Origin: Trichaptum fuscoviolaceum
Taxonomy: Eukaryota > Basidiomycota > Agaricomycetes > Hymenochaetales > Trichaptaceae
Assembly: GCA_910574455.1 (NCBI GenBank)
Contig: CAJSYZ010000012.1
Coordinates: 241,317 to 305,316 of the forward strand
Reading direction: 5' to 3'
Length of the DNA stretch: 64,000 bases
In this document: positions 1 through 64,000 of the stretch, one piece after another
Layout: every line of letters starts with the position of its first letter
Numbering within the stretch: the stretch's first letter is position 1
The notes under the pieces: generated by a model
Database searches by the model: none
Told to the model about the DNA's origin: nothing
What the model saw: the letters and a program-made list of their open reading frames with translations, nothing else
Translations under genes and position numbers: made by a program

Positions 1-98
1 AACGATGGTCTCCCTTTCACATATGTTCAGAAGGCTCGTCCACTTTCCATCCCTGATTCCTTGCTATCTCAGAGCTCACGCAGAACCGTTTACAATAG

Positions 99-2167
99 TT
101 GGTTGACGAGGCGAGACGCGGCTCTCATGCTCATTTGGCTACAGCTGCCGCGATGACGTTCGACGAGCGCGTCCCCCCCATAGGTCTTCAAGGAGACCTC
201 TTCGATATGGCGGTTGACTATATCTCCAAATGTCTCCCACAAAAAGAAGACTTTTCTCGGAAGACAATACTGGACTCTGTACCCATTTGTTCGGCTTTCC
301 AAGTTCTCCGAAATCTGCCTATGAGCTTCTTCGATACTTCCAGGCCTCAAACCAGCTTTGCGCAATTGTGGCCTCATGCGTTCTTATGGGCAAAGTATCT
401 TTGGCAAGCCGCAGGCTCTCTCTCAAGCAAAGACGATGAAGACATCTGCAAGCAGTTCGCAGCTGGGATTGCCAGCTTTTTTGATACTACGGCGAGATGC
501 ATCCAGACATGCGAGAAATTTCTCATCGACGCTGAGATGATCGGCTTCGTACTGGAGTTCTGGATATCGAAGGACCTTGTTGCGGACGTAAGAACCCACG
601 CAGCCCACGCAATGAACTCCTACCATGCCCTCACTGGCTATCAAAGTCTAGACGTGTTCTACAAGACGATTCCCACGTATTTCGAGTCCCCAGACGCCCT
701 CGCCGCCTTTGCGATAAGTCGTGCTAGAGACGCGCGGCACAATGTGGACTTCCAGACGATGCCCGCACACTATGGCGTACTCTATCTGCTCCTTCGCCCG
801 TTCTCGGCCCATCCATCCCGCACAGCCCTCCTTGAGAAAGGCGTCCTTCCATTTGTCGTTGACTCATTGTCATTCACACTGAATGCGACATACAAACCGT
901 TCGAATCCCGTATGAACACCCTGAGGTATTGTCTCACAATCATCCAATCGATATGCGGGACATCCGACGCCGGAAATCCACACTTGCCGCGTGGATTGAG
1001 ACACGGGCTGCTCGAGGCGTATTTCAAAGTCGGCCAAATTCTCACTCGCATCGATGAAGATGAGCGCGTTGTCGCTACCGATATACTGACCAAGTATATC
1101 CCTGTATTTTTGCACCTGAAGCCAGTTTTGCAAGCCGTACATCAGGGAATGACATGCTATACACGAAAGTTAAGGAACCGCCCATTTGACACCGGATCGC
1201 TCCAGGGTGGATTCAAGGATATATGGGAAGACTTCGAGATTCTCACGCTCGAACATTGTATCTTGAGACGCATCCATTCCTTGCGAGGTCGAGAATGCAA
1301 TGTGTATTGCGGTTATGTATGTCTTTTTACTCTTCCCCTAATTATCGTGATATAACTAATGCGGTGTCTTATGAAGTCGCCTTGCCCATACAAAGGGTCC
1401 TTAATAAGCTTATTCAGATGTTCCGGGTGCAACCAAGCAATGTATTGCTCTCGGAAATGCCAAAGGGCATCCTGGAAAGCGTGCCACAAGGTAGAATGCG
1501 GGAGCATAGCGGGAGAAGAACGTGCGTGGACTATACATTTTCGTCTTCAAGTACAAGGGTCTTAACTTCTCATATTACTGTCATCATGATAGGCTTACGT
1601 GCGGAGGTGCGCAAGTGCGAAAAGAGCTACGTGCTGCATTGGGCCCTCGTACAGGTAAAACGTCACCTTCCCGGCATTCGCCAATCTGCCGCTAGGCGGT
1701 GCCCGGATATCCCGTTCGAAAAGATTGCTCTGATCGTGAACCTGACTGCCACGCCAATTAGAATCTTCGTAGATGCGATCGAACGCGTATCGCGTTCTAG
1801 TTCGCTCAGGCAAACGGAGAAGCCGGAAGCGCTGTACTGTGGGGAGTTGGTCTTACGGAGAATTGAGCGGGGAGACAAGGACGCGACGATGCTGGCGATC
1901 CGATATAGTGTCGGGCAGAGCATCTGTACCAAATTCTACGCCATCAGTTTGGATAAGTCTTTCTCCACGGAAGGAACAACTGCTGGGTGGAAATCGAAGA
2001 GGCAGAGTGCTGTGGATGAGAACGACATGCCACTTACGTCTACTCGAGATGAAATGGACGACATCATTGATCCTTTTCTGGAGAATGTAAGAAAGACTGG
2101 CGTAAACTTATGGGCGGATGGTATGATAGAGGAACATGTCGAGAAGCTATGTACAGTAAGGACTTAG
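99..2167 (+). CDS. MYND zinc-finger protein, tandem family member 1 (first exon uncertain)
   Basis: First of six recognisable gene copies in a same-strand tandem family. Exons seen: 99-1316, 1377-1521 and 1593-2167; the last two junctions are phase 0 and phase 1 as in all paralogues. The long exon (406 codons) is mostly helical and carries the family motif LWPHAFLWAKYL. The MYND finger spans the first intron: Cys of VYCGY lies before it, and SPC, RCSGCNQAMYCSRKCQ and the closing His/Cys after it, giving the C-x4-C, C-x2-C, C-x3-C, H-x3-C ligand order known from fungal MYND proteins. The C-terminal 190 residues hold the family motif RGDKDATML. The paralogues have a separate 15-19-codon first exon; here it may be the short ATG exon at 5-37 or lie left of the window. 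Function unknown; MYND fingers bind proline-rich peptides in other proteins. Confidence 0.8.
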
Positions 2168-2333
2168 ATTATAACATCCATTTTTCTGACACCATTGCAA
2201 CTAGTAGTAACACTAAAAAGGCATCAAAGTTGCCAGCTCTCGCTTACTAATTCATACCGTGCCCCATGCCCTGGCCTTCCACGAACGCGCTCCCACCAAC
2301 ACTATCAAGCAACATACGAAGTGCTTATATCTG

Positions 2334-4506
2334 ATGGAGTCGCCACAGAGCAATATCAACCAGCTGCTCCCAAAAATAGTTCGTAGAAGCTCATTAATCT
2401 CTTTCCTTCAAGCCCAATTCATCGCATGTTTTTGCAGATCGATAACGCTCGACATGGTTCGCTCGATGACCTCATCGCCATTACCACCATGACAAAATTC
2501 AATATCGGTCAGAGGATGATACCGACGAGTATATGCGAAGATATCTTTAATCTGGCAATATATTACATTGCTGAAGGCCCACCATCTGCAAACGATTATT
2601 CTTACCAAGCCCTTCGACGTGGCCAATTTGTTAGCTATTCATTCATGGCCCTTAACAACGTTTTCCTTGGTGCCTTTGATGTCCCACACGTCTCGGCGGA
2701 TTTCATACGATTGTGGCCGCAAGCCTTCTTATGGGTTGGATATCTTCGACGTGCGGTCGATTACCTATACGAGCACGACACAATGTTGGACGCTTATGAC
2801 TCGGAGGAGATCAGTGAGCAATTCGCGAGTAGTATTTCCGTCTTCCTAGTCGCCTCTTGCAGAGACACACACTGGCAAACGCGCGAGACGTACTTCTCAG
2901 AGACGAAAGTCAACGACTTCATCGTTCATTTTTGGGAGTCGGAAAGGACAACACGCGTAGGATCGATGAGATCTGCAGAATTGCTGTACCATTTTCTCAA
3001 AGGCGATGCTTGGAACGACTTACTCGACATACTACAGAGTAATTTTAGTTCTCCTCGTGAGATCGCCCGCCTTGCTATCGGTCGCGTGCGCGTGGCATTA
3101 TCCAGCTTCGACTTCGATGCAATGAGCTACCACTATCTCCCGATAGCTATCGTACTCGTCAAGAATGAAAGACACCCAGTTCACAAGGCTATTCTCGAGG
3201 AGAATGTTCTCCCATTAGCTTTGATGTCGATATCCACACTTTTGTCTTTCACTAGCCTCACGTTCGCTCCTGATCTGGAAACAATGGGTCGATGCCTACG
3301 GATTGTGTTTCAAATTTACAATGCGGGTGCTTTCAAGGCCGACTATTTTGCGCAAGGTTTTGAACACGGACTGATTGAGACGTACTTTAACGTTGGGCAG
3401 TACATCAATCTCATTCAAGAGGACGTACGGTCATTAGCAACCAACCTTCTCAAAATTTGTATCCCCTACAGCATTTACCTGAGGGTGCAACTCCAAGCTG
3501 CACGCCGGGGAATGATTGCCTTTTCTAAGAAGCTCCGCAACAAACGCTTCGCAATCGAAACGCTTCAAGAGTCGTTCAAGGATGTCTGGCAGGACTTCGA
3601 AACACTTATATTGGAGCACACCATATTGCGTTACATTCACGCAACCCAAGGACAAAGAGCAAGTGTGTATTGCAGTAATGTGAGCTATTACTATAGTATG
3701 TTCGCATTGTTTACTTATACTTGAACACGAAAAAGCCAATATGCACAACAAAAGGGTGTCAACAACGTTTCAGGAAGTGTGCAGGATGTAACGTTGCGAT
3801 GTACTGCTCGCAACTGTGCCAGAGAACAGATTGGAGATCTCATCACAGGCTGGAATGCAGGAAGATTAAAGAAGAACGTTCGTTGTCATGGCTTGACTAT
3901 CTGTTTCTCGCTAACAAAGCTCTCATAGACTATAGTGACGATGTTCTGAAATGCGACAAAGATTACCTTTTGGCCTGGGTTCTTGTGCAATTACGCCGAC
4001 ACATTTCCAGTATCCGTAAAGCTGCCGCTACTCGCTTCCCCAAACTTCCTCTGGAGAAGGTCGTCCTTGTCGTTATAATGCACCTCGGTCCGATGAGAAT
4101 TTTGTTCTATCCTCTTGAGCGGGATCTGTACGAAGACGACTCGAAAATTGCGACTACATCGGAAGTCATGCACTACAGAAACCTTACGTTGCAAAAAGTT
4201 GATAGAGGGGAGAAGGATGCAACGATGTTGATGATACGCTACAGCGACGGGCGATGTTATACCACGATGCTTGCCGTTGTCAGTCTAGATAAGACAGCTT
4301 CTGAGGTTCCGCATTTAGGGGAGGGCTGGAAATCAACGAGGCAAAGCATCGAGGAATTTAGACTTAACATACCCATGACCGCGGATCCAGACGATATTGA
4401 CAACATTATTGAGCTTATTCGGAAAACAGCAGAGCAATCAAATGAGAATATCTGGAAGCCTGGGTTGATAGCTAGATGCATCAATAAGCATCTGAACAAA
4501 GATTAG
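2334..4506 (+). CDS. MYND zinc-finger protein, tandem family member 2
   Basis: Predicted 668-residue protein from exons 2334-2378, 2438-3679, 3736-3877 and 3929-4506. The first exon is short (15 codons, MESPQSNINQLLPKI) with a GTTCGT donor; it was chosen because exon 2 continues upstream of its first ATG with IDNARHGSLDDL, matching members 3, 4 and 6. The long exon has the motif LWPQAFLWVGYL. The MYND finger begins with YCSN at the exon end and continues PICTTKGC, RKCAGCNVAMYCSQLCQ, ending H-R-L-E-C. The last intron is 51 nt and in frame, so exons 3 and 4 also read as one open frame without splicing. The C-terminal domain has VDRGEKDATML. It starts 166 bp after member 1. Confidence 0.82.
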
Positions 4507-4838
4507 ATAGCCTCAGCCCTTATGGGTTAAAGATGTAATATATTTATTGCGATTAACTTGTATCAAATAGATATTCGAGGCATAGCGCGAGCAATCCAAT
4601 TAGATGTTCAGAGCTGTCTGATATTTACTACCCGTAGCGAGCCCTTAGCACTACTAGTAGGGCAGTACTCTATACTAGTAGTACAACTTGAAACCACTGG
4701 CGTCCCGATTAGGACACCCCTGATTTTTCAAGTTCTCCCACCACACGACTTAACTTCAAGTTACACGTGTCAGGTCGATAAAGATCAACTTGATCGCCAA
4801 CTTATCGAGGAAACATATCCGCTCAGCTACTTGACGGA
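4507..4838. other. Intergenic spacer between MYND members 2 and 3
   Basis: No gene seen. It presumably carries the terminator of member 2 and the promoter of member 3. Two TACTAGTA words (near 4655 and 4673) match the micro-insertion rule described in the findings. Confidence 0.5.
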
Positions 4839-6991
4839 ATGGATTTCCCACAATATCACAATGCGGTAGTGAAAATACTCAATCAGAAAGTTAGGTTGCT
4901 CTTTGTTGTACTTTTTAGCCTCAACTCTTACAGGAGCTTGTAGATCGATAACACACGAAAGGGGTCACTCGATGACCTAGCCTCCATTGTCAGCATCATG
5001 TCTATCGGTCCATCCGCTATCCCCAAAGACATAAACGCTAGTCTTCACCGATTGGCACTAGAATATATCGCGAAGAGTGTCCCTTCCGAAGGCGATTGTT
5101 CGCGCCAGGCCGTTCAGCTCTGCGAGTTTGTCAGTTACTCCTTCATGGTCATCGAGAGCGCGAGCCTATCCTACAGCTACATTGACGGATCCAGTTTGGC
5201 AAAGGATTTCGTGCAACTATGGCCTGCAGGGTTATTGTGGGCACAGTATCTTCAACGCACCATAAGGAATCTGCGCGAGCCTAGCTTGGGCTCGAACAAA
5301 GACATATGCAAGAGGTTTGCAGAGGGAATATCAGGATTCGCACATGCTTCCTCTAGGTGCATCGAGGACAACGTTAAAGGCAAGCCTCTCTGCGACCCAA
5401 GAGCTCAAGAGTTCTTCACAGGCTTTTGGATGTCGAGCCACCTCGGAGATGATATTGCGAACAAAGCTGCAGAAGCGTTTACTGCATTTATGTGCCTCGA
5501 AGGCTCGGCATGGTCTATGTTTCTGTACAGTCTTCAGGACCGCTTCGGCTCTGCTCGGTCTCTCGCGGCCTTCGTATTAGACCGAGCGCGCGGCGCACTG
5601 AGCATCATGGACCTCGAAGCGATAAACTCTCACTATCGCGTTCTGGCAATGCTTCTCAGGGCACTAATGCATCCGATACGCGCCGCTCTTTTTGAGGAAG
5701 ATGTCATAGCGCTTCTTATGAACACTCTTACCACTATGCTCGATGCTAATCGATGGACGTTTGATGAACGGCGGAGTTCACTAGAGTTGCTCCTGCGGAT
5801 GATGTCGGCGGTATGTGGATGGACCCACGGTGAAAAGACACATGTCCCACAATGCATCAAGTTAGGAGTAGTTGAAACCTACTTCAGAGTGGGCCAAATC
5901 TCAGGCCTAATGGAAAATATGAATGGCAGAGCCGTCCGGGACATGTTTCGGCACAACATTCCCGTTGTCATGCATCTAAAGTCGGTTTCCGACGCAGCGC
6001 GTTGTGCACTTTCGAAGTTCTCCAAACGGATGGGCAATCGGCGCTTTGATACTGGATCACTCTCAGACTCGTTTAAAAATGTCTGGACTGATTTTGAAAT
6101 CCTTTTTTTGGAACACACCATTCTGCGGCACGTCCACGGACTTTCGATCCACAGAGATGTAATCTATTGCAGTAATGTACGTTTCTAAAGCGTATTCGTT
6201 GTTCTGAGGCTGAAAATATCTGAATCAAAGGCACTTTGTCAATTAAAAGGGACTCAACAGTCGTTTATGAAATGCGCGGGTTGCAGGTTCGCAATATACT
6301 GCTCAAATTCTTGTCAGAGATCCGATTGGAAGGCTCGCCATCGTCTCGAATGCAAGTTGTTAACGATAAAGCGTATGTTGATCTTTAAGCTCTCCTATCT
6401 TACCATCTGAACTCATAATTACCAGATTCTCGGATCAAATGTGCAAGGCGTGACAAGAATTACCTCTTGCACTGGGTCCTTGTACAGACCAGACGTCATC
6501 TTCCAGGTCTTCGTCAAGTAGCCGCCAAGTCCTACCCCGACACTGCTTTTGAACGATTCGCTCTATACGTGGACCTTACGTTTTGGCAAATCAGATATCA
6601 CCTTATCCCCCTTGACAGCTGTCTGGATGGGGTGCTAAGCGAACTAGACTACCCAGAGATGACGCATTTTAAGAACCGGACGTTGCGAAGACTGAAACAG
6701 GGAGATAATGACGCTACATTGCTAGCAGTTCACTATGAGGATGGTATGGATCAAAGCACGAAGTTCTTTGTTGTCAATTTGGATAAATCAACACCGGATA
6801 AACGGAAGGTGGACCCAGAATGGAGCTCGAAAAGGAAATGCATTGTGCATAAATTTGATGATCCCATCGAAAACATTCCTGATTTTGTTGATGACATTAT
6901 CGAGCACGTTCAAAAGACCGCGGAAGGCTCCAATATCTGGAAGGGTGGCTTGATAAATAGATGTGTCGATAGCTACTTTAGTGAGGATTGA
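4839..6991 (+). CDS. MYND zinc-finger protein, tandem family member 3
   Basis: Predicted 663-residue protein from exons 4839-4889, 4944-6176, 6231-6372 and 6426-6991, all introns about 53-54 nt with matching phases (0, 0, 1). The first exon encodes MDFPQYHNAVVKILNQK and joins IDNTRKGSLDDL, the conserved start of exon 2. The long helical region carries LWPAGLLWAQYL. The MYND finger is split by intron 2 after YCSN and continues ALCQ, MKCAGCRFAIYCSNSCQ and RHRLEC. The C-terminal domain has YLLHWVLVQTRRHLPGLR and QGDNDATLLAVHY, motifs shared by every member. The four-exon model is the clearest of the family. No catalytic residues are recognised outside the zinc ligands. Confidence 0.84.
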
Positions 6992-7429
6992 ACGTTCTGA
7001 ATTTTATTTGAATGTACATGTATTAACCTGCCCGCTTTGACTCTGTGTACGGCACGAAGATTTACACGTCTTCGGTAAAATCCGTAATTAGAAGACTCAA
7101 TCTGTCAAATATGACATTGCTGAAGTGAGGCGAAGCAATGTACCACACGAGTTTGACATAAGAATCCGGTGACTAGATTCTATATAAGAATGAACTAATG
7201 TGAGCTACCCATAAAGCATCTTGCAGTCAAAAAGTTGGGTTTTCCAGGTGCGCAGTTTCCTTTAAATTTGTTTTGCCCACAAGGTGTTCCGCGATAGTAC
7301 GGCCAAATTCTAGCCAGTATTCGGGCGATTTTGTCGGTTGGTCATGTTACGCCTTTGATACACCTCAGTAAATGGGTGGCCCGTCTGGGCTTTGGACTAC
7401 TATATAAATAGCCCCGAAAAGATATCAGC
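6992..7429. other. Intergenic stretch before the MYND relic
   Basis: No open frame or repeat is convincing here. The stretch may contain decayed upstream exons of the neighbouring MYND relic, but I cannot align them by eye. Confidence 0.4.
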
Positions 7430-8130
7430 GCATCTTCAAGCCTCAAGACTGCTTGGGAGCTGTTCAGGGTGATCCTGGAGTCTGCGTTTACGAGGAATAG
7501 GATAGACGGCATGTAAAAAAACACTCAATGAGGATATCTTCTGCGGAAATGGTAAGAGAACAGTGTCGTAGAGTTCCTCATGTTCGACGATCTGCTGATC
7601 TCTTTGTGAATGTATCAGATTCAGACCTCGTGAGAAGGTCAGCGTCCACAGCGTCGGCTTCAAAGGTGTGCAATGTGTGGATTTCGTCTTTATTGCTCTT
7701 GTATTCTGATTCCTTGCCCCTCCTTAGAAGCTAGCGAGGTCAGTCCGTTGAGGACACATTGTGAAGTCATCGCGAAGAGTGAGCAAGTGTGAACTTTCCT
7801 TTCGTTATCTTGACTATTGGACGTCCATGGCTTTTCCACATAACGCCACTCAAAGACTAAGAATTTCGTGGAACTATGGCGCTGATGAAGCGCCGCCTTC
7901 ACGGTCTACGTCAAGATGCTGCAAGGCGCTTTCCAGGTGTGCCGTTCAACAGGTTGGCCGACCGCGTGGACAGTGGCTAGCTAATGACCAGCTCGTCCTT
8001 GACAGTATCGCTGCAGCCTCTCGAAAATGGAATATACCGACTACGCATTGCGGACTTAAGCTCGGGGGACAGAAACACTGATTTAAGGGAATGAAGAATC
8101 GAAGCACTGGATACGCCGTAGAAGACTGTT
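7430..8130 (+). pseudogene. Decayed MYND family member (relic)
   Basis: Fragments appear in the order of a family gene. Near 7448-7510 TAWELFRVILES resembles the end of the long exon (DIWEDFEILTLEH in member 1). At about 7529-7552 DIFCGN precedes a GTAAGAG donor, the place where the MYND finger is always split. Near 7667-7700 RCAMCGFRLYCSC matches the finger core. At 7885-7977 a frame reads RRLHGLRQDAARRFPGVPF, matching RRHLPGLRQVAAKSYPDTAF of member 3, then stops at 7978. Frames change between fragments and most of exon 2 is missing, so this is a dead copy. Its place directly after member 3 fits tandem duplication followed by loss. Confidence 0.7.
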
Positions 8131-8269
8131 TCTCAATTGGCCTAGGACACCGAGAGTGCTGATGCGAGCAAGGAAGTGAGAAGAGCGGCCGAGGGCGATC
8201 TGAATATCCAATTCCAATTCCAAGTTTGAAGTGAGTATCTTGGTCATCAGCATGATCTTATTTTGCTGT

Positions 8270-9652
8270 TTAATACATGCGAACAACGCCATCGTCTCCG
8301 GCTACCCAGATGCCCCCAGATGCGTCCACATCCACCACCCGCGTTGCCTCGCAGTCAGCACCAGCGGTGAGCTCAGCAAGCACCTCTGGTCTCCCCTGCT
8401 GGATGCCTGCAACATACGGCAGGCCATCCTCCGTGACGATCGCAAGGCTGCCCAAAGACGTGAATGCAAGACCTTCGATGCTTGCGTCGTTTCTCTCGAA
8501 CGAGCACAGTGGTGCATGGAGGTTACGCGTGTCAAAGACCACCACGACGCCCTTCGTGGATCCAGTTGAGACGAGCCTGGCGTTCGAGGAGAACGATATG
8601 GCCGTGAGTGCGCCGTTCGTCTTATAATCCTGCGATGAGGACGAATGGAACGCAGACGCCTTCGCTGCGAGATCGAAACACTCGAAGTGGCCGTCCTGGA
8701 GACCGACGAAGACCAACTTATCGGCTGTCTCGACTTCTCGAGTATCTGGTTGGGGTACGTCCAAGGTCGAGATCCAGCCTGCTGGTGTCTCCCCTAGACT
8801 CAGCGCGTTGATCCCAGCGTACTTCTGCGCACCCATCACGCGTATTTGCGACCCAGAACCCACGTCCCACAGCCGCATCGTCCCGTCCTTTGCACTCGAG
8901 AGTACATTGCGCCCCCGTGCGACGATTGCGGTGTCCGTCACTGTGCGTATGTGGCCCTTGAGCGAGCGCACGGGTGTCAGCGAAGGTGTCTGCTCGAGCG
9001 CTGGATCTGCATCGAGGACGTGCAGGGCGAGGTCGGCGCCGCCGGAGAGCAGGACGCGCGATGATGGGAAGTAGCGCAACGACGTGATGGATGTCCCAGA
9101 GAGATGAGGCGTGCATGTGAGCGGCTGGATCGCGTTTGAGGTAGTGCGATTCGCAAGTCGTCGAATGGTCCCATCAGCATGACCGACTGCAATTTGACTC
9201 AAGTCGGGCGCGATGGAGACTGCGGTGATCTGCCGGGGCTTTGTGGACAGGATGAGAAGGAACGCATCTGATGGATGTGCAAGAGCCTCACATTGTCCGT
9301 GTCTCTGATCGAATGTCTCGGGACCTGCAGGCGCGTTCTGGGAATTGAAAGCGAGGGACAAGTACCGAAGTAGTGGCCCTGACAAAGCGTCAGTGCAAAA
9401 AGTTCTCGAGAAATATGGACAACGCACCCTGCTTTCCTGATCAAACACCACGCCATCCCGACTCGCAAACTGCACGTCTCTCTGCCCGTTGTCTCCGCTC
9501 TCGCCAAGCGACACGCGGACCTTTCCGTGCACAGAGCTCTCGCCGGTTTTGTAGCATGAGACCCAGAAGTCTTCTTCCTCAATGGTGCCGTCGTTCACGT
9601 CGGAGATGACGGTCTGGAAGTCGTGTTGTACTGAGATAATAGGAAGGATCAT
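8270..9652 (-). CDS. RPN14: WD40 proteasome-assembly chaperone, RPN14/PAAF1 family
   Basis: Minus-strand frame of 460 codons as read unspliced. The N-terminus (VQHDFQTVISDV, then FWVSCYKTGESSVHGKV) and the WD40 blades match the proteasomal ATPase-associated factor 1 / Rpn14 family: LRYFPSSRVLLSGGAD, GHIRTVTDTAIVARGRNV, DGTMRLWDVGSG and the closing LTAGADCEATRVVDV, GDDGVVRMY. In this family the beta-propeller binds Rpt ATPases and acts in 19S base assembly in cytosol and nucleus. Two candidate introns, 9379-9427 (49 nt) and 9325-9365 (41 nt), have GT/AG borders and together remove 90 nt in frame around a 13-nt exon; splicing would give QESRGHYFGPETFDQ. Family assignment is strong, splicing unproven. 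The gene runs opposite to the MYND array and is probably an ancestral single-copy gene. Confidence 0.85.
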   Translation of the reverse strand: MILPIISVQHDFQTVISDVNDGTIEEEDFWVSCYKTGESSVHGKVRVSLGESGDNGQRDVQFASRDGVVFDQESRVRCPYFSRTFCTDALSGPLLRYLSLAFNSQNAPAGPETFDQRHGQCEALAHPSDAFLLILSTKPRQITAVSIAPDLSQIAVGHADGTIRRLANRTTSNAIQPLTCTPHLSGTSITSLRYFPSSRVLLSGGADLALHVLDADPALEQTPSLTPVRSLKGHIRTVTDTAIVARGRNVLSSAKDGTMRLWDVGSGSQIRVMGAQKYAGINALSLGETPAGWISTLDVPQPDTREVETADKLVFVGLQDGHFECFDLAAKASAFHSSSSQDYKTNGALTAISFSSNARLVSTGSTKGVVVVFDTRNLHAPLCSFERNDASIEGLAFTSLGSLAIVTEDGLPYVAGIQQGRPEVLAELTAGADCEATRVVDVDASGGIWVAGDDGVVRMY

Positions 9653-9757
9653 CGAAAGAAGTGTTACAAAGGCCGGGATGACAAGACCACTTGTGCCGAC
9701 AGCCTATAGTATAAAGCTATACATCTATATTAAAATAAGAGTAATAATATTATTCAT

Positions 9758-9853
9758 GCATTAATGCCAGTGGGGTAGTGGTAACCTGGGTCGTTGCCAT
9801 TCGAGTAAAAGAGTTTTCTCGACCCGCCGGGGGTTCGATTCCCCCTTAATGCA
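9758..9853 (+). tRNA. tRNA-Gly(GCC)-like gene with intron and a 6-nt insertion
   Basis: Acceptor stem GCATTAA (9758-9764) pairs perfectly with TTAATGC (9846-9852), followed by discriminator A. D-stem GGGT/ACCT, anticodon stem GGTCG/CGACC with loop TT-GCC-A, and T-arm GGGGG-TTCGATT-CCCCC are all present. An intron-like insert of about 19 nt follows the base 3' of the anticodon, the usual tRNA intron place. Six extra bases sit between acceptor position 7 and T8: the local sequence is TGCCAGTG (9765-9772), where a normal tRNA would have TG only. This may misfold the product, so the gene may be a pseudogene. A T6 terminator follows. Confidence 0.72.
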
Positions 9854-9873
9854 CGTGTCTGCATCATACTTGC

Positions 9874-9879
9874 TTTTTT
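9874..9879 (+). terminator. Pol III terminator of the tRNA gene
   Basis: Run of six T residues 21 bp after the tRNA end, the usual RNA polymerase III stop signal. Confidence 0.6.
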
Positions 9880-9908
9880 CTAATTTTGACTTAATGGCTG
9901 ATGGTATA

Positions 9909-10345
9909 CAGTTGAATTTCTCATAATGCATATTTTCATAATGCATAAATCTCATAATGCATAGGGTTGAGGCACTTCCCAACTCCGTTAAGGGGTAGGC
10001 ACCCATAATTTTGCATAACGCATAATGCATAGACTTTTGGACAGATTTATGCACAATTTATACCAAAAATGGTAACTTTCACAGTCGGGATAGGAGCTAA
10101 AAAAAGAAATTTTAACATTATTTGACTATTCTTGGATTAGAAGTCACCTAAAGTGCTTTTACTTGCGTTTTGAGGCCAAAAAAGGTAGATTTATAGCTGT
10201 CCAGCATTATGCATGTAACAAGCGCCCACCTAATTAGGCAAGCGCTCAAATATTTGTTTATGCAGTATTTTTCATAATGCATATATCTCATAATGCATAG
10301 GGTTTAGGTCCAAACCGATGTTATGCGTTATGAGAATTTCAACTG
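9909..10345. mobile_element. 437-bp MITE with TA target duplication
   Basis: Ends are inverted repeats of about 24 bp: left begins CAGTTGAATTTCTCATAA, right ends TTATGAGAATTTCAACTG. TA dinucleotides flank both ends (9907-9908 and 10346-10347), as expected for Tc1/mariner-type elements. Copies of CATAATGCATA recur inside both halves. There is no open frame, so it is non-autonomous; an active partner is not in the window. Confidence 0.8.
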
Positions 10346-10573
10346 TAATGTGTAAAATATGTTCTCCAGTGTTCCGAAGGTAGTTGTAATACAGAGGGCC
10401 ATTGGCCACCGGTGTTCCCATGTTGATGGATGGACTCTTGGGCCATATTGAGTTGCACAGAAGGAGTTATATTGCTTTACACACTGGAAAGCGGCAGAGA
10501 TGGTGGTTCTTCTTTCAAATCAAGGTTGGTCTTTCCTGCACAACATTTGTCCCAGCATAACTGGCTGGTTGAT
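10346..10573. other. Spacer between MITE and LTR remnant
   Basis: No gene or repeat recognised. Confidence 0.3.
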
Positions 10574-11016
10574 TGTTACATTTTCTTACTATGTCAATGG
10601 CCCCCATTACTCCAAACTCTCTGCTCTCAGCCAATCCCAATGTTACACATGTACCCTTTGCTCTAACCCTCTGCCCACAGCTCTCATACTATTATTAGTA
10701 GCCTATCATCTACTTTCTTATTGTTCTCTTCTTACTCATCTTCCAATGTACCTTTGTTCCGCAGCTACAGTATATAAACCCCTGTACTTAGCATGATTGA
10801 ACTCTAAGTTTGATCTCCTTTGTCAAACCCCCCCTCTCTAGTCTCTCCTATACATCTGTTTCTCTCTACTCCACATCATAGGCCTTTGTCCATATAACAT
10901 CTAGTGTCAAGCCCTAGCTCCGCTATCACTGAGCAACTTAATGTTGCGCTCCCCAACTATACAAGACCGTAAGTTGAGATGTAACAATTAGATCAAACGT
11001 ATCTACTGTCAAAGAC
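10574..11016 (+). mobile_element. Old LTR plus leader remnant of the Gypsy family at 35.8-45.5 kb
   Basis: 10574-10986 aligns with the LTR at 35781-36247 (TGTTAC start, ACGTAACA-type end) with one internal deletion. 10987-11016 matches the first 30 bp of that element's leader, and the leader continues at 11593-11630 after the inserted solo LTR. Nearly all differences from the young LTR are CG to TG or CG to CA, the signature of methylated-cytosine decay. Confidence 0.8.
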
Positions 11017-11592
11017 TGTTACGACCTAGAGTGGTTCCTTTGCTTTTGAGACCCTGAATCGGACACGGACGACGATTGGACGCAATGAGCGGTGGTTCTC
11101 ACTCTGAGAAGCACTTTACAAGTCAATTAAGCTATTCTACACATCAGAGCTAAAGATAAACACATCACCTGAGAAGCACTTTACAAGAGGCCAAAAGTGG
11201 AGTGCTTCGCAGGGGGATCCGCGGTTTTGATGAACAAAGGTAAAAACTATACAGTACCAAGCCACTGGACCCTGATCCGACTAGGTCCGACCTATACCGC
11301 TGACGTAAGTCGGAGTTCGGGGTCCCGCTCTAGTCGGGGTCCCGCATCAGTAGAGCGGAGGTTCGAGTCGGAGTGGTGGAAGAAAGAAAGAAAAGAGAAT
11401 TGCTTGCAGGGCGCTTGTCCTAGCGGCCTGCAAACATACAGGCAAGTAATCTACGCAAAAAGGAAGAGAATCGGAGTCAAAGAAAGTCCGGTTTCGGACC
11501 GGACATGTCAGGGATCCGACTCGGAGTATGATCGTAAAAGAAAATAAAGGAAAAATAAAAGAAATAAAATAACCTGAGGCGGATTCCTGACA
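11017..11592 (+). mobile_element. Solo LTR, 576 bp, inserted in the old Gypsy leader
   Basis: Begins TGTTACGACC and ends CCTGACA. It is flanked by the 5-bp duplication AAGAC (11012-11016 and 11593-11597). The uninterrupted leader in the younger Gypsy copy (36277 region) gives the pre-insertion sequence. It shares a twice-repeated GAAGCACTTTACAAG-type block with the larger repeats at 11.9, 18.9 and 63.7 kb, so all belong to one related LTR group. Confidence 0.85.
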
Positions 11593-11630
11593 AAGACATC
11601 CATCTTTATAACTACAGTATTGAGCCATAG

Positions 11631-11898
11631 TGTTACAACCTGGGGGGAACCTGGGGGCCGGGGCGCGTTAGCGGCTTCCTGTGCAAGGCCTGGGAGAGCG
11701 CACGGCAGCGGAGAAGGCAAAGGGGAACCGTTAAGAACACTACAACGCCAACGGAGTCGCACAGGGAGCGGGGCTACAGGTGCGAGACGCGAGGGGGCTC
11801 GAGGCGAGGACGGGATGGAGTCAGAGTCGAGGCGGGGAAGGCAGAGTCAAGGCGCGGGGAGACAGAGTCAGAATCGTGACCGGGAATCTCAGAGTGGG
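11631..11898 (+). repeat. Truncated copy of the 2.4-kb LTR-like repeat
   Basis: The first 268 bp repeat the start of the element that follows (TGTTACAACCTGG, then GGGGCGCGTTAGCGG). Either a partial tandem duplication or an element interrupted by its relative at 11899. Confidence 0.75.
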
Positions 11899-14363
11899 TG
11901 TTACAACCTGGGGGGAACCTGGGGGCCGTGGCGCGTTAGCGGCTTCCGGGGCAAGGCCTGGGAGAGCGCGCGGCAGTGGAGAAGGCGTAGGGAACCGTTA
12001 AGGACGCTACAATGCCAACGGAGTCGCGCGGGAAGCGGGGCTGCGGGGGCAAGACGCAAGGGGGCTCGAGGCGAGGGCGGGACGGAGTCAGAGTCGAGGC
12101 GGGGAAGGCAGAGTCGAGGCGCGGGGAAACGCGCAGACCGGGAATCGCAGAGCGGGATTCTTGCGGGAATCTCAGGGCGGGATTCATTCGGGAATCTCAG
12201 ACCGGGATTTGTGCGGGAATTGCAGAGCGGGGTTCGTTCGGGATTCGTGCGGGAATCTCAGAGCGGGATTCTGGCGGAAATCTCAGAGCGGGATTCTGGC
12301 GGGAATCTGAGAGCGGGATTCTGAGCAGGACTCAAGGCGGGATTCGCAGAGCGGGATCCGGGGCAAGACAGAGACAAGAGAGCCAGAGAGCAGGCGTGCT
12401 CAGGACAGGAGCAGAGAGCTCAGGATAACCGGGATCTCAAGGCAACACTTCTGTATCAGGAGGAGGTTCCCTAAGGAAGCACTCGACAAGTCAGCATTGT
12501 AAAACTACACTAGAGACAAGACAGAAACACACCTAAGGAAGCACTCGACAAGAGGACAAAAGTGAGTGCTCCTTACGGTGGTGACAGGTATTTATCTACG
12601 GGGCAGAATCTACAGGGAACAGGCATGCACAAACGCGCAACTAACTAGTTACACAATCTGGCGGGCAAAGGCCGCGCATACAGTGACGTGAATCCGGGAA
12701 CCGGGATTCGGTGCGGGGAACATCTGGGCAAGATCTAAGGGAACGAGCGTGAAGCATGGTCAAGTGAAACAAAGAGAACTAAAGGAATGTAATTGTGCGC
12801 GAGGTATCAAGCTGGCGCACAGGCAGCGGGGTAACGAACGTGGGGGGCGGATGTAATGCATACATCGTCTCGGGATAAGCTGCAGGCAACTTCTGGCGTG
12901 GATCAGGGTCGCGGGAGATCGACAGGGACCAACTTCGAAGAAGCCGGTGCTTCGATGTCGTAACGAAGCCTAATCGCGAGGCGCGCGCGGGGCAGGGCGA
13001 CTAAGGACGAGGTTCGAGTCCTTGCGGACAATGAGATCAATCCCGCACACGGGGTGGCGGGAATCTGGTCTACGGGCCGGGACAGGACGCTACTAGCGAG
13101 ACTAGTTGGCTGGCACGTGCGTGGCCAGGCCAATCACCTGGGGCTATCTCAAGACGAGGTTAGCATCGAGGAGCGGGGAAGCTAAGGGGTTTCCCTTGGA
13201 CAACGGGAAACTTGCGCGATTCGCGACGGGATCATGCAGGGAATCTGGTTCGGGTTTCGACCGGGAATCGAGTTCGGGTTTCGACCGGGAATCGTAGCGG
13301 GAATCTTTCGGGAATCAGAGCGGGAACTTAGCTGGGGTTGCGATGGGAATCGCAGCGGGATCGAAGGCGGGAATCCTGCGGGGGATTTGCGCAGGGATTC
13401 AAGACGGGACGCGAGGCGGGAAACGAGCGGGATTTCGACTGGGATTGTGCGGGGGAAAGGAGCGGGATTCCAACCGGGAAGCGAGCGGGGTTTCTACCGG
13501 GAATGAGCGGGGGAGTCTGGCGGGACTCTAGTCGGGAAACAAGCGGGGGGAGTTTGGCGGGACTCCAACCGGGACGAGTGGGGGAGTCTTGACAGGACTC
13601 CAACCGGGAACGAGCGTGGGTTGCGGGATTGTCAGAGAGGACGCTTGACAGTGTTCGTGGCGAGGCGGGATTCCTCGTGGGGCAGGCTAGGGACGAACAA
13701 GGGCAGGTCGAGAGGCACGGGATGTCGAAGGTGTTAGCTAGGGCACTGCAGCAGGTCAAGCGCAGGGTAGGGTTTGTGACCGGGCAGGATTGCGGGACAG
13801 CAATCCTTGACCGCTGTCGTGTTGGCTTACTCAAGGCCAGACAGAGGTCGGCTTTGGATGCAGTGGATCTATCTCCTAACTGCACTTCATGACTGTGGAC
13901 GCGAGGCCGGGATCTGGTATCCGGGCATAGTCGAGAACCTACAAGGTCTCGGGATAGCTATGGCTATGGCTATGGCTATGGCTGTGGCTATGGTGAGTGA
14001 CTTCAGGACTATGGCAAGGTACGGGGTTCGCTGGAGCGGGGAACAGAGCATGACGGGAGCGGGGAGCAAGCGGGGGATCATCCTAGAGTCGGGAGAACGA
14101 CAAGGCGGGCTAGGGATGGATCGAGACATGGGGACGAGGCGGGGGACTGACAAGGAGACATGGGCGAGGACAAGCAGGGGCGAGGAGGTTGTAGCGGGGC
14201 ATTACTCTTAGCAGGAGAATGCAAGGCAAAGCAGAGGTTCTTCCGGGATCAGAGAGCGGGGAATCCTTTCGGGATCTGTCCAAGGTCGCAATCCTGGGTT
14301 TCAGTATACGGGATTCTGTTTGGGATTGCCTTAGACATGTTGGGGTCCTGGGGGATCCTGACA
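11899..14363 (+). mobile_element. 2.47-kb LTR-like repeat, copy A
   Basis: Near-identical over most of its length to 18883-21249. Starts TGTTACAACC and ends GGATCCTGACA. GC-rich, full of GGGAATC and GCGGGATT runs, with CCTAAGGAAGCACTCGACAAG-type blocks near 12472 and 12530 and a GGCTAT tandem run near 13960. No protein domain; long frames inside it on both strands are by-products of its composition. It lacks a clean flanking duplication, unlike copy B. Best read as a solo LTR or non-autonomous LTR element. Confidence 0.7.
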
Positions 14364-15202
14364 GTATTCTGATTGACAATGTGTTTATGTAGATCAGAAT
14401 CCATAGTATTAAGGCTTTACATTACAAGACTAGCGACCTTGTATTATGGACACAGCATGAGTACTGAATATATGAAGTCTACTTATGTTATTTGTGGTCA
14501 GACTGAAAGGTACCGGACTAACACGTTCAAAATTTCGCTCTGGCGCGTCGCAACGCGTGCGAAATACGACTCATGATATCATACCGTGACCCAAACTGAA
14601 GCAGTATGATTTCATGTAAATCTACGGAATCTCGTACAGCAGCACCGGATAGTCATACATCGAGAATCAAGATGCCAGTAATGCGCAAGGGCAAGCTGTT
14701 TTGTATCTTAGACCACAGGCATCGCCGTGAGAAATCATTGATATTTAGGCTCCGCTTTATTCTGTCGCAGCGTTGGTGCCACCAACGCAATACTACAGAA
14801 AGAACTCCCTTTCCTTCTCTTGCCATTGAATGATCTGGCATCTAGTGCGTGCATATCATATGAGCCACTTCGTTAATTGAATCTCATGCGCAAATCATGC
14901 ATTTCATGTCTAACGAAATTGTTTACTGCTCTTCCTCTAATGGCTGTGGCATCAAAGAAAGTAGATGACAGTTGTCATGGTTACGAATAGCAGATCTTCA
15001 CGCCAACTGACCTGCAGGTGAAGTGTGCTGAATCAAGGCTCAGCATGGCTTTGACATTTCCAATTTGCGTCAAAAGTGCATTCCTTAAAGCTACCCGCCC
15101 TTCACAGGTTCGGACCCAGAAATTTCCTTCATTGTATGAACTCGCTGAGGACACTGTACACGACCGTTTCATCTGCTCCCAAGCATACTGTTCATTCAAT
15201 AG
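14364..15202. other. Intergenic stretch upstream of the disrupted MYND gene
   Basis: No gene recognised. Presumed promoter region of the MYND gene starting at 15203. Confidence 0.35.
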
Positions 15203-16500
15203 ATGGATCCTTATTCACTCCCTCCCAAATTTACTATTCCGGAGGCTCAAGAGGTACGTGCAATACTCCTCCGCTCTAATTTAGATTACATATTTTTTTC
15301 CACCATAGATAATAAAGAACGCGAAGGCAGGGTCATTAGATGACTTGATTACCGTGTCTAAAGGGATTTTTCCACCCAAACTTCACCAAGCCATATTTGA
15401 AATGGCTTTTCAGCACATCGAAAAGAACAAGCCGCCCATGGGGGACCATTTCCAGAAAACCTGGAAGCTCGGGAAGCTCATGTCTGCATCCATGCTGACT
15501 ATCCACAGCGTTCATACATCTGTTTCCATGAACATGGTAAACAATGTACGACTCTCAATGCTATGGCCTCAGGCATTCGAGTGGATCCAGTACCTTCGGC
15601 ACTCGATTGATCATCTACACAATCATGCAACTGGAGATGACGTAGAGAGTGTATGCTGCAACTATGCGTTTCGTATCCGGTGTTTTATTTACGCTGCATC
15701 TAAGTTCCCGGTAGTACGCGATTCTCGCCTCCGAGACCTGGACGTGGTCAATTTCATTGCAGAGTGGTGGGCGTCAGGAAACGTGACCAGACGCGAGACG
15801 GATGAGGCAACGCAAGCGATAGCTGACCTTAACTTTCTTCTCGACAACGAGGAGGGCATGGCACAGTTCTTGAGTGCCTTGCTTAGGACCTTCGGGTCTG
15901 CAGAAAATCTTGCGCATTTTGCAGTTAGAAACGCACACAATGCATTGCGCGGCCGGAACAACGGAATGGTGATGCCAGCGTGCTATGTTGGAGTGTCTTG
16001 GCTTCTCCTCAGCATGAAGGATCCGATTTCCCAAGCTGTCCTCGAAAAGGGGATGGTCTCTTCATTACTGAAAACAATGGGGGTGCTTGTCGGCCTACCT
16101 CTATACCAACGCACAAACACTCTGGGACTAGCCTTCAAACCTTAATAGAGGTTTTTTGTCGCCAAAATGCGGTCAATTGGATCGCTCAGGGCTTCCATCA
16201 CGAAATGTGGGATATCCTATTCAAGATACGTCATATCCCAGATATCCACGCGAAAAGCGAGTTACCATTTGCGATCAAGTTGGTTCGCGACCTACTACCG
16301 ACTTTTATGCGGTTCAATATGGTCTTCAATGCTGCTTATATGCGCGAAATCGAACCTCCTGCGCGTTTCACTGATGTGGGAGACTCTCCCACTCAATACA
16401 AGGTGGCTTGGGGGATATTGGAGAGCTGCTTTTTAGAACATGTTGATATGCGGCGTCGTCGTGGTACAGACTTTTGCGATGCAGATGTCTACTGCAGTAA
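15203..16500 (+). pseudogene. MYND family member 4, 5' part (exons 1-2), split by transposons
   Basis: Exon 1 (15203-15253) encodes MDPYSLPPKFTIPEAQE. Exon 2 (15309-16500) starts IIKNAKAGSLDDL, carries LWPQAFEWIQYL and ends DVYCSN at the conserved intron. Exon 2 is 1192 nt, one base over a multiple of three; the frame shifts near 16125, between QRTNTLG in one frame and TSLQTLIEVFCRQN in the next. The donor GTAAGT at 16501 is intact, but the intron now holds a Tc1/mariner element and a 4.25-kb TIR element, so exon 3 lies 5.66 kb away at 22157. Frameshift plus downstream stop make it a pseudogene. Confidence 0.88.
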
Positions 16501-16529
16501 TGTAAGTGCTGCGCGACAGAGTATACATA

Positions 16530-17869
16530 CAGCGGGTTACCAAAAATGAGTAGACAGATTCCCACGGTCAACTCAATTTTAACGGACTTGGTCAACAAAA
16601 AAATTCATTTCATGTCAATGACTGCATGTAAAAACAGGATACTGTGCATAAACATAGAGGAGATAGAGATGTTGTGATTGCATATAATGATGTCCATATT
16701 TAATAAGAAGTATGTCCTCCTTTAGCCGAAAGAACTTGTTGTACCCGATCTGGCATTGACTGGACAAGAGCATTAATCTCGTCAATGGTAATGCTGTCCC
16801 AAGCTTCCTGGACCGCTTGTTTCAACTCGTCAACAGAGGTAGGAGGGTGAGGCCTTGAACGAATGCGTTGTTTAAGAATAGACCAAAGATTTTCGATAGG
16901 ATTAAGGTCCGGCGAGTTGGGTGGATGAAAAAAGAGCTGGACCCCCTCTTTACTGAACCATCATAGTGTTTTTTTGACTTGTGGAAGGATGCGCCATCTT
17001 GTTGGTAGTACATATATCTTCGTGACCCTTTTAGGTCCCTGTATATGCCAAGAACCACCGGGTCCAATACCTGTTCAATATACCTTTCTGTATTCATTCC
17101 TCCACCGGCACCTCCTGGATAGTCCAACATTACAAGTGGTCCCTTGTAATTCTGAGCAAAGCAACCCCACACCATAACGCGCACAGATGATTGGTTGAAG
17201 GACCAAATTAAGCAGTCGTCATCATAAGTCTCGTTCGGGCGGTGGGTGATATAAACTTGACCCTTGTTGTCACCAATATGAATATAGCTCTCGTCTGACC
17301 ATATGATGTGTTGCCAATGATTGTATTTCCATTGCTTGTACTTGGTGGCCCATTGTTGTCGTAGTTTAATATGATCCTTACGAAGGTAAGGTTTGCGACG
17401 TGCAGCTCTCCGATGGTATCCGGACTCCGAAAGCACACGCCGGATAGTGCTTGATGAAACTTTGGGGTTAACAGAGTTTCCTAACGCTGCAAGACCCAGC
17501 CGTCGATTCTTTTGTGCCAGAAGTACCACAGCTCTTTTCATGCGATCCGATAGCTTGCGAGGACGGCCGGAGCGCATGCGACCATGCGTGGCCCCGAATT
17601 TATTAAACTTCGAACACCAAGAATAGGCTGTAGATCGACTGATCCCAAATAGTGCTTGTGCTTCTTTCATTTTTCCACCGGCTTTCAGAAACCCAACAAC
17701 TCTATTTCTGAATGGAGAATCGAACTCATGACAATGAGCTTTATCAGACATTTTTTTTGCAGAGCGAGCGATGAGGGCAAAGACAACAAAAACACGTTGC
17801 AAACGCAAGGCGCGCACACCTTTTTACGGTGTCACGTGACACTGTCTACTCATTTTTGGTAACCCGCTG
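16530..17869 (-). mobile_element. Tc1/mariner element, 1340 bp
   Basis: Perfect 28-bp terminal inverted repeats beginning CAGCGGGTTACCAAAAATG, with TA target duplications at 16528-16529 and 17870-17871. It sits 29 bp into an intron of MYND member 4. It encodes one transposase on the minus strand. TIR identity suggests a fairly recent insertion. Confidence 0.93.
16700..17751 (-). pseudogene. Tc1/mariner transposase, one frameshift
   Basis: Likely start ATG at 17751 (MSDKAHCHEFDSPF). An N-terminal helix-turn-helix (AQALFGISRSTAYSWC) and a GRPRKL basic motif precede the DDE catalytic domain: IIWSDESYIHI holds the first Asp and YYQQDGASFHKS the second. The third motif, SPDLNPIENLW, is in another frame and is reached only after a 1-nt change near 16940, beside a run of G. 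The frame then ends at 16700. The copy is therefore not autonomous as sequenced, unless this is a base-calling error in the homopolymer. Confidence 0.85.
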
Positions 17870-17899
17870 TATAACACGCTTATAAGTTGTTCATAAGCC

Positions 17900-18246
17900 C
17901 ACCTTAGGCAACGGATTTCAGGGTCCAATAGGGCCTCTTAGGGGTAGTTCTTTTTGCAAAAGAATAGACCTTACCATATGAAAGCTCCCGATGTTCGTCC
18001 CCCTATTTACCCAAGAAGTTCGTGAGACATTGGTAGAATCCCAAAACATTCACGATGTTCGGCATTCAAGTTGCCGATGTTTGCGAGACCTTCGTGAACA
18101 TCCGAAGCCACACGATCTTCGGGTAACATGGCACAAAATATGTAGTATATATGCACAAAATAAATACACTCACAAGAACAATTAAAATGGTAAATGAATG
18201 CTATATTATGTGAGAAGAACATCTGCAGGACATCTGCGAATATCTG
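17900..18246 (+). repeat. Left terminal inverted repeat
   Basis: Aligns with the reverse complement of 21801-22150 with scattered mismatches. Its inner end merges into the 21-bp minisatellite. Confidence 0.85.
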
Positions 18247-18424
18247 CAGAACATCTGCAAATATCTGCAGAACATCTGCGAACATCTGCAGAACATCTGC
18301 AAATATCTGCAGAACATCTGCAAATATCTGCAGAACATCTGCAAATATCTGCAGAACATCTGCAAATATCTGCAGAACATCTGCAAATATCTGCAGAACA
18401 TCTGCGAGAACATCTGCAGAACAT
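18226..18424. repeat. 21-bp minisatellite in the TIR element
   Basis: About nine copies of a unit made of GAACATCTGCA plus AATATCTGCA, so a sub-period of 10-11 bp. The right TIR keeps only one to two units. The unit length is a multiple of three, so open frames on both strands here are artefacts. Confidence 0.9.
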
Positions 18425-18882
18425 TGAAATTGCAACCTCGGGTTTTGCCTCAGTGGGCTGGCCAATCACAGCACATATAAGTGTATACCGTCCGTTTGCA
18501 TGATCCATTCACTTATCTACCGCATACAACTAACTATTTCTCCCCCCATTGCATTGTCTTGTTCTATTCAGACCCTAATAGGTGACTACACATGTAATAC
18601 ACTAGTTTCAATATCTAAATGCTCTTGTAATACTCAGAATCTTGAAAAGAGGAGGAATGTATGTATGTGAAACAACTTGAATACATACTGGATCTGACTC
18701 CTGACTCGGAGTCCATAACAGAGCTTCTCTACCAAAAGCCCCCACCCCTCAGTAAGTAACATAAGAAATATTTATTCAGTTCTTCTCTAACTATGTACAT
18801 TACTATGCCCTATGGCATTGGATGGCATCAAACAATACTTTCATGTGTACTTCTCGGGCCTGCACCAAAGGCCCAGAGTATC

Positions 18883-21249
18883 TGTTACGACCTGGGGGGA
18901 AACTGGGGGCCGGGGCGCGTTAGCGGCTTCCGGGGCAAGGCCTGGGAGAGCGCGCGGCAGCGGCGAAGGCGCAGGGAACCGTTAAGGACGCTACAGCGCC
19001 AACGGAGTCGCGCGGAAGCGGGGCTACAAGGGCGAGACGCAAGGGGGCTCGAGGCGAGGACGGGACGGAGTCAGAGTCGAGGCGGGGAAGGCAGAGTCGA
19101 GGCGCGGGGAGACAGAGTTGAGACGCAGGGAGACGCGCAGACCGGGAATCGCAGAGCGGGATTCTAGCGGAAATCTCAGAGCGGGATTCTGGCGGGAATC
19201 TCAGAGCGGGATTCCGGGCAGGACTCAAGGCGGGATTCGCAGAGCGGGATCCGGGGCAAGACAGAGATCAGAGAGCCAGAGAGCAGGCGTGCTCAGGACG
19301 GGAGCAGAGAGCTCAGGATAACCGGGATCTCAAGGCAACACTTCTGTATCAGGAGGAGGTTCCCTAAGGAAGCACTTGACAAGTCAGCATTGTAAAACTA
19401 CACTAGAGACAAGACAGAAACACACCTAAGGAAGCACTCGACAAGAGGACAAAAGTGAGTGCTCCTTACGGTGGTGACAGGTATTTATCTACGGGGCAGA
19501 ATCTACAGGGAACAGGCATGCACAAACGCGCAACTAACTAGTTACACAATCTGGCGGGCAAAGGCCGCGCATACAGTGACGTGAATCCGGGAACCGGGAT
19601 TCGGTGCGGGGAACATCTGGGCAAGATCTAAGGGAACGAGCGTGAAGCATGGTCAAGTGAAACAAAGAGAACTAAAGGAATGTAATTGTGCGCGAGGTAT
19701 CAAGCTGGCGCACAGGCAGCGGGGTAACAAGCGTGGGGGGCGGATGTAATGCATACATCGTCTCGGGATAAGTTGCAGGCAACTTCTGGCGTGGATCAGG
19801 GTCGCGGGGGATCGACAGGGACCAACCTCGACAAGGCCTGTGTTTCGATGTCGTAACAAAGCCTAATCGCGAGGCGCGCGCGGGGCAGGGCGACTAAGGA
19901 CGGGGTTCGAGTCCTTGTGGACGATGAGATCAATCCCGCACACGGGGTGGCGGGAATGTGGTCTGCGGGCCGGGACGGGACGCTACTAGCGAGACTAGTT
20001 GGCTGGCACGTGCGTGGCCAGGCCAATCACCTGGGGCTATCTTCAAGACAGGGTTAGCATCAAGGAGCAGGGAAGCTAAGGGGTTTCCCGTAGGCGACGG
20101 GAAACCAGCAAGATTCGCGACGGGATTTGAGCGGGGGATCGAGACAGGGTTCAATCGGGAATCATAGCGGGATTCTTTCGGGAATCAGAGCGGGGACTTA
20201 GCTGGGGTTGCAATGGGAATCGCGACGGGATCGAAGGCAGGAATCCTGTGGGGGATTTGTGCAGGGATTCAAGACGGGACGCGAGGCAGGAAACGAGCGG
20301 GATTTCGACTGGGATTGTGCGGGGGAAAGGAGCGGGATTCCAACCGGGAAGCGAGCGGGGTTTCTACCGGGAATGAGCGGGGGAGTCTGGCGGGACTCTA
20401 GTCGGGAAACAAGCGGGGGGAGTTTGGCGGGACTCCAACCGGGACGAGTGGGGGAGTCTTGACAGGACTCCAACCGGGAACGAGCGTGGGTTGCGGGATT
20501 GTCAGAGGGGACGCTTGACAGTGTTCGCGGCGAGGCGGGATTCCTGGCGGGGCAGGCTAGGGACAAACGAGGGCAGGTCGAGAGGCACGGGATGTCGAAG
20601 GGGTTAGCTAGGGCACCGCGGCTGGACGAGCGCAGGGCAGGGTTCGTGACCGGGCAGGATTGTGGGACAGCAATCCTTGACCGCTGTTGTGTTGGCTTAC
20701 TCAAGGCCAGACAGAGGTCGGCTTTGGACGCAGTGGATCTATCTCCTAACTGCACTTCATGACTGTGGACGCGAGGCCGGGATCTGGTATCCGGGCATAG
20801 TTGAGAACCTACGAGGTCTGGGATAGCTATGGCTATGGCTATGGCTGTGGCAGGCTATGGCTATGGCTGTGGCTATGGTGAGTGACTTCGGGACTATGGC
20901 GAGGTACGGGGTTCGCTGGAGCGGGGAACAGAGCATGACGGGAGCGGGGAGCGAGCGGGGGATCATCCTAGAGTCGGGAGAACGACAAGGCGGGCTAGGG
21001 ATGGATCAAGACACAGGGACGAGGCGGGGGACTGACGAGGAGACGTGGGCGAGGACAAGCAGGGGCGAGGAGGTCGTAGCGGGGCGTAACTCTTAGCAGG
21101 AGAATGCATGGCGAAGCAGAGGTTCTTCCGGGATCAGAGAGCGGAGGATCCTTTTTGGATCTTAGCCAAGGTCGCGATTTCGGGTTTCAGTATACCGGGT
21201 TCTGTTCGGGATTGCCTTAGACATGTTGGGGTCCTGGGGGATCCCGACA
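18883..21249 (+). mobile_element. 2.37-kb LTR-like repeat, copy B, nested in the TIR element
   Basis: Starts TGTTACGACC, ends GATCCCGACA, and is flanked by the 5-bp duplication GTATC (18878-18882 and 21250-21254), which fixes both ends. Near-identical to copy A. The TG..CA ends and 5-bp duplication fit a solo LTR, although 2.4 kb is long for a fungal LTR. No internal domain or primer site is seen. A block near 19425-19472 can form a hairpin (TAAGGA..GCACTC with GAGTGCT..CCTTA). Confidence 0.82.
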
Positions 21250-21800
21250 GTATCCATCCTTGCAAGCAGTAGTTTCAAGTATATTACTTATGGAGATTGA
21301 ATACTATTTGTTTATTTCTGTGCTTGTACAGCATGACTACTTATATTTTACAAGGGTCCTTGTAAGTGTATTTGTTTTATGCATATATACCGTAACACAA
21401 AGTTCAACATTTTAGACTTTTTGATTGTTTCCTCTGTAACTCAACAACTAATTGTCGCGTTCAAAAGTTAAATATATACATGGAAAGGTCTTGATTAGTA
21501 GTTTCTGTCGGTATATATATCAAAATTTTAAGCAAGGAATTGACGGAGTTATGGATGTTCGAAATTGGAGTCTCATTGAGACAGTACTGTGACATTCCGA
21601 TAATTCGGACAAAATCATAATATATTCATTTCCGCTTCAAATCACTTCGGATTTTTCGCAATGGGAAGGGAGTTATATGTACTTTGCACCAAGAAGGTCT
21701 GCTACCTTACTGTCGAAAATTGTGTGGCTTTGGATGTTCGCGGCAACTAGGCAAAGGTCTTGGACAGTCTCACGATCTTCTCTGGTGTATACACGAACAT

Positions 21801-22150
21801 CGCAGTTATTCGCAGATGTCCTGCAGATGTTCTTCTCACATAATATAGCATTTGTTTACCATTTTAATTGTTCTTGTGAGTGAATTTATTTTGTGCATAT
21901 ATACTACATATTTTGTACCATGTTTCCCGAAGATCGTGTGGCTTTGGATGTTCACGAAGGTCTTGCAAACATCGGCAACTTAAATGCCGAACATCGTGAA
22001 TGTTTTGGGATTCTACCGAAGTCTCACGAACTTCTTTGGGTAAATAGGGGGACGAACATCGGGAGCTTTCATATGGTTAGGTCTATTCTTTTGCAAAAAG
22101 AACTACCCCTAAGAGGCCCTATTGGACCCTGAAATCTGTTGCCTAAGGTG
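21801..22150 (-). repeat. Right terminal inverted repeat
   Basis: Inverted partner of 17900-18246. Ends GTTGCCTAAGGTG immediately before CATAAGCC. Confidence 0.85.
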
Positions 22151-22156
22151 CATAAG

Positions 22157-22783
22157 CCCCTGTGCAGGACCAAAGGGCCGGACCGGATCTTTAGTAAATG
22201 TGGAGGGTGTAAGCTTGCATTATACTGCACAGCATCTTGCCAAAAGATCGCTTGGAAAGCGTGTCATAGGAATGAATGTAAGGAAATTCAGAAACAGAAA
22301 GGTGAAGTACATTCTTGAAGCACCTGCGAAGGCGAAATAGTCTCATGCCTTCCCTTTCACAGAGAATTGTCCACTGACACTCAAAAGCGAAAGAAGTTAT
22401 ATTTGATACTTCGCTTTAACGCAGATGAAACGTCATCAGACTGGTATATGTCAGGAAGCCATCAAACACTTCCTGGGCATTCCATATTCACGCCTTACGC
22501 TACACATGTACATAGCGGGCTGGCCTATAAGGGTTACCTTTACCAATGATGCTGGCCGAGATCTTCCAGATGCCAAGCACTATCGGAATCTCATTCTAAC
22601 AAAGGCACTACGCTCTTGATTATCCATTACGAAAGCGGAGGGCATGGAAAGACTGAGCTTGCCATCGCCAGCTTGGGAGGGGTCGTATATGGTGGACTGA
22701 CAGATGGTGAGACGTCAAGGGGCGTCACGGTGTGCGTTGTGGACGTAGATGGCAAACCGATTAAGGCAGATTGCGAGCGGTGA
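22157..22783 (+). pseudogene. MYND family member 4, 3' part (exons 3-4)
   Basis: Exon 3 (22157-22301) is exactly 145 nt and phase 1, as in members 1, 5 and 6. It begins PLCRTKGPDRIFS, directly after an AG recreated by the transposon's target duplication, and carries KCGGCKLALYCTASCQ and CHRNEC. Exon 4 begins at 22363 and reads SERSYI, then an in-frame TGA at 22404, then continues QMKRHQTGICQEAIKHF, matching the family's RRHLPGLRQ region. A further frame change occurs near 22605 before LLIIHYESGGHGK. The frame ends at 22781. It is the separated second half of the gene starting at 15203. Confidence 0.87.
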
Positions 22784-24215
22784 GATTCGAATCAAGTAGT
22801 CTGAGTCTAATGGTATGGTCGTAATGTATATACATGTATGTATTTCTGACTTCGGTTAATCCATACGTGATCAAGTTGGGAAAAAAGCAGAAGTCGAGTT
22901 TTGCTATAATGTGGTCGGCTTGGAGGTGTCCAAATACAAACAAATACTACGCCGGGCACGGATTGTCCCTGAGTTTGGTCTCGGCTCGGACTTGAACGAA
23001 AATCTCTTGCTTCTGCCCACTTGTCACTGGGACTTTGTCGCCTTTTACTTTCCTGTCCAACCACCTCGATAAGTCATAGTCATAGTAAACGGTACAAGCT
23101 TCCAAAACGCCAGCCCATTAGCTGTTTTTGGGTACGTCCACCAATGGCACTCCGGTGTGTCTTCAGTGCGCAGAACTTTTAGATTGCGTTGGTTTACAGT
23201 TGACGTGTTATTTCTGCACCGAAAGAAGCATCTACACAGTCGTGTCAGCAATAGCATCGTGCATTAGTGGGATGGTGTCCGGATAGGTGGTGTTGGTGAG
23301 TACTGTCCTTGGTTGCTGTTCTAGTCCGAACTTCAATCGGGAGTGCTTCAACACTCTGATTTTTGCGAGCATCGCCCATTCTCGCAATACCTTATTGCAA
23401 GCTGCTAAAAGACTCAGATGCACATATTCCGGATGTCCAATTCAGGATCAAGAGAGACGGTGGATCAGCGATACATTCATACATGTATGTACAACCCAGA
23501 ACAACTGGGTTTCATTCTTCGTTTCTATCCATACAGCTCGGCTATCTACTAGTACTTGGATGCCGAGAACTGCCCCCGAAGCTTGTGGAAGGCGCAGACT
23601 TCCGATAATCGATCAGGTGATGCTTCGCGTGGACTTTCGTGCTGTCCACGGACGCAATTTCAGAAGGCTTCTCTTCCGGCATCCCGGCGAGTTCGTCCTA
23701 ACTTTCGACTCCTATTCCCCTGTGCTAATATTGAGGATCGATGGATCATAGTGCTAACTAAATGGAATAGTATGCCTACAGATTTAATATTCTCGAATGC
23801 GCGCGCGTCCTCTGCTGAAGTCGAAGTCATTGGCACTGCATGCCACACCTTAGAAATCACGAAAAAGGGAAGTGTAAGATTCTGAGATACACAAGTACTG
23901 CCAGTATTGTATGTCACTTATTTATTAATATTTATGATGGGAAAACAGTACGTAAAAGTTGGAGTCATGTGCGCCCTTGCCAGTGATCACAAGGACTAGG
24001 AGAAGGAGGGCGATGGCTAGGGTAACCGCAAGATTAACTGTTCAGATTTGGAATTATTATGGCAACACAAATATAGAACGTGGGGATCCAAACGGTCTTC
24101 TACCCTCTGCCCATACGTACGGTTGCGGACAACAACGAGGTGAGAGGTTAATATTTCATCGCACAACACTCGTCCTCCTTCTACATCCTCCTTGTCAACG
24201 AAAGTCAATTTCGAC
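22784..24215. other. Unassigned stretch before MYND member 5
   Basis: A plus-strand frame at 23287-23751 (154 codons) has no domain I recognise, and no splice structure or paralogue supports it. Otherwise nothing identified. Confidence 0.3.
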
Positions 24216-26355
24216 ATGTCGGCGCACACTGGCCTTAATCAAATACTCATGGACACTTGCTTGCCCATATATGTTGGTTTATCTTCTCTCAACTCGTCAG
24301 ATAGCAGGACTGACTTGTCCGATAGAACCAAATCCTGGAAGCTGTGGACAGCTCTCTGGAAGATCTCTCAAATCTTCTAGAGAAGACGAAGATACCCCTC
24401 TCGCGAGACCTGGTCAAGACTAACCTCGATCTCGCTTGTGTATACTTGTCGAAAGATCCTCCTTCTGAGGGAGACTACTCCGATACAGCTCTCCGGCTGG
24501 GCAAAGATGCCTCCTATTCTTTCGTGCTTCTTAAATGTGTAACTCCCTATACACCCAACGTGCCTCTCGACATGAACGGATTTATGGATGTGTGGCCTCA
24601 AGCTTTCCGATGGTCTCAATACCTTCTATCCGCTATCCGCTACATCTACAGCCATCATTCGGAAGCAGCTGCTGACTCCGAGTCTGCGGCGAGTATCCGT
24701 TTTGCGATGGGGGTATACACCTTCTTGCACGTCACCGCTAAATGGCCTTCGCTGCGAACGGATCATAGTCAGGACAAAAGATTGTTCGAGTTCGCCGTAT
24801 CGTTTTGGGCCATGAAAGGTGTACCGCGATGTATTTCCGATTGTACAACAAACGCACTAATTCAATTCATGACTGGTCTGGATGGCGACACGCTTGTAAT
24901 CATGGATGCAATACAGTCACATTTCGAATCCGCTGGCGAAATCGCACGTCTTATAAGAGATCGTGCACGGTTGGTACTATCCGAGATGGATTTCTCCGAA
25001 ATGGTTGTGCACTATGGCCTATTAGCCCTTATTACTCGACCCGAGATGGCACACCCATTGTCCGAAGCTATTATAGCAGAAGGGGCATCGCCGTTTGCTG
25101 TGACTTCTCTCTCTGCCATACTGGATGCGAGAGGCTGGACATTGGAGGATTGGAGATTGCCCTCCGTGCTATGCTTACAGACGATAATGGCGGGCTGTCA
25201 ATATCCAGACTCCGGAAAGTTCGTCATAGAAGCCATCAATTGCGGGCTTTTGGAGGTCCTTTTCACAGTCGGTCAAATAAATGGACTTGAGAGTAGAAAG
25301 CTGGCCAACATCATTCTTGACGAGAAAATCCCTCTCTTAATGTATCGGAAATCGGTATTTGGAGCTCTTCGTCGCGGACATTCGAAATTCTCACGAAAGA
25401 TTGACCACCGACTTTTTGACTTCGGGCGTCTTCAAGCAGAGTTTAGAGATACTTGGAGGACCTTTGAGATTCTTTCTATGGAGCACACAGTTTTGCGTCA
25501 CATGTACGCTCGCGGAATACAGAATGTTTTTGTTTATTGCGGAAATGTGAGTCGTCATGTCATCCTTGCAGTTCCAGCGATATTGACAGACACGGCATAG
25601 ATCTTGTGCCCTGCAAGAAATACCTTAAAGTTGTACATGAAGTGCGCAGGGTGTAAGACTGCCTTGTATTGCTCGCAAATGTGTCAGAAGACGTCATGGA
25701 AGGCCCATCATAGGTTAGAATGTATGGATATTAAGAAAGAACTATGTATGTATGCTGTCCTTTGCATTCTCTCGGGCTGACGTAAAATTTCTCAGCGCAA
25801 TACGTCAAAACTCCAGGATATGATGAGGCATATCTGCTGTACTGGTCTGCCGAACAAGTAAGGCGCAACATCAAATCTATCCGTGCACAAGCGTCCAGAG
25901 TCTTTCCTGACACAGCATTTGAAAAACTGGCTATTGGCATGGGGACGGCACTGCCAGTGGACCAGTATGGGTCTGTCAATATTCACTTCAGCCCTCTTGA
26001 ACAGGGAACGGCAAGTGCGTACGAAAGGTACTTCAAGAACCTCGCACTGCAAAGAGTTGAGCGGGGTGACAAGGACGCCACGATGCTAGCGATCTGCTGC
26101 AATGACAGGCAGTCCGTCCCTACCAAATACTTTGTTGTCAGTATTTATAAGTCTGGTTCTGACCATTCACTTACGGACTGGCTAACGCTGAGACGAATGT
26201 GTAATGACGGAAAGATTCCCCGATGGCCTCCCTTTAGCTTAATAGATGATGTTCTCAGTTATGTTCTATTACAAGCACGAGACTCAAATATAAATTTCTG
26301 GAAAGCAAGATTTATTAATAAATGTGTAGATAAGTTCTTTAAGAACCTTGTATAG
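24216..26355 (+). CDS. MYND zinc-finger protein, tandem family member 5
   Basis: Predicted 660 residues from exons 24216-24272, 24326-25546, 25601-25745 and 25796-26355. Exon 1 (MSAHTGLNQILMDTCLPIY, 53-nt intron) is chosen for its 19-codon length and phase; exon 2 then starts NQILEAVDSSLEDL, matching the family. The long exon has VWPQAFRWSQYL. The MYND finger reads YCGN before the intron and ILC, MKCAGCKTALYCSQMCQ, HHRLEC after it. The C-terminal domain has VERGDKDATMLAI. The frame is intact throughout, so the gene can be functional. It lies just beyond the transposon-split member 4 and extends the array. Confidence 0.82.
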
Positions 26356-27268
26356 AATATAGAAAGTGATACCTGGTCTGACTTTAATACTTGATCTGCC
26401 GAAGCATAAAATGAGAATTGAAGACTGAAGTACTTAGTACATAAGTTACGCTGGTCACCCATTGCGGGAAGAACTCGCGGGTCGCGACTGGCACGTGCCT
26501 AGTGTCACATGACGAACTTCAAACTTGAAAGAAGTCAGAGTCACGCGTCGCAACATCCTGTACCAGTACTACGGCTATCATGTCTTAACCATCGACCACG
26601 ACGACCGCTCGAGGATGGGACCACAATACCTCAGAATCTTCGCTACACACCACCCTTACTTACGTCTATCATCAATTGGCAGGCAAGGCGTCGGGGTGTG
26701 TGACAAGCCACCCTCTCGGTAACGCTGGGGTGTTTTACGGGCACTGAGCGTAGGTTTGGTGCAGTGCCATGATGCCATCTGCACGCCTTTGCAGCTTCGA
26801 GAGTGATGAAGGATGATGACGAGGACCACAATCAGCAATATATCTGCGAGACTGCGACTGAAGTCAATACTTCTAGTTTAGGTAACTACAACACAAACTA
26901 CTTGAAAGGATTCTCCATTGAAGCATGTTTCGGTCTTCTAGGTCTATAAATTAGGAATTAGTTATCCGTATACTTGTGAGCCAAATTGCTTAATACATTT
27001 CTCCGACTATCTCGAGTTAATCCGACTAACTTCACTTCTTGCGAAGGCTACGATCCTCAATGAAATCTAAAAAGGAAGATTGGAAATCTGGTTCGGGCTG
27101 ACGTTGCTGTAAGTAGTGCCTCCCGAAATGTCTGTCGTGATTGCCACAACCCATATATATAATCTACAGTCCCGTGCTCGCCAGGTGTTTGCGCCGATAT
27201 CTCCCTCTCCACCACTCGTACTTACTGCTACTACAAGACGCCTTAACGCGCCAAGAAGATACCGAAAG
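26356..27268. other. Intergenic stretch between MYND members 5 and 6
   Basis: No gene or element recognised; probably promoter and 3' flank. Confidence 0.35.
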
Positions 27269-29413
27269 ATGCCAACCTACGTCGCTGGTACTTCCAACAG
27301 AATCTCAACCTCTGAAGCCCTACTTGTGAGTATAATTTGTCATTCATTCGACATCACTCGCCCAACCTCTGTCGCAGGTAATAAGCCACGCCAGAAGTGG
27401 GTCATTCGACTACATGTTCGCGCTTGCTCCTAGGTTCAAAGACATGCCAATTAATCTTCACAATGAGGCCTATGTCGTGGCTTGCGAACACATTGAGAGG
27501 AATATTCCTCCAACAGGCGTGTATCTCCATGCAGCGCTTATGCGCGGGGAGATTATCTGTTTTTCCTTCATCATCATGCAAAACATCTTTGATTCCTGCT
27601 CGCAAGCTGTCCTTGATGCCGAACGATTCGTGGTGCTGTGGAATCGTGCGTCTGCGTGGGCCTCATACCTTCGGCATGCCGTGGACTACCTTCGCACCCA
27701 TGGTATGAGCAACGATCAGAAGGACACATGCGTTTTATACGCAGAGGGGATATCCAGCTTCCTCAAAGCGTCGAAGATAAAGGGATGCTTTCATGTAGAG
27801 AACATGGTCAACTCTATTGCGGAATTCTGGGCGATGAGATCCGAGATTCCGGAGATAGTGGACCACACAGCCGATGCGATGAAGTTCTTTCTGTCGTCTA
27901 TTGGAGATCCTGTTCTAGATGCGCTGCTCGACCGCCTTCAGATAATCTTCAGCACCTCACGGGATGTTGCGTTGCATGCCATGAATAACGTGCGCATGGC
28001 GTTGTCATCCAACATCGATAGAAGAACGTCCACGGATAGGGTTCAATACTTCGTGTTGTTGTTGCTTGTCGTGTTACGGCCCACACACGTCATCAGTAGA
28101 GCCGTCCTGAAAGAGGGGGCAATTTCGCTCGTGTTGGATACTATGTCTCATATACTCAGCGAGACCAATCTAGACGATAAACAGCGTACTCTGCTTGAGG
28201 TTTGCATACAAATTGTTTCGCACGCCTATATGAGGCCATGCGATGGATGCACTTGGATACGTCAAGGCTTCAAACACGGCCAACTCAATATCCTCGTTCA
28301 GCTTATGAAACAGCTACCGATCCTGGACCAGGAGTCCCGTGATGTCGTACGCGAAATGCTCACCGGATCCATTCTTCCCTATCTGCACCTCTCCGGTACT
28401 TTCAAACTTGCACGACGAGACATGATAAGCTTCACTACAGAGCTCAACAACGTTCCGTTCAATATCCAGGAGCTTCCGAACGGCTTCAGGGGAGTCTGGA
28501 CTGAATTCGAAACATCTCTGTTGGAACATGCTATTCTGCGGTGTATGCGATCCCTGGGTTATGAAGATGAAGATGTTTATTGCGGCAATGTAAGTGACTA
28601 CAATAGTCTATTTAATTAGACACTTAAATTCTTCTGCACCAGGTCGCCTGTCATACGAGAATGCCGCAACACCAGTTCAGGCGATGCGAAGCATGCAAAC
28701 TTGCGATGTATTGCTCGCAGGCTTGCCAGAGGAATGCATGGGAGTTGGGCCACAGGCTAGAATGTCTCGGAATTGTGAACTACCAAGGTACGTTAAATTT
28801 GTAGGATATGTAGCTCTTTAGTTTACTAAATGTCGTACCACTAGTCTTTCGAGCAGCGATAACCAAAAGAGACAGAAGCTATCTCCTGCACTGGGTGCTT
28901 TTGAAGCTGACACCCCTTATCCCAAACCTTCGCCGGCTTGCCCTCGAACAGTTCCCCAATGTTGCCTTTGAGGAGATCGGTCTCTGTGTGGATCTTACTT
29001 GCTGGCCGATGTCAGTACAACTACACCCTCTCCAACTCGCTCCTAATTTACACGACCGTCCGGAATTGGGAACACCACGCGCAATGCACTTCAGGAATCT
29101 AGCCTTGAGGAGGGTCCAACAAGGAACCGCGAACGCAACAATGTTGACAATCCTTCACAACAGAAAGCGTGGCAGAAGCGTTCAGTATGCAGTTGTGGAA
29201 CTGGACAAGAACCCCCCTGAGGCGCCGTTAAGGAGCGAAAATTCCCCGCGGAAATTTGTTGTGGACTCGAACCATAATCCCATTGCCGCAACGCGGGATA
29301 ACGTTGACGTGATCTTGGCGGGATTGAATAGAGTTTCGAGACTTCAGCGCAAGAGCATATGGTCGCCCGGTCTTCTGCGATCACAGGTTCGAGCCGTGAT
29401 GATTCATTCTTGA
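27269..29413 (+). CDS. MYND zinc-finger protein, tandem family member 6
   Basis: Predicted 656 residues from exons 27269-27325, 27378-28589, 28643-28787 and 28857-29413. Exon 1 encodes MPTYVAGTSNRISTSEALL with a GTGAGT donor; exon 2 begins VISHARSGSFDYMF, the family start. The long exon has the diverged motif LWNRASAWASYL. The MYND finger reads YCGN then VACH, RRCEACKLAMYCSQACQ, GHRLEC. The C-terminal domain keeps YLLHWVLLK, but the RGDKDATML motif is diverged to QGTANATML. Intact frame. Last member of the array on this side. Confidence 0.84.
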
Positions 29414-32400
29414 CATTCCTAAATCCTGTATAAAACATATGTATGTACTTATCTTGCGATTCGTGAGTCGTGATGCAAATGGGAATTCCTTTTTATGTGC
29501 TGATCAACTATGTAATCCACGATCTTCAAATCTTTCGGGTAAGTTATTAATCTCGTATCCAGACGCAGAAACGAGCGCATAAGCGCAAGAGTTGTGCCCA
29601 TCCGTACAGCTTGTCTTACGCATCGGAATAGAGCTGCCATTCGGAAAGGCAGGAGGCCGATCCATCATGGTTGCGGGTGACGATAAATTCTTTTGCATTC
29701 ATAAGCACACATGAGTCTTGTCTGAGTCTGAAAGACACGATAACAAGACTGGAGGAATGAAACTAGATTCTCTGTGAACAATATTTGACAATATTCTCGA
29801 ACATCCATAACGACCGCTCTTCCTTCACCTCTTCGCATTGGCCACGCTGTCTTTGACCACTCGAGTAAGATGGCGCGAGACGAGATGGCACCACGATTGT
29901 CGTCGTCAATGCGATAGTTGCATGGGATGCTCCGCAGCGGCTGCCATGGCGCAAAGTTTGGCTGGCAGGCCAAGGCGCGAGTCCGCTAGTTTTATACGCA
30001 AAGAGCTTGTGTACCGCCTTCGACTTTTATTGAGGACGTCCGTATCAGACGCCAAGGCAAAACGTGCAAACTGCGTGATGGGTCTACGAAAGGCGTCGCC
30101 GACGAGCATGCTGTTGTTAGTTATAAAGGAAAACTAAGAGTCTCGCTCGATAAAAGAATAAAGTACTACTCACGTAGTTTTTTTATTAACGATGCAACTG
30201 GGTGATTTAAGTTAATCGGCGTAGCGTGACGAAGTTTTCCAGTAGGACGCTGCGTCAGTTGTAAGGACCCGATCGTTCTTGTAGCAATCGCGGCCACTTT
30301 CCTTATCATACAGAGATATCTTCAGCAGCCATTTGACATCACAAAGAAGATTTAAACTCACTTTAAGTCTTCATAGGCTCCTTGACTCTTCTCTGAGCCT
30401 CATCCATGAACCGCACGACGATCATCATCTTTCCCGACTTCTCCCGTTCCTCGGCGTTTCTCAACGTGTCCACAATATCCTACTCCAGCGCTCACGCGAT
30501 CTTGTACGCGCTGACGAACGAGAGTTCCAGAGATGAGTCGCGCGCACGGATAGACCGGTGTTCATCAAGGTAACAAGAGCGTTTTCGTACATGAGCTGCG
30601 CTGGACTGTGACAATGCCATATGTACAACATCGACTTTGAGGTGAAGCTGTGGATGTGTTTGTCGGAGAATGACTTTGCGAAGATGATGGAACAGCGATA
30701 CTAGTGAGCTTCATGCTTGCAGGCAAGACGGCAGAGGTCGAGGACGGAGTACTAGTGGGACGCAGTCAGAATGCATGGGTCAGAAGGACCACCTCTGGGG
30801 AACATTAGACTGTTGTTCGAGGAAGCGGGTATGAAACTCACCGTCTATCCTATGGAGTCGGCGTCTTCACAATCTCCTTCATCACTTTTATCATCTTCCG
30901 GTCGTCCTCAGATGTTCTTCGTCGCTTCGTCAGATGGCGTGGGTCAGTCGGATAGCGGTATGCTTTGAGCTGAGCAGCCAGTCCTACGTGTTCGACCATG
31001 CATTCTTTTCATAATAGTAGTGAGCAATCCGGCAGGCGGAAGGAAGAGCTTAAGCTTACCATGATGTCCATCCCTTCGCCTTCTCCAACTTCGGCCTTCA
31101 CAGCCTCGCAGATTGGCGCATCGGTGACGTAACGGATTCCAGCGCATTTTCCAAATTCCTTCCTCCCTCGCCGTGTCTGGTAACACACTCTCAGCTGAGT
31201 AAACCATACGACCTATTCGTACCGTCTGAGCGGGAGAGTGGACAGTTCTCCGGCCCTCGAGTTGGCTGCTGATGTGAATGGGGCGAGCATTGGCGAGCTC
31301 GATGGGATTACTGGAGGATGTTCCAAGTTCCAAATGTGATGCGGCCATGGTATGGATATCCATAACTGCAAGAGTCACTAAAGAAACTTGTAGCTTCGTC
31401 CCAAACATGTCGAGAATTCCGATATGCCACAAAGACGCTTCAATGTTACCATTAAGCAGGCCATTCACTTGTGCAATAGACTCACCTAGCATCTTCGCAA
31501 CCGGACCCGCCTCTTCTCTCCTCTTTCACTGTCAGAGCGATGCCTTCTTGCGCTCTAATGATTACACAGGTATTTTCGAAGCAGCACATGCACGGTAACA
31601 CTATGAACGTCTCCGATAGCGATGGATTAGCTGAAAACAAGGTATATCAGAAGGTTAAGAAAACCTAGTTTCGACAACGAATATTTCTGGGACGTACACA
31701 AATCATCCGAATTTAACCTCCTCCGCTCGAACACCAACCATCCCTACCGCCTTTTCGGTCAACCGCACCCCATCGACACGCCTCAACCCAATAGACCATC
31801 GCACCAGACCCGCCGAAGAAGAATGTCTAGCGCTCAGAGCGCCCGCAAGTCACGCAATGTCGATTCTGCTCCCAAGGCCCTTCGATGTAGCGATTTTGCG
31901 ACGCGCGATAGTAGGACGTGTTGAGGACTGTGATTATGCATCAGGGAAACTACTTTTTGCTTAAGGCGACTGACGCGTCCTGACGCTGCCTTAAATGGAC
32001 TGAAGGGTTGCTATGCCTGTCTGAAATCTACTGATATGTTGCTATGCCTGTCTGAAATCAACTGATGGCCTGAACACACTGAAATAAGCCAATTTTCAGG
32101 ACACACTCAGTACGTCAGTACATCAGGAGGTCAGTCAAGCATAAGTAAAGACTAAGTACAAGCATGTACAATTCAAATGTCATAGTAAGTACAAATCAGT
32201 ACACCAGTAATTCAGTACGCCAGTATTGTAGGCTGCGCGCTGCTTTCCTCTCGCCTTCGCTGATAAGGATGTTCATGCTTTTTGTTGTTGGCTGAACGAC
32301 TCAAGCACATTTGCCTTGTGCGCTTCGAGAATTGTCCGACTTCCGCCCAAGTGGCATATTCTTCCTGACGCCTGAAACAATTGTCAAACATAAATTCCAG

Positions 32401-32670
32401 AGTTCTTACTACGGGTTTTCGGAGGACTCGGACATACTATTTTCAATCTGTTCCGAAAGCAATTTCTCTCTTGTCCGATTGCGCACGTTCTGATCATTTT
32501 CCCTCAAGGTCCATGTTCTTGAATTACCCTCCACCTTGAATGGTCCGCCGTAGCCGCTCGTGTCAATTCTCGTCACCGCAACCTATCGATCTAGCTCTGC
32601 TTCTACATCCTTGAGAAGCAGATTGCCTCCGGTGGGAAGTGGGGGTAGATCTCGGTCTGGCAGTTGTTTG
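29414..32670. other. Unassigned, probably decayed DNA
   Basis: Open frames up to about 180 codons occur on both strands (for example minus 30944-31492), but none shows a domain or intron pattern I can support. The receiver domain expected after the neighbouring kinase pseudogene was looked for on the minus strand and not found. Confidence 0.3.
32008..32066. repeat. Direct repeat, two copies, 31-bp spacing
   Basis: TTGCTATGCCTGTCTGAAAT occurs at 32008 and again at 32039. The following 150 bp is rich in TCAGTAC and CCAGTA motifs. Confidence 0.7.
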
Positions 32671-32671
32671 T

Positions 32672-35110
32672 TCAATAGGGAGTTTTGGTCTGACGCCAGA
32701 ACGATCGGTATATATCGCAAGTGTTCATACTCCTGGTTTGTTCCTTCTGGATCATCCGAAAAGTGTTTGAGTAAGGCTTTATACTGTAGCTCGAATGCAC
32801 TTTAACAAGATGACTTACGGCCGTCAGCGAATCAACAAGTATCCCATCGATATGTAGGCAACACTCATTATCTGCAACTTCGCTCACGTCGTAAGGCTTC
32901 AGAATAAGCTCTGTGATACGCATCACTACACCTGTTCGGTCGTCCAGCGTATTGGCAAGCCGGATTTTCTGCTTCGCAAATGCCTGGTTCATCGAAAGTA
33001 CGTTCTCGGTGGACAACTGGCTGATTTAGGAGGTGGTCGTGAACTTCCCTTGCCCAGCTCGCTCTCAACTCACATCGTCTTATTCATCAGCGACACAACT
33101 CACTTCGATACTGATTGACCAAGGACAGCACCACCGTAGTCCTAGATTTAAGAAAGTAAGGACCACTACAGGCCGGAACAAATGACTATTCGAGAAGAGC
33201 TCACTCGAGTGGTTGATCCATCCCCTCGCACGAACGTACCACAGATCAAGTTCACTGTACCTTTCGTAATACCGATACCGTATCCGTGAGACAGAACTCT
33301 ACCTTCACCATCGAGTCCTTGATGCCAACCAGACGGCACGACAGCGCAGCATGTCCGTTCCACACGACCTTGCTCGAGGTGAACTTGATAGCGTTGCCGA
33401 CAATGTTCGTAATGACCTGGCGCAGATGCAGCGAGTCACCGATGAGCTGATCAGGAATGTCTGGGTAAACATCATATGTGAGGTCGAGGTTGTTTTGCGA
33501 TGGTCGTACAACGAGAGTCTTGAGGTTACCGAAAACCGTGTGTCTCAGTGAATACCAAACTTGCTCTATCGTCATCCTGCCTGCTTCGAACGTAGTAATT
33601 AATCGAAATATTAGCAACTGAATTCGGAAGCATCGGCGGCGGATTAGCTTACTCTTCGAGATATCCAAAATATCGACATTAATCAATAGCAGACTCCGAG
33701 CCAAACTATGCACCAGCAGAAGACTCTCGCGCTGACTCTTATTCAAATTGCTATCCAGCGTAAACTCTTTCATGCCAATGATACCGTTCATAGGGGTCGA
33801 ATCTCATGAGACGTGTTCGCCAAGAACTCCAACTTGGAGCGACTGGCAAGTTCGGCAGCTTCACGAGCGGCGGCGTTCTTCTAAATCGACTCGCGCAAGT
33901 AGTGCACAATTTAATTGATTTGATGAGTCTCAAAGGATTCCATCTCGCCTGAGCCTTTGACGGTGATGAAACACGTGAAGTCGCCGTTTATACTAGTAGC
34001 TGCAGTACTGATCTGCGCGAAACCACGCACTTCGGTCGTCAAGTTTCCGGCCATGGTGTCAACAGCCATTCTATTCGGAGTGCGTTCAGTAAAAACCACA
34101 CTACACAATTCAGCGGAATGCTAGTGAAATAAACATACGTGATTTTTTGCTGTGACATGAACATTCTCGATTTCAGCTTGAACACCGAGTTTTTTCGTTC
34201 TGACTTCCCGCGCGACTTTGGTCACCCCCGCAGTGAAGAGAGCCAACTGGTCAACCATGCCATTGATGGCCAAGTCCAGAATATCACCCTGAACAGACAC
34301 GCCCACGATCTCCTGCGTCAAGTCGCCACGAGCGACGGTCGTAGTCGCGACAACAATGGTACGCACTTGAAAGTTCACCTGCGTCAAAGAAAAGTGAGAC
34401 AATTCTCTCCAAGACAAAAGCGCAGCATAGGTTGACCGCCCATTTGCTGTACTAGTAGTCACAGTCTCGAGCTCCATCGCCCGCGAAGTTGTCCAGATCA
34501 ATAATTGTCTAACACATTTAGCTTCGGTTAGATCTGTGTTGATATGATATGTTTGAAGAGCAAAGTATCCGAAATAGACGCATGTGGTTTCGCTGATGAA
34601 TAAACCAGTATAAGCCTAGTAATATAATAGCAAGAAGAGAAGTCCGTACTTATAGTTCCAGAGGCTTCAAAGGTTGCGCTTATTCTCTTCCCTCGCATGC
34701 CCTCATAGATGTTCGCCACCGTAGTCCGATGCTTGTGAACTAGATGTAGCGCCTAGGTTCACGCTACCTTCCGGCGACTTGCTAGAGATTGGCCGGGAGA
34801 TGCTGGCAGCTGTTTCATGGAAAGATGTTCGCCTCGCGTCATCGCGTTTTTCACTATCGGAGGTGTATCACATTCAACTAGAGGTATGAAGGTGTCTCAC
34901 AAGACGGTATGAGGTGGTGTTCCGAGGCCGGGGCCGGGGCCGTCAGCCTGCAATTGACGGACGCGAGATTTACTACGTTGCAATGGCGGTTTCGGCGCAG
35001 GAAACTGATATGTGAAGCGAGGGGCATCCAAGGACACATGCGCAAGGCTGGCGCGGGATCGGTCGTGTAGTTCATCTGCCCCCTCATCAATAGCGTCCTC
35101 TGCCACCTCT
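32672..35110 (-). pseudogene. Group III hybrid histidine kinase (Nik1/Os-1 type) pseudogene
   Basis: Reading from 35110 downwards: an N-terminal remnant; a HAMP repeat at 34501-34121 (VARGDLTQEIVGVSVQGD); a second at 34108-33911 ([16 protein letters not shown]); the H-box SHEIR at about 33810-33795, broken by a frameshift just before MNGIIGM; the dimerisation and ATPase part 33791-33252 (SLLLVHSLARSLLL, LRQVITNIVGNAIKF, an apparent unspliced intron between); then the linker near 32900-32980 (ILVDSLTAVSHL). In other fungi the family senses osmotic stress and fungicides upstream of the HOG pathway. Multiple frame breaks and absence of a receiver domain make it non-functional. Assignment rests on remembered family sequence. 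Confidence 0.8.
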
Positions 35111-35780
35111 TCAATCGTCAGCGGACGGCCCTTGCCCTTCCTTTCCTATAAGGCGGTGTCGACTCTAGTTGAAGACGAAGGATTGTTACTATTTTTTGAT
35201 GAAGATCACAACAGTTGGTGATGCAACATGTATCGGCCTATCCTCAGCGGGTGTCGTTCGAAAGGTAGAAGATGCTCGCTTCAGCGTGCACGTCGGAGCT
35301 CCTCTCACTATAACAAGGCCGCCCACCTTCTCCTCTCCAGGTACTAAAGACAAATGTGAGTGATAAGATCAAGCAAGAAGCACGTTCTCAGACGTACACT
35401 ATCGTTTTTTGGTTCATTCGGAAATGTTGAAGTCTAGGCGAGTTCAATACAAGCTTGAGGGTAGGATAAAACATAACTTGTTCAGGCCAATAAGTGGTCT
35501 TATGGAATGGGTGGGGGATGGCGGAGAAGTGCTCATAACAAGACTGGAGAACGTACACTGTGTCGTTGAGGGGACGCAGTGGTAAAAAGTTCAAGTTCAA
35601 GTTCAAGTGCAAGTGCAGTCCGAGTCACGGTGGCAACTTGAACTTGAACTCTTCAAGTTCCAATTTTAGATTTAAAGCTCCACTGGAAAGCATCATCATG
35701 GCAAGCAATCCGAACAGCAGACAGACACCATTGGCGACATCTTCCAAACCACTTTGATACCTCAGACTACGGTGATCATT
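35111..35780. other. Intergenic stretch left of the Gypsy element
   Basis: Near 35589-35608 the run TTCAAGTTCAAGTTCAAG occurs, a stacked form of the TTCAAGTT micro-insertion word. No gene seen. Confidence 0.5.
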
Positions 35781-36247
35781 TGTTACGTTTTCTTACTATG
35801 TCAGCGGCCCCCATTACTCCGAACCCTTCGCCCTATTTGTTTCTATTCTTGTTCTGCTCAGTCATCCTCCGATGTAACCCTCAACCCTCAGCCAATCCCA
35901 ATGTTACACATGTACCCTTTGCCCTAACCCTTTGCCCATCGCTCTCACACTATTATTAGTAGCCTATCGTCTACTCTCTTATTGTTCTCTTCTTACTCAT
36001 CTTCCGATGTACCCTTGCTCCGCAGCTACAGTATATAAACCCCTGTACTTAGCATGATCGAACTCTAAGTTCGATCTCCTTTGTCAAACCCCCCGTCTCT
36101 AGTCTCTGCTATACATCTGTTTCTCTCTACTCTACATCGTAGGCCTTTGTCCATACAACACTTAGTGTCGAGCCCTAGCTCCGCTATCACTGAGCAACTT
36201 AACGTTGCGTTCCCCAACTATACGAGACCGTAAGTTGAGACGTAACA
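35781..36247 (+). repeat. 5' LTR
   Basis: Carries a TATATAAA box at 36032-36039 and, 27-38 bp further, TAAGTTCGATCT (36066-36077), which is complementary to the primer site after the LTR. The transcript likely starts near 36065. Confidence 0.93.
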
Positions 36248-36250
36248 ATT

Positions 36251-36262
36251 AGATCGAACTTA
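36251..36262 (+). promoter_or_regulatory. Putative self-priming primer-binding site
   Basis: AGATCGAACTTA lies 3 bp after the 5' LTR. It is the exact reverse complement of 36066-36077, near the predicted RNA 5' end. This is the arrangement known from Tf1/sushi elements, where the mRNA 5' end primes reverse transcription instead of a tRNA. Confidence 0.6.
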
Positions 36263-36883
36263 TCTACCGTCGAAGACATCCGTCTTTACGACTCAGTGTT
36301 GAGCCATAGCTCCACTTACTACTAACCAGTTGTAAACCCATCTAGTTCAGAAAGAACATCCGCTCGAGGTAATCCCTTCAGTGTAGCAAGGTGCTCATCG
36401 ATTGCAAGAGGGAGGCCAAGGAAAACTTCGAGAGTCGCGATCCGAAGATTAAGAAAACCGCTCCAGCTCATTGGTTGATTAAACCCCGGACAGTAGTGTT
36501 ACAAAGGAACCAACTTCTGTCATACCAAACGGGACCGTAGCTGTGCACACAGGAAGAGGACTCAGTACCTGCAAAGAAGGCATAAAGCTGCTAGCCTAGT
36601 CTTTGGGACGCCTATTGGACAACGAGCATAACTCGCAGACGTGCCGCTTGGTAATAGCGAAGGGAGACCAATCCAGAAATCGAAGGGAGACCGATCCAGA
36701 AATCGAAGAACAGTTCATCTGTTAACATTTGAACAAAGCATCACAAACACTGACCCACCGTCGATCATCTCATAACGTTATCGCTTGACAACCCTCAAGA
36801 CTAAACAAAGGTCAAACAGAAAACCACTTCACTTTACGTCATAACATCTATCCATCACGGCACCCTCTATCCCACAAAACGCT

Positions 36884-37764
36884 TTGCTCCTTACCCACAC
36901 CGACACCAACCACCTCGACAACGCAGGAAGACACATATACCAAGTCCAATACTCTGTAGCCAACTGTTATGAATTTGACACATACAGTTTCACCAAGTAC
37001 TGTGACGATACAGTTTGGTCCATCACAAAAACTGCCAGTCTAATCGTCCAACCCGACTCTATCTTCTTCATCTACCACACCAACCCCAACGCATTCTTCT
37101 ATCTAGAAGAGTTTCTTCCTGATCGAATCCGACTAGTCCATATCTGTGGAGACGATTGCCGACTTCTACGCATACACTACACACTACCACAATCGTGGCG
37201 GACACCCTATCACTTCCAGCCCTTGACGATCCCATCTACTCAACCAGAGACCTCATCCGAAACCGATTCCTCGCCTTTGCCGAAGAATTCGACGACATCC
37301 TAAACCAAATCAGAACTATACTTGACGACCGGTATTACAATTACACCCAAACAGTTGGATACCTGCAGTACTCACGCGACAATCACCAACCTTGGATCTT
37401 CAAATACGGACTCCTCTGGAACCACACCCGATTATTCATCCCTCGAGAAACTCACCTACGCCGATTCTTCATAAACTACGTCCATTTTGACAACCACGGA
37501 GAACAACTTCATCGCACTGAAGCTGAAACTGTTCGCTTTGTAAACCGACACTTCTGTTGGAATAGTATCAGCGAAGACGTCAACCACTACATCTATCAGT
37601 GTAGTTGCCAACACCACCAACCCACTCCGCAAAACATAGTTCACAACTATCTTGCACCACCAATTGACCCCCCGGAAGATTCACCCCACATTGCTAGTGT
37701 TACGGACTACACCCTTACAAACTACGATTCAGACAGTTACGGATATCAATCCGGAACCGATTAA
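36884..37764 (+). pseudogene. Gypsy upstream ORF with integrase-like zinc-binding domain
   Basis: Two overlapping frames (36884-37303 and 37156-37764) that join by a frameshift near 37180. The second half contains GLLWNHTRLFIPRETHLRRF, then VHFDNHG, RHFCWNSISEDVNHYIYQC: the pattern of the H2C2 domain of retroviral-type integrases, as in this element's own integrase (RTYYWPRMQKFVSDYVHGC). The closing pair reads C-S-C rather than C-x2-C. Its place before gag is unusual; function unknown. Confidence 0.65.
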
Positions 37765-40019
37765 TCACCACGGCGAACAAAGGCAAACAGACGGCTCGAA
37801 ACACAGCCTCATCTACTACAACAGGCAAAACCAACAAAGAAACCACTTCGAAAACCACTGAAGAACCAATACCTACACAGACTACTGTTCCTCAGTATCC
37901 AGACGCTCCACCACCACACAATCGACTCTTCTTTGACACTGAAAAGAACTTCTTCTACTATAGGATTGGTAACAAAACTTATCGATCGTGGTCATACAAT
38001 CAACTACTACAACGGTGGACCCCAATCGAAGCCAACTCTGCTGAAGAAGCTCGACAAAACTTCATCACTCATACCCCCAACTGGGAAGACCTTGCTCGTC
38101 GAAGTCTAGCAGGAGAGTTCAAACACATTCAACCTCCACTACCACCGTTCCCAACCACTCTTATCTTCAACGAAGAAACACAATACTTCCATCTTCCCGA
38201 CGCCAACGGAGAACCTACCGAAACCCCTTGGATCTACAACCCAACTGCTGATTCTTGGGTAGTAGCTCATACACTTGGCCCAGAACTACGAGAAATATAC
38301 GAAGGTCACACTCCAAATTGGAAAGAGCTTAGAGAAGAATACTACCGCCGACACCCCGATCTACTACCACAACCACCACAAGAACCCCAACCAACTTCCA
38401 CTCCCGACCCTCAACCTAGCAACTCCCATCGATCCCGTTCAAACTCGCCCACTCACGGATCTCTTGATCAAACCCTCTTCAGACGATCCTCCAGACGATC
38501 CTCTCAATCAGGCAGCTCCATTGCTCCAGAAACTCCTACTCCCTCACGTCAAGCATCCATACTTCCCCCTATTCCACCGAAACCATATCTCTCTTACACC
38601 CGCCCTCACATCGAACCTCTATCCATTAGTACTATGGCTACCCAAACTGTCACGGAAACTACCCGCTCAATGTTCCGACCTCCACCTGGAGAAGAAAGTA
38701 TCAGTACCTTTTTCCACTTAAGACATCTCCAAGGTCGAGGCAGAGGAGGCAGAGGAGGCAGAGGAGGCCGACAAAATCCTGCATGGAGAGGATGGGGTTT
38801 TGGTGAACCACCCGCAGGAGATGGAGGAGGAGGAGGAGAAGGACCACCCGGAGGAAACCCGAACGACAACGGAGGAGGAGGAGGAGATGATGAAGGAGGA
38901 GGAGGAGGAGGCGGAGGAGCTGGAGGTGGAGGAGCAGCAGACAATAACAATCAAGGAGATGGACCCGCACACGATCGGCCCATAACCATGGCTAAAATTC
39001 AACCTTTCGACTGAACCCAAGAAGATGCAGATCGCTTTTTACTCCAAGTCCAAATCCATTTACGAGCCAACCGTCACATCTATGACACAGATGAGCTATG
39101 CATCGAATTTGTGCTTGCCCATTGCAGTCTTCGCGGATCCCGACCATTCGCACAGCAATACATGGCCAGCGGACGTTTTGAAACCGACACATTTGCAGAA
39201 TTCCTTGCAGAATTCCACCGCACTTTCATCACATCCGAACTCACAATCAAGGCTACCATGGAACTCGCCAAGCTCAAACAGAGGGGATCTATTGAAGACT
39301 ACATTCTCAAATTCAAAACACTCATCATGCAAGCTCGTATCACGGAATATCTCTCCCAACGCAATGCATTCTGGATGGGACTCAATGACAATCTTCGAAT
39401 GAAACTACTTGCATGTAGTCCACAACCGACCAACATGGAAGATTGGTTTTCGCTTGCCACTCGACTGGACACCAATTACAAGATAGCTCGTTCAATGGAA
39501 TCCCAACCCCACCAAACCTATTCCGGAGAGAACCGCTTCAAACGACGACCTATGCGACAATACAATCGTCAAATTCGCGCCATTGCAAATGACACAAACG
39601 ACACAAATGAATCACTGCCTTCCAATGACAACGATGATATAGAAGAATTGGTCGACCTAGCCATCTACAGCTTCTTTATATCACGACTTTCAACCGAAGA
39701 ATTCCAACGTCATATGAAGGAAAACCTTTGCTTCAATTGTCATCAACCCGGACATCGCACTGCAAAGTGTCCCAAACCTCATCCCAAACGTACCTCAAAA
39801 TCTCGATGGCCCAACTCCCGCACACCAAGGTCCAAAAATATGCGCCAATTAACTTCAGCCGATGATCAAAATGAATACTCTGAACCCGAGAATGAAGACC
39901 AAGATCAAGGCGAACTCTCAGCCGAAGATCGCGCCGCACAGATTCAACAACTCCTTATTGGCCTTGATGATGACGCAGTCAACCAAGTCTTCGATCGAGT
40001 TGAAGAAGGAAATTTTTGA
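37743..40019 (+). pseudogene. gag: gag of the Gypsy element, one in-frame stop
   Basis: One frame runs from at least 37743 to the stop at 40017 with a single TGA at 39012 (PFD-stop-TQEDADRF). The first part lacks any ATG before 38634 and holds two similar W/Y-rich segments, so its true start may lie in or be fused to the upstream ORF. After 38634 come arginine/glycine- and glycine-rich stretches, the capsid-like region (FAEFLAEFHRTF, LKQRGSIEDYILKF) and the zinc knuckle CFNCHQPGHRTAKC near 39729. Gag packages the RNA. The heptamer at its end may allow frameshifting into pol. Confidence 0.85.
40010..40016 (+). promoter_or_regulatory. Candidate -1 ribosomal frameshift site
   Basis: A-AAT-TTT in gag phase directly before the gag TGA (40017-40019) fits the X-XXY-YYZ slippery rule. 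A -1 shift leads exactly into the protease frame at 40016. A downstream RNA structure was not evaluated. Confidence 0.55.
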
Positions 40020-43000
40020 ACAACGAAGAGCACCCGCAGCCCTCTCTCTCGTTGAATATCAGGCTGCTCATCAACTCAATTAACGACAATCACGCCTTAC
40101 GAATCCCAATCACGTTCCTATATAACCAGAAAACCCACAAAGCCACCGCCTTACTCGACACCGGAGCAGAAGGTCTATTCATTGACAAAAACACTCGTAG
40201 AAAATCTCCAAATCAAAACTATCAAATTGCAACAATCACTTCGACCACGCAATGTTGACGGAACATTCAACAATGCCGGACACATCACATCTTATGTTCC
40301 CCTTCATGTCAAACTTGGGAATGCCCACTATGCTATGCGATTCTATGTTACCACCCTTGGAAAAGAGAACTTCATTTTCGGACTACCATGGTTCAAGAAA
40401 TATCAACCCAAAATCAACTGGGAAACTGGATCAATACAGCTCAATCGCGTTAATATCTCAACACAACTTGCGCAACAAGCTCGAAAAGGACTCCAACCCG
40501 CTAAACCACTTACTGCCTTGGTACCCCATCAGTACCACCAATTCCTATCCCTTTTTGACGAAGAAAAAGCACATCGCTTTCCTCCAAGTCGCCCATATGA
40601 CCATGCAATTGATCTCAAACCCGACTTCATTCCTAAACGACATTCACCTTATCCACTCTCACTTCCGCAACAAGCTGCTCTCGATGCCTTCATCGATGAG
40701 AACCTCAAGAATGGATATATCAGACCTTCGAAGTCACCTATGGCATCCCCTCTCTTCTTCGTTGACAAGAAAGACGGTACCTTACGACCTGTTCAAGATT
40801 ACCGTTACCTCAACAATGGAACCATCAAGAATGCGTACCCATTACCACTTGTCCAGGATCTATTAGACAAGCTACATGGATCTCACTACTTCATCGCCCT
40901 AGATATCCGATGGGGATACAATAATATCCGTATCAAGGATGGAGATCAATGGAAAGCCGCATTTACCACTCAACGAGGACTTTTCGAACCAACAGTTATG
41001 TTTTTCGGCCTATGCAACTCACCTGCCACCTTTCAACACTTTATGAATGATATTCTTGGCGAAGAAATCCTTCTAAATCATCTCTTGGTTTACATGGACG
41101 ACATCCTCATACATGCCCCAACCTTACCGGAACTCATTTCTCGAGCACGACGTGCCTTCACTATCCTTGAAAAGAATGACCTCTACTTCAAGCCCACCAA
41201 ATGCTTTTTCCATACGCAGAAACTACCCTATCTTGGACTCATTATTACACCTAATCACATCCAAACCGACCCAACAAAAATCGAAGGAATCACTAAATGG
41301 CCAACTCCGACTACTGTCAAAGATATCCGTTCATTCACTGGATTCACCAACTTCTACCGCCGTTTTATTCCACACTACGCCGAAATCACCAAACCCTTGG
41401 ACAATCTCAAACGCAAAGATCAACCTTTCAAATGGACTGAAGTAGAACAAAAATCATTCGATGATCTCAAGGCCGCGTTCACTCAACATCCGTTACTTCT
41501 TATGCCCAATCCGCACAATCCCTTCTTCCTCGAAACTGACGCTTCCAAAGTTGCAACCGGAGCAGTCCTTCGACAACATGATGACAACGGTGTTCTCAAG
41601 CCAATTGGTTATATTTCGCAATCACTAAACTCCGCTGAACGGAACTACGAGATCTATGATCGCGAACTATTAGCTATTATCCGTGCCCTCATCACTTGGA
41701 AACACTATCTCCTTGGATCCCCACACCCTGTTACACTTTGGTGTGATCATCGCAACCTTACCTACTGGCGAGAGGCCCGACGACTCTCACCCCGTCAAGC
41801 ACGATGGCATCTGTTGCTCTCACAATTCGACCTTCATATCACACATGTCCCCGGCAAACAAATGATTCAATCTGATCTTCTATCCCGCCGGGCGGACCAT
41901 GTTAAACAGGGGGAGAATCTCAACGAATCATCGATTATGCTTCCGAAGGACCTATTCATTTCCACTCTTCAGGAACAGAAGGATCAAGAAAATTCTGAAG
42001 ACGAAGAAGAAGAGGAAGACTATGAATCTGATGACGCCTCCCAGACACAGATAGCCTCACAAAATCCATCAAAGAATCGATGAAGAAAGATGAATTCCTC
42101 ACCAACACCATTGCCCAGCTAAAGAAGAAACTACCACCTGCCCGAACCGCCCTCAAAGACTGGTTTTTCGATGATGACGGCATCCTTTACTTCAAAAATC
42201 GCATCTATATCCCGGACAACCTCGAATTAAAGCGCACTATTCTCCGACTTCACCATGATATACCAGTTCGAGCACACCCTGGCATATTTAACACCCTGGA
42301 ACAGGTCCGAAGGACGTATTACTGGCCCAGGATGCAGAAGTTTGTATCCGACTATGTCCATGGATGCGCACTATGTCAACAAATGAAAGTCAATCACCAT
42401 CCGACCGCTCCACCACTAATGCCTATCGCCGCCGACAAACACTCGTTTCCATTCTCCCCACGTCAATATGGATTTCATCACCGATTTACCAATGTCACAT
42501 GGCTATGACACACTTCTATTAGTCATTGATCACGATTGCTCCAAAGCTATTGTCCTCATTCCATGCGAGAAGACAGTAGACGCAATTGAAACGGCACAAC
42601 TATACTTCGACAATGTATATCGACGATTTGGACTTCCGATACGCATTATATCCGACAGAGGACCCCAATTCGCTTCTAAAGCATTCCAAGAACTCTGTAA
42701 GATCATAGGAATCAAGTCGTCTATGTCCACCGCTTACCACCCTCAAACCGATGGACAAGCCGAACGAACCAATCAAGAGATCGAAGTATACCTCCGGATC
42801 TATTGTACTGCGGAACCTGAGAACTGGTCTAGACACATTCCCAACATTGAATTCGCCCATAACAACCGTGCCCACGCTGTCACCAAGAGAACCCCTTTCT
42901 CACTTCTCATGGGATACGACCCCATTCCACTACCCCTGAAATATCCGAAATCAAACGTCCCATCCGTATCACAACGACTTGCCAACCTCACAGTACATCG

Positions 43001-43504
43001 ATCAGAAGCCTTAGCAGCTCATTCAGTCGCTGCTATGGTAATGAAAGAACACACTTTCCGAAACTTCAAACCATTCAACAAAGGAGACAAAGTTTGGCTA
43101 GACTCAAAGAACCTTCGAATTCCCGGTTTATCGCAAAAGTTCAAGGAAAAACGCGATGGTCCCTTCAAAATCAAGAAAGTCTTATCTCCACTCGTCTATG
43201 AATTAGATCTCTCACGGACTAAATGGAAGATACACCCAGTATTCCACGCCGCACTTCTCGTGAGATACACTGAGACGGAAGCATATGGACCACCCCACAG
43301 TAACCCCCCACCTGATCTAATCGAAGGACAAGAACAATTCGAAGTAGAAGCCATCCGAGCCCACCATGGGATGGCACCAGGCGACAATATCTTATAAAAT
43401 GGAAAGGTTACCCCACTTCTGGAAACTCATGGGAACCCGAGTCACATCTTCGGAACGCACAGACCATCCTCAAAGCCTATAAAAGACTCCATCATCTCAC
43501 TTGA
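40016..43504 (+). pseudogene. pol: pol: protease, RT, RNase H, integrase, chromodomain
   Basis: Protease motif ALLDTGAEGLFID, RT with LLVYMDDILIHA, RNase H with ETDAS..REL..WCDHRNLTYW, integrase zinc-binding YYWPRMQ..HGCALC, catalytic MDFITDLP, IISDRGPQF, YHPQTDGQAERTNQ, and a C-terminal chromodomain (RRQYLIKWKGYPTSG..WEPESHLRNAQTIL). The frame is broken at about 40190 (one extra A), about 42034 (one base lost), about 42450 and about 43380. All catalytic motifs survive, so breaks look recent. Chromodomains guide chromoviruses to heterochromatin. Confidence 0.92.
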
Positions 43505-44876
43505 ATGTCCCCATCCAAAAAACTCGTTCACTTCTCATATCCCCACTCATCTAACATCATAAACGACTATACGCTCTCCACATCGAACAAACAGCCACCA
43601 ACACCTGAACCCCATACTGTCGCATTACCGACTACCTCGATTCCAACTCGCCCCCATTACCTGGACGCTGTCCGACCTGTATACTCCGGAGCTTGGTCCA
43701 AAGACCACTACGACCCAGACTGGGAGTACAAGTACTTCAAACCCCCCACCGGGCTTGGACTCCACATCCCAACAATCTCGGTATTTCTCATCCACACCTT
43801 CTTTAACAACCCTGATTACGCCCACCGACTCATTGACTATTTCAACAAATCTGCTCGTGTTCAACCCCCACTCACAATCACTCGACCCATTGTCCGACAT
43901 CGTCATCACTTCAGCCACTTTGAACCTCGCCGCTCTGACCCCTATTGCACCTGCAGTTGTTGTCACTACGACTGTCCGACTCATTCCCTCTAAGTCATGC
44001 CACCTGCCCGTTCCCAACGCAACCCATCCCGTCACACCCCCTTATTTCGTTCATACAACATCATCTCTCCAACCACCAGCCTTACGCCTTGACACCCACA
44101 ACCCCTTGCAATCCCGCCAGATCCTTGAATTATTCTCAACTCGCACCTTCCACCAACGCCTAAGTCAATCAATGTATGATAACACTCCTCTTCTTGCCAA
44201 CTGGACCCAATGTTATGATATTGTTACCCGAAACCAGGAGATTCTCGATCCTACCATTGCCATCATCGAAGGATCTCTCCATCTCTTGCGACGGGCTCAA
44301 GAGTCATTCCAAGACATGCGACGATTTGCCCTTACGGAACTCCTTGAAACAGCACCTCAAGAGCTATTTGCCCCATTGGTCATTGACCTCACCACGGAGG
44401 ACGACATCATCGACCTCACTAAAGACCTTGCTGACCAAGTACCTCGCCCACCCCTTCACTCCGTCGGCACTCAAGTCCCAGAACGCAAAGAACTCATCAA
44501 TCGCCTGTCCGAACCCATTCGTCTACAATCGCCAATACAGTTACAAGAAGACCAAGAGTATCGTGTCAACACAGCCCCACCCTCACCCACATACAGCCCG
44601 AAAGTTGACAACAATCCTTTTACGTCTATGTCCTTGGACCCCAAGGAATGCACACAACACTCCGCTGTCGACCACCACTACAACCTGGCCGCGTCCACCT
44701 GCGAATTCTATACATGTTCATACTGCAACATACGTGCACCTGGACACACCATCATTGGATGCCCCAAGTATACATGCCCCTCATGTGGACAACACGATGG
44801 TCATGACGATGAATGCGCATCTAACCGAATTGCTCAACAACGCGTAACGAAGAGAAACCCACCTGCAAACAACTAA
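43505..44876 (+). pseudogene. Gypsy third ORF, 3' of pol, with cysteine-rich end
   Basis: Starts with ATG at the base after the pol stop. The frame 43505-43993 passes into the frame 43755-44876 by at least one shift. The C-terminus holds TCSYCNIRAPGHTIIGCP (C-x2-C-x6-H-x4-C) and CPSCGQHDGHDDEC, a zinc-knuckle pair. The middle is a Ser/Thr/Pro-rich segment with DLTTEDDIIDLT. Possibly a second nucleic-acid-binding protein; no envelope-like features (no signal peptide or membrane segment). Confidence 0.65.
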
Positions 44877-45024
44877 AGCACCTGTTGCTAACCTGGATAC
44901 CCTATTGGCGTTAACTTCGCTTATATGGCATGTTTTTCCTTATTGTCTATTGGACTTAATTTGTCCCTATAACGGCCATTTTCTTTACTGATTTCCACTA
45001 CGTTTCAATTTAAGAACGGGGTAA

Positions 45025-45491
45025 TGTTACGTTTTCTTACTATGTCAGCGGCCCCCATTACTCCGAACCCTTCGCCCTATTTGTTTCTATTCTTGTTCTG
45101 CTCAGTCATCCTCCGAGGTAACCCTCAACCCTCAGCCAATCCCAATGTTACACATGTACCCTTTGCCCTAACCCTTTGCCCATCGCTCTCACACTATTAT
45201 TAGTAGCCTATCGTCTACTCTCTTATTGTTCTCTTCTTACTCATCTTCCGATGTACCCTTGCTCCGCAGCTACAGTATATAAACCCCTGTACTTAGCATG
45301 ATCGAACTCTAAGTTCGATCTCCTTTGTCAAACCCCCCGTCTCTAGTCTCTGCTATACATCTGTTTCTCTCTACTCTACATCGTAGGCCTTTGTCCATAC
45401 AACACTTAGTGTCGAGCCCTAGCTCCGCTATCACTGAGCAACTTAACGTTGCGTTCCCCAACTATACGAGACCGTAAGTTGAGACGTAACA
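45025..45491 (+). repeat. 3' LTR
   Basis: Same length and almost the same sequence as the 5' LTR (one visible substitution near 45117). Followed by target duplication TCATT. Confidence 0.95.
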
Positions 45492-45640
45492 TCATTCGGG
45501 AAAAAAAGGCAATTCAATAATAAATTTTAATCATGAATCTCCTGGCAACTTTGAAAGACAAGAGCATGCGCACAACAATTTACTCGATAACTCAAGCACA
45601 TTTGGTCAAACCTGCTACTGGTGGGCCTCAGCCTACTAGA

Positions 45641-46682
45641 TCAAGCCTCGAAGTTCTTGATGTACTTATCCGGTAAGGGTGAGTGGCTTTGGCTCAGGGC
45701 CAAAGCTACAGCAAACGTGCTGTGAACGTCAATAGCTGCATCTAGTATTCCAGTACAGCAGATCATGCAAGTGAGAACTTGAAGATGGTTGATCTTGAAC
45801 AACAGAATGATAACTTACACTCTTTTTGTGCCGCTGATAGCTCGTCAGCTGCCCAGTCACTCATTGTGACCTCACTACTCTTCTTGACGTTCAGCCTCAA
45901 TACTTCTCCCACTATTTTTTCGAGCTTGACAGTCGGAGTCAGATGCTGGAACCAGAGACGAGGGTTTAAGAGCAGTTGGGACCAGGTCGGGTTTTTGGGC
46001 CAGACTTCCGGGTAGACAACGCGTGCCCAATCTGTCAGATCGACACAGGAGCGCACAGAGGTGCGAAACTTGCGCTTTATACGCACTGCGTCACCTGCCA
46101 TTTCTTCTGTTAGGCCACCTCGCAGGAGAAAAGATAAGTTATTCATACCGTTGATTCCTGCGGAAATTTTCATGACTGTACCATCCCCAAGGAGTTGCGC
46201 CAACGTAGGGGGAAGGTCAGTAAGAGTATGCGTCCTGACTAGATAAATGTGGTGTTGAACTGCGAGTTGGATGAGGTCCACGCGATGATTGGGCCCTTCT
46301 CCGCCACTTGCCCACTCGATGTCGATCGAGACAAATCTACTAGCTGGTACCTGTGGCAATGATGCATATATTGCAGTCACTGCATTGTCCACATCCAAGC
46401 CCGTGCGACACTGTATCGGAACTATATTATGGAGCCTATATTGATGTAATTCGGAGAGAGGTGTTGGTGGTACCCCGAGAAGATCAAGAAACGTTTGCAG
46501 TTTCTTGTGTATCTAGCAACAAGTCAGTGTACAGATCTTGATATGAATGAAACAAGTACCTTCGTTTGAGCCCTTGCTGTCCACCGTTGAACGAGCTGAA
46601 AGCGGAGGACGGTGCGGAGGTGCAGGCGTGCGTAATCAAGGGAGAGGAGGATGAGAAGGATAGTACGAAGATTTGAGAACAT
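45641..46682 (-). CDS. DEDDy 3'-5' exonuclease-like protein (WRN-exo/RNase D fold)
   Basis: Minus-strand exons 46682-46560 (41 codons, MFSNLRTILLILLSLDY), 46512-45819 and 45777-45641. Phases agree (0, then 1). The domain opens VSIDIEW (the Asp-x-Glu of motif I) and RVDLIQLAVQHHIYLV, continues SCVDLTDWARVVYP, KLEKIVGEVL and WAADELSAAQKE, and ends GILDAAIDVHSTFAVALAL. This is the RNase H-like exonuclease layout. The motif II position reads GMNNLSFLL without the usual Asp, and the motif III tyrosine is not in place (TGILD), so activity may be weak or lost, or the family variant differs. About 287 residues. It lies just right of the Gypsy element. Confidence 0.75.
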
Positions 46683-48929
46683 GATTCACGGTGGAATGGC
46701 TTGATGATGATCTTGGGGACAATACCCGCTCCCACTTCACACTTATACAAAGTAGTTGAAGTCAGTTTTCTGATTTCCCATTCTTCTAGAAAGAGAGAGG
46801 GAGCTATTAGTGCTTTGTACTATGACTCGGATAAACCGCAAGTTGAACTGATAGTAGGAGATGACAAATGATTTCTTCCGGATGACTTGATTATAAGGCT
46901 TCTTTTCATTTTAAGCACAAACGAACAAGAAAATGAGTCATGTTAACTCCGAAGAAGTCGGGAGGATACAACCCACTGCACAAGAAGCTGCTCCATCAGC
47001 TCTAGAAGGATTTCGAAGAAAGCCATGAGTAACTCACCATACAACAGTCATCCCTGTACACAACCCGAAACTTGAACTAGAACTGTGCCAAAATGGGAAA
47101 TGGGCCAACTTGAATGCATCCCAACCCGCTTCGGAAGGAGTAATTTGCATGAAGGCGCGTTTCTCGTCCTCGGAGCTGAGGGAATTGCGCTGTCGGCCGA
47201 TGATGGACTCATACTGCACATTGAAACCGAGTGTTCTCCGTTTAGGCGGCAATGGTGGCGGGGCAGAGGTGTTTGGCAAGGAATGGGGACACGACAAGTT
47301 GACAACAACTTGGATGATGTCGAAAATGCAGTTATATTTTTCCCTTTGCGGCATTTGCAAATTGAGTTGTGAGTCGCTTTGTCGACCTTTGTGCATGCAA
47401 GCGGAATATTGGGATGCATCAAACTGCCCGGTGATACATAACCCCGTATATACGAATCCGACCGCGCAACTTCGCAACCTTCCCTCTCCAGCATCCTTCC
47501 CATGTTTTTGGGCTCTTTACGCCGCTCAGGCCAGGCGAACTTAGGATTAGATGTCAATTGAGCAGGGATCCCTGAAGTGAGAGTAGACGGTAGGGATAGA
47601 GACTCGTCCCGACTGACTGCTCAGCGCGAGTCCTGTGGCCGCTTATTGTTGAGCTTGAGATGGTCGAGGAAAAGAGGAACGATGGAACGAGAAGAAGCTG
47701 ACGCGGCCATCGTTCCTTCCGGTGACAAGAAAGTCGGAGTCATACTGGAAAGTTGTCACTGATGAGTCGGGGATACAGGAATGTGAAGAAAATCATACCC
47801 ATTTGCAGATTCCATACGCGAACGGATGTGTCCAATCCCCCTACCCCCACCCCAAGAAAAGAAGACAATAATATAATTTTCGGTGTAAATCTTATGCAGA
47901 TGTTCTCGGAGAACGTATAGACATTCCCCGTGCCGATGCTCCAAAGCTGAAGAAGCCCGTGAGTATTATGATTCAAAAATTAAAAGAACAACTTACTCGA
48001 GAAGTACAGTAGTAGCTTTCGCTCACTGATTACTGCACGCATACATCCTCTCCTCGTGCCTGTGAGGGCCGGTTCAGTAACTTGCCTCTTTGCACATCCG
48101 AAACGTCGGTGATGCGTCTCGCAATTCAAAACCTGAGAGGAGCGGACCTCGGATGCAAGTGCAGCAACCAGTTTTAATGTCCTGCTCTCTGAGCTGGTCA
48201 TCAGCCACCACTGACGATGAGCTCTCTGGCATAGCCCTGTCCCTCGGAGAAGGTTCACTCATGATATATGGTGACGGATGTAACCACTCTACCATCACAA
48301 ATCGCTGAAGAAGTTTGTGTTGTCAACTGTGGAGGTGGACGCGTGCGCATGTGTGCTCGCCATTGCTTTAGTCGGTGGGGGGATACGCGTCGGCATAAAT
48401 CTGCGAGAGAATCCTGGGTCAAGAATTGGGGCGCCTGCTGTGGGCGCAGTAAATTGCGTAGACGGCAGTGGTTTCGTTCCTCTGCAAAAGCGGTCGAACT
48501 CCTACCCCCTTGGTTTCCATACGAGCCTAGAGCGGCGCACGAGTAGAAACGCGTCGACCCACAGGGAGCTAACAAAGTAAGGCGCAGACGTTTTACGCGA
48601 GCTGCGCGAGGCGTTGAAACCGATAGAACAATTTGAGCGTGCCGAGACAGGCAAAGCAGATGCGCGGCGGAAGAAAGAGGTCTATCAGAGTTGTACAAGG
48701 TCCCGCATGGTGTTGGGAGAGAATCGGGACGTGCAGGAGGAATTCGATGTTGAAAATTGGTAGAAAAGTAAGAAGAGAATCTGCGGTGACTTGGGCGTTG
48801 GGATACAGTGGTAGTTGAGGAGGAGGCCATGACTACGTCAGTTCGCTACTGAAAAGTCACTTGAGGCCATCAACGATATTATAGAGCTTACTCATCTTGG
48901 ATGATTGGTTAAAGTGTGTCCGTAAGGTG
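46683..48929. other. Stretch without a supported gene
   Basis: Overlapping frames on both strands occur at 47034-47557 and 48255-48830. None has a recognisable domain, so I leave them unassigned. One or two short real genes here are possible. Confidence 0.3.
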
Positions 48930-49827
48930 GTTCCTGCCCTAGGCTGCCAGTGCCAGTGTGTAAGATGATCCCGTGTCAACTCAACTGTACATCCTACGGC
49001 AGCGGCTGTTCCTTTTTCCGATAATTGCGTAGGATGCGATCAATAGTGGAGGGTGCGGGCCAAGATGTAATCCTGGAGAGCAGAACATAGTGTTAAACAG
49101 AAAATACACCAGGACGTAAGACAACCTGAGGAAGTTCTCTGTTAACGAGCCTGGTTGTATGGCATGGTGACTACGGCCAGTGTTGAGCATCTTCAATGTC
49201 CACCAAGTACTATGCCTGTGGTAGCAACAACTTGAAGTTGAAGTCGACAACTGAGTGCCAGCCTGCCAGCCTTAGTAGTGAGTGCCACAACTTCAAGTTG
49301 AACTTGAAGTCACCGTGCCAGTGACTGGCGTGCCACTGGCACTGGCAGTGGCAGTGAGCCTGAGTGACTCCGACTCAGACATCACTGGCAGAAGAATTTG
49401 CCGTCCATGTCCTCTTCATCTTGCTCCCCGGAACATTGAAGGGATGAAGTAGTGATGTTGAAGGCAACTTGAGCCAGAGGAACTTTAACACGGTGTATGT
49501 CCCCGAAATGTTAAAGTAGAAGCACAACACAAACAAGCCTTCGGGTATTACTAGTACGAGTACTAGTAGGCTAGTAGATACTCCTGGCAGCCTGGGGATG
49601 CGCTGCATTGTATGAGATGTGGTGATCAGTATTTACAAAATATCTTCAAGTTGAAGGTCATATCATCAAACAATCAAGCAAGACATAGGCGTTTTATTCA
49701 AGAAAAAGACGACACATCATTGTTTACTATTATCGGAAAGACAAAGTCGAAACATCATTGTTTATCAGGAAGACAGATAGACTCGACGAAGTTTATACTG
49801 TGACCATATACTACGGGTAGTAGTATA
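48930..49827. repeat. Micro-insertion word field, left edge
   Basis: Dense TGCCAGTG, CACTGGCA, AACTTGAA, GACTCGGA-type and TACTAGTA words begin here, for example CACTGGCACTGGCAG near 49335 and two TACTAGTA near 49552-49567. No gene. Confidence 0.8.
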
Positions 49828-52351
49828 CTAGGACAAGGGCGTCAAAGATTTGAGTCGAGATACGCCTTCGCCGGTAATCCGAAACTCAAATGGCTCTTTG
49901 TAAAGAGGATTGGAAGGATTCACAAATCCTTCCTTGGAACTAGGAGGCTTCCGTGTTTGCTCACGCACTTCCTTTGCCCAGTCCATGCGCAGAGCCAAAT
50001 AAGACTGAGGTGCCCGACCATAAGGGCCATGGTTCCCCACTATCTTGCATATCCTTTTAAGCACGTCCTGCTGTTCATAGGTAAAGAGTGGTTCCCCCGC
50101 TGTCAGGTGCAGTACGGATGGTGCGTTTTCTATGAATTTGGAGAGAGATTCGTCGTCACCATAATAATGTCGGTCGTGGATAAGTTTATTCAAATGTTGC
50201 CTGAGTGGAGTCTCGTTCATCACCTCAAAAACGACATGTTCAGAAGACGTAATCATCTGCATCGCGTTGGAAAGGATAACAGCTTTCTCCCTGTGCGTAT
50301 TTCGCCGCTTCTCCAGATGCAGGATCTTCGATAATTTTTTTCGGTCTTCGTCATTTTCCGGCCACTTTCGCACTGGCACCGGGACTTCCGTGAGATTTGC
50401 CTGCTTGACAACTTCCGCTAGTGTGTTCAAGGATAATTGGTCGAAAGAAGCTGAGACTTCCTCATAACTGCGCTGTATATCAGCTGGGAGAGCTTTTGGA
50501 GGAAAACCTTTGGCCGACGCATGGGGTATGTCCTCAGAGCCATAGTATTCGATGTCGCCCTCTTCGGCCATCTTTGCAAAGAATTCCTCGAAATAGAACT
50601 TAGGCAGGTCCTTCAGATCGAGGACACCCTCTTCTGATGGATCAAGATTTGGGAACGGTTTGCACGTAAAGTCATCTATGCTGGCATCCCATGTGGACTC
50701 CTGCTCGTCGAGTGTGGTGGCTGGCTGTTGTGAATCCAACTTCTTCAGCTTGCGATTGAGGATGACATACAACCTTCGATGGAATTTGAAGATAAGATAG
50801 AAGCGCACAAGAAAGAAACGGAACTTTTTGATGGATTTTGCGTCAGGCGACGGCTGCCAGGAGTTTGTGAAGGGGTATTTGGATTTAAGCTCTGCTCTCG
50901 CGCCCTCTACCAAGCTGTGCAGCTTCTTTTCGGTTTCCCTCAGCGTCTTCACGGCCCGGCCCCTCTTTTCCTCACTACACTTTGGGTCCTTTGTCGTCTC
51001 CTCCACCTCCTCTGCTTTGTTTTTCGCCTTAACCGCCTCCTTGTATGTCGTATCCTCCTTGCGGAAGTCTGCTAACTTGTCTTCAATCCCTGCTAACCAC
51101 TCTTCGTAGCGTGCTTTCTCTGAGGATATGAGGCTTTGAGGTAAAGCGGTGAGCAGGTCATCAAACAGATGCCTTGCAATGGGAACCTTTCCGTTCCGGC
51201 GCATGGTTGGTTGGGCAGTGAACTCAGCGTAAAGCTCGTTTACACCTCTGATGAGCCCCGCTGTCTTGACACCGCCATCACCAGTAATGTCAAAAGGGGC
51301 AACCGATTCGATCTTGAATTTGTTTGGGAAAACAATGGCAAAAGCCATATAAAGAATGTTCCTGGCGTCCTCGAAGACGTGTCGTAGTTTAATACTACAA
51401 GCTGCCGCTTCGCTCTATGTGAGAACTCATGAGTTTAATTTGTTTTGCAATAGCTTTCAAGATGACTTACCGATTCAGCTGCTACGGCAATGATTTGAAG
51501 CTCGCGTATCATGACAGCGAACGATGCTATAGTCCGCGTCAAAAGGTCGTCTTTGGAGCGGTCCGCCTTCCGTTCAGCATCTAATGTCTGGTCCGCCTTC
51601 CGTTCAGCATCCAATGTCTCCATACGAGCCAGCTTTTCGTTCATTTGATGCACCTTGTCGGTGGTGCTTCGAATCATATCAAATTGACTGTCAAGCCTTT
51701 TGCTAACATTAGCTGCCATGGCGGAGTGTAGCGCATGGATGCCCTCCTCAGCTGCAGCCCTCGCAAGCATCGGGTAATTCAGGGTTGCCTGGTCCTTTAT
51801 ATGTTGTATCTCGTTGGAGAGAGATTCGACTTTCTCCTCCAAGTCCTTTATTGTCTTCGAGTAAGGCGTACTGAGATCCGTGTTCTCCGATTTGGCCGCC
51901 TTTTTTTTCGTGGCTTTCAGATCTTCCTTATTTTTGTCAAGATCTTGATATCCCTCAACATTCCGCATCGCCTGATCCAGCCGTTCATCCACTTTCTTTT
52001 TTTCATCAGTATTCGCCGCCCGAGCTGCCGCTCCATGCTTGAGTTTTGTTATCACCTGGTTGAGAACTTTGGCAGTCTCGACCAGCTTTCCTCCAATGTC
52101 CGTCCATTCCTTGCCCGCTTTGTCCAAGTCGCCCCCTATCCCATTGAGCATGGTGACTGACAAGTCGCTAGTTGGGTATAGGAAAGAGATAAGAAGCAAT
52201 CTACACAGACTGGCAATGTCACTCACAGGTTCGTTTTCAAGTCTTCGACACTGTTTGACGGCTTGGAGTCCACGTCCGACCCAGGTTTTGCCACCCCACT
52301 GCCAGTGGCACCGGCACTGGCGGCCTCGCTGACAGTAGAATGGAATGTCAT
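49828..52351 (-). CDS. Unknown family X, copy 1 (802 aa), divergent partner of Y1
   Basis: Exons on the minus strand: 52351-52227, 52167-51471 and 51414-49828, with phases 2 and 0; the sum is 802 codons, identical in length to copy 2. N-terminus MTFHSTVSEAASAGATGSG is low-complexity. Then a long coiled-coil region with a duplicated TLDAERKAD, then a globular second half. Segments shared with copy 2: ARHLFDDLL, a leucine/phenylalanine-rich FYLIFKFHRRLYVILNRKL, and near the C-terminus TPLRQHLNKLIHDR and GNHGPYGR. No signal peptide, no enzyme motif recognised. The intact frame across 1587 nt of exon 3 suggests selection. It faces Y1 across a 2.1-kb word-rich spacer. Function unknown. Confidence 0.75.
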
Positions 52352-54453
52352 CAAGATGCAATTAAGCTCAGGCTGGCAACACTACTCAAATTCCAAATTG
52401 GATGTGTCTGGTTCCGCCTCAGTGGCAGACGTCAAATTGCCACTGCCAACTCCTAGTCCGACCTCAAACTCCGATTGTGACCTCAACCCGGGCCCTGCAC
52501 TTGCAAGAGACTCCGAGTCGGACATGGAGACGCCGGGCCCATTCACTGGCAGGCTGTCAAGAGAATGTCCTGGTCACATACTTTGAAGGCTGGCAACATG
52601 AATGACACTTACTTGATTGCTGATTTGCCACTGTCATCTCGCTGTACCAACTGAATGAGAAATTCAATCCAATTCACCATGTCTGACCGCGTCTTTATAA
52701 GCCCGGGCCACGGATGGGCTCCATTTTTGCCGAAAGAAACTATTCCTGTTTGGACTTTTTGTGAAAGAATTGAAATTACTACTAATACTAGTTTTTGAGA
52801 CATGTACTACATACCAGCTAGTCTGGCTTCCTCTGGATCCAGCAGCAGTCTGACTTCCATTGGCCCGGGAGGCTCAGGCTGAGTGCCAGTGGCTTGCTGG
52901 CCCGGGATGCCAGTGTTAACAGGTAGCAGTGGCATGTTAGCGTGAGGGACAACACTGGCAGACATTCTGAAGGGATAGTCATTGAGTTGCTGGCTTCAAG
53001 ATGATGTGGGGGGCATCATGATGGGGTCCGCTGCCAGTGGCAACTAAAAGCTATTCACCGTCGGAACGTGAACTTGAAGAAGTTGATGGAAGTCGGATAC
53101 TACCGCTGCCAGCAGGCCACACCGTGACTCAGGCTGACGGAGTGCCGTGAAGAGTAGTACTATATTTAAATTTAAGTACTCAGGCTAGTACTACTATGCC
53201 AGTGATACTACTACTACTAGTAGTAGGACTTCCCAGCCTCACTGGCACTGGCAGTGCCACAGCATGAGTGCACCCGCCGCAAGTAGTACTACTACCGTAA
53301 CTACTAGTACTACTACTACTACTACTAGTACTTACTAGTCGAATTTGAAGTTGATGATCTCAGCAACTTGACAGCTCGGCCGCCGCAGTTCGCTTCGGAG
53401 TCCGAGTCCTCGCCGGATAGTACTATAGTAGTACTATACTTGTTTGTGTTTCACGGCATGATGATGCAGAGGCACCGTGATCATCATTATGATGGTACTA
53501 GAGTAGTGACGCAGCCTGCGGCTCAGGCTGAGTCGGAAGCCACCATACTCAGGCTATGCTTCCCGTACTAAGGATTTAGAACGGCTTTTTCGTCCTACAA
53601 GTAGTATGTAGTACTAGTACTAAACGGCACGGCTCGGAGCCAAACTCTCCGTCTTGCCCGGGCCCTAAATTTCCAGGATCTAGCAGAGGGGAAGGGTCTG
53701 CCAGATGGTCCGTGTCTAGGACAGTCGTCCTAAATGCCTGCCTTGCTTACCGTACTAGTAGTAGTATCAGGTAAGATATCATAAGTACACCCTGATACCT
53801 TACCTTCAAGTTCAAAGGTAAGTTATACCGCGGGACTCCATGGACCGGCAGAACTTCTGCTCAAGGCCCGGCGGTGGACGGGTGGCTTCAACCTCCCTAA
53901 ATGCTTGCCAGCCTGAGTGCCAAGCGGGGTCTTATGGGTTTCAATTTCGGGTGTCCTAAATCCTTCATCCAGTGGCGCCACTGGCAGTGATACCGTGACT
54001 CAGGCTCAGCCTGAGCCTGAGGCTGCCACTGCAGTGCCAGTGGCAGTGAGGCTACTAGTTCTGGGAGGAAGGGCACTGCGTTCCGGAATTGCGTGATAAC
54101 GCTCAGGGAAATCTGCCTCCCGTGCGAACGTCTTCAAGTTGACAAATGGGGGACTCGGACTTGGAGTAAGGGACTTGCCGGCGAAGCTCGGCCCGTTTTC
54201 TACTAGTACTGTAGTATTAGTAATAACTTGAAGTTGCCCCTCAGGCTCACTGGCACTCACTGCCAGTGGCTCACTCAGGCTACTACTAGTACTAGTAATA
54301 GCCTACTACTACTAGTACTACTCAGGCTGCCGGTGGCATGCCATGGTGGCATGCCACGGTGGTGACACTTGACCTTCATTCCAACTTCACTCACTGCCAA
54401 CTTGATCTTGAAGTAGCTCAGGCTCTTCGTTCAGTCACTATCAAATCTCCAAA
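52352..54453. repeat. Spacer between X1 and Y1, densest micro-insertion word field
   Basis: By hand about 38 words of the form XY-C-rc(XY)-G-XY lie in 52861-54310 (CTCAGGCT, TGCCAGTG, CACTGGCA, TACTAGTA, GGCCCGGG, CCCGGGCC, ACCGTGAC, ATCATGAT, AACTTGAA, TCCGAGTC), where chance predicts about 0.35. It must also hold the divergent promoters of X1 and Y1. No other gene. Confidence 0.85.
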
Positions 54454-56051
54454 ATGTCAAGTTCTGATCTCGGGGATACTCCAAGCTCTTGCTTGGACAC
54501 AGACGAGGACGAGGACGGTTCAGAATCCAGCTTTGGTCTCAACACTCACAGCTCAAAGTCCGCGATCATCGAAGACGAGAGCGAATACGAAGTGTATACA
54601 AATCCTGTAGAGGTTAAGTTCGGTAGGACCACATATTATCTATATTTCAGTGTGTGGTTTGGCTTATCTTCAATGACTTGTCAGAGGACCTACCCTTTGG
54701 TTATCGCTCGGGAGCATATATTGATAGCACGGTGGTCCAGTCAATCACCAAAAGCTTAGAGTCCAAGCTAGAGCATGCAAATCGCTTCGGGTTTTCGTCG
54801 AACGATTTCAAGGAAACACTTGTTCTGGCTGATCGGCTGGGGAGGTACTTTGATACGTCAAATCAGTATATCAGTAACCGGGTTAGGGAAGCACAGGCTC
54901 TGCAGAGGAAGACGGCTGTGATGCTAGACCAGTTTCGGATCAGTACATACCAGTACACGGACATGATCTTCAAGCTAGGTGAAGAACTAGCTATCCTGAT
55001 GCGTTATACGGTAAGCTGCAAATTAAATCAAAAGCTTGAATGCACGTCTCTAACCGCTTGTTCTTATGGTAATGCGCTATAGCCCGAGGAGCCACTTGAG
55101 CTGCTTATCCGCAAGCGTGTGGAGGAATCAAGACTTGCTGTCGCCACGGCGTTCATATCTGTTCTTCCCGGCTTTTTCCCGTCAGGGAAACTCATCAATG
55201 TTTTCACTGGGGACGTCATCTGGGATAATTTCTTGTCTTGCTTAGTCGCCCGATATCATTCACACCATGCAATCGTGCGTTGGCAACGTAAATTTGAGGA
55301 TGAGGAGGCCGGCAATCGATTGATACAGACAAAATCTGTCTTTTCTGCCATAAGGATTGACATCAAAGGCACAAAGCTCGAGGAAAATGTTCGTCGTGAA
55401 CTCTCTGCTCAATTGAAGCACTTTACGCCAGTCGTGGGCGTGAATCTTAAAGGCTCTACAAGCAGGCCCCGAAACCAAAGGCTTGCGCTCAAGTTCTTTC
55501 TCCCCCTACTTATTTGGTCATATAACGAGTGCAAGGATTGGATTGTCTTCCTAGACAAATGCCGTGCGGAACAATTGCCAAAGTCGCCCGTTGGTCAACT
55601 CTCAGAAGCAGAAGTCAATTGTTCTGCGACTCAGGCGACTCCGACTGTCTTTCAATCCGGAACAGCACAAGAGGCTCGGCGTCGATGGAAACGTGAACTT
55701 GAACGTGCCGGTGGAGAAGCTGCTCTAGCTGACTTTCATCGACTCATTCAGAAGTCAATGGATATTCTTGGCGTCGACTCGGCTGATGGTGGAACGTCCT
55801 CATTGGAGAATAATCGACAAATCCAGCGCGAATACGGAAATTATTCGGTTGTTCTGCGCAGGTTTAACTGGATCAGGAAATGTTTAATCATCCTCAGGCT
55901 CTGTGATGATTCGCTTCAAGTTCTGGATCTGTTGCTCATGAATGATGGTGCAATGCAGCGCTTCTCCAGGGAGATGGACTTTGCTAGGCTGGGCACTAGT
56001 AGTACTACTCATTCTATGCCAGTGCTTACTCCCTTTTCAAGTTTAACTTAA
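54454..56051 (+). CDS. Unknown family Y, copy 1 (495 aa), divergent partner of X1
   Basis: Exons 54454-54612 (donor GTTAAG), 54651-55010 and 55083-56051, all phase 0. The N-terminal 53 residues are Ser/Asp/Glu-rich (LDTDEDEDGSESSFG). The second exon is helical. The third holds the segments conserved in copy 2: LAVATAFISVLPGFF, DVIWDNFLSCLVARYH, ALKFFLPLLIWSYNECKDW, TVFQSGTAQEARR and VLDLLLMNDGAMQRF. No known domain recognised; mostly helical, no membrane segment or catalytic motif obvious. The last residues (LGTSSTTHS) are encoded by a micro-insertion word run, so the gene end has been extended by them. Intact; copy 2 is broken. Confidence 0.72.
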
Positions 56052-57398
56052 AGCTCCTCTCGCACTATGCTGCACTATTGGTAGTTAGTAGCAACTATGT
56101 GACACTGGCATCGTTTTCTTGATTACTACTAGTATATACTGCAAAAAAAATTATTTATTTATTTATACTAGCATACTATGCTTCTTGAAGTTGATACTAC
56201 TACTAGTAACTTGAAGCCTGCCAATGAGGCTCCCGCTTGTCACGAGTCGTACGCGTTCAACTTGAAGTTATACTTCTTCGAAGTCCTTCCACTTTTATCC
56301 AGAGGTTTTCGCCTGATACCCTCCGAGGGAACGCAAGTGGGTCGAACATGCTCAATTTGTGTTCTTTGTCTTTGCAACTATTTCCGTTCATGAAGGGAGA
56401 AAAAGGTGGCTCAAACCAAGGGTGAGTCGCCACAGTTGAGCAAACGTAGCTCAGTTCGAGCAGTCCATGCACTGGCACATCGCTGGCAGTTGTGGATTCC
56501 GCATACCAATAACAAATTGTAATACCTCGAGCGACCATATCGGGATCCAGGAGTGCAAGACTTCAAGTTATTAAATCTCTAGGACCAGGATCTGCCGCAT
56601 GTGCTTAGAAGGTCGATGTGACAACAAAGAATAGGATTGTACCTCAAAACCAAGCGAATTGAAGACATCATCGCCTCTGAGCGTCTGCTGCAAGATAATC
56701 CTATGTAACTTGGGCGCAGAGCACTTGAGAACTTAGTGGCCCTCAAAATCGCCTATCTCGTAGCTCGTTTCATCATCTGCAAAGCTCTGCTCATACGACT
56801 GCGACGTGCGCTAAGAGCTGCTCAAGGTGTAGGTATAGTAGTACTTGCTTGTTGTATACTGCTATAGTGCGAGATCCGAGTCACCGTGTCGCTAAGCGGC
56901 CCTCCATTGCTGCTTGCATCCAGCGAGAGGGGTGCGTCTGAAACGTACTGCAAGGGGAATCCCGGTGATCGTACGCGATCACTGGTTTCGAAGCCACTGC
57001 CAGTGAGTGCTGCACTTGCTCAGCTCACTTGTGCTGCCAAATTGTGAGTTTTCCGACTGTTTGACTGCTCGCAGGCTGAGCCTGAGTGGCAAAGAATTCA
57101 ATTACTCACTGCATATCCTTAAAGATTGTCGCCATTCAAGTTTGCACAACACTGCCAGTGGCAGTGGGGTTCACTGACAGACTCAGGCAGAAGAATTTGC
57201 GGACTTCAACTTCACTGACAGGAGATATCACAATGCATACCAGTGTATCTCAGTTAATAAATATTATATCGAAATCTCTGCAGACAGCGCATACAAACAC
57301 AGGAACAAATACTCGCAAATCGCCAGGAAAAATGACAGGATGGAGGACGCCAAGTTATTAGAGTCGACAGACTGTAATTCCAAACATGCAAATCCCCA
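56052..57398. repeat. Spacer between Y1 and X2
   Basis: Convergent 3' ends of Y1 and X2. Micro-insertion words occur, at lower density than at 53 kb (for example TACTAGTA and TGCCAGTG forms near 56130 and 57160). No gene recognised. Confidence 0.6.
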
Positions 57399-59923
57399 CT
57401 ACTTCTTTGAGTTCCGTACTAAGCCACTAGTATACGATGAGTTTAGCTTCGTTAGCCCTGCTTTCATGACGGTCAGATCGAGTTTGCTGTGGGCTTCGAG
57501 ATGGATGAGGGATTGAGGGCACTCAATCTCAATGTTCGTGGAGTACTCGCGCCCATAGGGACGACTATTCCCCATTAAATGGTTGATCTCGACCAGCCTT
57601 TCTTTCTGTCCCGGCTCTAGACGCATGCCCAGAAGACGCTCGCAGTCATCAATGAGAGCAAAAACCGACTGTTGATCGGTGTTTCGGATGCGGTCATGGG
57701 CATGTCGGTTCAGCAGATTCCGGAGCTTCCCATCATCTAAAACCTCCTTCAGGAGCAGCTTCTTCTCCACCATCTTGATGAGGTAGTTAAGCGAAGTCGA
57801 AGTTTGTCTAGCTTCGTTGCGACGCCTCAGCACCTTCATCAGCCTCTGAACATCCGAGGTTTTGGACCCTTCGAAATTGAGCCCCTCTATGGCATTGCGC
57901 AAATCCTGATCCTTCTCCGCCTCCAATATCCTCTTCCAAATAGCAGCTGTTTTGACATCCAATGCCCTAAATTGAGCCTCGAGCACCTTGACTTTGACCG
58001 GTCTCCTCGAAGTTATATAAGCGCTATCGGCGTTATCCTGGACTAGTTTAGTAGTAGGCTCTGTCTTAGCCGGGTTTTGCGTCGGGTTTTGCGTCGGGTT
58101 TGTACCGGATGGTGTCGATTCAGATGACTCGGGAGTTGGTGGGGGAGGGTAAATCACGTCGCGAATGGGTATGTGCATAGGACCTTCATAATCAGCTTCG
58201 GACATGGCGTCCAATAAATCCTCAAACAAGAACTTGAGCGTTGTATGCTTGTCTAGCTCAGTTGGCAATTGCTTTAAGTGCACCTTGACGGGATTATTGT
58301 AGTTGGATTCATCGACCTCCACGAGCTGCCCGGACATTTCACTTTCCAGGTGTTGCACCGTAATATCCAGCTTTTGATATAGGAGATGGAAAAAGAGATG
58401 GACCAACTCGATCCGCGGCAAAAAAAAGGAGAAAAGATCATACACATCGCTCACTGTCGAATCTCTTGACGCGCCCTCTTTCAACGGAAGTGCCGACTCA
58501 CTAAGGAGATCCTTCACCGTCTTGTTACTATCGCCATCCGAGTCCACTAGATCGTCGAAGAGATACCGAATCGTGATGGGATCATGGAAATGGTTGAACA
58601 AGTTCTGGACGGAGTCTAAGAAATTCTCGGTCTTGATGCCACTCATTCCAGACACTTCGTAAGGGACAGCGGTATGAAACCGAAACTTTTCCCATGCAGG
58701 AAACACAGCCTCCATGCCCTGGTATACGTAGCCTCGTCCGTCTTCTAACAGCCTTCGCAACATTATCGTGCAGAGGGCGTACAAAGACTAAATGGTAGGC
58801 GTGAGCAAATTGAAGTGTAGTAGATGATTTAAGTTGCACTCACGCCCTCTATAGCTCGCAAAGCTGTGTTAAGCCGGGATTCAAGACTGTAATTCTGATG
58901 GACCAGGTAGTTGAACTTTGCCTCGATGGATAATGATGTGGCATCGCGTTGTTCACGAAAGGTCTGGTCGAGACAGCCCTGCTTTGCCTCTATTGCTGTT
59001 AAAAGTGAAAGACTCTTCTTGTGATGTTCCTCCAACTCCTTAAGCTTCTTCTCCTGGACGATCCAGGCAGTCTCCTCTAACGACAATTTGCCCACACGGC
59101 CGACGTAGTGACCGCTTTTTCGTTGGGCCACTGCGAAGTCATGGAGTAAACCCATTTCCAGCCGCGTAGCAGTATCGATTGCAGCATGAGAGGAATTCTC
59201 TTCCTTTGGCACTGGGTTTGCGTTCTCGGCAACCATGCTCTTCAAGTAAGAGCGGAATTCGTCCTCCATGTCGTTACAGATGCTGTCTAAACGATGGAGC
59301 TTGTCATAATGGGCATCGTCACCTGTCAACAACGAATTTAAAGCACCCATTAGGTGCCTTATAAACGTAGCTCCACGAGTATGCGTGTCGGGCGGAGTCG
59401 CAGAAAGAGCCGTCGTGCTGTTAGTATCGACTTTGGATTGCGTCATCGAGCTGTCCAAGCTTGTATCGGCTGTGGAAGCTGGTTGCGAGTTGTATGAGCT
59501 CGAAAGTGCGGTACTCTCGTCTGACTCGCTGGTGTGCCGAGCTGGAGTCCTTGAACTCGAGGAAGGAATGGGACGAGGGGGGACAGGCGCAACCGGCTTC
59601 TCGACAATCTTTGCCAAGGTGTCGTCGATGTTCCTTTGCTCAGCAAACGCCTTAGCGGGAAGTAGGCCTGTGGAATAGAGCCTGGCTGTTCGTAAAATAT
59701 GAGAATCAGTGCTTGGGCTGGCAGACTATGAGATGACATGCGTACCAACAGGACCAACTCTGCTTAGTTGGTCGGGTGAGCTGACACTAACACTCTGAGT
59801 CGGGTCGCTTCCACTGGCAGCTGCCAGAGGCGCCTGCGTTGTGTCTCGGAGACTTTGGGACTGCCGCTGACGATGCGGATGCTCCTTCCCTTTCGCTGAA
59901 GATTGGGCCTGGGTTTTCTTCAT
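57399..59923 (-). CDS. Unknown family X, copy 2 (802 aa), divergent partner of Y2
   Basis: Exons on the minus strand: 59923-59746 (MKKTQAQSSAKGKEH start), 59685-58844 and 58787-57399, phases 1 and 0, total 802 codons. The N-terminal 130 residues are Ser/Pro/Thr-rich; then a helical region ending LNTALRAIEG at the second intron, which stands at the same place as in copy 1. Exon 3 has IRYLFDDLVDSDGD, FFLPRIELVHLFFHLLYQKL, a proline-rich hinge (YPPPPTPESSEST), and the shared C-terminal motifs KLRNLLNRHAHDR and GNSRPYGREY. Sequence is strongly diverged from copy 1 but length and architecture are kept. Function unknown. Confidence 0.75.
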
Positions 59924-62054
59924 AGTCGTAGTTTACGAACAGTCGTACGGGAGTCAGGGGTATAGCAGTTGAGACAGTATGCAGAGTCAGCGTCACCGCC
60001 ACTGGCAGGATGTTGAAGATGAAAGAGAAACAAAGAGTGCGTATGTTCTTACTAACTTGAAGTAGTTATTGCTGACACTTCTTATACACTTGAAGTCGTT
60101 GCCACGTTGATGCTCCCCGATCACGTCTCAAGCAGCCAGTTGAACCAATTCTCCGTTTCCGGCCTGAGTACAGATGTAGAAGTCAAAGAAGTTCGTCCGA
60201 GTCGCCACTGGCAGTGAACGAGGAAGGCTTTTTCCAAGTACAGCTTTCAGGCGGAGTCTCAAACTTGAATTCAAGTTCAACTGAATTGAAACATGAAGAA
60301 GTCCGAGTCGCAGGTTCAAGTTCAACTTGAAGTTACGTACTATTACTACTAATTACTACTACTCACTGGCAGGCTGCCAGCCTGAGTGCGGCGCGGTACC
60401 AGTGCACTGCCATGGCAGTCAGATAAACTCGAACTCCGACTCGGAGGCGGTGTCACGGCCCGGTATCACTGTCATATCATACTAGTACTACTGTACTACT
60501 AGAGTAGTAGTATGATGCCGGCACTTCGGCGTTCTACTAGTAGTAGTACTACTTAGTAGTAAACTCGGAGCCTGAGGCACGGCCAGGTGGTGGGAATTCA
60601 CTATAACTTGAATCTGATATAAACATCTGCCAGTGGTGTGAACGCTTCTTCGACATGAAGCCTGAGTCACAGTTGTAAAACCTTGAGCCTGCGGCCGGGA
60701 AGAGAAGACTGGAGTGGGAAAATCGAAGTTCATATTGAAGCCAGCGCCGGTTGAACTAGAACATCATTCAGTTAAAGGGCTTCCGAACTTCTCTTAATCA
60801 CCGTTGTCCGGTACTTCAGCACAAGCCTCAGGTGCGTAGTTCTCAAGTTAGGGGCTTGATTGATCATGAACTTACAGCATATTCAGAAAAGGATGACAGT
60901 GCGCACTTTTGTGCTTTTTTTCTACCCGACCCTGATTGCCTTACTAGCCTGAGTACCGTACTATCATGAAGAAGTTCACGTGCTGGGAAAGTCCTATGAT
61001 CTTATATGTAGTTGCTGAAGCTCTTACATTTATATTAGCTAGTATACTATTGTATTTGCATGGAGTTAAGTATCAACTTGAAAGGTCAAGGCAGTAGAGT
61101 ATCTAAGTTTGTGGATGGACAAAGGCTTCCGGTCACAAACGACTTTCAAGAAACAAGGGTCACCGGCACGCAGCTCACACTGTTGAGAATATTGTCTGCC
61201 AGTGGGTACGTCCGAGCTTCCCCATACTAGTAGTACTAAAGGAATCAGGGTCGGATAGAAAAAAAGCACAAAAGTGCGCACTCAGGCTGTCATCCTTCAA
61301 GTTTTCTGAATATGCTGTAGAAGTAGTACTAGGGTGAAAATTTTAAGTTATGCCAGCAGCGAGCCAGAAAAAGTAGTCACAATAGATTACTCCGACTGAA
61401 TCGGATCTTTACGACCCGGAATACTACTACTGATAAGTAGTATAGTAGTATTGCTACCGGCGTACTCATGGCTCGAAGATGATCATGATGCTAGCACTGC
61501 GGCAACTTGAACTGAGGTAGTTACGTTCTGCCGTACTAGTAGGAATGGAAGTTGATGAAGAGCGTAGCAACGTACAACTAGTAGTAAGTGATATTAGTAC
61601 TAGTAGTAGAAGTATTCGCCTGAGTACATTGGCTGGCTCCTGCCAGTGATGAGACTGCCGCTTCCACACTGCATCCGAGTCATGATGAAGAGTTTCAGAG
61701 GTCACTGAGAACTTTAAGTTCAAGTTGGAGCTGATTAGTACCACTGGCACCGGCGCACTGATGCCACTGGCAGCCTGAGCCTGGCAGCCTCCGGGCCCCG
61801 AGCCGTCACCAACTTCAGGTCACCATCATACTAGTAGTAAAGGGCAACTTGAATCTCCTTCCCTCCTCATACAAGGACCGCAAAAATCGATCATCAGCGT
61901 GCATTATCGATTGGCATGGTCACGACCAACTTGCCTTTGTATATCATTAAGTCCAAATCCCCGCGCACACTATCAGAAGGAATATTTGAGCTCATATTTT
62001 GCACCCACTCTGCTGCACCCACTCTGCCACCCGTTTTATCAGTCATCTCCGAAG
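59924..62054. repeat. Spacer between X2 and Y2, word field with inverted repeat
   Basis: Same structure as the X1/Y1 spacer: dense words (TACTAGTA runs near 60480-60550, TTCAAGTT near 60260 and 60310) and presumed divergent promoters. No gene. Contains the informative inverted repeat described separately. Confidence 0.8.
60873..61320. repeat. Inverted repeat, arms 60873-60940 and 61241-61320
   Basis: The arms match except for two 6-nt insertions in the right arm. Read on the minus strand, right has AACTTGAA where left has AA (60889-60890), and AGCCTGAG where left has AG (60898-60899). On the plus strand the words are TTCAAGTT (61296-61303) and CTCAGGCT (61281-61288). Confidence 0.9.
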
Positions 62055-63747
62055 ATGCCAATTCTAAGTGACAGTGACTCGGACACTGGCAGCGATTCAA
62101 GCTCAAGCTTCCGCGAGAGTGACTGGGACGAAAATCCGTTGGAAGGTACAAATCATAGACATGATGCATTTGTCGATGATAAACCAGCTCATCCTGGATA
62201 CAGATGAACGACTCGGATTATCCTTGCAATCACTGACAGGTGAAGATGACCGGGCTGCAACTCATTTCAACCCGCTTTTCGACCAAGATGTAGTGGATAA
62301 CTTGCGTTCGTTAATCCAACGTGCTGCGCTGCATTATCAACGCTATGGGTACACCATTCAGACGAGGGAATATCGCGTGGCGCTTGCTTTGGCCGAATCC
62401 CTCTCCGCCACAATCCGAGCTGTGAATACACGCTTCGCAAGGACTGAGAGTAGGGTGGCACGTGCGTTGAACCTAACCGTGTTGAAAGGATTGAGCTCAG
62501 GGATTTGGTCATTTCGCAAGCCGAAGAGCTGGCGTTGCTCAAATGTGGACTTGCCACTGACAGTGATCCTCAGGCTGTTGAAGTGGACACTCCACTCCCG
62601 AATCATCCCAAGGCACTGCTCAGAGAGGAACTTGATGCTGCCTTACTAGCAAGCAGTGGCGCTGGTACTGGATATGCCAGTGGGCATGACACACCGAACA
62701 TAGTAACTTCAGATTGGCTCCCAAGTCCTTTCGTGCACCTAGGCCGGCGCACGGCTAGATCCCAGGATCAGACTGTGGTGAGTGGCAAATGCGTTCAAGT
62801 TGCTGACTTGAACTTGGCATTGAAACTATCAAATACTAATTTTTGCTCCTGATACAGGCGGCGCACTTAGCACTTCAAGTTTGGGACAGTGTGGGCAAAC
62901 TCAGGCTTGCTGTGGCATCTGCTTTTGCAACTCTTCTCCCCAATACAAAGTTTTCAAGACTACCCATCAATCGGCTCAATGGTGGCGTCATTTGGAATAC
63001 GTTCCTCATTCGCTTACACCGAAAATACCAATCATGCGTCTCGGTTTGAGGAAAGGAAAATGACAGATTTTACGAGTGTCAAGTAAATTCAGTCTTCCGT
63101 GATTTCGCGGAGTCAGACGCGGACACTAGCACACTTACACCTACTTGCACACATTTATCAAGCTCCTATTGGAAGGCAATCACCGACAAATTTGTTCCTC
63201 ACCGGAGTTTTGTCTCTCTGCCCCCACAACATGCAACGATACCTCAAGAAATTGAGTATCTGAAGCTTGCATTCAGGTTCTTTGTCCCTCTACTTATTTG
63301 GACATACGACGAGTGCAAGGAATGGTTGCTCGTCACGGAGGCCCTGCTCATGACTCGGATTAATACAAACGGCCCGCCGACACAAACCTATACACAGCTC
63401 GATCGTGCTTCTGTCTTTCAATATGGGTCTGCGCTTGACGTACGGTGCCACTTCAAACGCACAGACGAAACCTTTCAGTCGCTCACTCAGGTCGCCGGTG
63501 ATGCCGTCGACAGTGCCAGACAAACTGTGAAGGATGCAGAAAAATCCTGGAAAATAGATCAATTACGCGAAGAACATCAGGCCCTCCTGAAGAAGTTTAA
63601 TATAGTCAAGAAATGTCTGACCATCCTCCTTGATGTTGATCTTTTGGACTTGCTGCTCACGAATGATACCGCAATGAGTCTCTTTCAACGCAGCCTGAGG
63701 GCTAACTCGGATAGTGACACCTCGCACTTGGATTTTTTAGCTGTGGC
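62055..63747 (+). pseudogene. Unknown family Y, copy 2, frameshifted and cut by an LTR
   Basis: Starts MPILSDSDSDTGSDSSSSF, acidic like copy 1. The intron near 62146-62203 and the one ending at 62861 match those of copy 1. Shared segments: LRLAVASAFATLLP, GVIWNTFLIRLHRKY, AFRFFVPLLIWTYDECKEW, SVFQYGSALDVR, VDLLDLLLTNDTAMSLF. Frames break near 62500 and again near 63045-63090, so the copy is dead as sequenced. Its 3' end runs into an inserted LTR at 63748. Words of the TGCCAGTG type lie inside its coding part (near 62675). Confidence 0.75.
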
Positions 63748-64000
63748 TGTTACGACCGTCGGGAATTGTAGCGGGAAACAGTTTCGGGAAACTGGAATTC
63801 GCGACAAGAACCCGCGTTCGGGAATCTGGGTTCGCGACTGGGAACGAGCGTGGGAATTCAGGCGGGAAACGCGCGGGATTCTATCCAGGCGCGTTGCGGG
63901 ATTCTCAAGGCCAGCTAGGACTCTTCACTGCTTTGAACGTCAAGTAAGCGGATCCCTAAGGAAGCACTCCACAAGTAAGTATTGCGCAACTAACTACACA
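63748..64000 (+). mobile_element. Start of a third LTR-like repeat, runs off the window
   Basis: Begins TGTTACGACC and later has CCCTAAGGAAGCACTCC, as in copies A and B, but the middle differs. A related subfamily inserted at the end of Y2. Confidence 0.72.

Follow-up and report, generated by a model that had tools for sequence, protein, structure and literature searches.

The window analysed here, a 64,000-nt stretch of a Trichaptum fuscoviolaceum contig, contains a Plavaka-type element terminus, a nested Gypsy-type LTR retrotransposon and, downstream of the terminus, a field of 8-bp words obeying the rule XY-C-rc(XY)-G-XY (Table 1). The LTRs of the Gypsy element (35781-36247 and 45025-45491) are 99.8% alike. 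A related copy on C2 carries the same terminus 3.84 kb from the homologue of position 45492 (C2:6307427), which by arithmetic equals position 31939 to within a few bases when the Gypsy insertion is omitted. The densest word cluster sits between ORFs at 51435-52361 (-) and 55119-56051 (+) and is part of a multi-copy repeat (107 matches, with 40 of 184 candidates scored), for which a 21-row alignment of near-identical genomic copies was available.

Table 1. Features of the window and polymorphic word sites (rows are those of the 21-row alignment)
Feature	Position	Strand	Remarks
Plavaka-type element terminus, TG followed by CATCAGGGAAACTACTTTTTGCTTAAG	31939..31978	+	reads into the region
Gypsy-type LTR retrotransposon, nested	35781..45491	+	reverse transcriptase and RNase H
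Word field XY-C-rc(XY)-G-XY	48930..63300	.	128 occurrences vs. 3.6 by shuffling
Densest word cluster, 51 words	52300..54450	.	50 vs. 0.53 from 52301 on
CA word CACTGGCA, polymorphic	52953..52960	+	present in 13/21 rows, absent from 8
TT word TTCAAGTT, site	54175..54176	+	in 2/21 rows (L043, L044); window copy without
TG word TGCCAGTG, site	54251..54252	+	in 2/21 rows (L046, L047); window copy without
TA word TACTAGTA, polymorphic	54284..54291	+	present in 17/21 rows
Second dense word cluster, 43 words	60000..62900	.	42 vs. 0.72 from 60001 on
Inverted-repeat element flanked by TA	60875..61317	.	outer parts of arms gap-free with words collapsed

A sequence-only reading of the window had proposed the word field, and shuffling under a dinucleotide-Markov model confirmed that it is real. 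Its estimate of about 38 words against 0.35 by chance in 52861-54310 became 42 against 0.42 upon recounting with such shuffles, and all nine words that it had quoted were present in the window (9/9). The examples given of stacking and nesting stood only in part: CACTGGCACTGGCA was located at 49334 and 53240 and an AG word was seen within a TA word at 60942, but TTCAAGTTCAAG was found only at 35590 and 35596, outside the interval claimed for it. The words are not limited to the field; positions 1-48929 hold 34 against 12. Over the whole window TACTAGTA was counted 24 times, AACTTGAA 22 times, TTCAAGTT, TGCCAGTG and CACTGGCA 20 times each, CTCAGGCT 15, AGCCTGAG 11, GACTCGGA 10 and TCCGAGTC 9 times, while ACCGTGAC, ATCATGAT, CCCGGGCC, GGCCCGGG and GTCACGGT appeared two to three times each and CGCCGGCG and GCCGCGGC had no occurrence. 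A single motif or regulatory word was set aside on account of the 14 of 16 rule words in use; XY is non-palindromic in 12 of the 16. Within 48930-63300, forms of which both centres are A or T occurred at chance level (3-5 vs. 3.7-4.0) and those with one such centre in slight excess (5-10 vs. 3.5-3.9). The CC (50), GG (48) and GC (40) centres were likewise above expectation, in part through the nesting of words; with the C..G words collapsed they fell to 31, 25 and 15, respectively, still above chance.

Rule words are in excess elsewhere in the genome as well. Nineteen 10-kb stretches, at least one per contig and two of them flanking the window, yielded 195 C..G words, whereas the 12 centre types with an A or T averaged 56; from the C..G count approximately 43,000 words are extrapolated for the genome, and the stacked word TGCCAGTGCCAGTG was matched 553 times genome-wide as opposed to 21 for its reversed control. 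A 276-kb comparison varied the duplication from 1 to 4 bp and the spacer from 0 to 2 nt. The 2-bp C..G form stood out well above all others (473 vs. 72.5), the next being GG (202), CC (185) and GC (172); the comparison with other fillers that the sequence-only reading had called for thus came out strongly in favour of the rule words. For the 12 non-palindromic XY, seven products of variable hairpin opening were compared: the word alone was enriched, with 410 occurrences where 12 other centre pairs averaged 60.6, and the remaining six products stayed at control level. A control with swapped filler letters was also raised (194 vs. 73.5), because for AA, TT, CC and GG this control is the word itself. 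Small excesses in some 3- and 4-bp forms were noted in the 276 kb, such as 140 against 66 for the 3-bp form without spacers and 17 against 4.2 for the 3-bp G..C form. The density of words was 2.13/kb outside long ORFs and 0.74 inside, with control forms at about 0.3.

Several variants of the rule were tried and rejected. A simpler alternating rule, XY-S-rc(XY) with S being C or G, was set aside: all rule-type indel rows in the other families (7/7) are C..G, and the excess of stand-alone 5-mers after word collapse was large for TA only. This remainder, measured in 42 kb, comprised TACTA (115 vs. 26) and TAGTA (83 vs. 23), with a smaller, unexplained excess of AA/TT and CA/TG 5-mers. Scars of the PlavakaA type were not apparent in the nineteen stretches, where the T..A form reached 55 against a mean of 56; in the 276 kb, XY-T-rc(XY)-A-XY was near expectation at 82, with about 71 for an average centre. 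Scars retaining CA..TG or CAT..ATG of an element were also at or near control values (61 vs. 50.5, 4 vs. 3.2, 2 vs. 3.2 and 0 vs. 0.2).

Comparison of genomic copies established that words arise as 6-nt unit insertions next to a dinucleotide XY, the inserted letters being C + rc(XY) + G + XY, as the sequence-only reading had proposed. Words accounted for five of the seven 6-nt indels in the 21-row alignment; in other families they made up 7 of 15 indel rows. Only L046 and L047 carry the TG word; these two are mutual nearest copies, two substitutions apart and at least 10 from all others. The TT word is carried by L043 and L044 and is lacking from L045, an equally close copy. At the five polymorphic word sites, all 21 rows are free of an element, and a 372-bp insertion at 53497 (12/21 rows), which has a 3-bp repeat, ACT, was rejected as a parent. 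TAC/TAG runs in the alignment differ by 3 nt between copies. In the 443-bp inverted-repeat element, which has C..G ends between TA dinucleotides, the right arm gained two words (CTCAGGCT at 61281 and TTCAAGTT at 61296) and the left arm bears an AG word (60946) within TACTAGTA; once words were collapsed, the outer parts of the arms aligned gap-free.

The genome holds giant elements of 17-60 kb with a Plavaka transposase and the ends CATCAGGGAAACT..AGTTTCCCTGATG. The 13-nt end was matched 844 times as opposed to 35 for its reversed control, and from these ends we estimate about 400 elements. In all 18 end pairs that were read, the element starts with C, ends with G and lies between exact 2-bp copies of a dinucleotide XY that varies among pairs, the very structure that had been predicted for the parent; because the pairs were located by end sequence, their CATCA..TGATG termini (18/18) are partly so by construction, and the tie to the transposase family was established separately. 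Neither the 8-bp (5-8 bp) target duplication of hAT elements nor the CAC..GTG termini and 3-bp duplication of EnSpm/CACTA was seen at these pairs. PF18759, the Plavaka transposase domain, was matched at least 165 times when 123 of the 834 candidates were scored, the best E being 2e-66, and had no match in 14 control genomes. It lies inside paired elements, for example at C1:3555194 within C1:3548804-3567282. Among the matches listed none falls in the window, the nearest being C12:324217-325107 (-), 18.9 kb past its right end. In the stop-to-stop ORFs of L048, read by eye, putative transposase motifs comprise a D in LGSDKT, a D in IADYPEQ and an E in ITENKH, and CAIC and HAMIH, between the second D and the last E, match the C(2)C and H(3-4)H arrangement described, in the consulted part of the source, for EnSpm, Transib, Plavaka and RAG1 (PMC12730594).

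Paralogous empty sites back six of the elements: one is C2:4147455-4185424, with L001 as its empty counterpart, and the others come from the 5 of 18 joined sites that have matches of unchanged length elsewhere. At one TA site a single copy is filled, and the short matches are empty in 36 of 39 cases and carry TACTA in three. One TACTA copy, L124, has flank variants in common with the filled copy. This scar is 3 nt long, may be a short tandem duplication, and is also present in a second subfamily. No 6-nt word was found at any known element site, the 3-nt TACTA being the only product there, and five other sites with empty paralogues had no 6-nt gap (40 of 123 candidates scored). Palindromic 6-nt insertions exist in the genome, but at a known element site only a 3-nt one was seen.

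Words and Plavaka ends show no more than partial agreement in their target spectra. The most frequent dinucleotides are AA/TT, CA/TG and TA at element ends, and AA/TT and CA/TG in words; AG/CT and GA/TC are commoner among words, and AT and CG, each found at 5 of 45 ends, are nearly absent from them. Decay of CpG was rejected as the cause of the missing CG word, the observed/expected ratio of CpG being 0.98 and the six one-step decay forms occurring two to seven times each against three for the intact word.

We consider it likely that the words are excision scars of giant transposons of the PlavakaB class, produced through flank hairpins by a RAG-like transposase; we infer the hairpin chemistry from the scar rule itself. 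The transposase would nick one nucleotide inside each 5' end, leaving C on the flank, and the free 3'-OH of this C would attack the opposite strand exactly at the boundary of element and duplication, thereby sealing the flank as a hairpin, XY-C-rc(XY). If each hairpin were opened two nucleotides beyond its tip, 3' overhangs ending in rc(XY) and XY would result, and these would always be complementary because both flanks carry the same duplication. Annealing, fill-in and sealing would then write XY-C-rc(XY)-G-XY, and repeated visits would give stacked and nested words. With a self-complementary XY such as TA, the overhangs could also pair in another register and yield a 3-nt product, TACTA or TAGTA; the remainder of these 5-mers after word collapse is as this register predicts. 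The sequence-only reading had taken the word for what excision through flanking hairpins would leave of an element with C..G ends and a 2-bp duplication; the excess of rule words, the 6-nt insertions and the parent elements support this interpretation, the proposed hairpin step aside. Whether the scar is fixed by the cut geometry of the RAG-related transposase, as opposed to random host trimming, is a closer call, and we put it forward as a tentative reading with somewhat less than even support: a nick one base inside the end, a hairpin at the boundary and an opening placed precisely where the 2-bp duplication ends would make the repair ends cohesive by design.

Certain observations run counter to an excision origin. 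Some 43,000 words beside 400 elements would demand about 100 excisions per surviving element, the distribution of the TT word over L043, L044 and L045 does not follow their closeness, and there is the lack of a 6-nt word at known element sites together with the under-representation of AT and CG targets among words. The smaller excesses of AA/TT and CA/TG 5-mers and of some 3- and 4-bp forms also count against it. The ratio of roughly 100:1 (extrapolated) would also suit a hit-and-run process, in which the same Plavaka transposase writes words with identical scar chemistry by aborted or immediately reversed end insertion and no stable insertion comes first, as would the lack of an element in all 21 rows at the five polymorphic sites. 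We regard this process as unlikely, given that ordinary excision yields the same product without an extra step, that at 100:1 a sample of this size would not be expected to include an element, and that one site has filled, empty and TACTA copies, as residence and later excision would give. It is quite improbable that the words stem from some other class sharing the C..G ends and 2-bp duplications, such as small CACTA- or Mirage-like elements, and that the Plavaka elements are bystanders. The partial agreement of the target spectra and the C..G ends of the 443-bp inverted-repeat element would be in keeping with such a class, but Plavaka ends are very abundant, all 18 pairs read show exact 2-bp duplications, and the scar at a proven Plavaka site fits.

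Two further explanations dispense with a transposon. Templated repair, in which C is added to the 3' ends of 2-nt staggered breaks and the adjacent dinucleotide is copied back, would account for the symmetry of the product, each 3' end reading XY-C-rc(XY). Yet it requires a one-nucleotide-loop foldback and a fixed non-templated C, and leaves unexplained the abundant elements with C..G ends and 2-bp duplications in the same genome; we judge it highly improbable. Trinucleotide slippage, low-complexity drift or a sequence-specific motif under selection is barely credible: the 3-nt variation of TAC/TAG runs is what slippage would give, but most rule words have a non-palindromic XY, nearly all words of one algebraic rule are present, and new words come as single 6-nt steps, which contradicts slippage for non-palindromic XY.

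If the words are indeed excision scars, sequence alone would reveal how Plavaka is excised; Plavaka is related to RAG1, and we found no biochemistry on it in the literature examined. A single dominant product would make each excision countable, in contrast to hAT elements, whose scars vary (28 kinds in one study), so that the 16 words would serve as a clock and map of earlier transposition, including that of elements as large as 17-60 kb, and would account for many short repeats in the non-coding DNA of this genome. The same reading predicts XY-T-rc(XY)-A-XY words wherever PlavakaA elements with TGT..ACA ends are active. Should the cut geometry determine the scar, each departure of a giant transposon would be logged as one of 16 self-describing words, and this record of excision would also drive nested re-insertion and the growth of non-coding sequence.

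Short palindromic insertions centred on end-adjacent bases are likewise known as the footprints of hAT elements (Ac/Ds) and as the P nucleotides of V(D)J recombination. Ac/Ds makes an 8-bp duplication and leaves many products, whereas in this genome the duplication has 2 bp and a single product prevails. In the parts of the sources consulted, RAG and the hAT enzyme Hermes are described as forming flank hairpins (PMC6900584), Ac/Ds footprints and P nucleotides are explained by flank hairpins, their opening and microhomology (PMC5873905; PMC6900584), and Ac/Ds excision gave 28 different products in Candida albicans (PMC5873905). For mPing/Harbinger, the portion consulted reports that excision is precise and relies on microhomology provided by the target duplication (PMC4561436); there too the duplication provides the microhomology joining both sides, but the empty site is restored, whereas here hairpin-derived complements would be joined and leave a 6-nt scar. 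EnSpm/CACTA has a related transposase class and termini that mostly start with CA and end with TG, as far as the consulted account goes (PMC12730594), but differs in its CAC..GTG ends and 3-bp duplications, and the 3-bp C..G version of the rule occurs only three times in 276 kb. In Marasmius oreades, the consulted part of a study of transposon activity names a Plavaka deletion that does not match an excised element (PMC9674265). The sequence-only reading had known of no described system with this rule. For the scar rule, no description was recognised in searches of a collection of openly licensed papers without bioRxiv preprints; for the elements the statement needs qualifying, since a 2025 paper describes PlavakaB elements that have these ends and duplications of 2-3 bp (PMC12730594, consulted in part). 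The portion consulted gives PlavakaB, of the CMCT clade, the same PF18759 transposase, CATCA..TGATG termini, 2-bp duplications, and the C(2)C and H(3-4)H motifs shared with EnSpm, Transib and RAG1, and excision scars do not figure in that portion. Compared with PlavakaB as described there, the end pairs of this genome lie 17-60 kb apart and are accompanied by scar-like words numbering, by extrapolation, in the tens of thousands.

The short words crowding positions 48930–63300 had been read from the sequence alone as obeying one rule, XY-C-rc(XY)-G-XY, in which XY is a dinucleotide and rc(XY) its reverse complement. The words are present in great excess, with 128 in this region against 3.6 expected from shuffles and 42 against 0.42 in 52861–54310; forms with A or T at both centres occurred at chance level in the same comparison. 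A scan of 276 kb, made up of the window (C12:241317–305316), eight element stretches and nineteen others of 10 kb each, covered forms of the type XY-P1-rc(XY)-P2-XY in which the duplication was 1–4 bp long and the spacers 0–2 nt. The outlier was the 2-bp form with C and G at its centres (473 against 72.5), followed by GG (202), CC (185) and GC (172), and then by C..T (97 against 67.5); there were lesser excesses among other forms, e.g., 140 against 66 for the 3-bp form without spacers. The rule is real. The CC, GG and GC forms arise where one word has been inserted within or beside another that has the same dinucleotide or its complement. When the C..G words of 48930–63300 were collapsed, CC fell from 50 to 31, GG from 48 to 25 and GC from 40 to 15, still above chance; after collapse in six regions (42 kb), TA made up much of the remainder (56 of the remaining CC, GG and GC forms). 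Word density was 2.13 per kb outside long ORFs against 0.74 inside, control forms being at about 0.3.

The region 52300–54500 is a multi-copy repeat with at least 107 matches (40 of 184 candidates scored). An alignment of 20 copies and the window (21 rows) contained exact rule words in five of its seven six-nucleotide indels; the indel at 54401 resembles AA words stacked on one another and altered at a single base, and that at 54482 is off-rule. Only L046 and L047 carry the TG word; they are mutually nearest copies, 2 substitutions apart (the next nearest differs by 10), and the word is therefore a gain. The TT word is likely a gain as well, less clearly so because it is missing from L045, as close a copy as its two carriers. 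In 14 pairs chosen from other repeats, 7 of 15 six-nucleotide indel rows follow the rule, all seven with C..G, and two of these are probably a single event seen on both strands. Once the words gained in one arm of the inverted-repeat element at 60875–61317 were collapsed, the outer parts of its arms aligned gap-free. The words are inserted as units, and the expectation that they arise as 6-nt insertions was borne out between genomic copies.

Features of the window and the observations made on them
Feature	Position	Observation
WD40 protein	8270–9652	50–53% identity to Phellopilus, Phellinidium, Coniferiporia and Sanghuangporus (genera of Hymenochaetales), closest among named proteins; the source is accordingly most likely a hymenochaetalean basidiomycete
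Plavaka-type end, TG followed by CATCAGGGAAACTAC	31939	read in the window
Gypsy-type LTR element	35781–45491	LTRs 467 bp, 99.8% alike
CA word	52953	present in 13/21 rows
372-bp inverted-repeat element, GGATGCCTTCCCGTAAG ends, apparent 3-bp duplication ACT	53497	present in 12/21 rows, absent from window copy
TT word	54175	present in 2/21 rows (L043, L044)
TG word	54251	present in 2/21 rows (L046, L047)
TA word	54284	present in 17/21 rows
TA word	near 54392	present in 1/21 rows
Inverted-repeat element	60875–61317	two words gained in one arm
LTR-type element, multi-copy	starts at 63748	also in L018, L024 and L027; 565-bp direct repeats in L027; copies 98–99% identical

The sequence-only reading also predicted full elements with 2-bp duplications and C..G ends, and these were found. 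The Plavaka transposase domain was matched at least 165 times in this genome of 59.1 Mb and 12 contigs (123 of 834 candidates scored) and not once in 14 control genomes. When the family of one genomic copy, L053, was traced outward, 38 of 41 non-self matches started within L053:853–874, 26 of them at 857, the first base of CATCAGGGAAACTAC. The 13-nt end CATCAGGGAAACT occurred 844 times with at most one mismatch against 35 for a reversed control; among the 100 matches listed (contigs C1–C3), many formed pairs facing each other across 17–60 kb, a distance that takes in nested insertions. In all 18 facing pairs for which both flanks were read, the element starts with C, ends with G and is bordered by an exact 2-bp duplication (TA 5, AT 4, CA 2, TG 2, AA 2, CG 2, TT 1). 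The element class predicted by the word rule is present in force, giant Plavaka ends numbering in the hundreds. Giant elements, e.g., G000:C1:3548804–3567282, carry apparent extra ORFs beyond the transposase, by eye (L054, L055).

Up to about 57180, where another repeat starts, the word field probably lies inside such an element, its other end beyond the window: in a related copy on contig C2, the same end and the homologue of 45492 are separated by 3.84 kb, and by arithmetic, the Gypsy-type insertion left out, the position of that end maps within a few bases of 31939. The long ORFs 49828–51348 and 57399–58784, neither with a match in a Pfam scan, are possibly cargo of giant Plavaka elements; they resemble each other by eye. 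The Gypsy-type element, its LTRs being nearly identical, is a recent insertion, and sequence closely related to its 3' part lies just past the window (L027). Within 1–29000, ORFs of about 400 aa at 99, 2426, 4998, 24344 and 27414 look related by eye, one preceding a cysteine-rich, by eye MYND-like ORF; a Pfam scan of 2426–3724, the sole member scanned, gave no match.

The element C2:4147455–4185424 is inserted at TA within a repeat, and the same site is empty in L001. Copies of this site were sought by a pattern that allowed a gap of at most 24 and so could not match filled copies; of 39, 36 were empty and 3 had TACTA replacing TA. One scar copy, L124, has flank variants in common with the filled copy that L122, L123, L125–L128 and L001 lack. 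The other two TACTA copies, L122 and L123, are of the other subfamily, which implies either repeated origin of the scar or its spread by conversion. When 18 joined empty sites were searched together (40 of 123 candidates scored), five (CA, TG, AA, AT, TA) were matched elsewhere across the joint among the matches listed and 13 were not; all 52 matches across the joint keep the query length, and hence none carries a 6-nt insertion. No known element site among those searched, namely the 39-copy TA site and the 18 joined sites, was found to hold a 6-nt word.

We consider it probable that the words are excision scars of Plavaka elements, although that absence and the following observations do not fit this reading well. 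Scaling from the nineteen 10-kb stretches gives about 43,000 words in the genome against some 400 elements (from the 844 ends), which implies long accumulation. Of the 45 element ends read, in which two flanks occur twice, 10 have AT or CG, but almost no words have these dinucleotides; elements with such targets either rarely leave or leave a different product. Two of the 45 ends (L065, L111) directly abut a TGCCAGTG word, the Plavaka element having entered precisely at that word's final TG, and old scar sites may thus be re-visited.

In RAG and Hermes, cleavage begins on the non-transferred strand, and the 3'-OH set free there attacks the opposite strand to form a flank hairpin (PMC6900584). 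Were the first cut one base inside the element, C would stay on the flank and the hairpin would read XY-C-rc(XY). Opening of both hairpins two bases past the tip would leave overhangs that end in complementary dinucleotides, since XY lies on both flanks; annealing and gap filling would then yield the word. The same word would result from blunt joining if each hairpin were opened one base past its tip, or if one were opened two bases past and the other at the tip itself. With a self-complementary XY such as TA, annealing would have a second register, producing TACTA or TAGTA. Both were in strong excess after collapse in the six regions (115 against 26 and 83 against 23), to which TAC slippage possibly contributes; the 5-mers matching AT showed a slight excess (61 against 49, 63 against 48) and those matching CG little (26 against 25, 35 against 25). 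The TA products favour annealing over blunt joining because of this second register, their excess and the TACTA found at a Plavaka site. Variable hairpin opening would add XY-C-G-XY, one-base fillers and longer fillers; none of six alternative opening products tested with non-palindromic XY was enriched. We lean towards this specific hairpin chemistry, with less assurance than towards excision scars as such. As for the proposed parents, PlavakaB is described as Plavaka with termini CATCA..TGATG and 2–3 bp duplications (PMC12730594).
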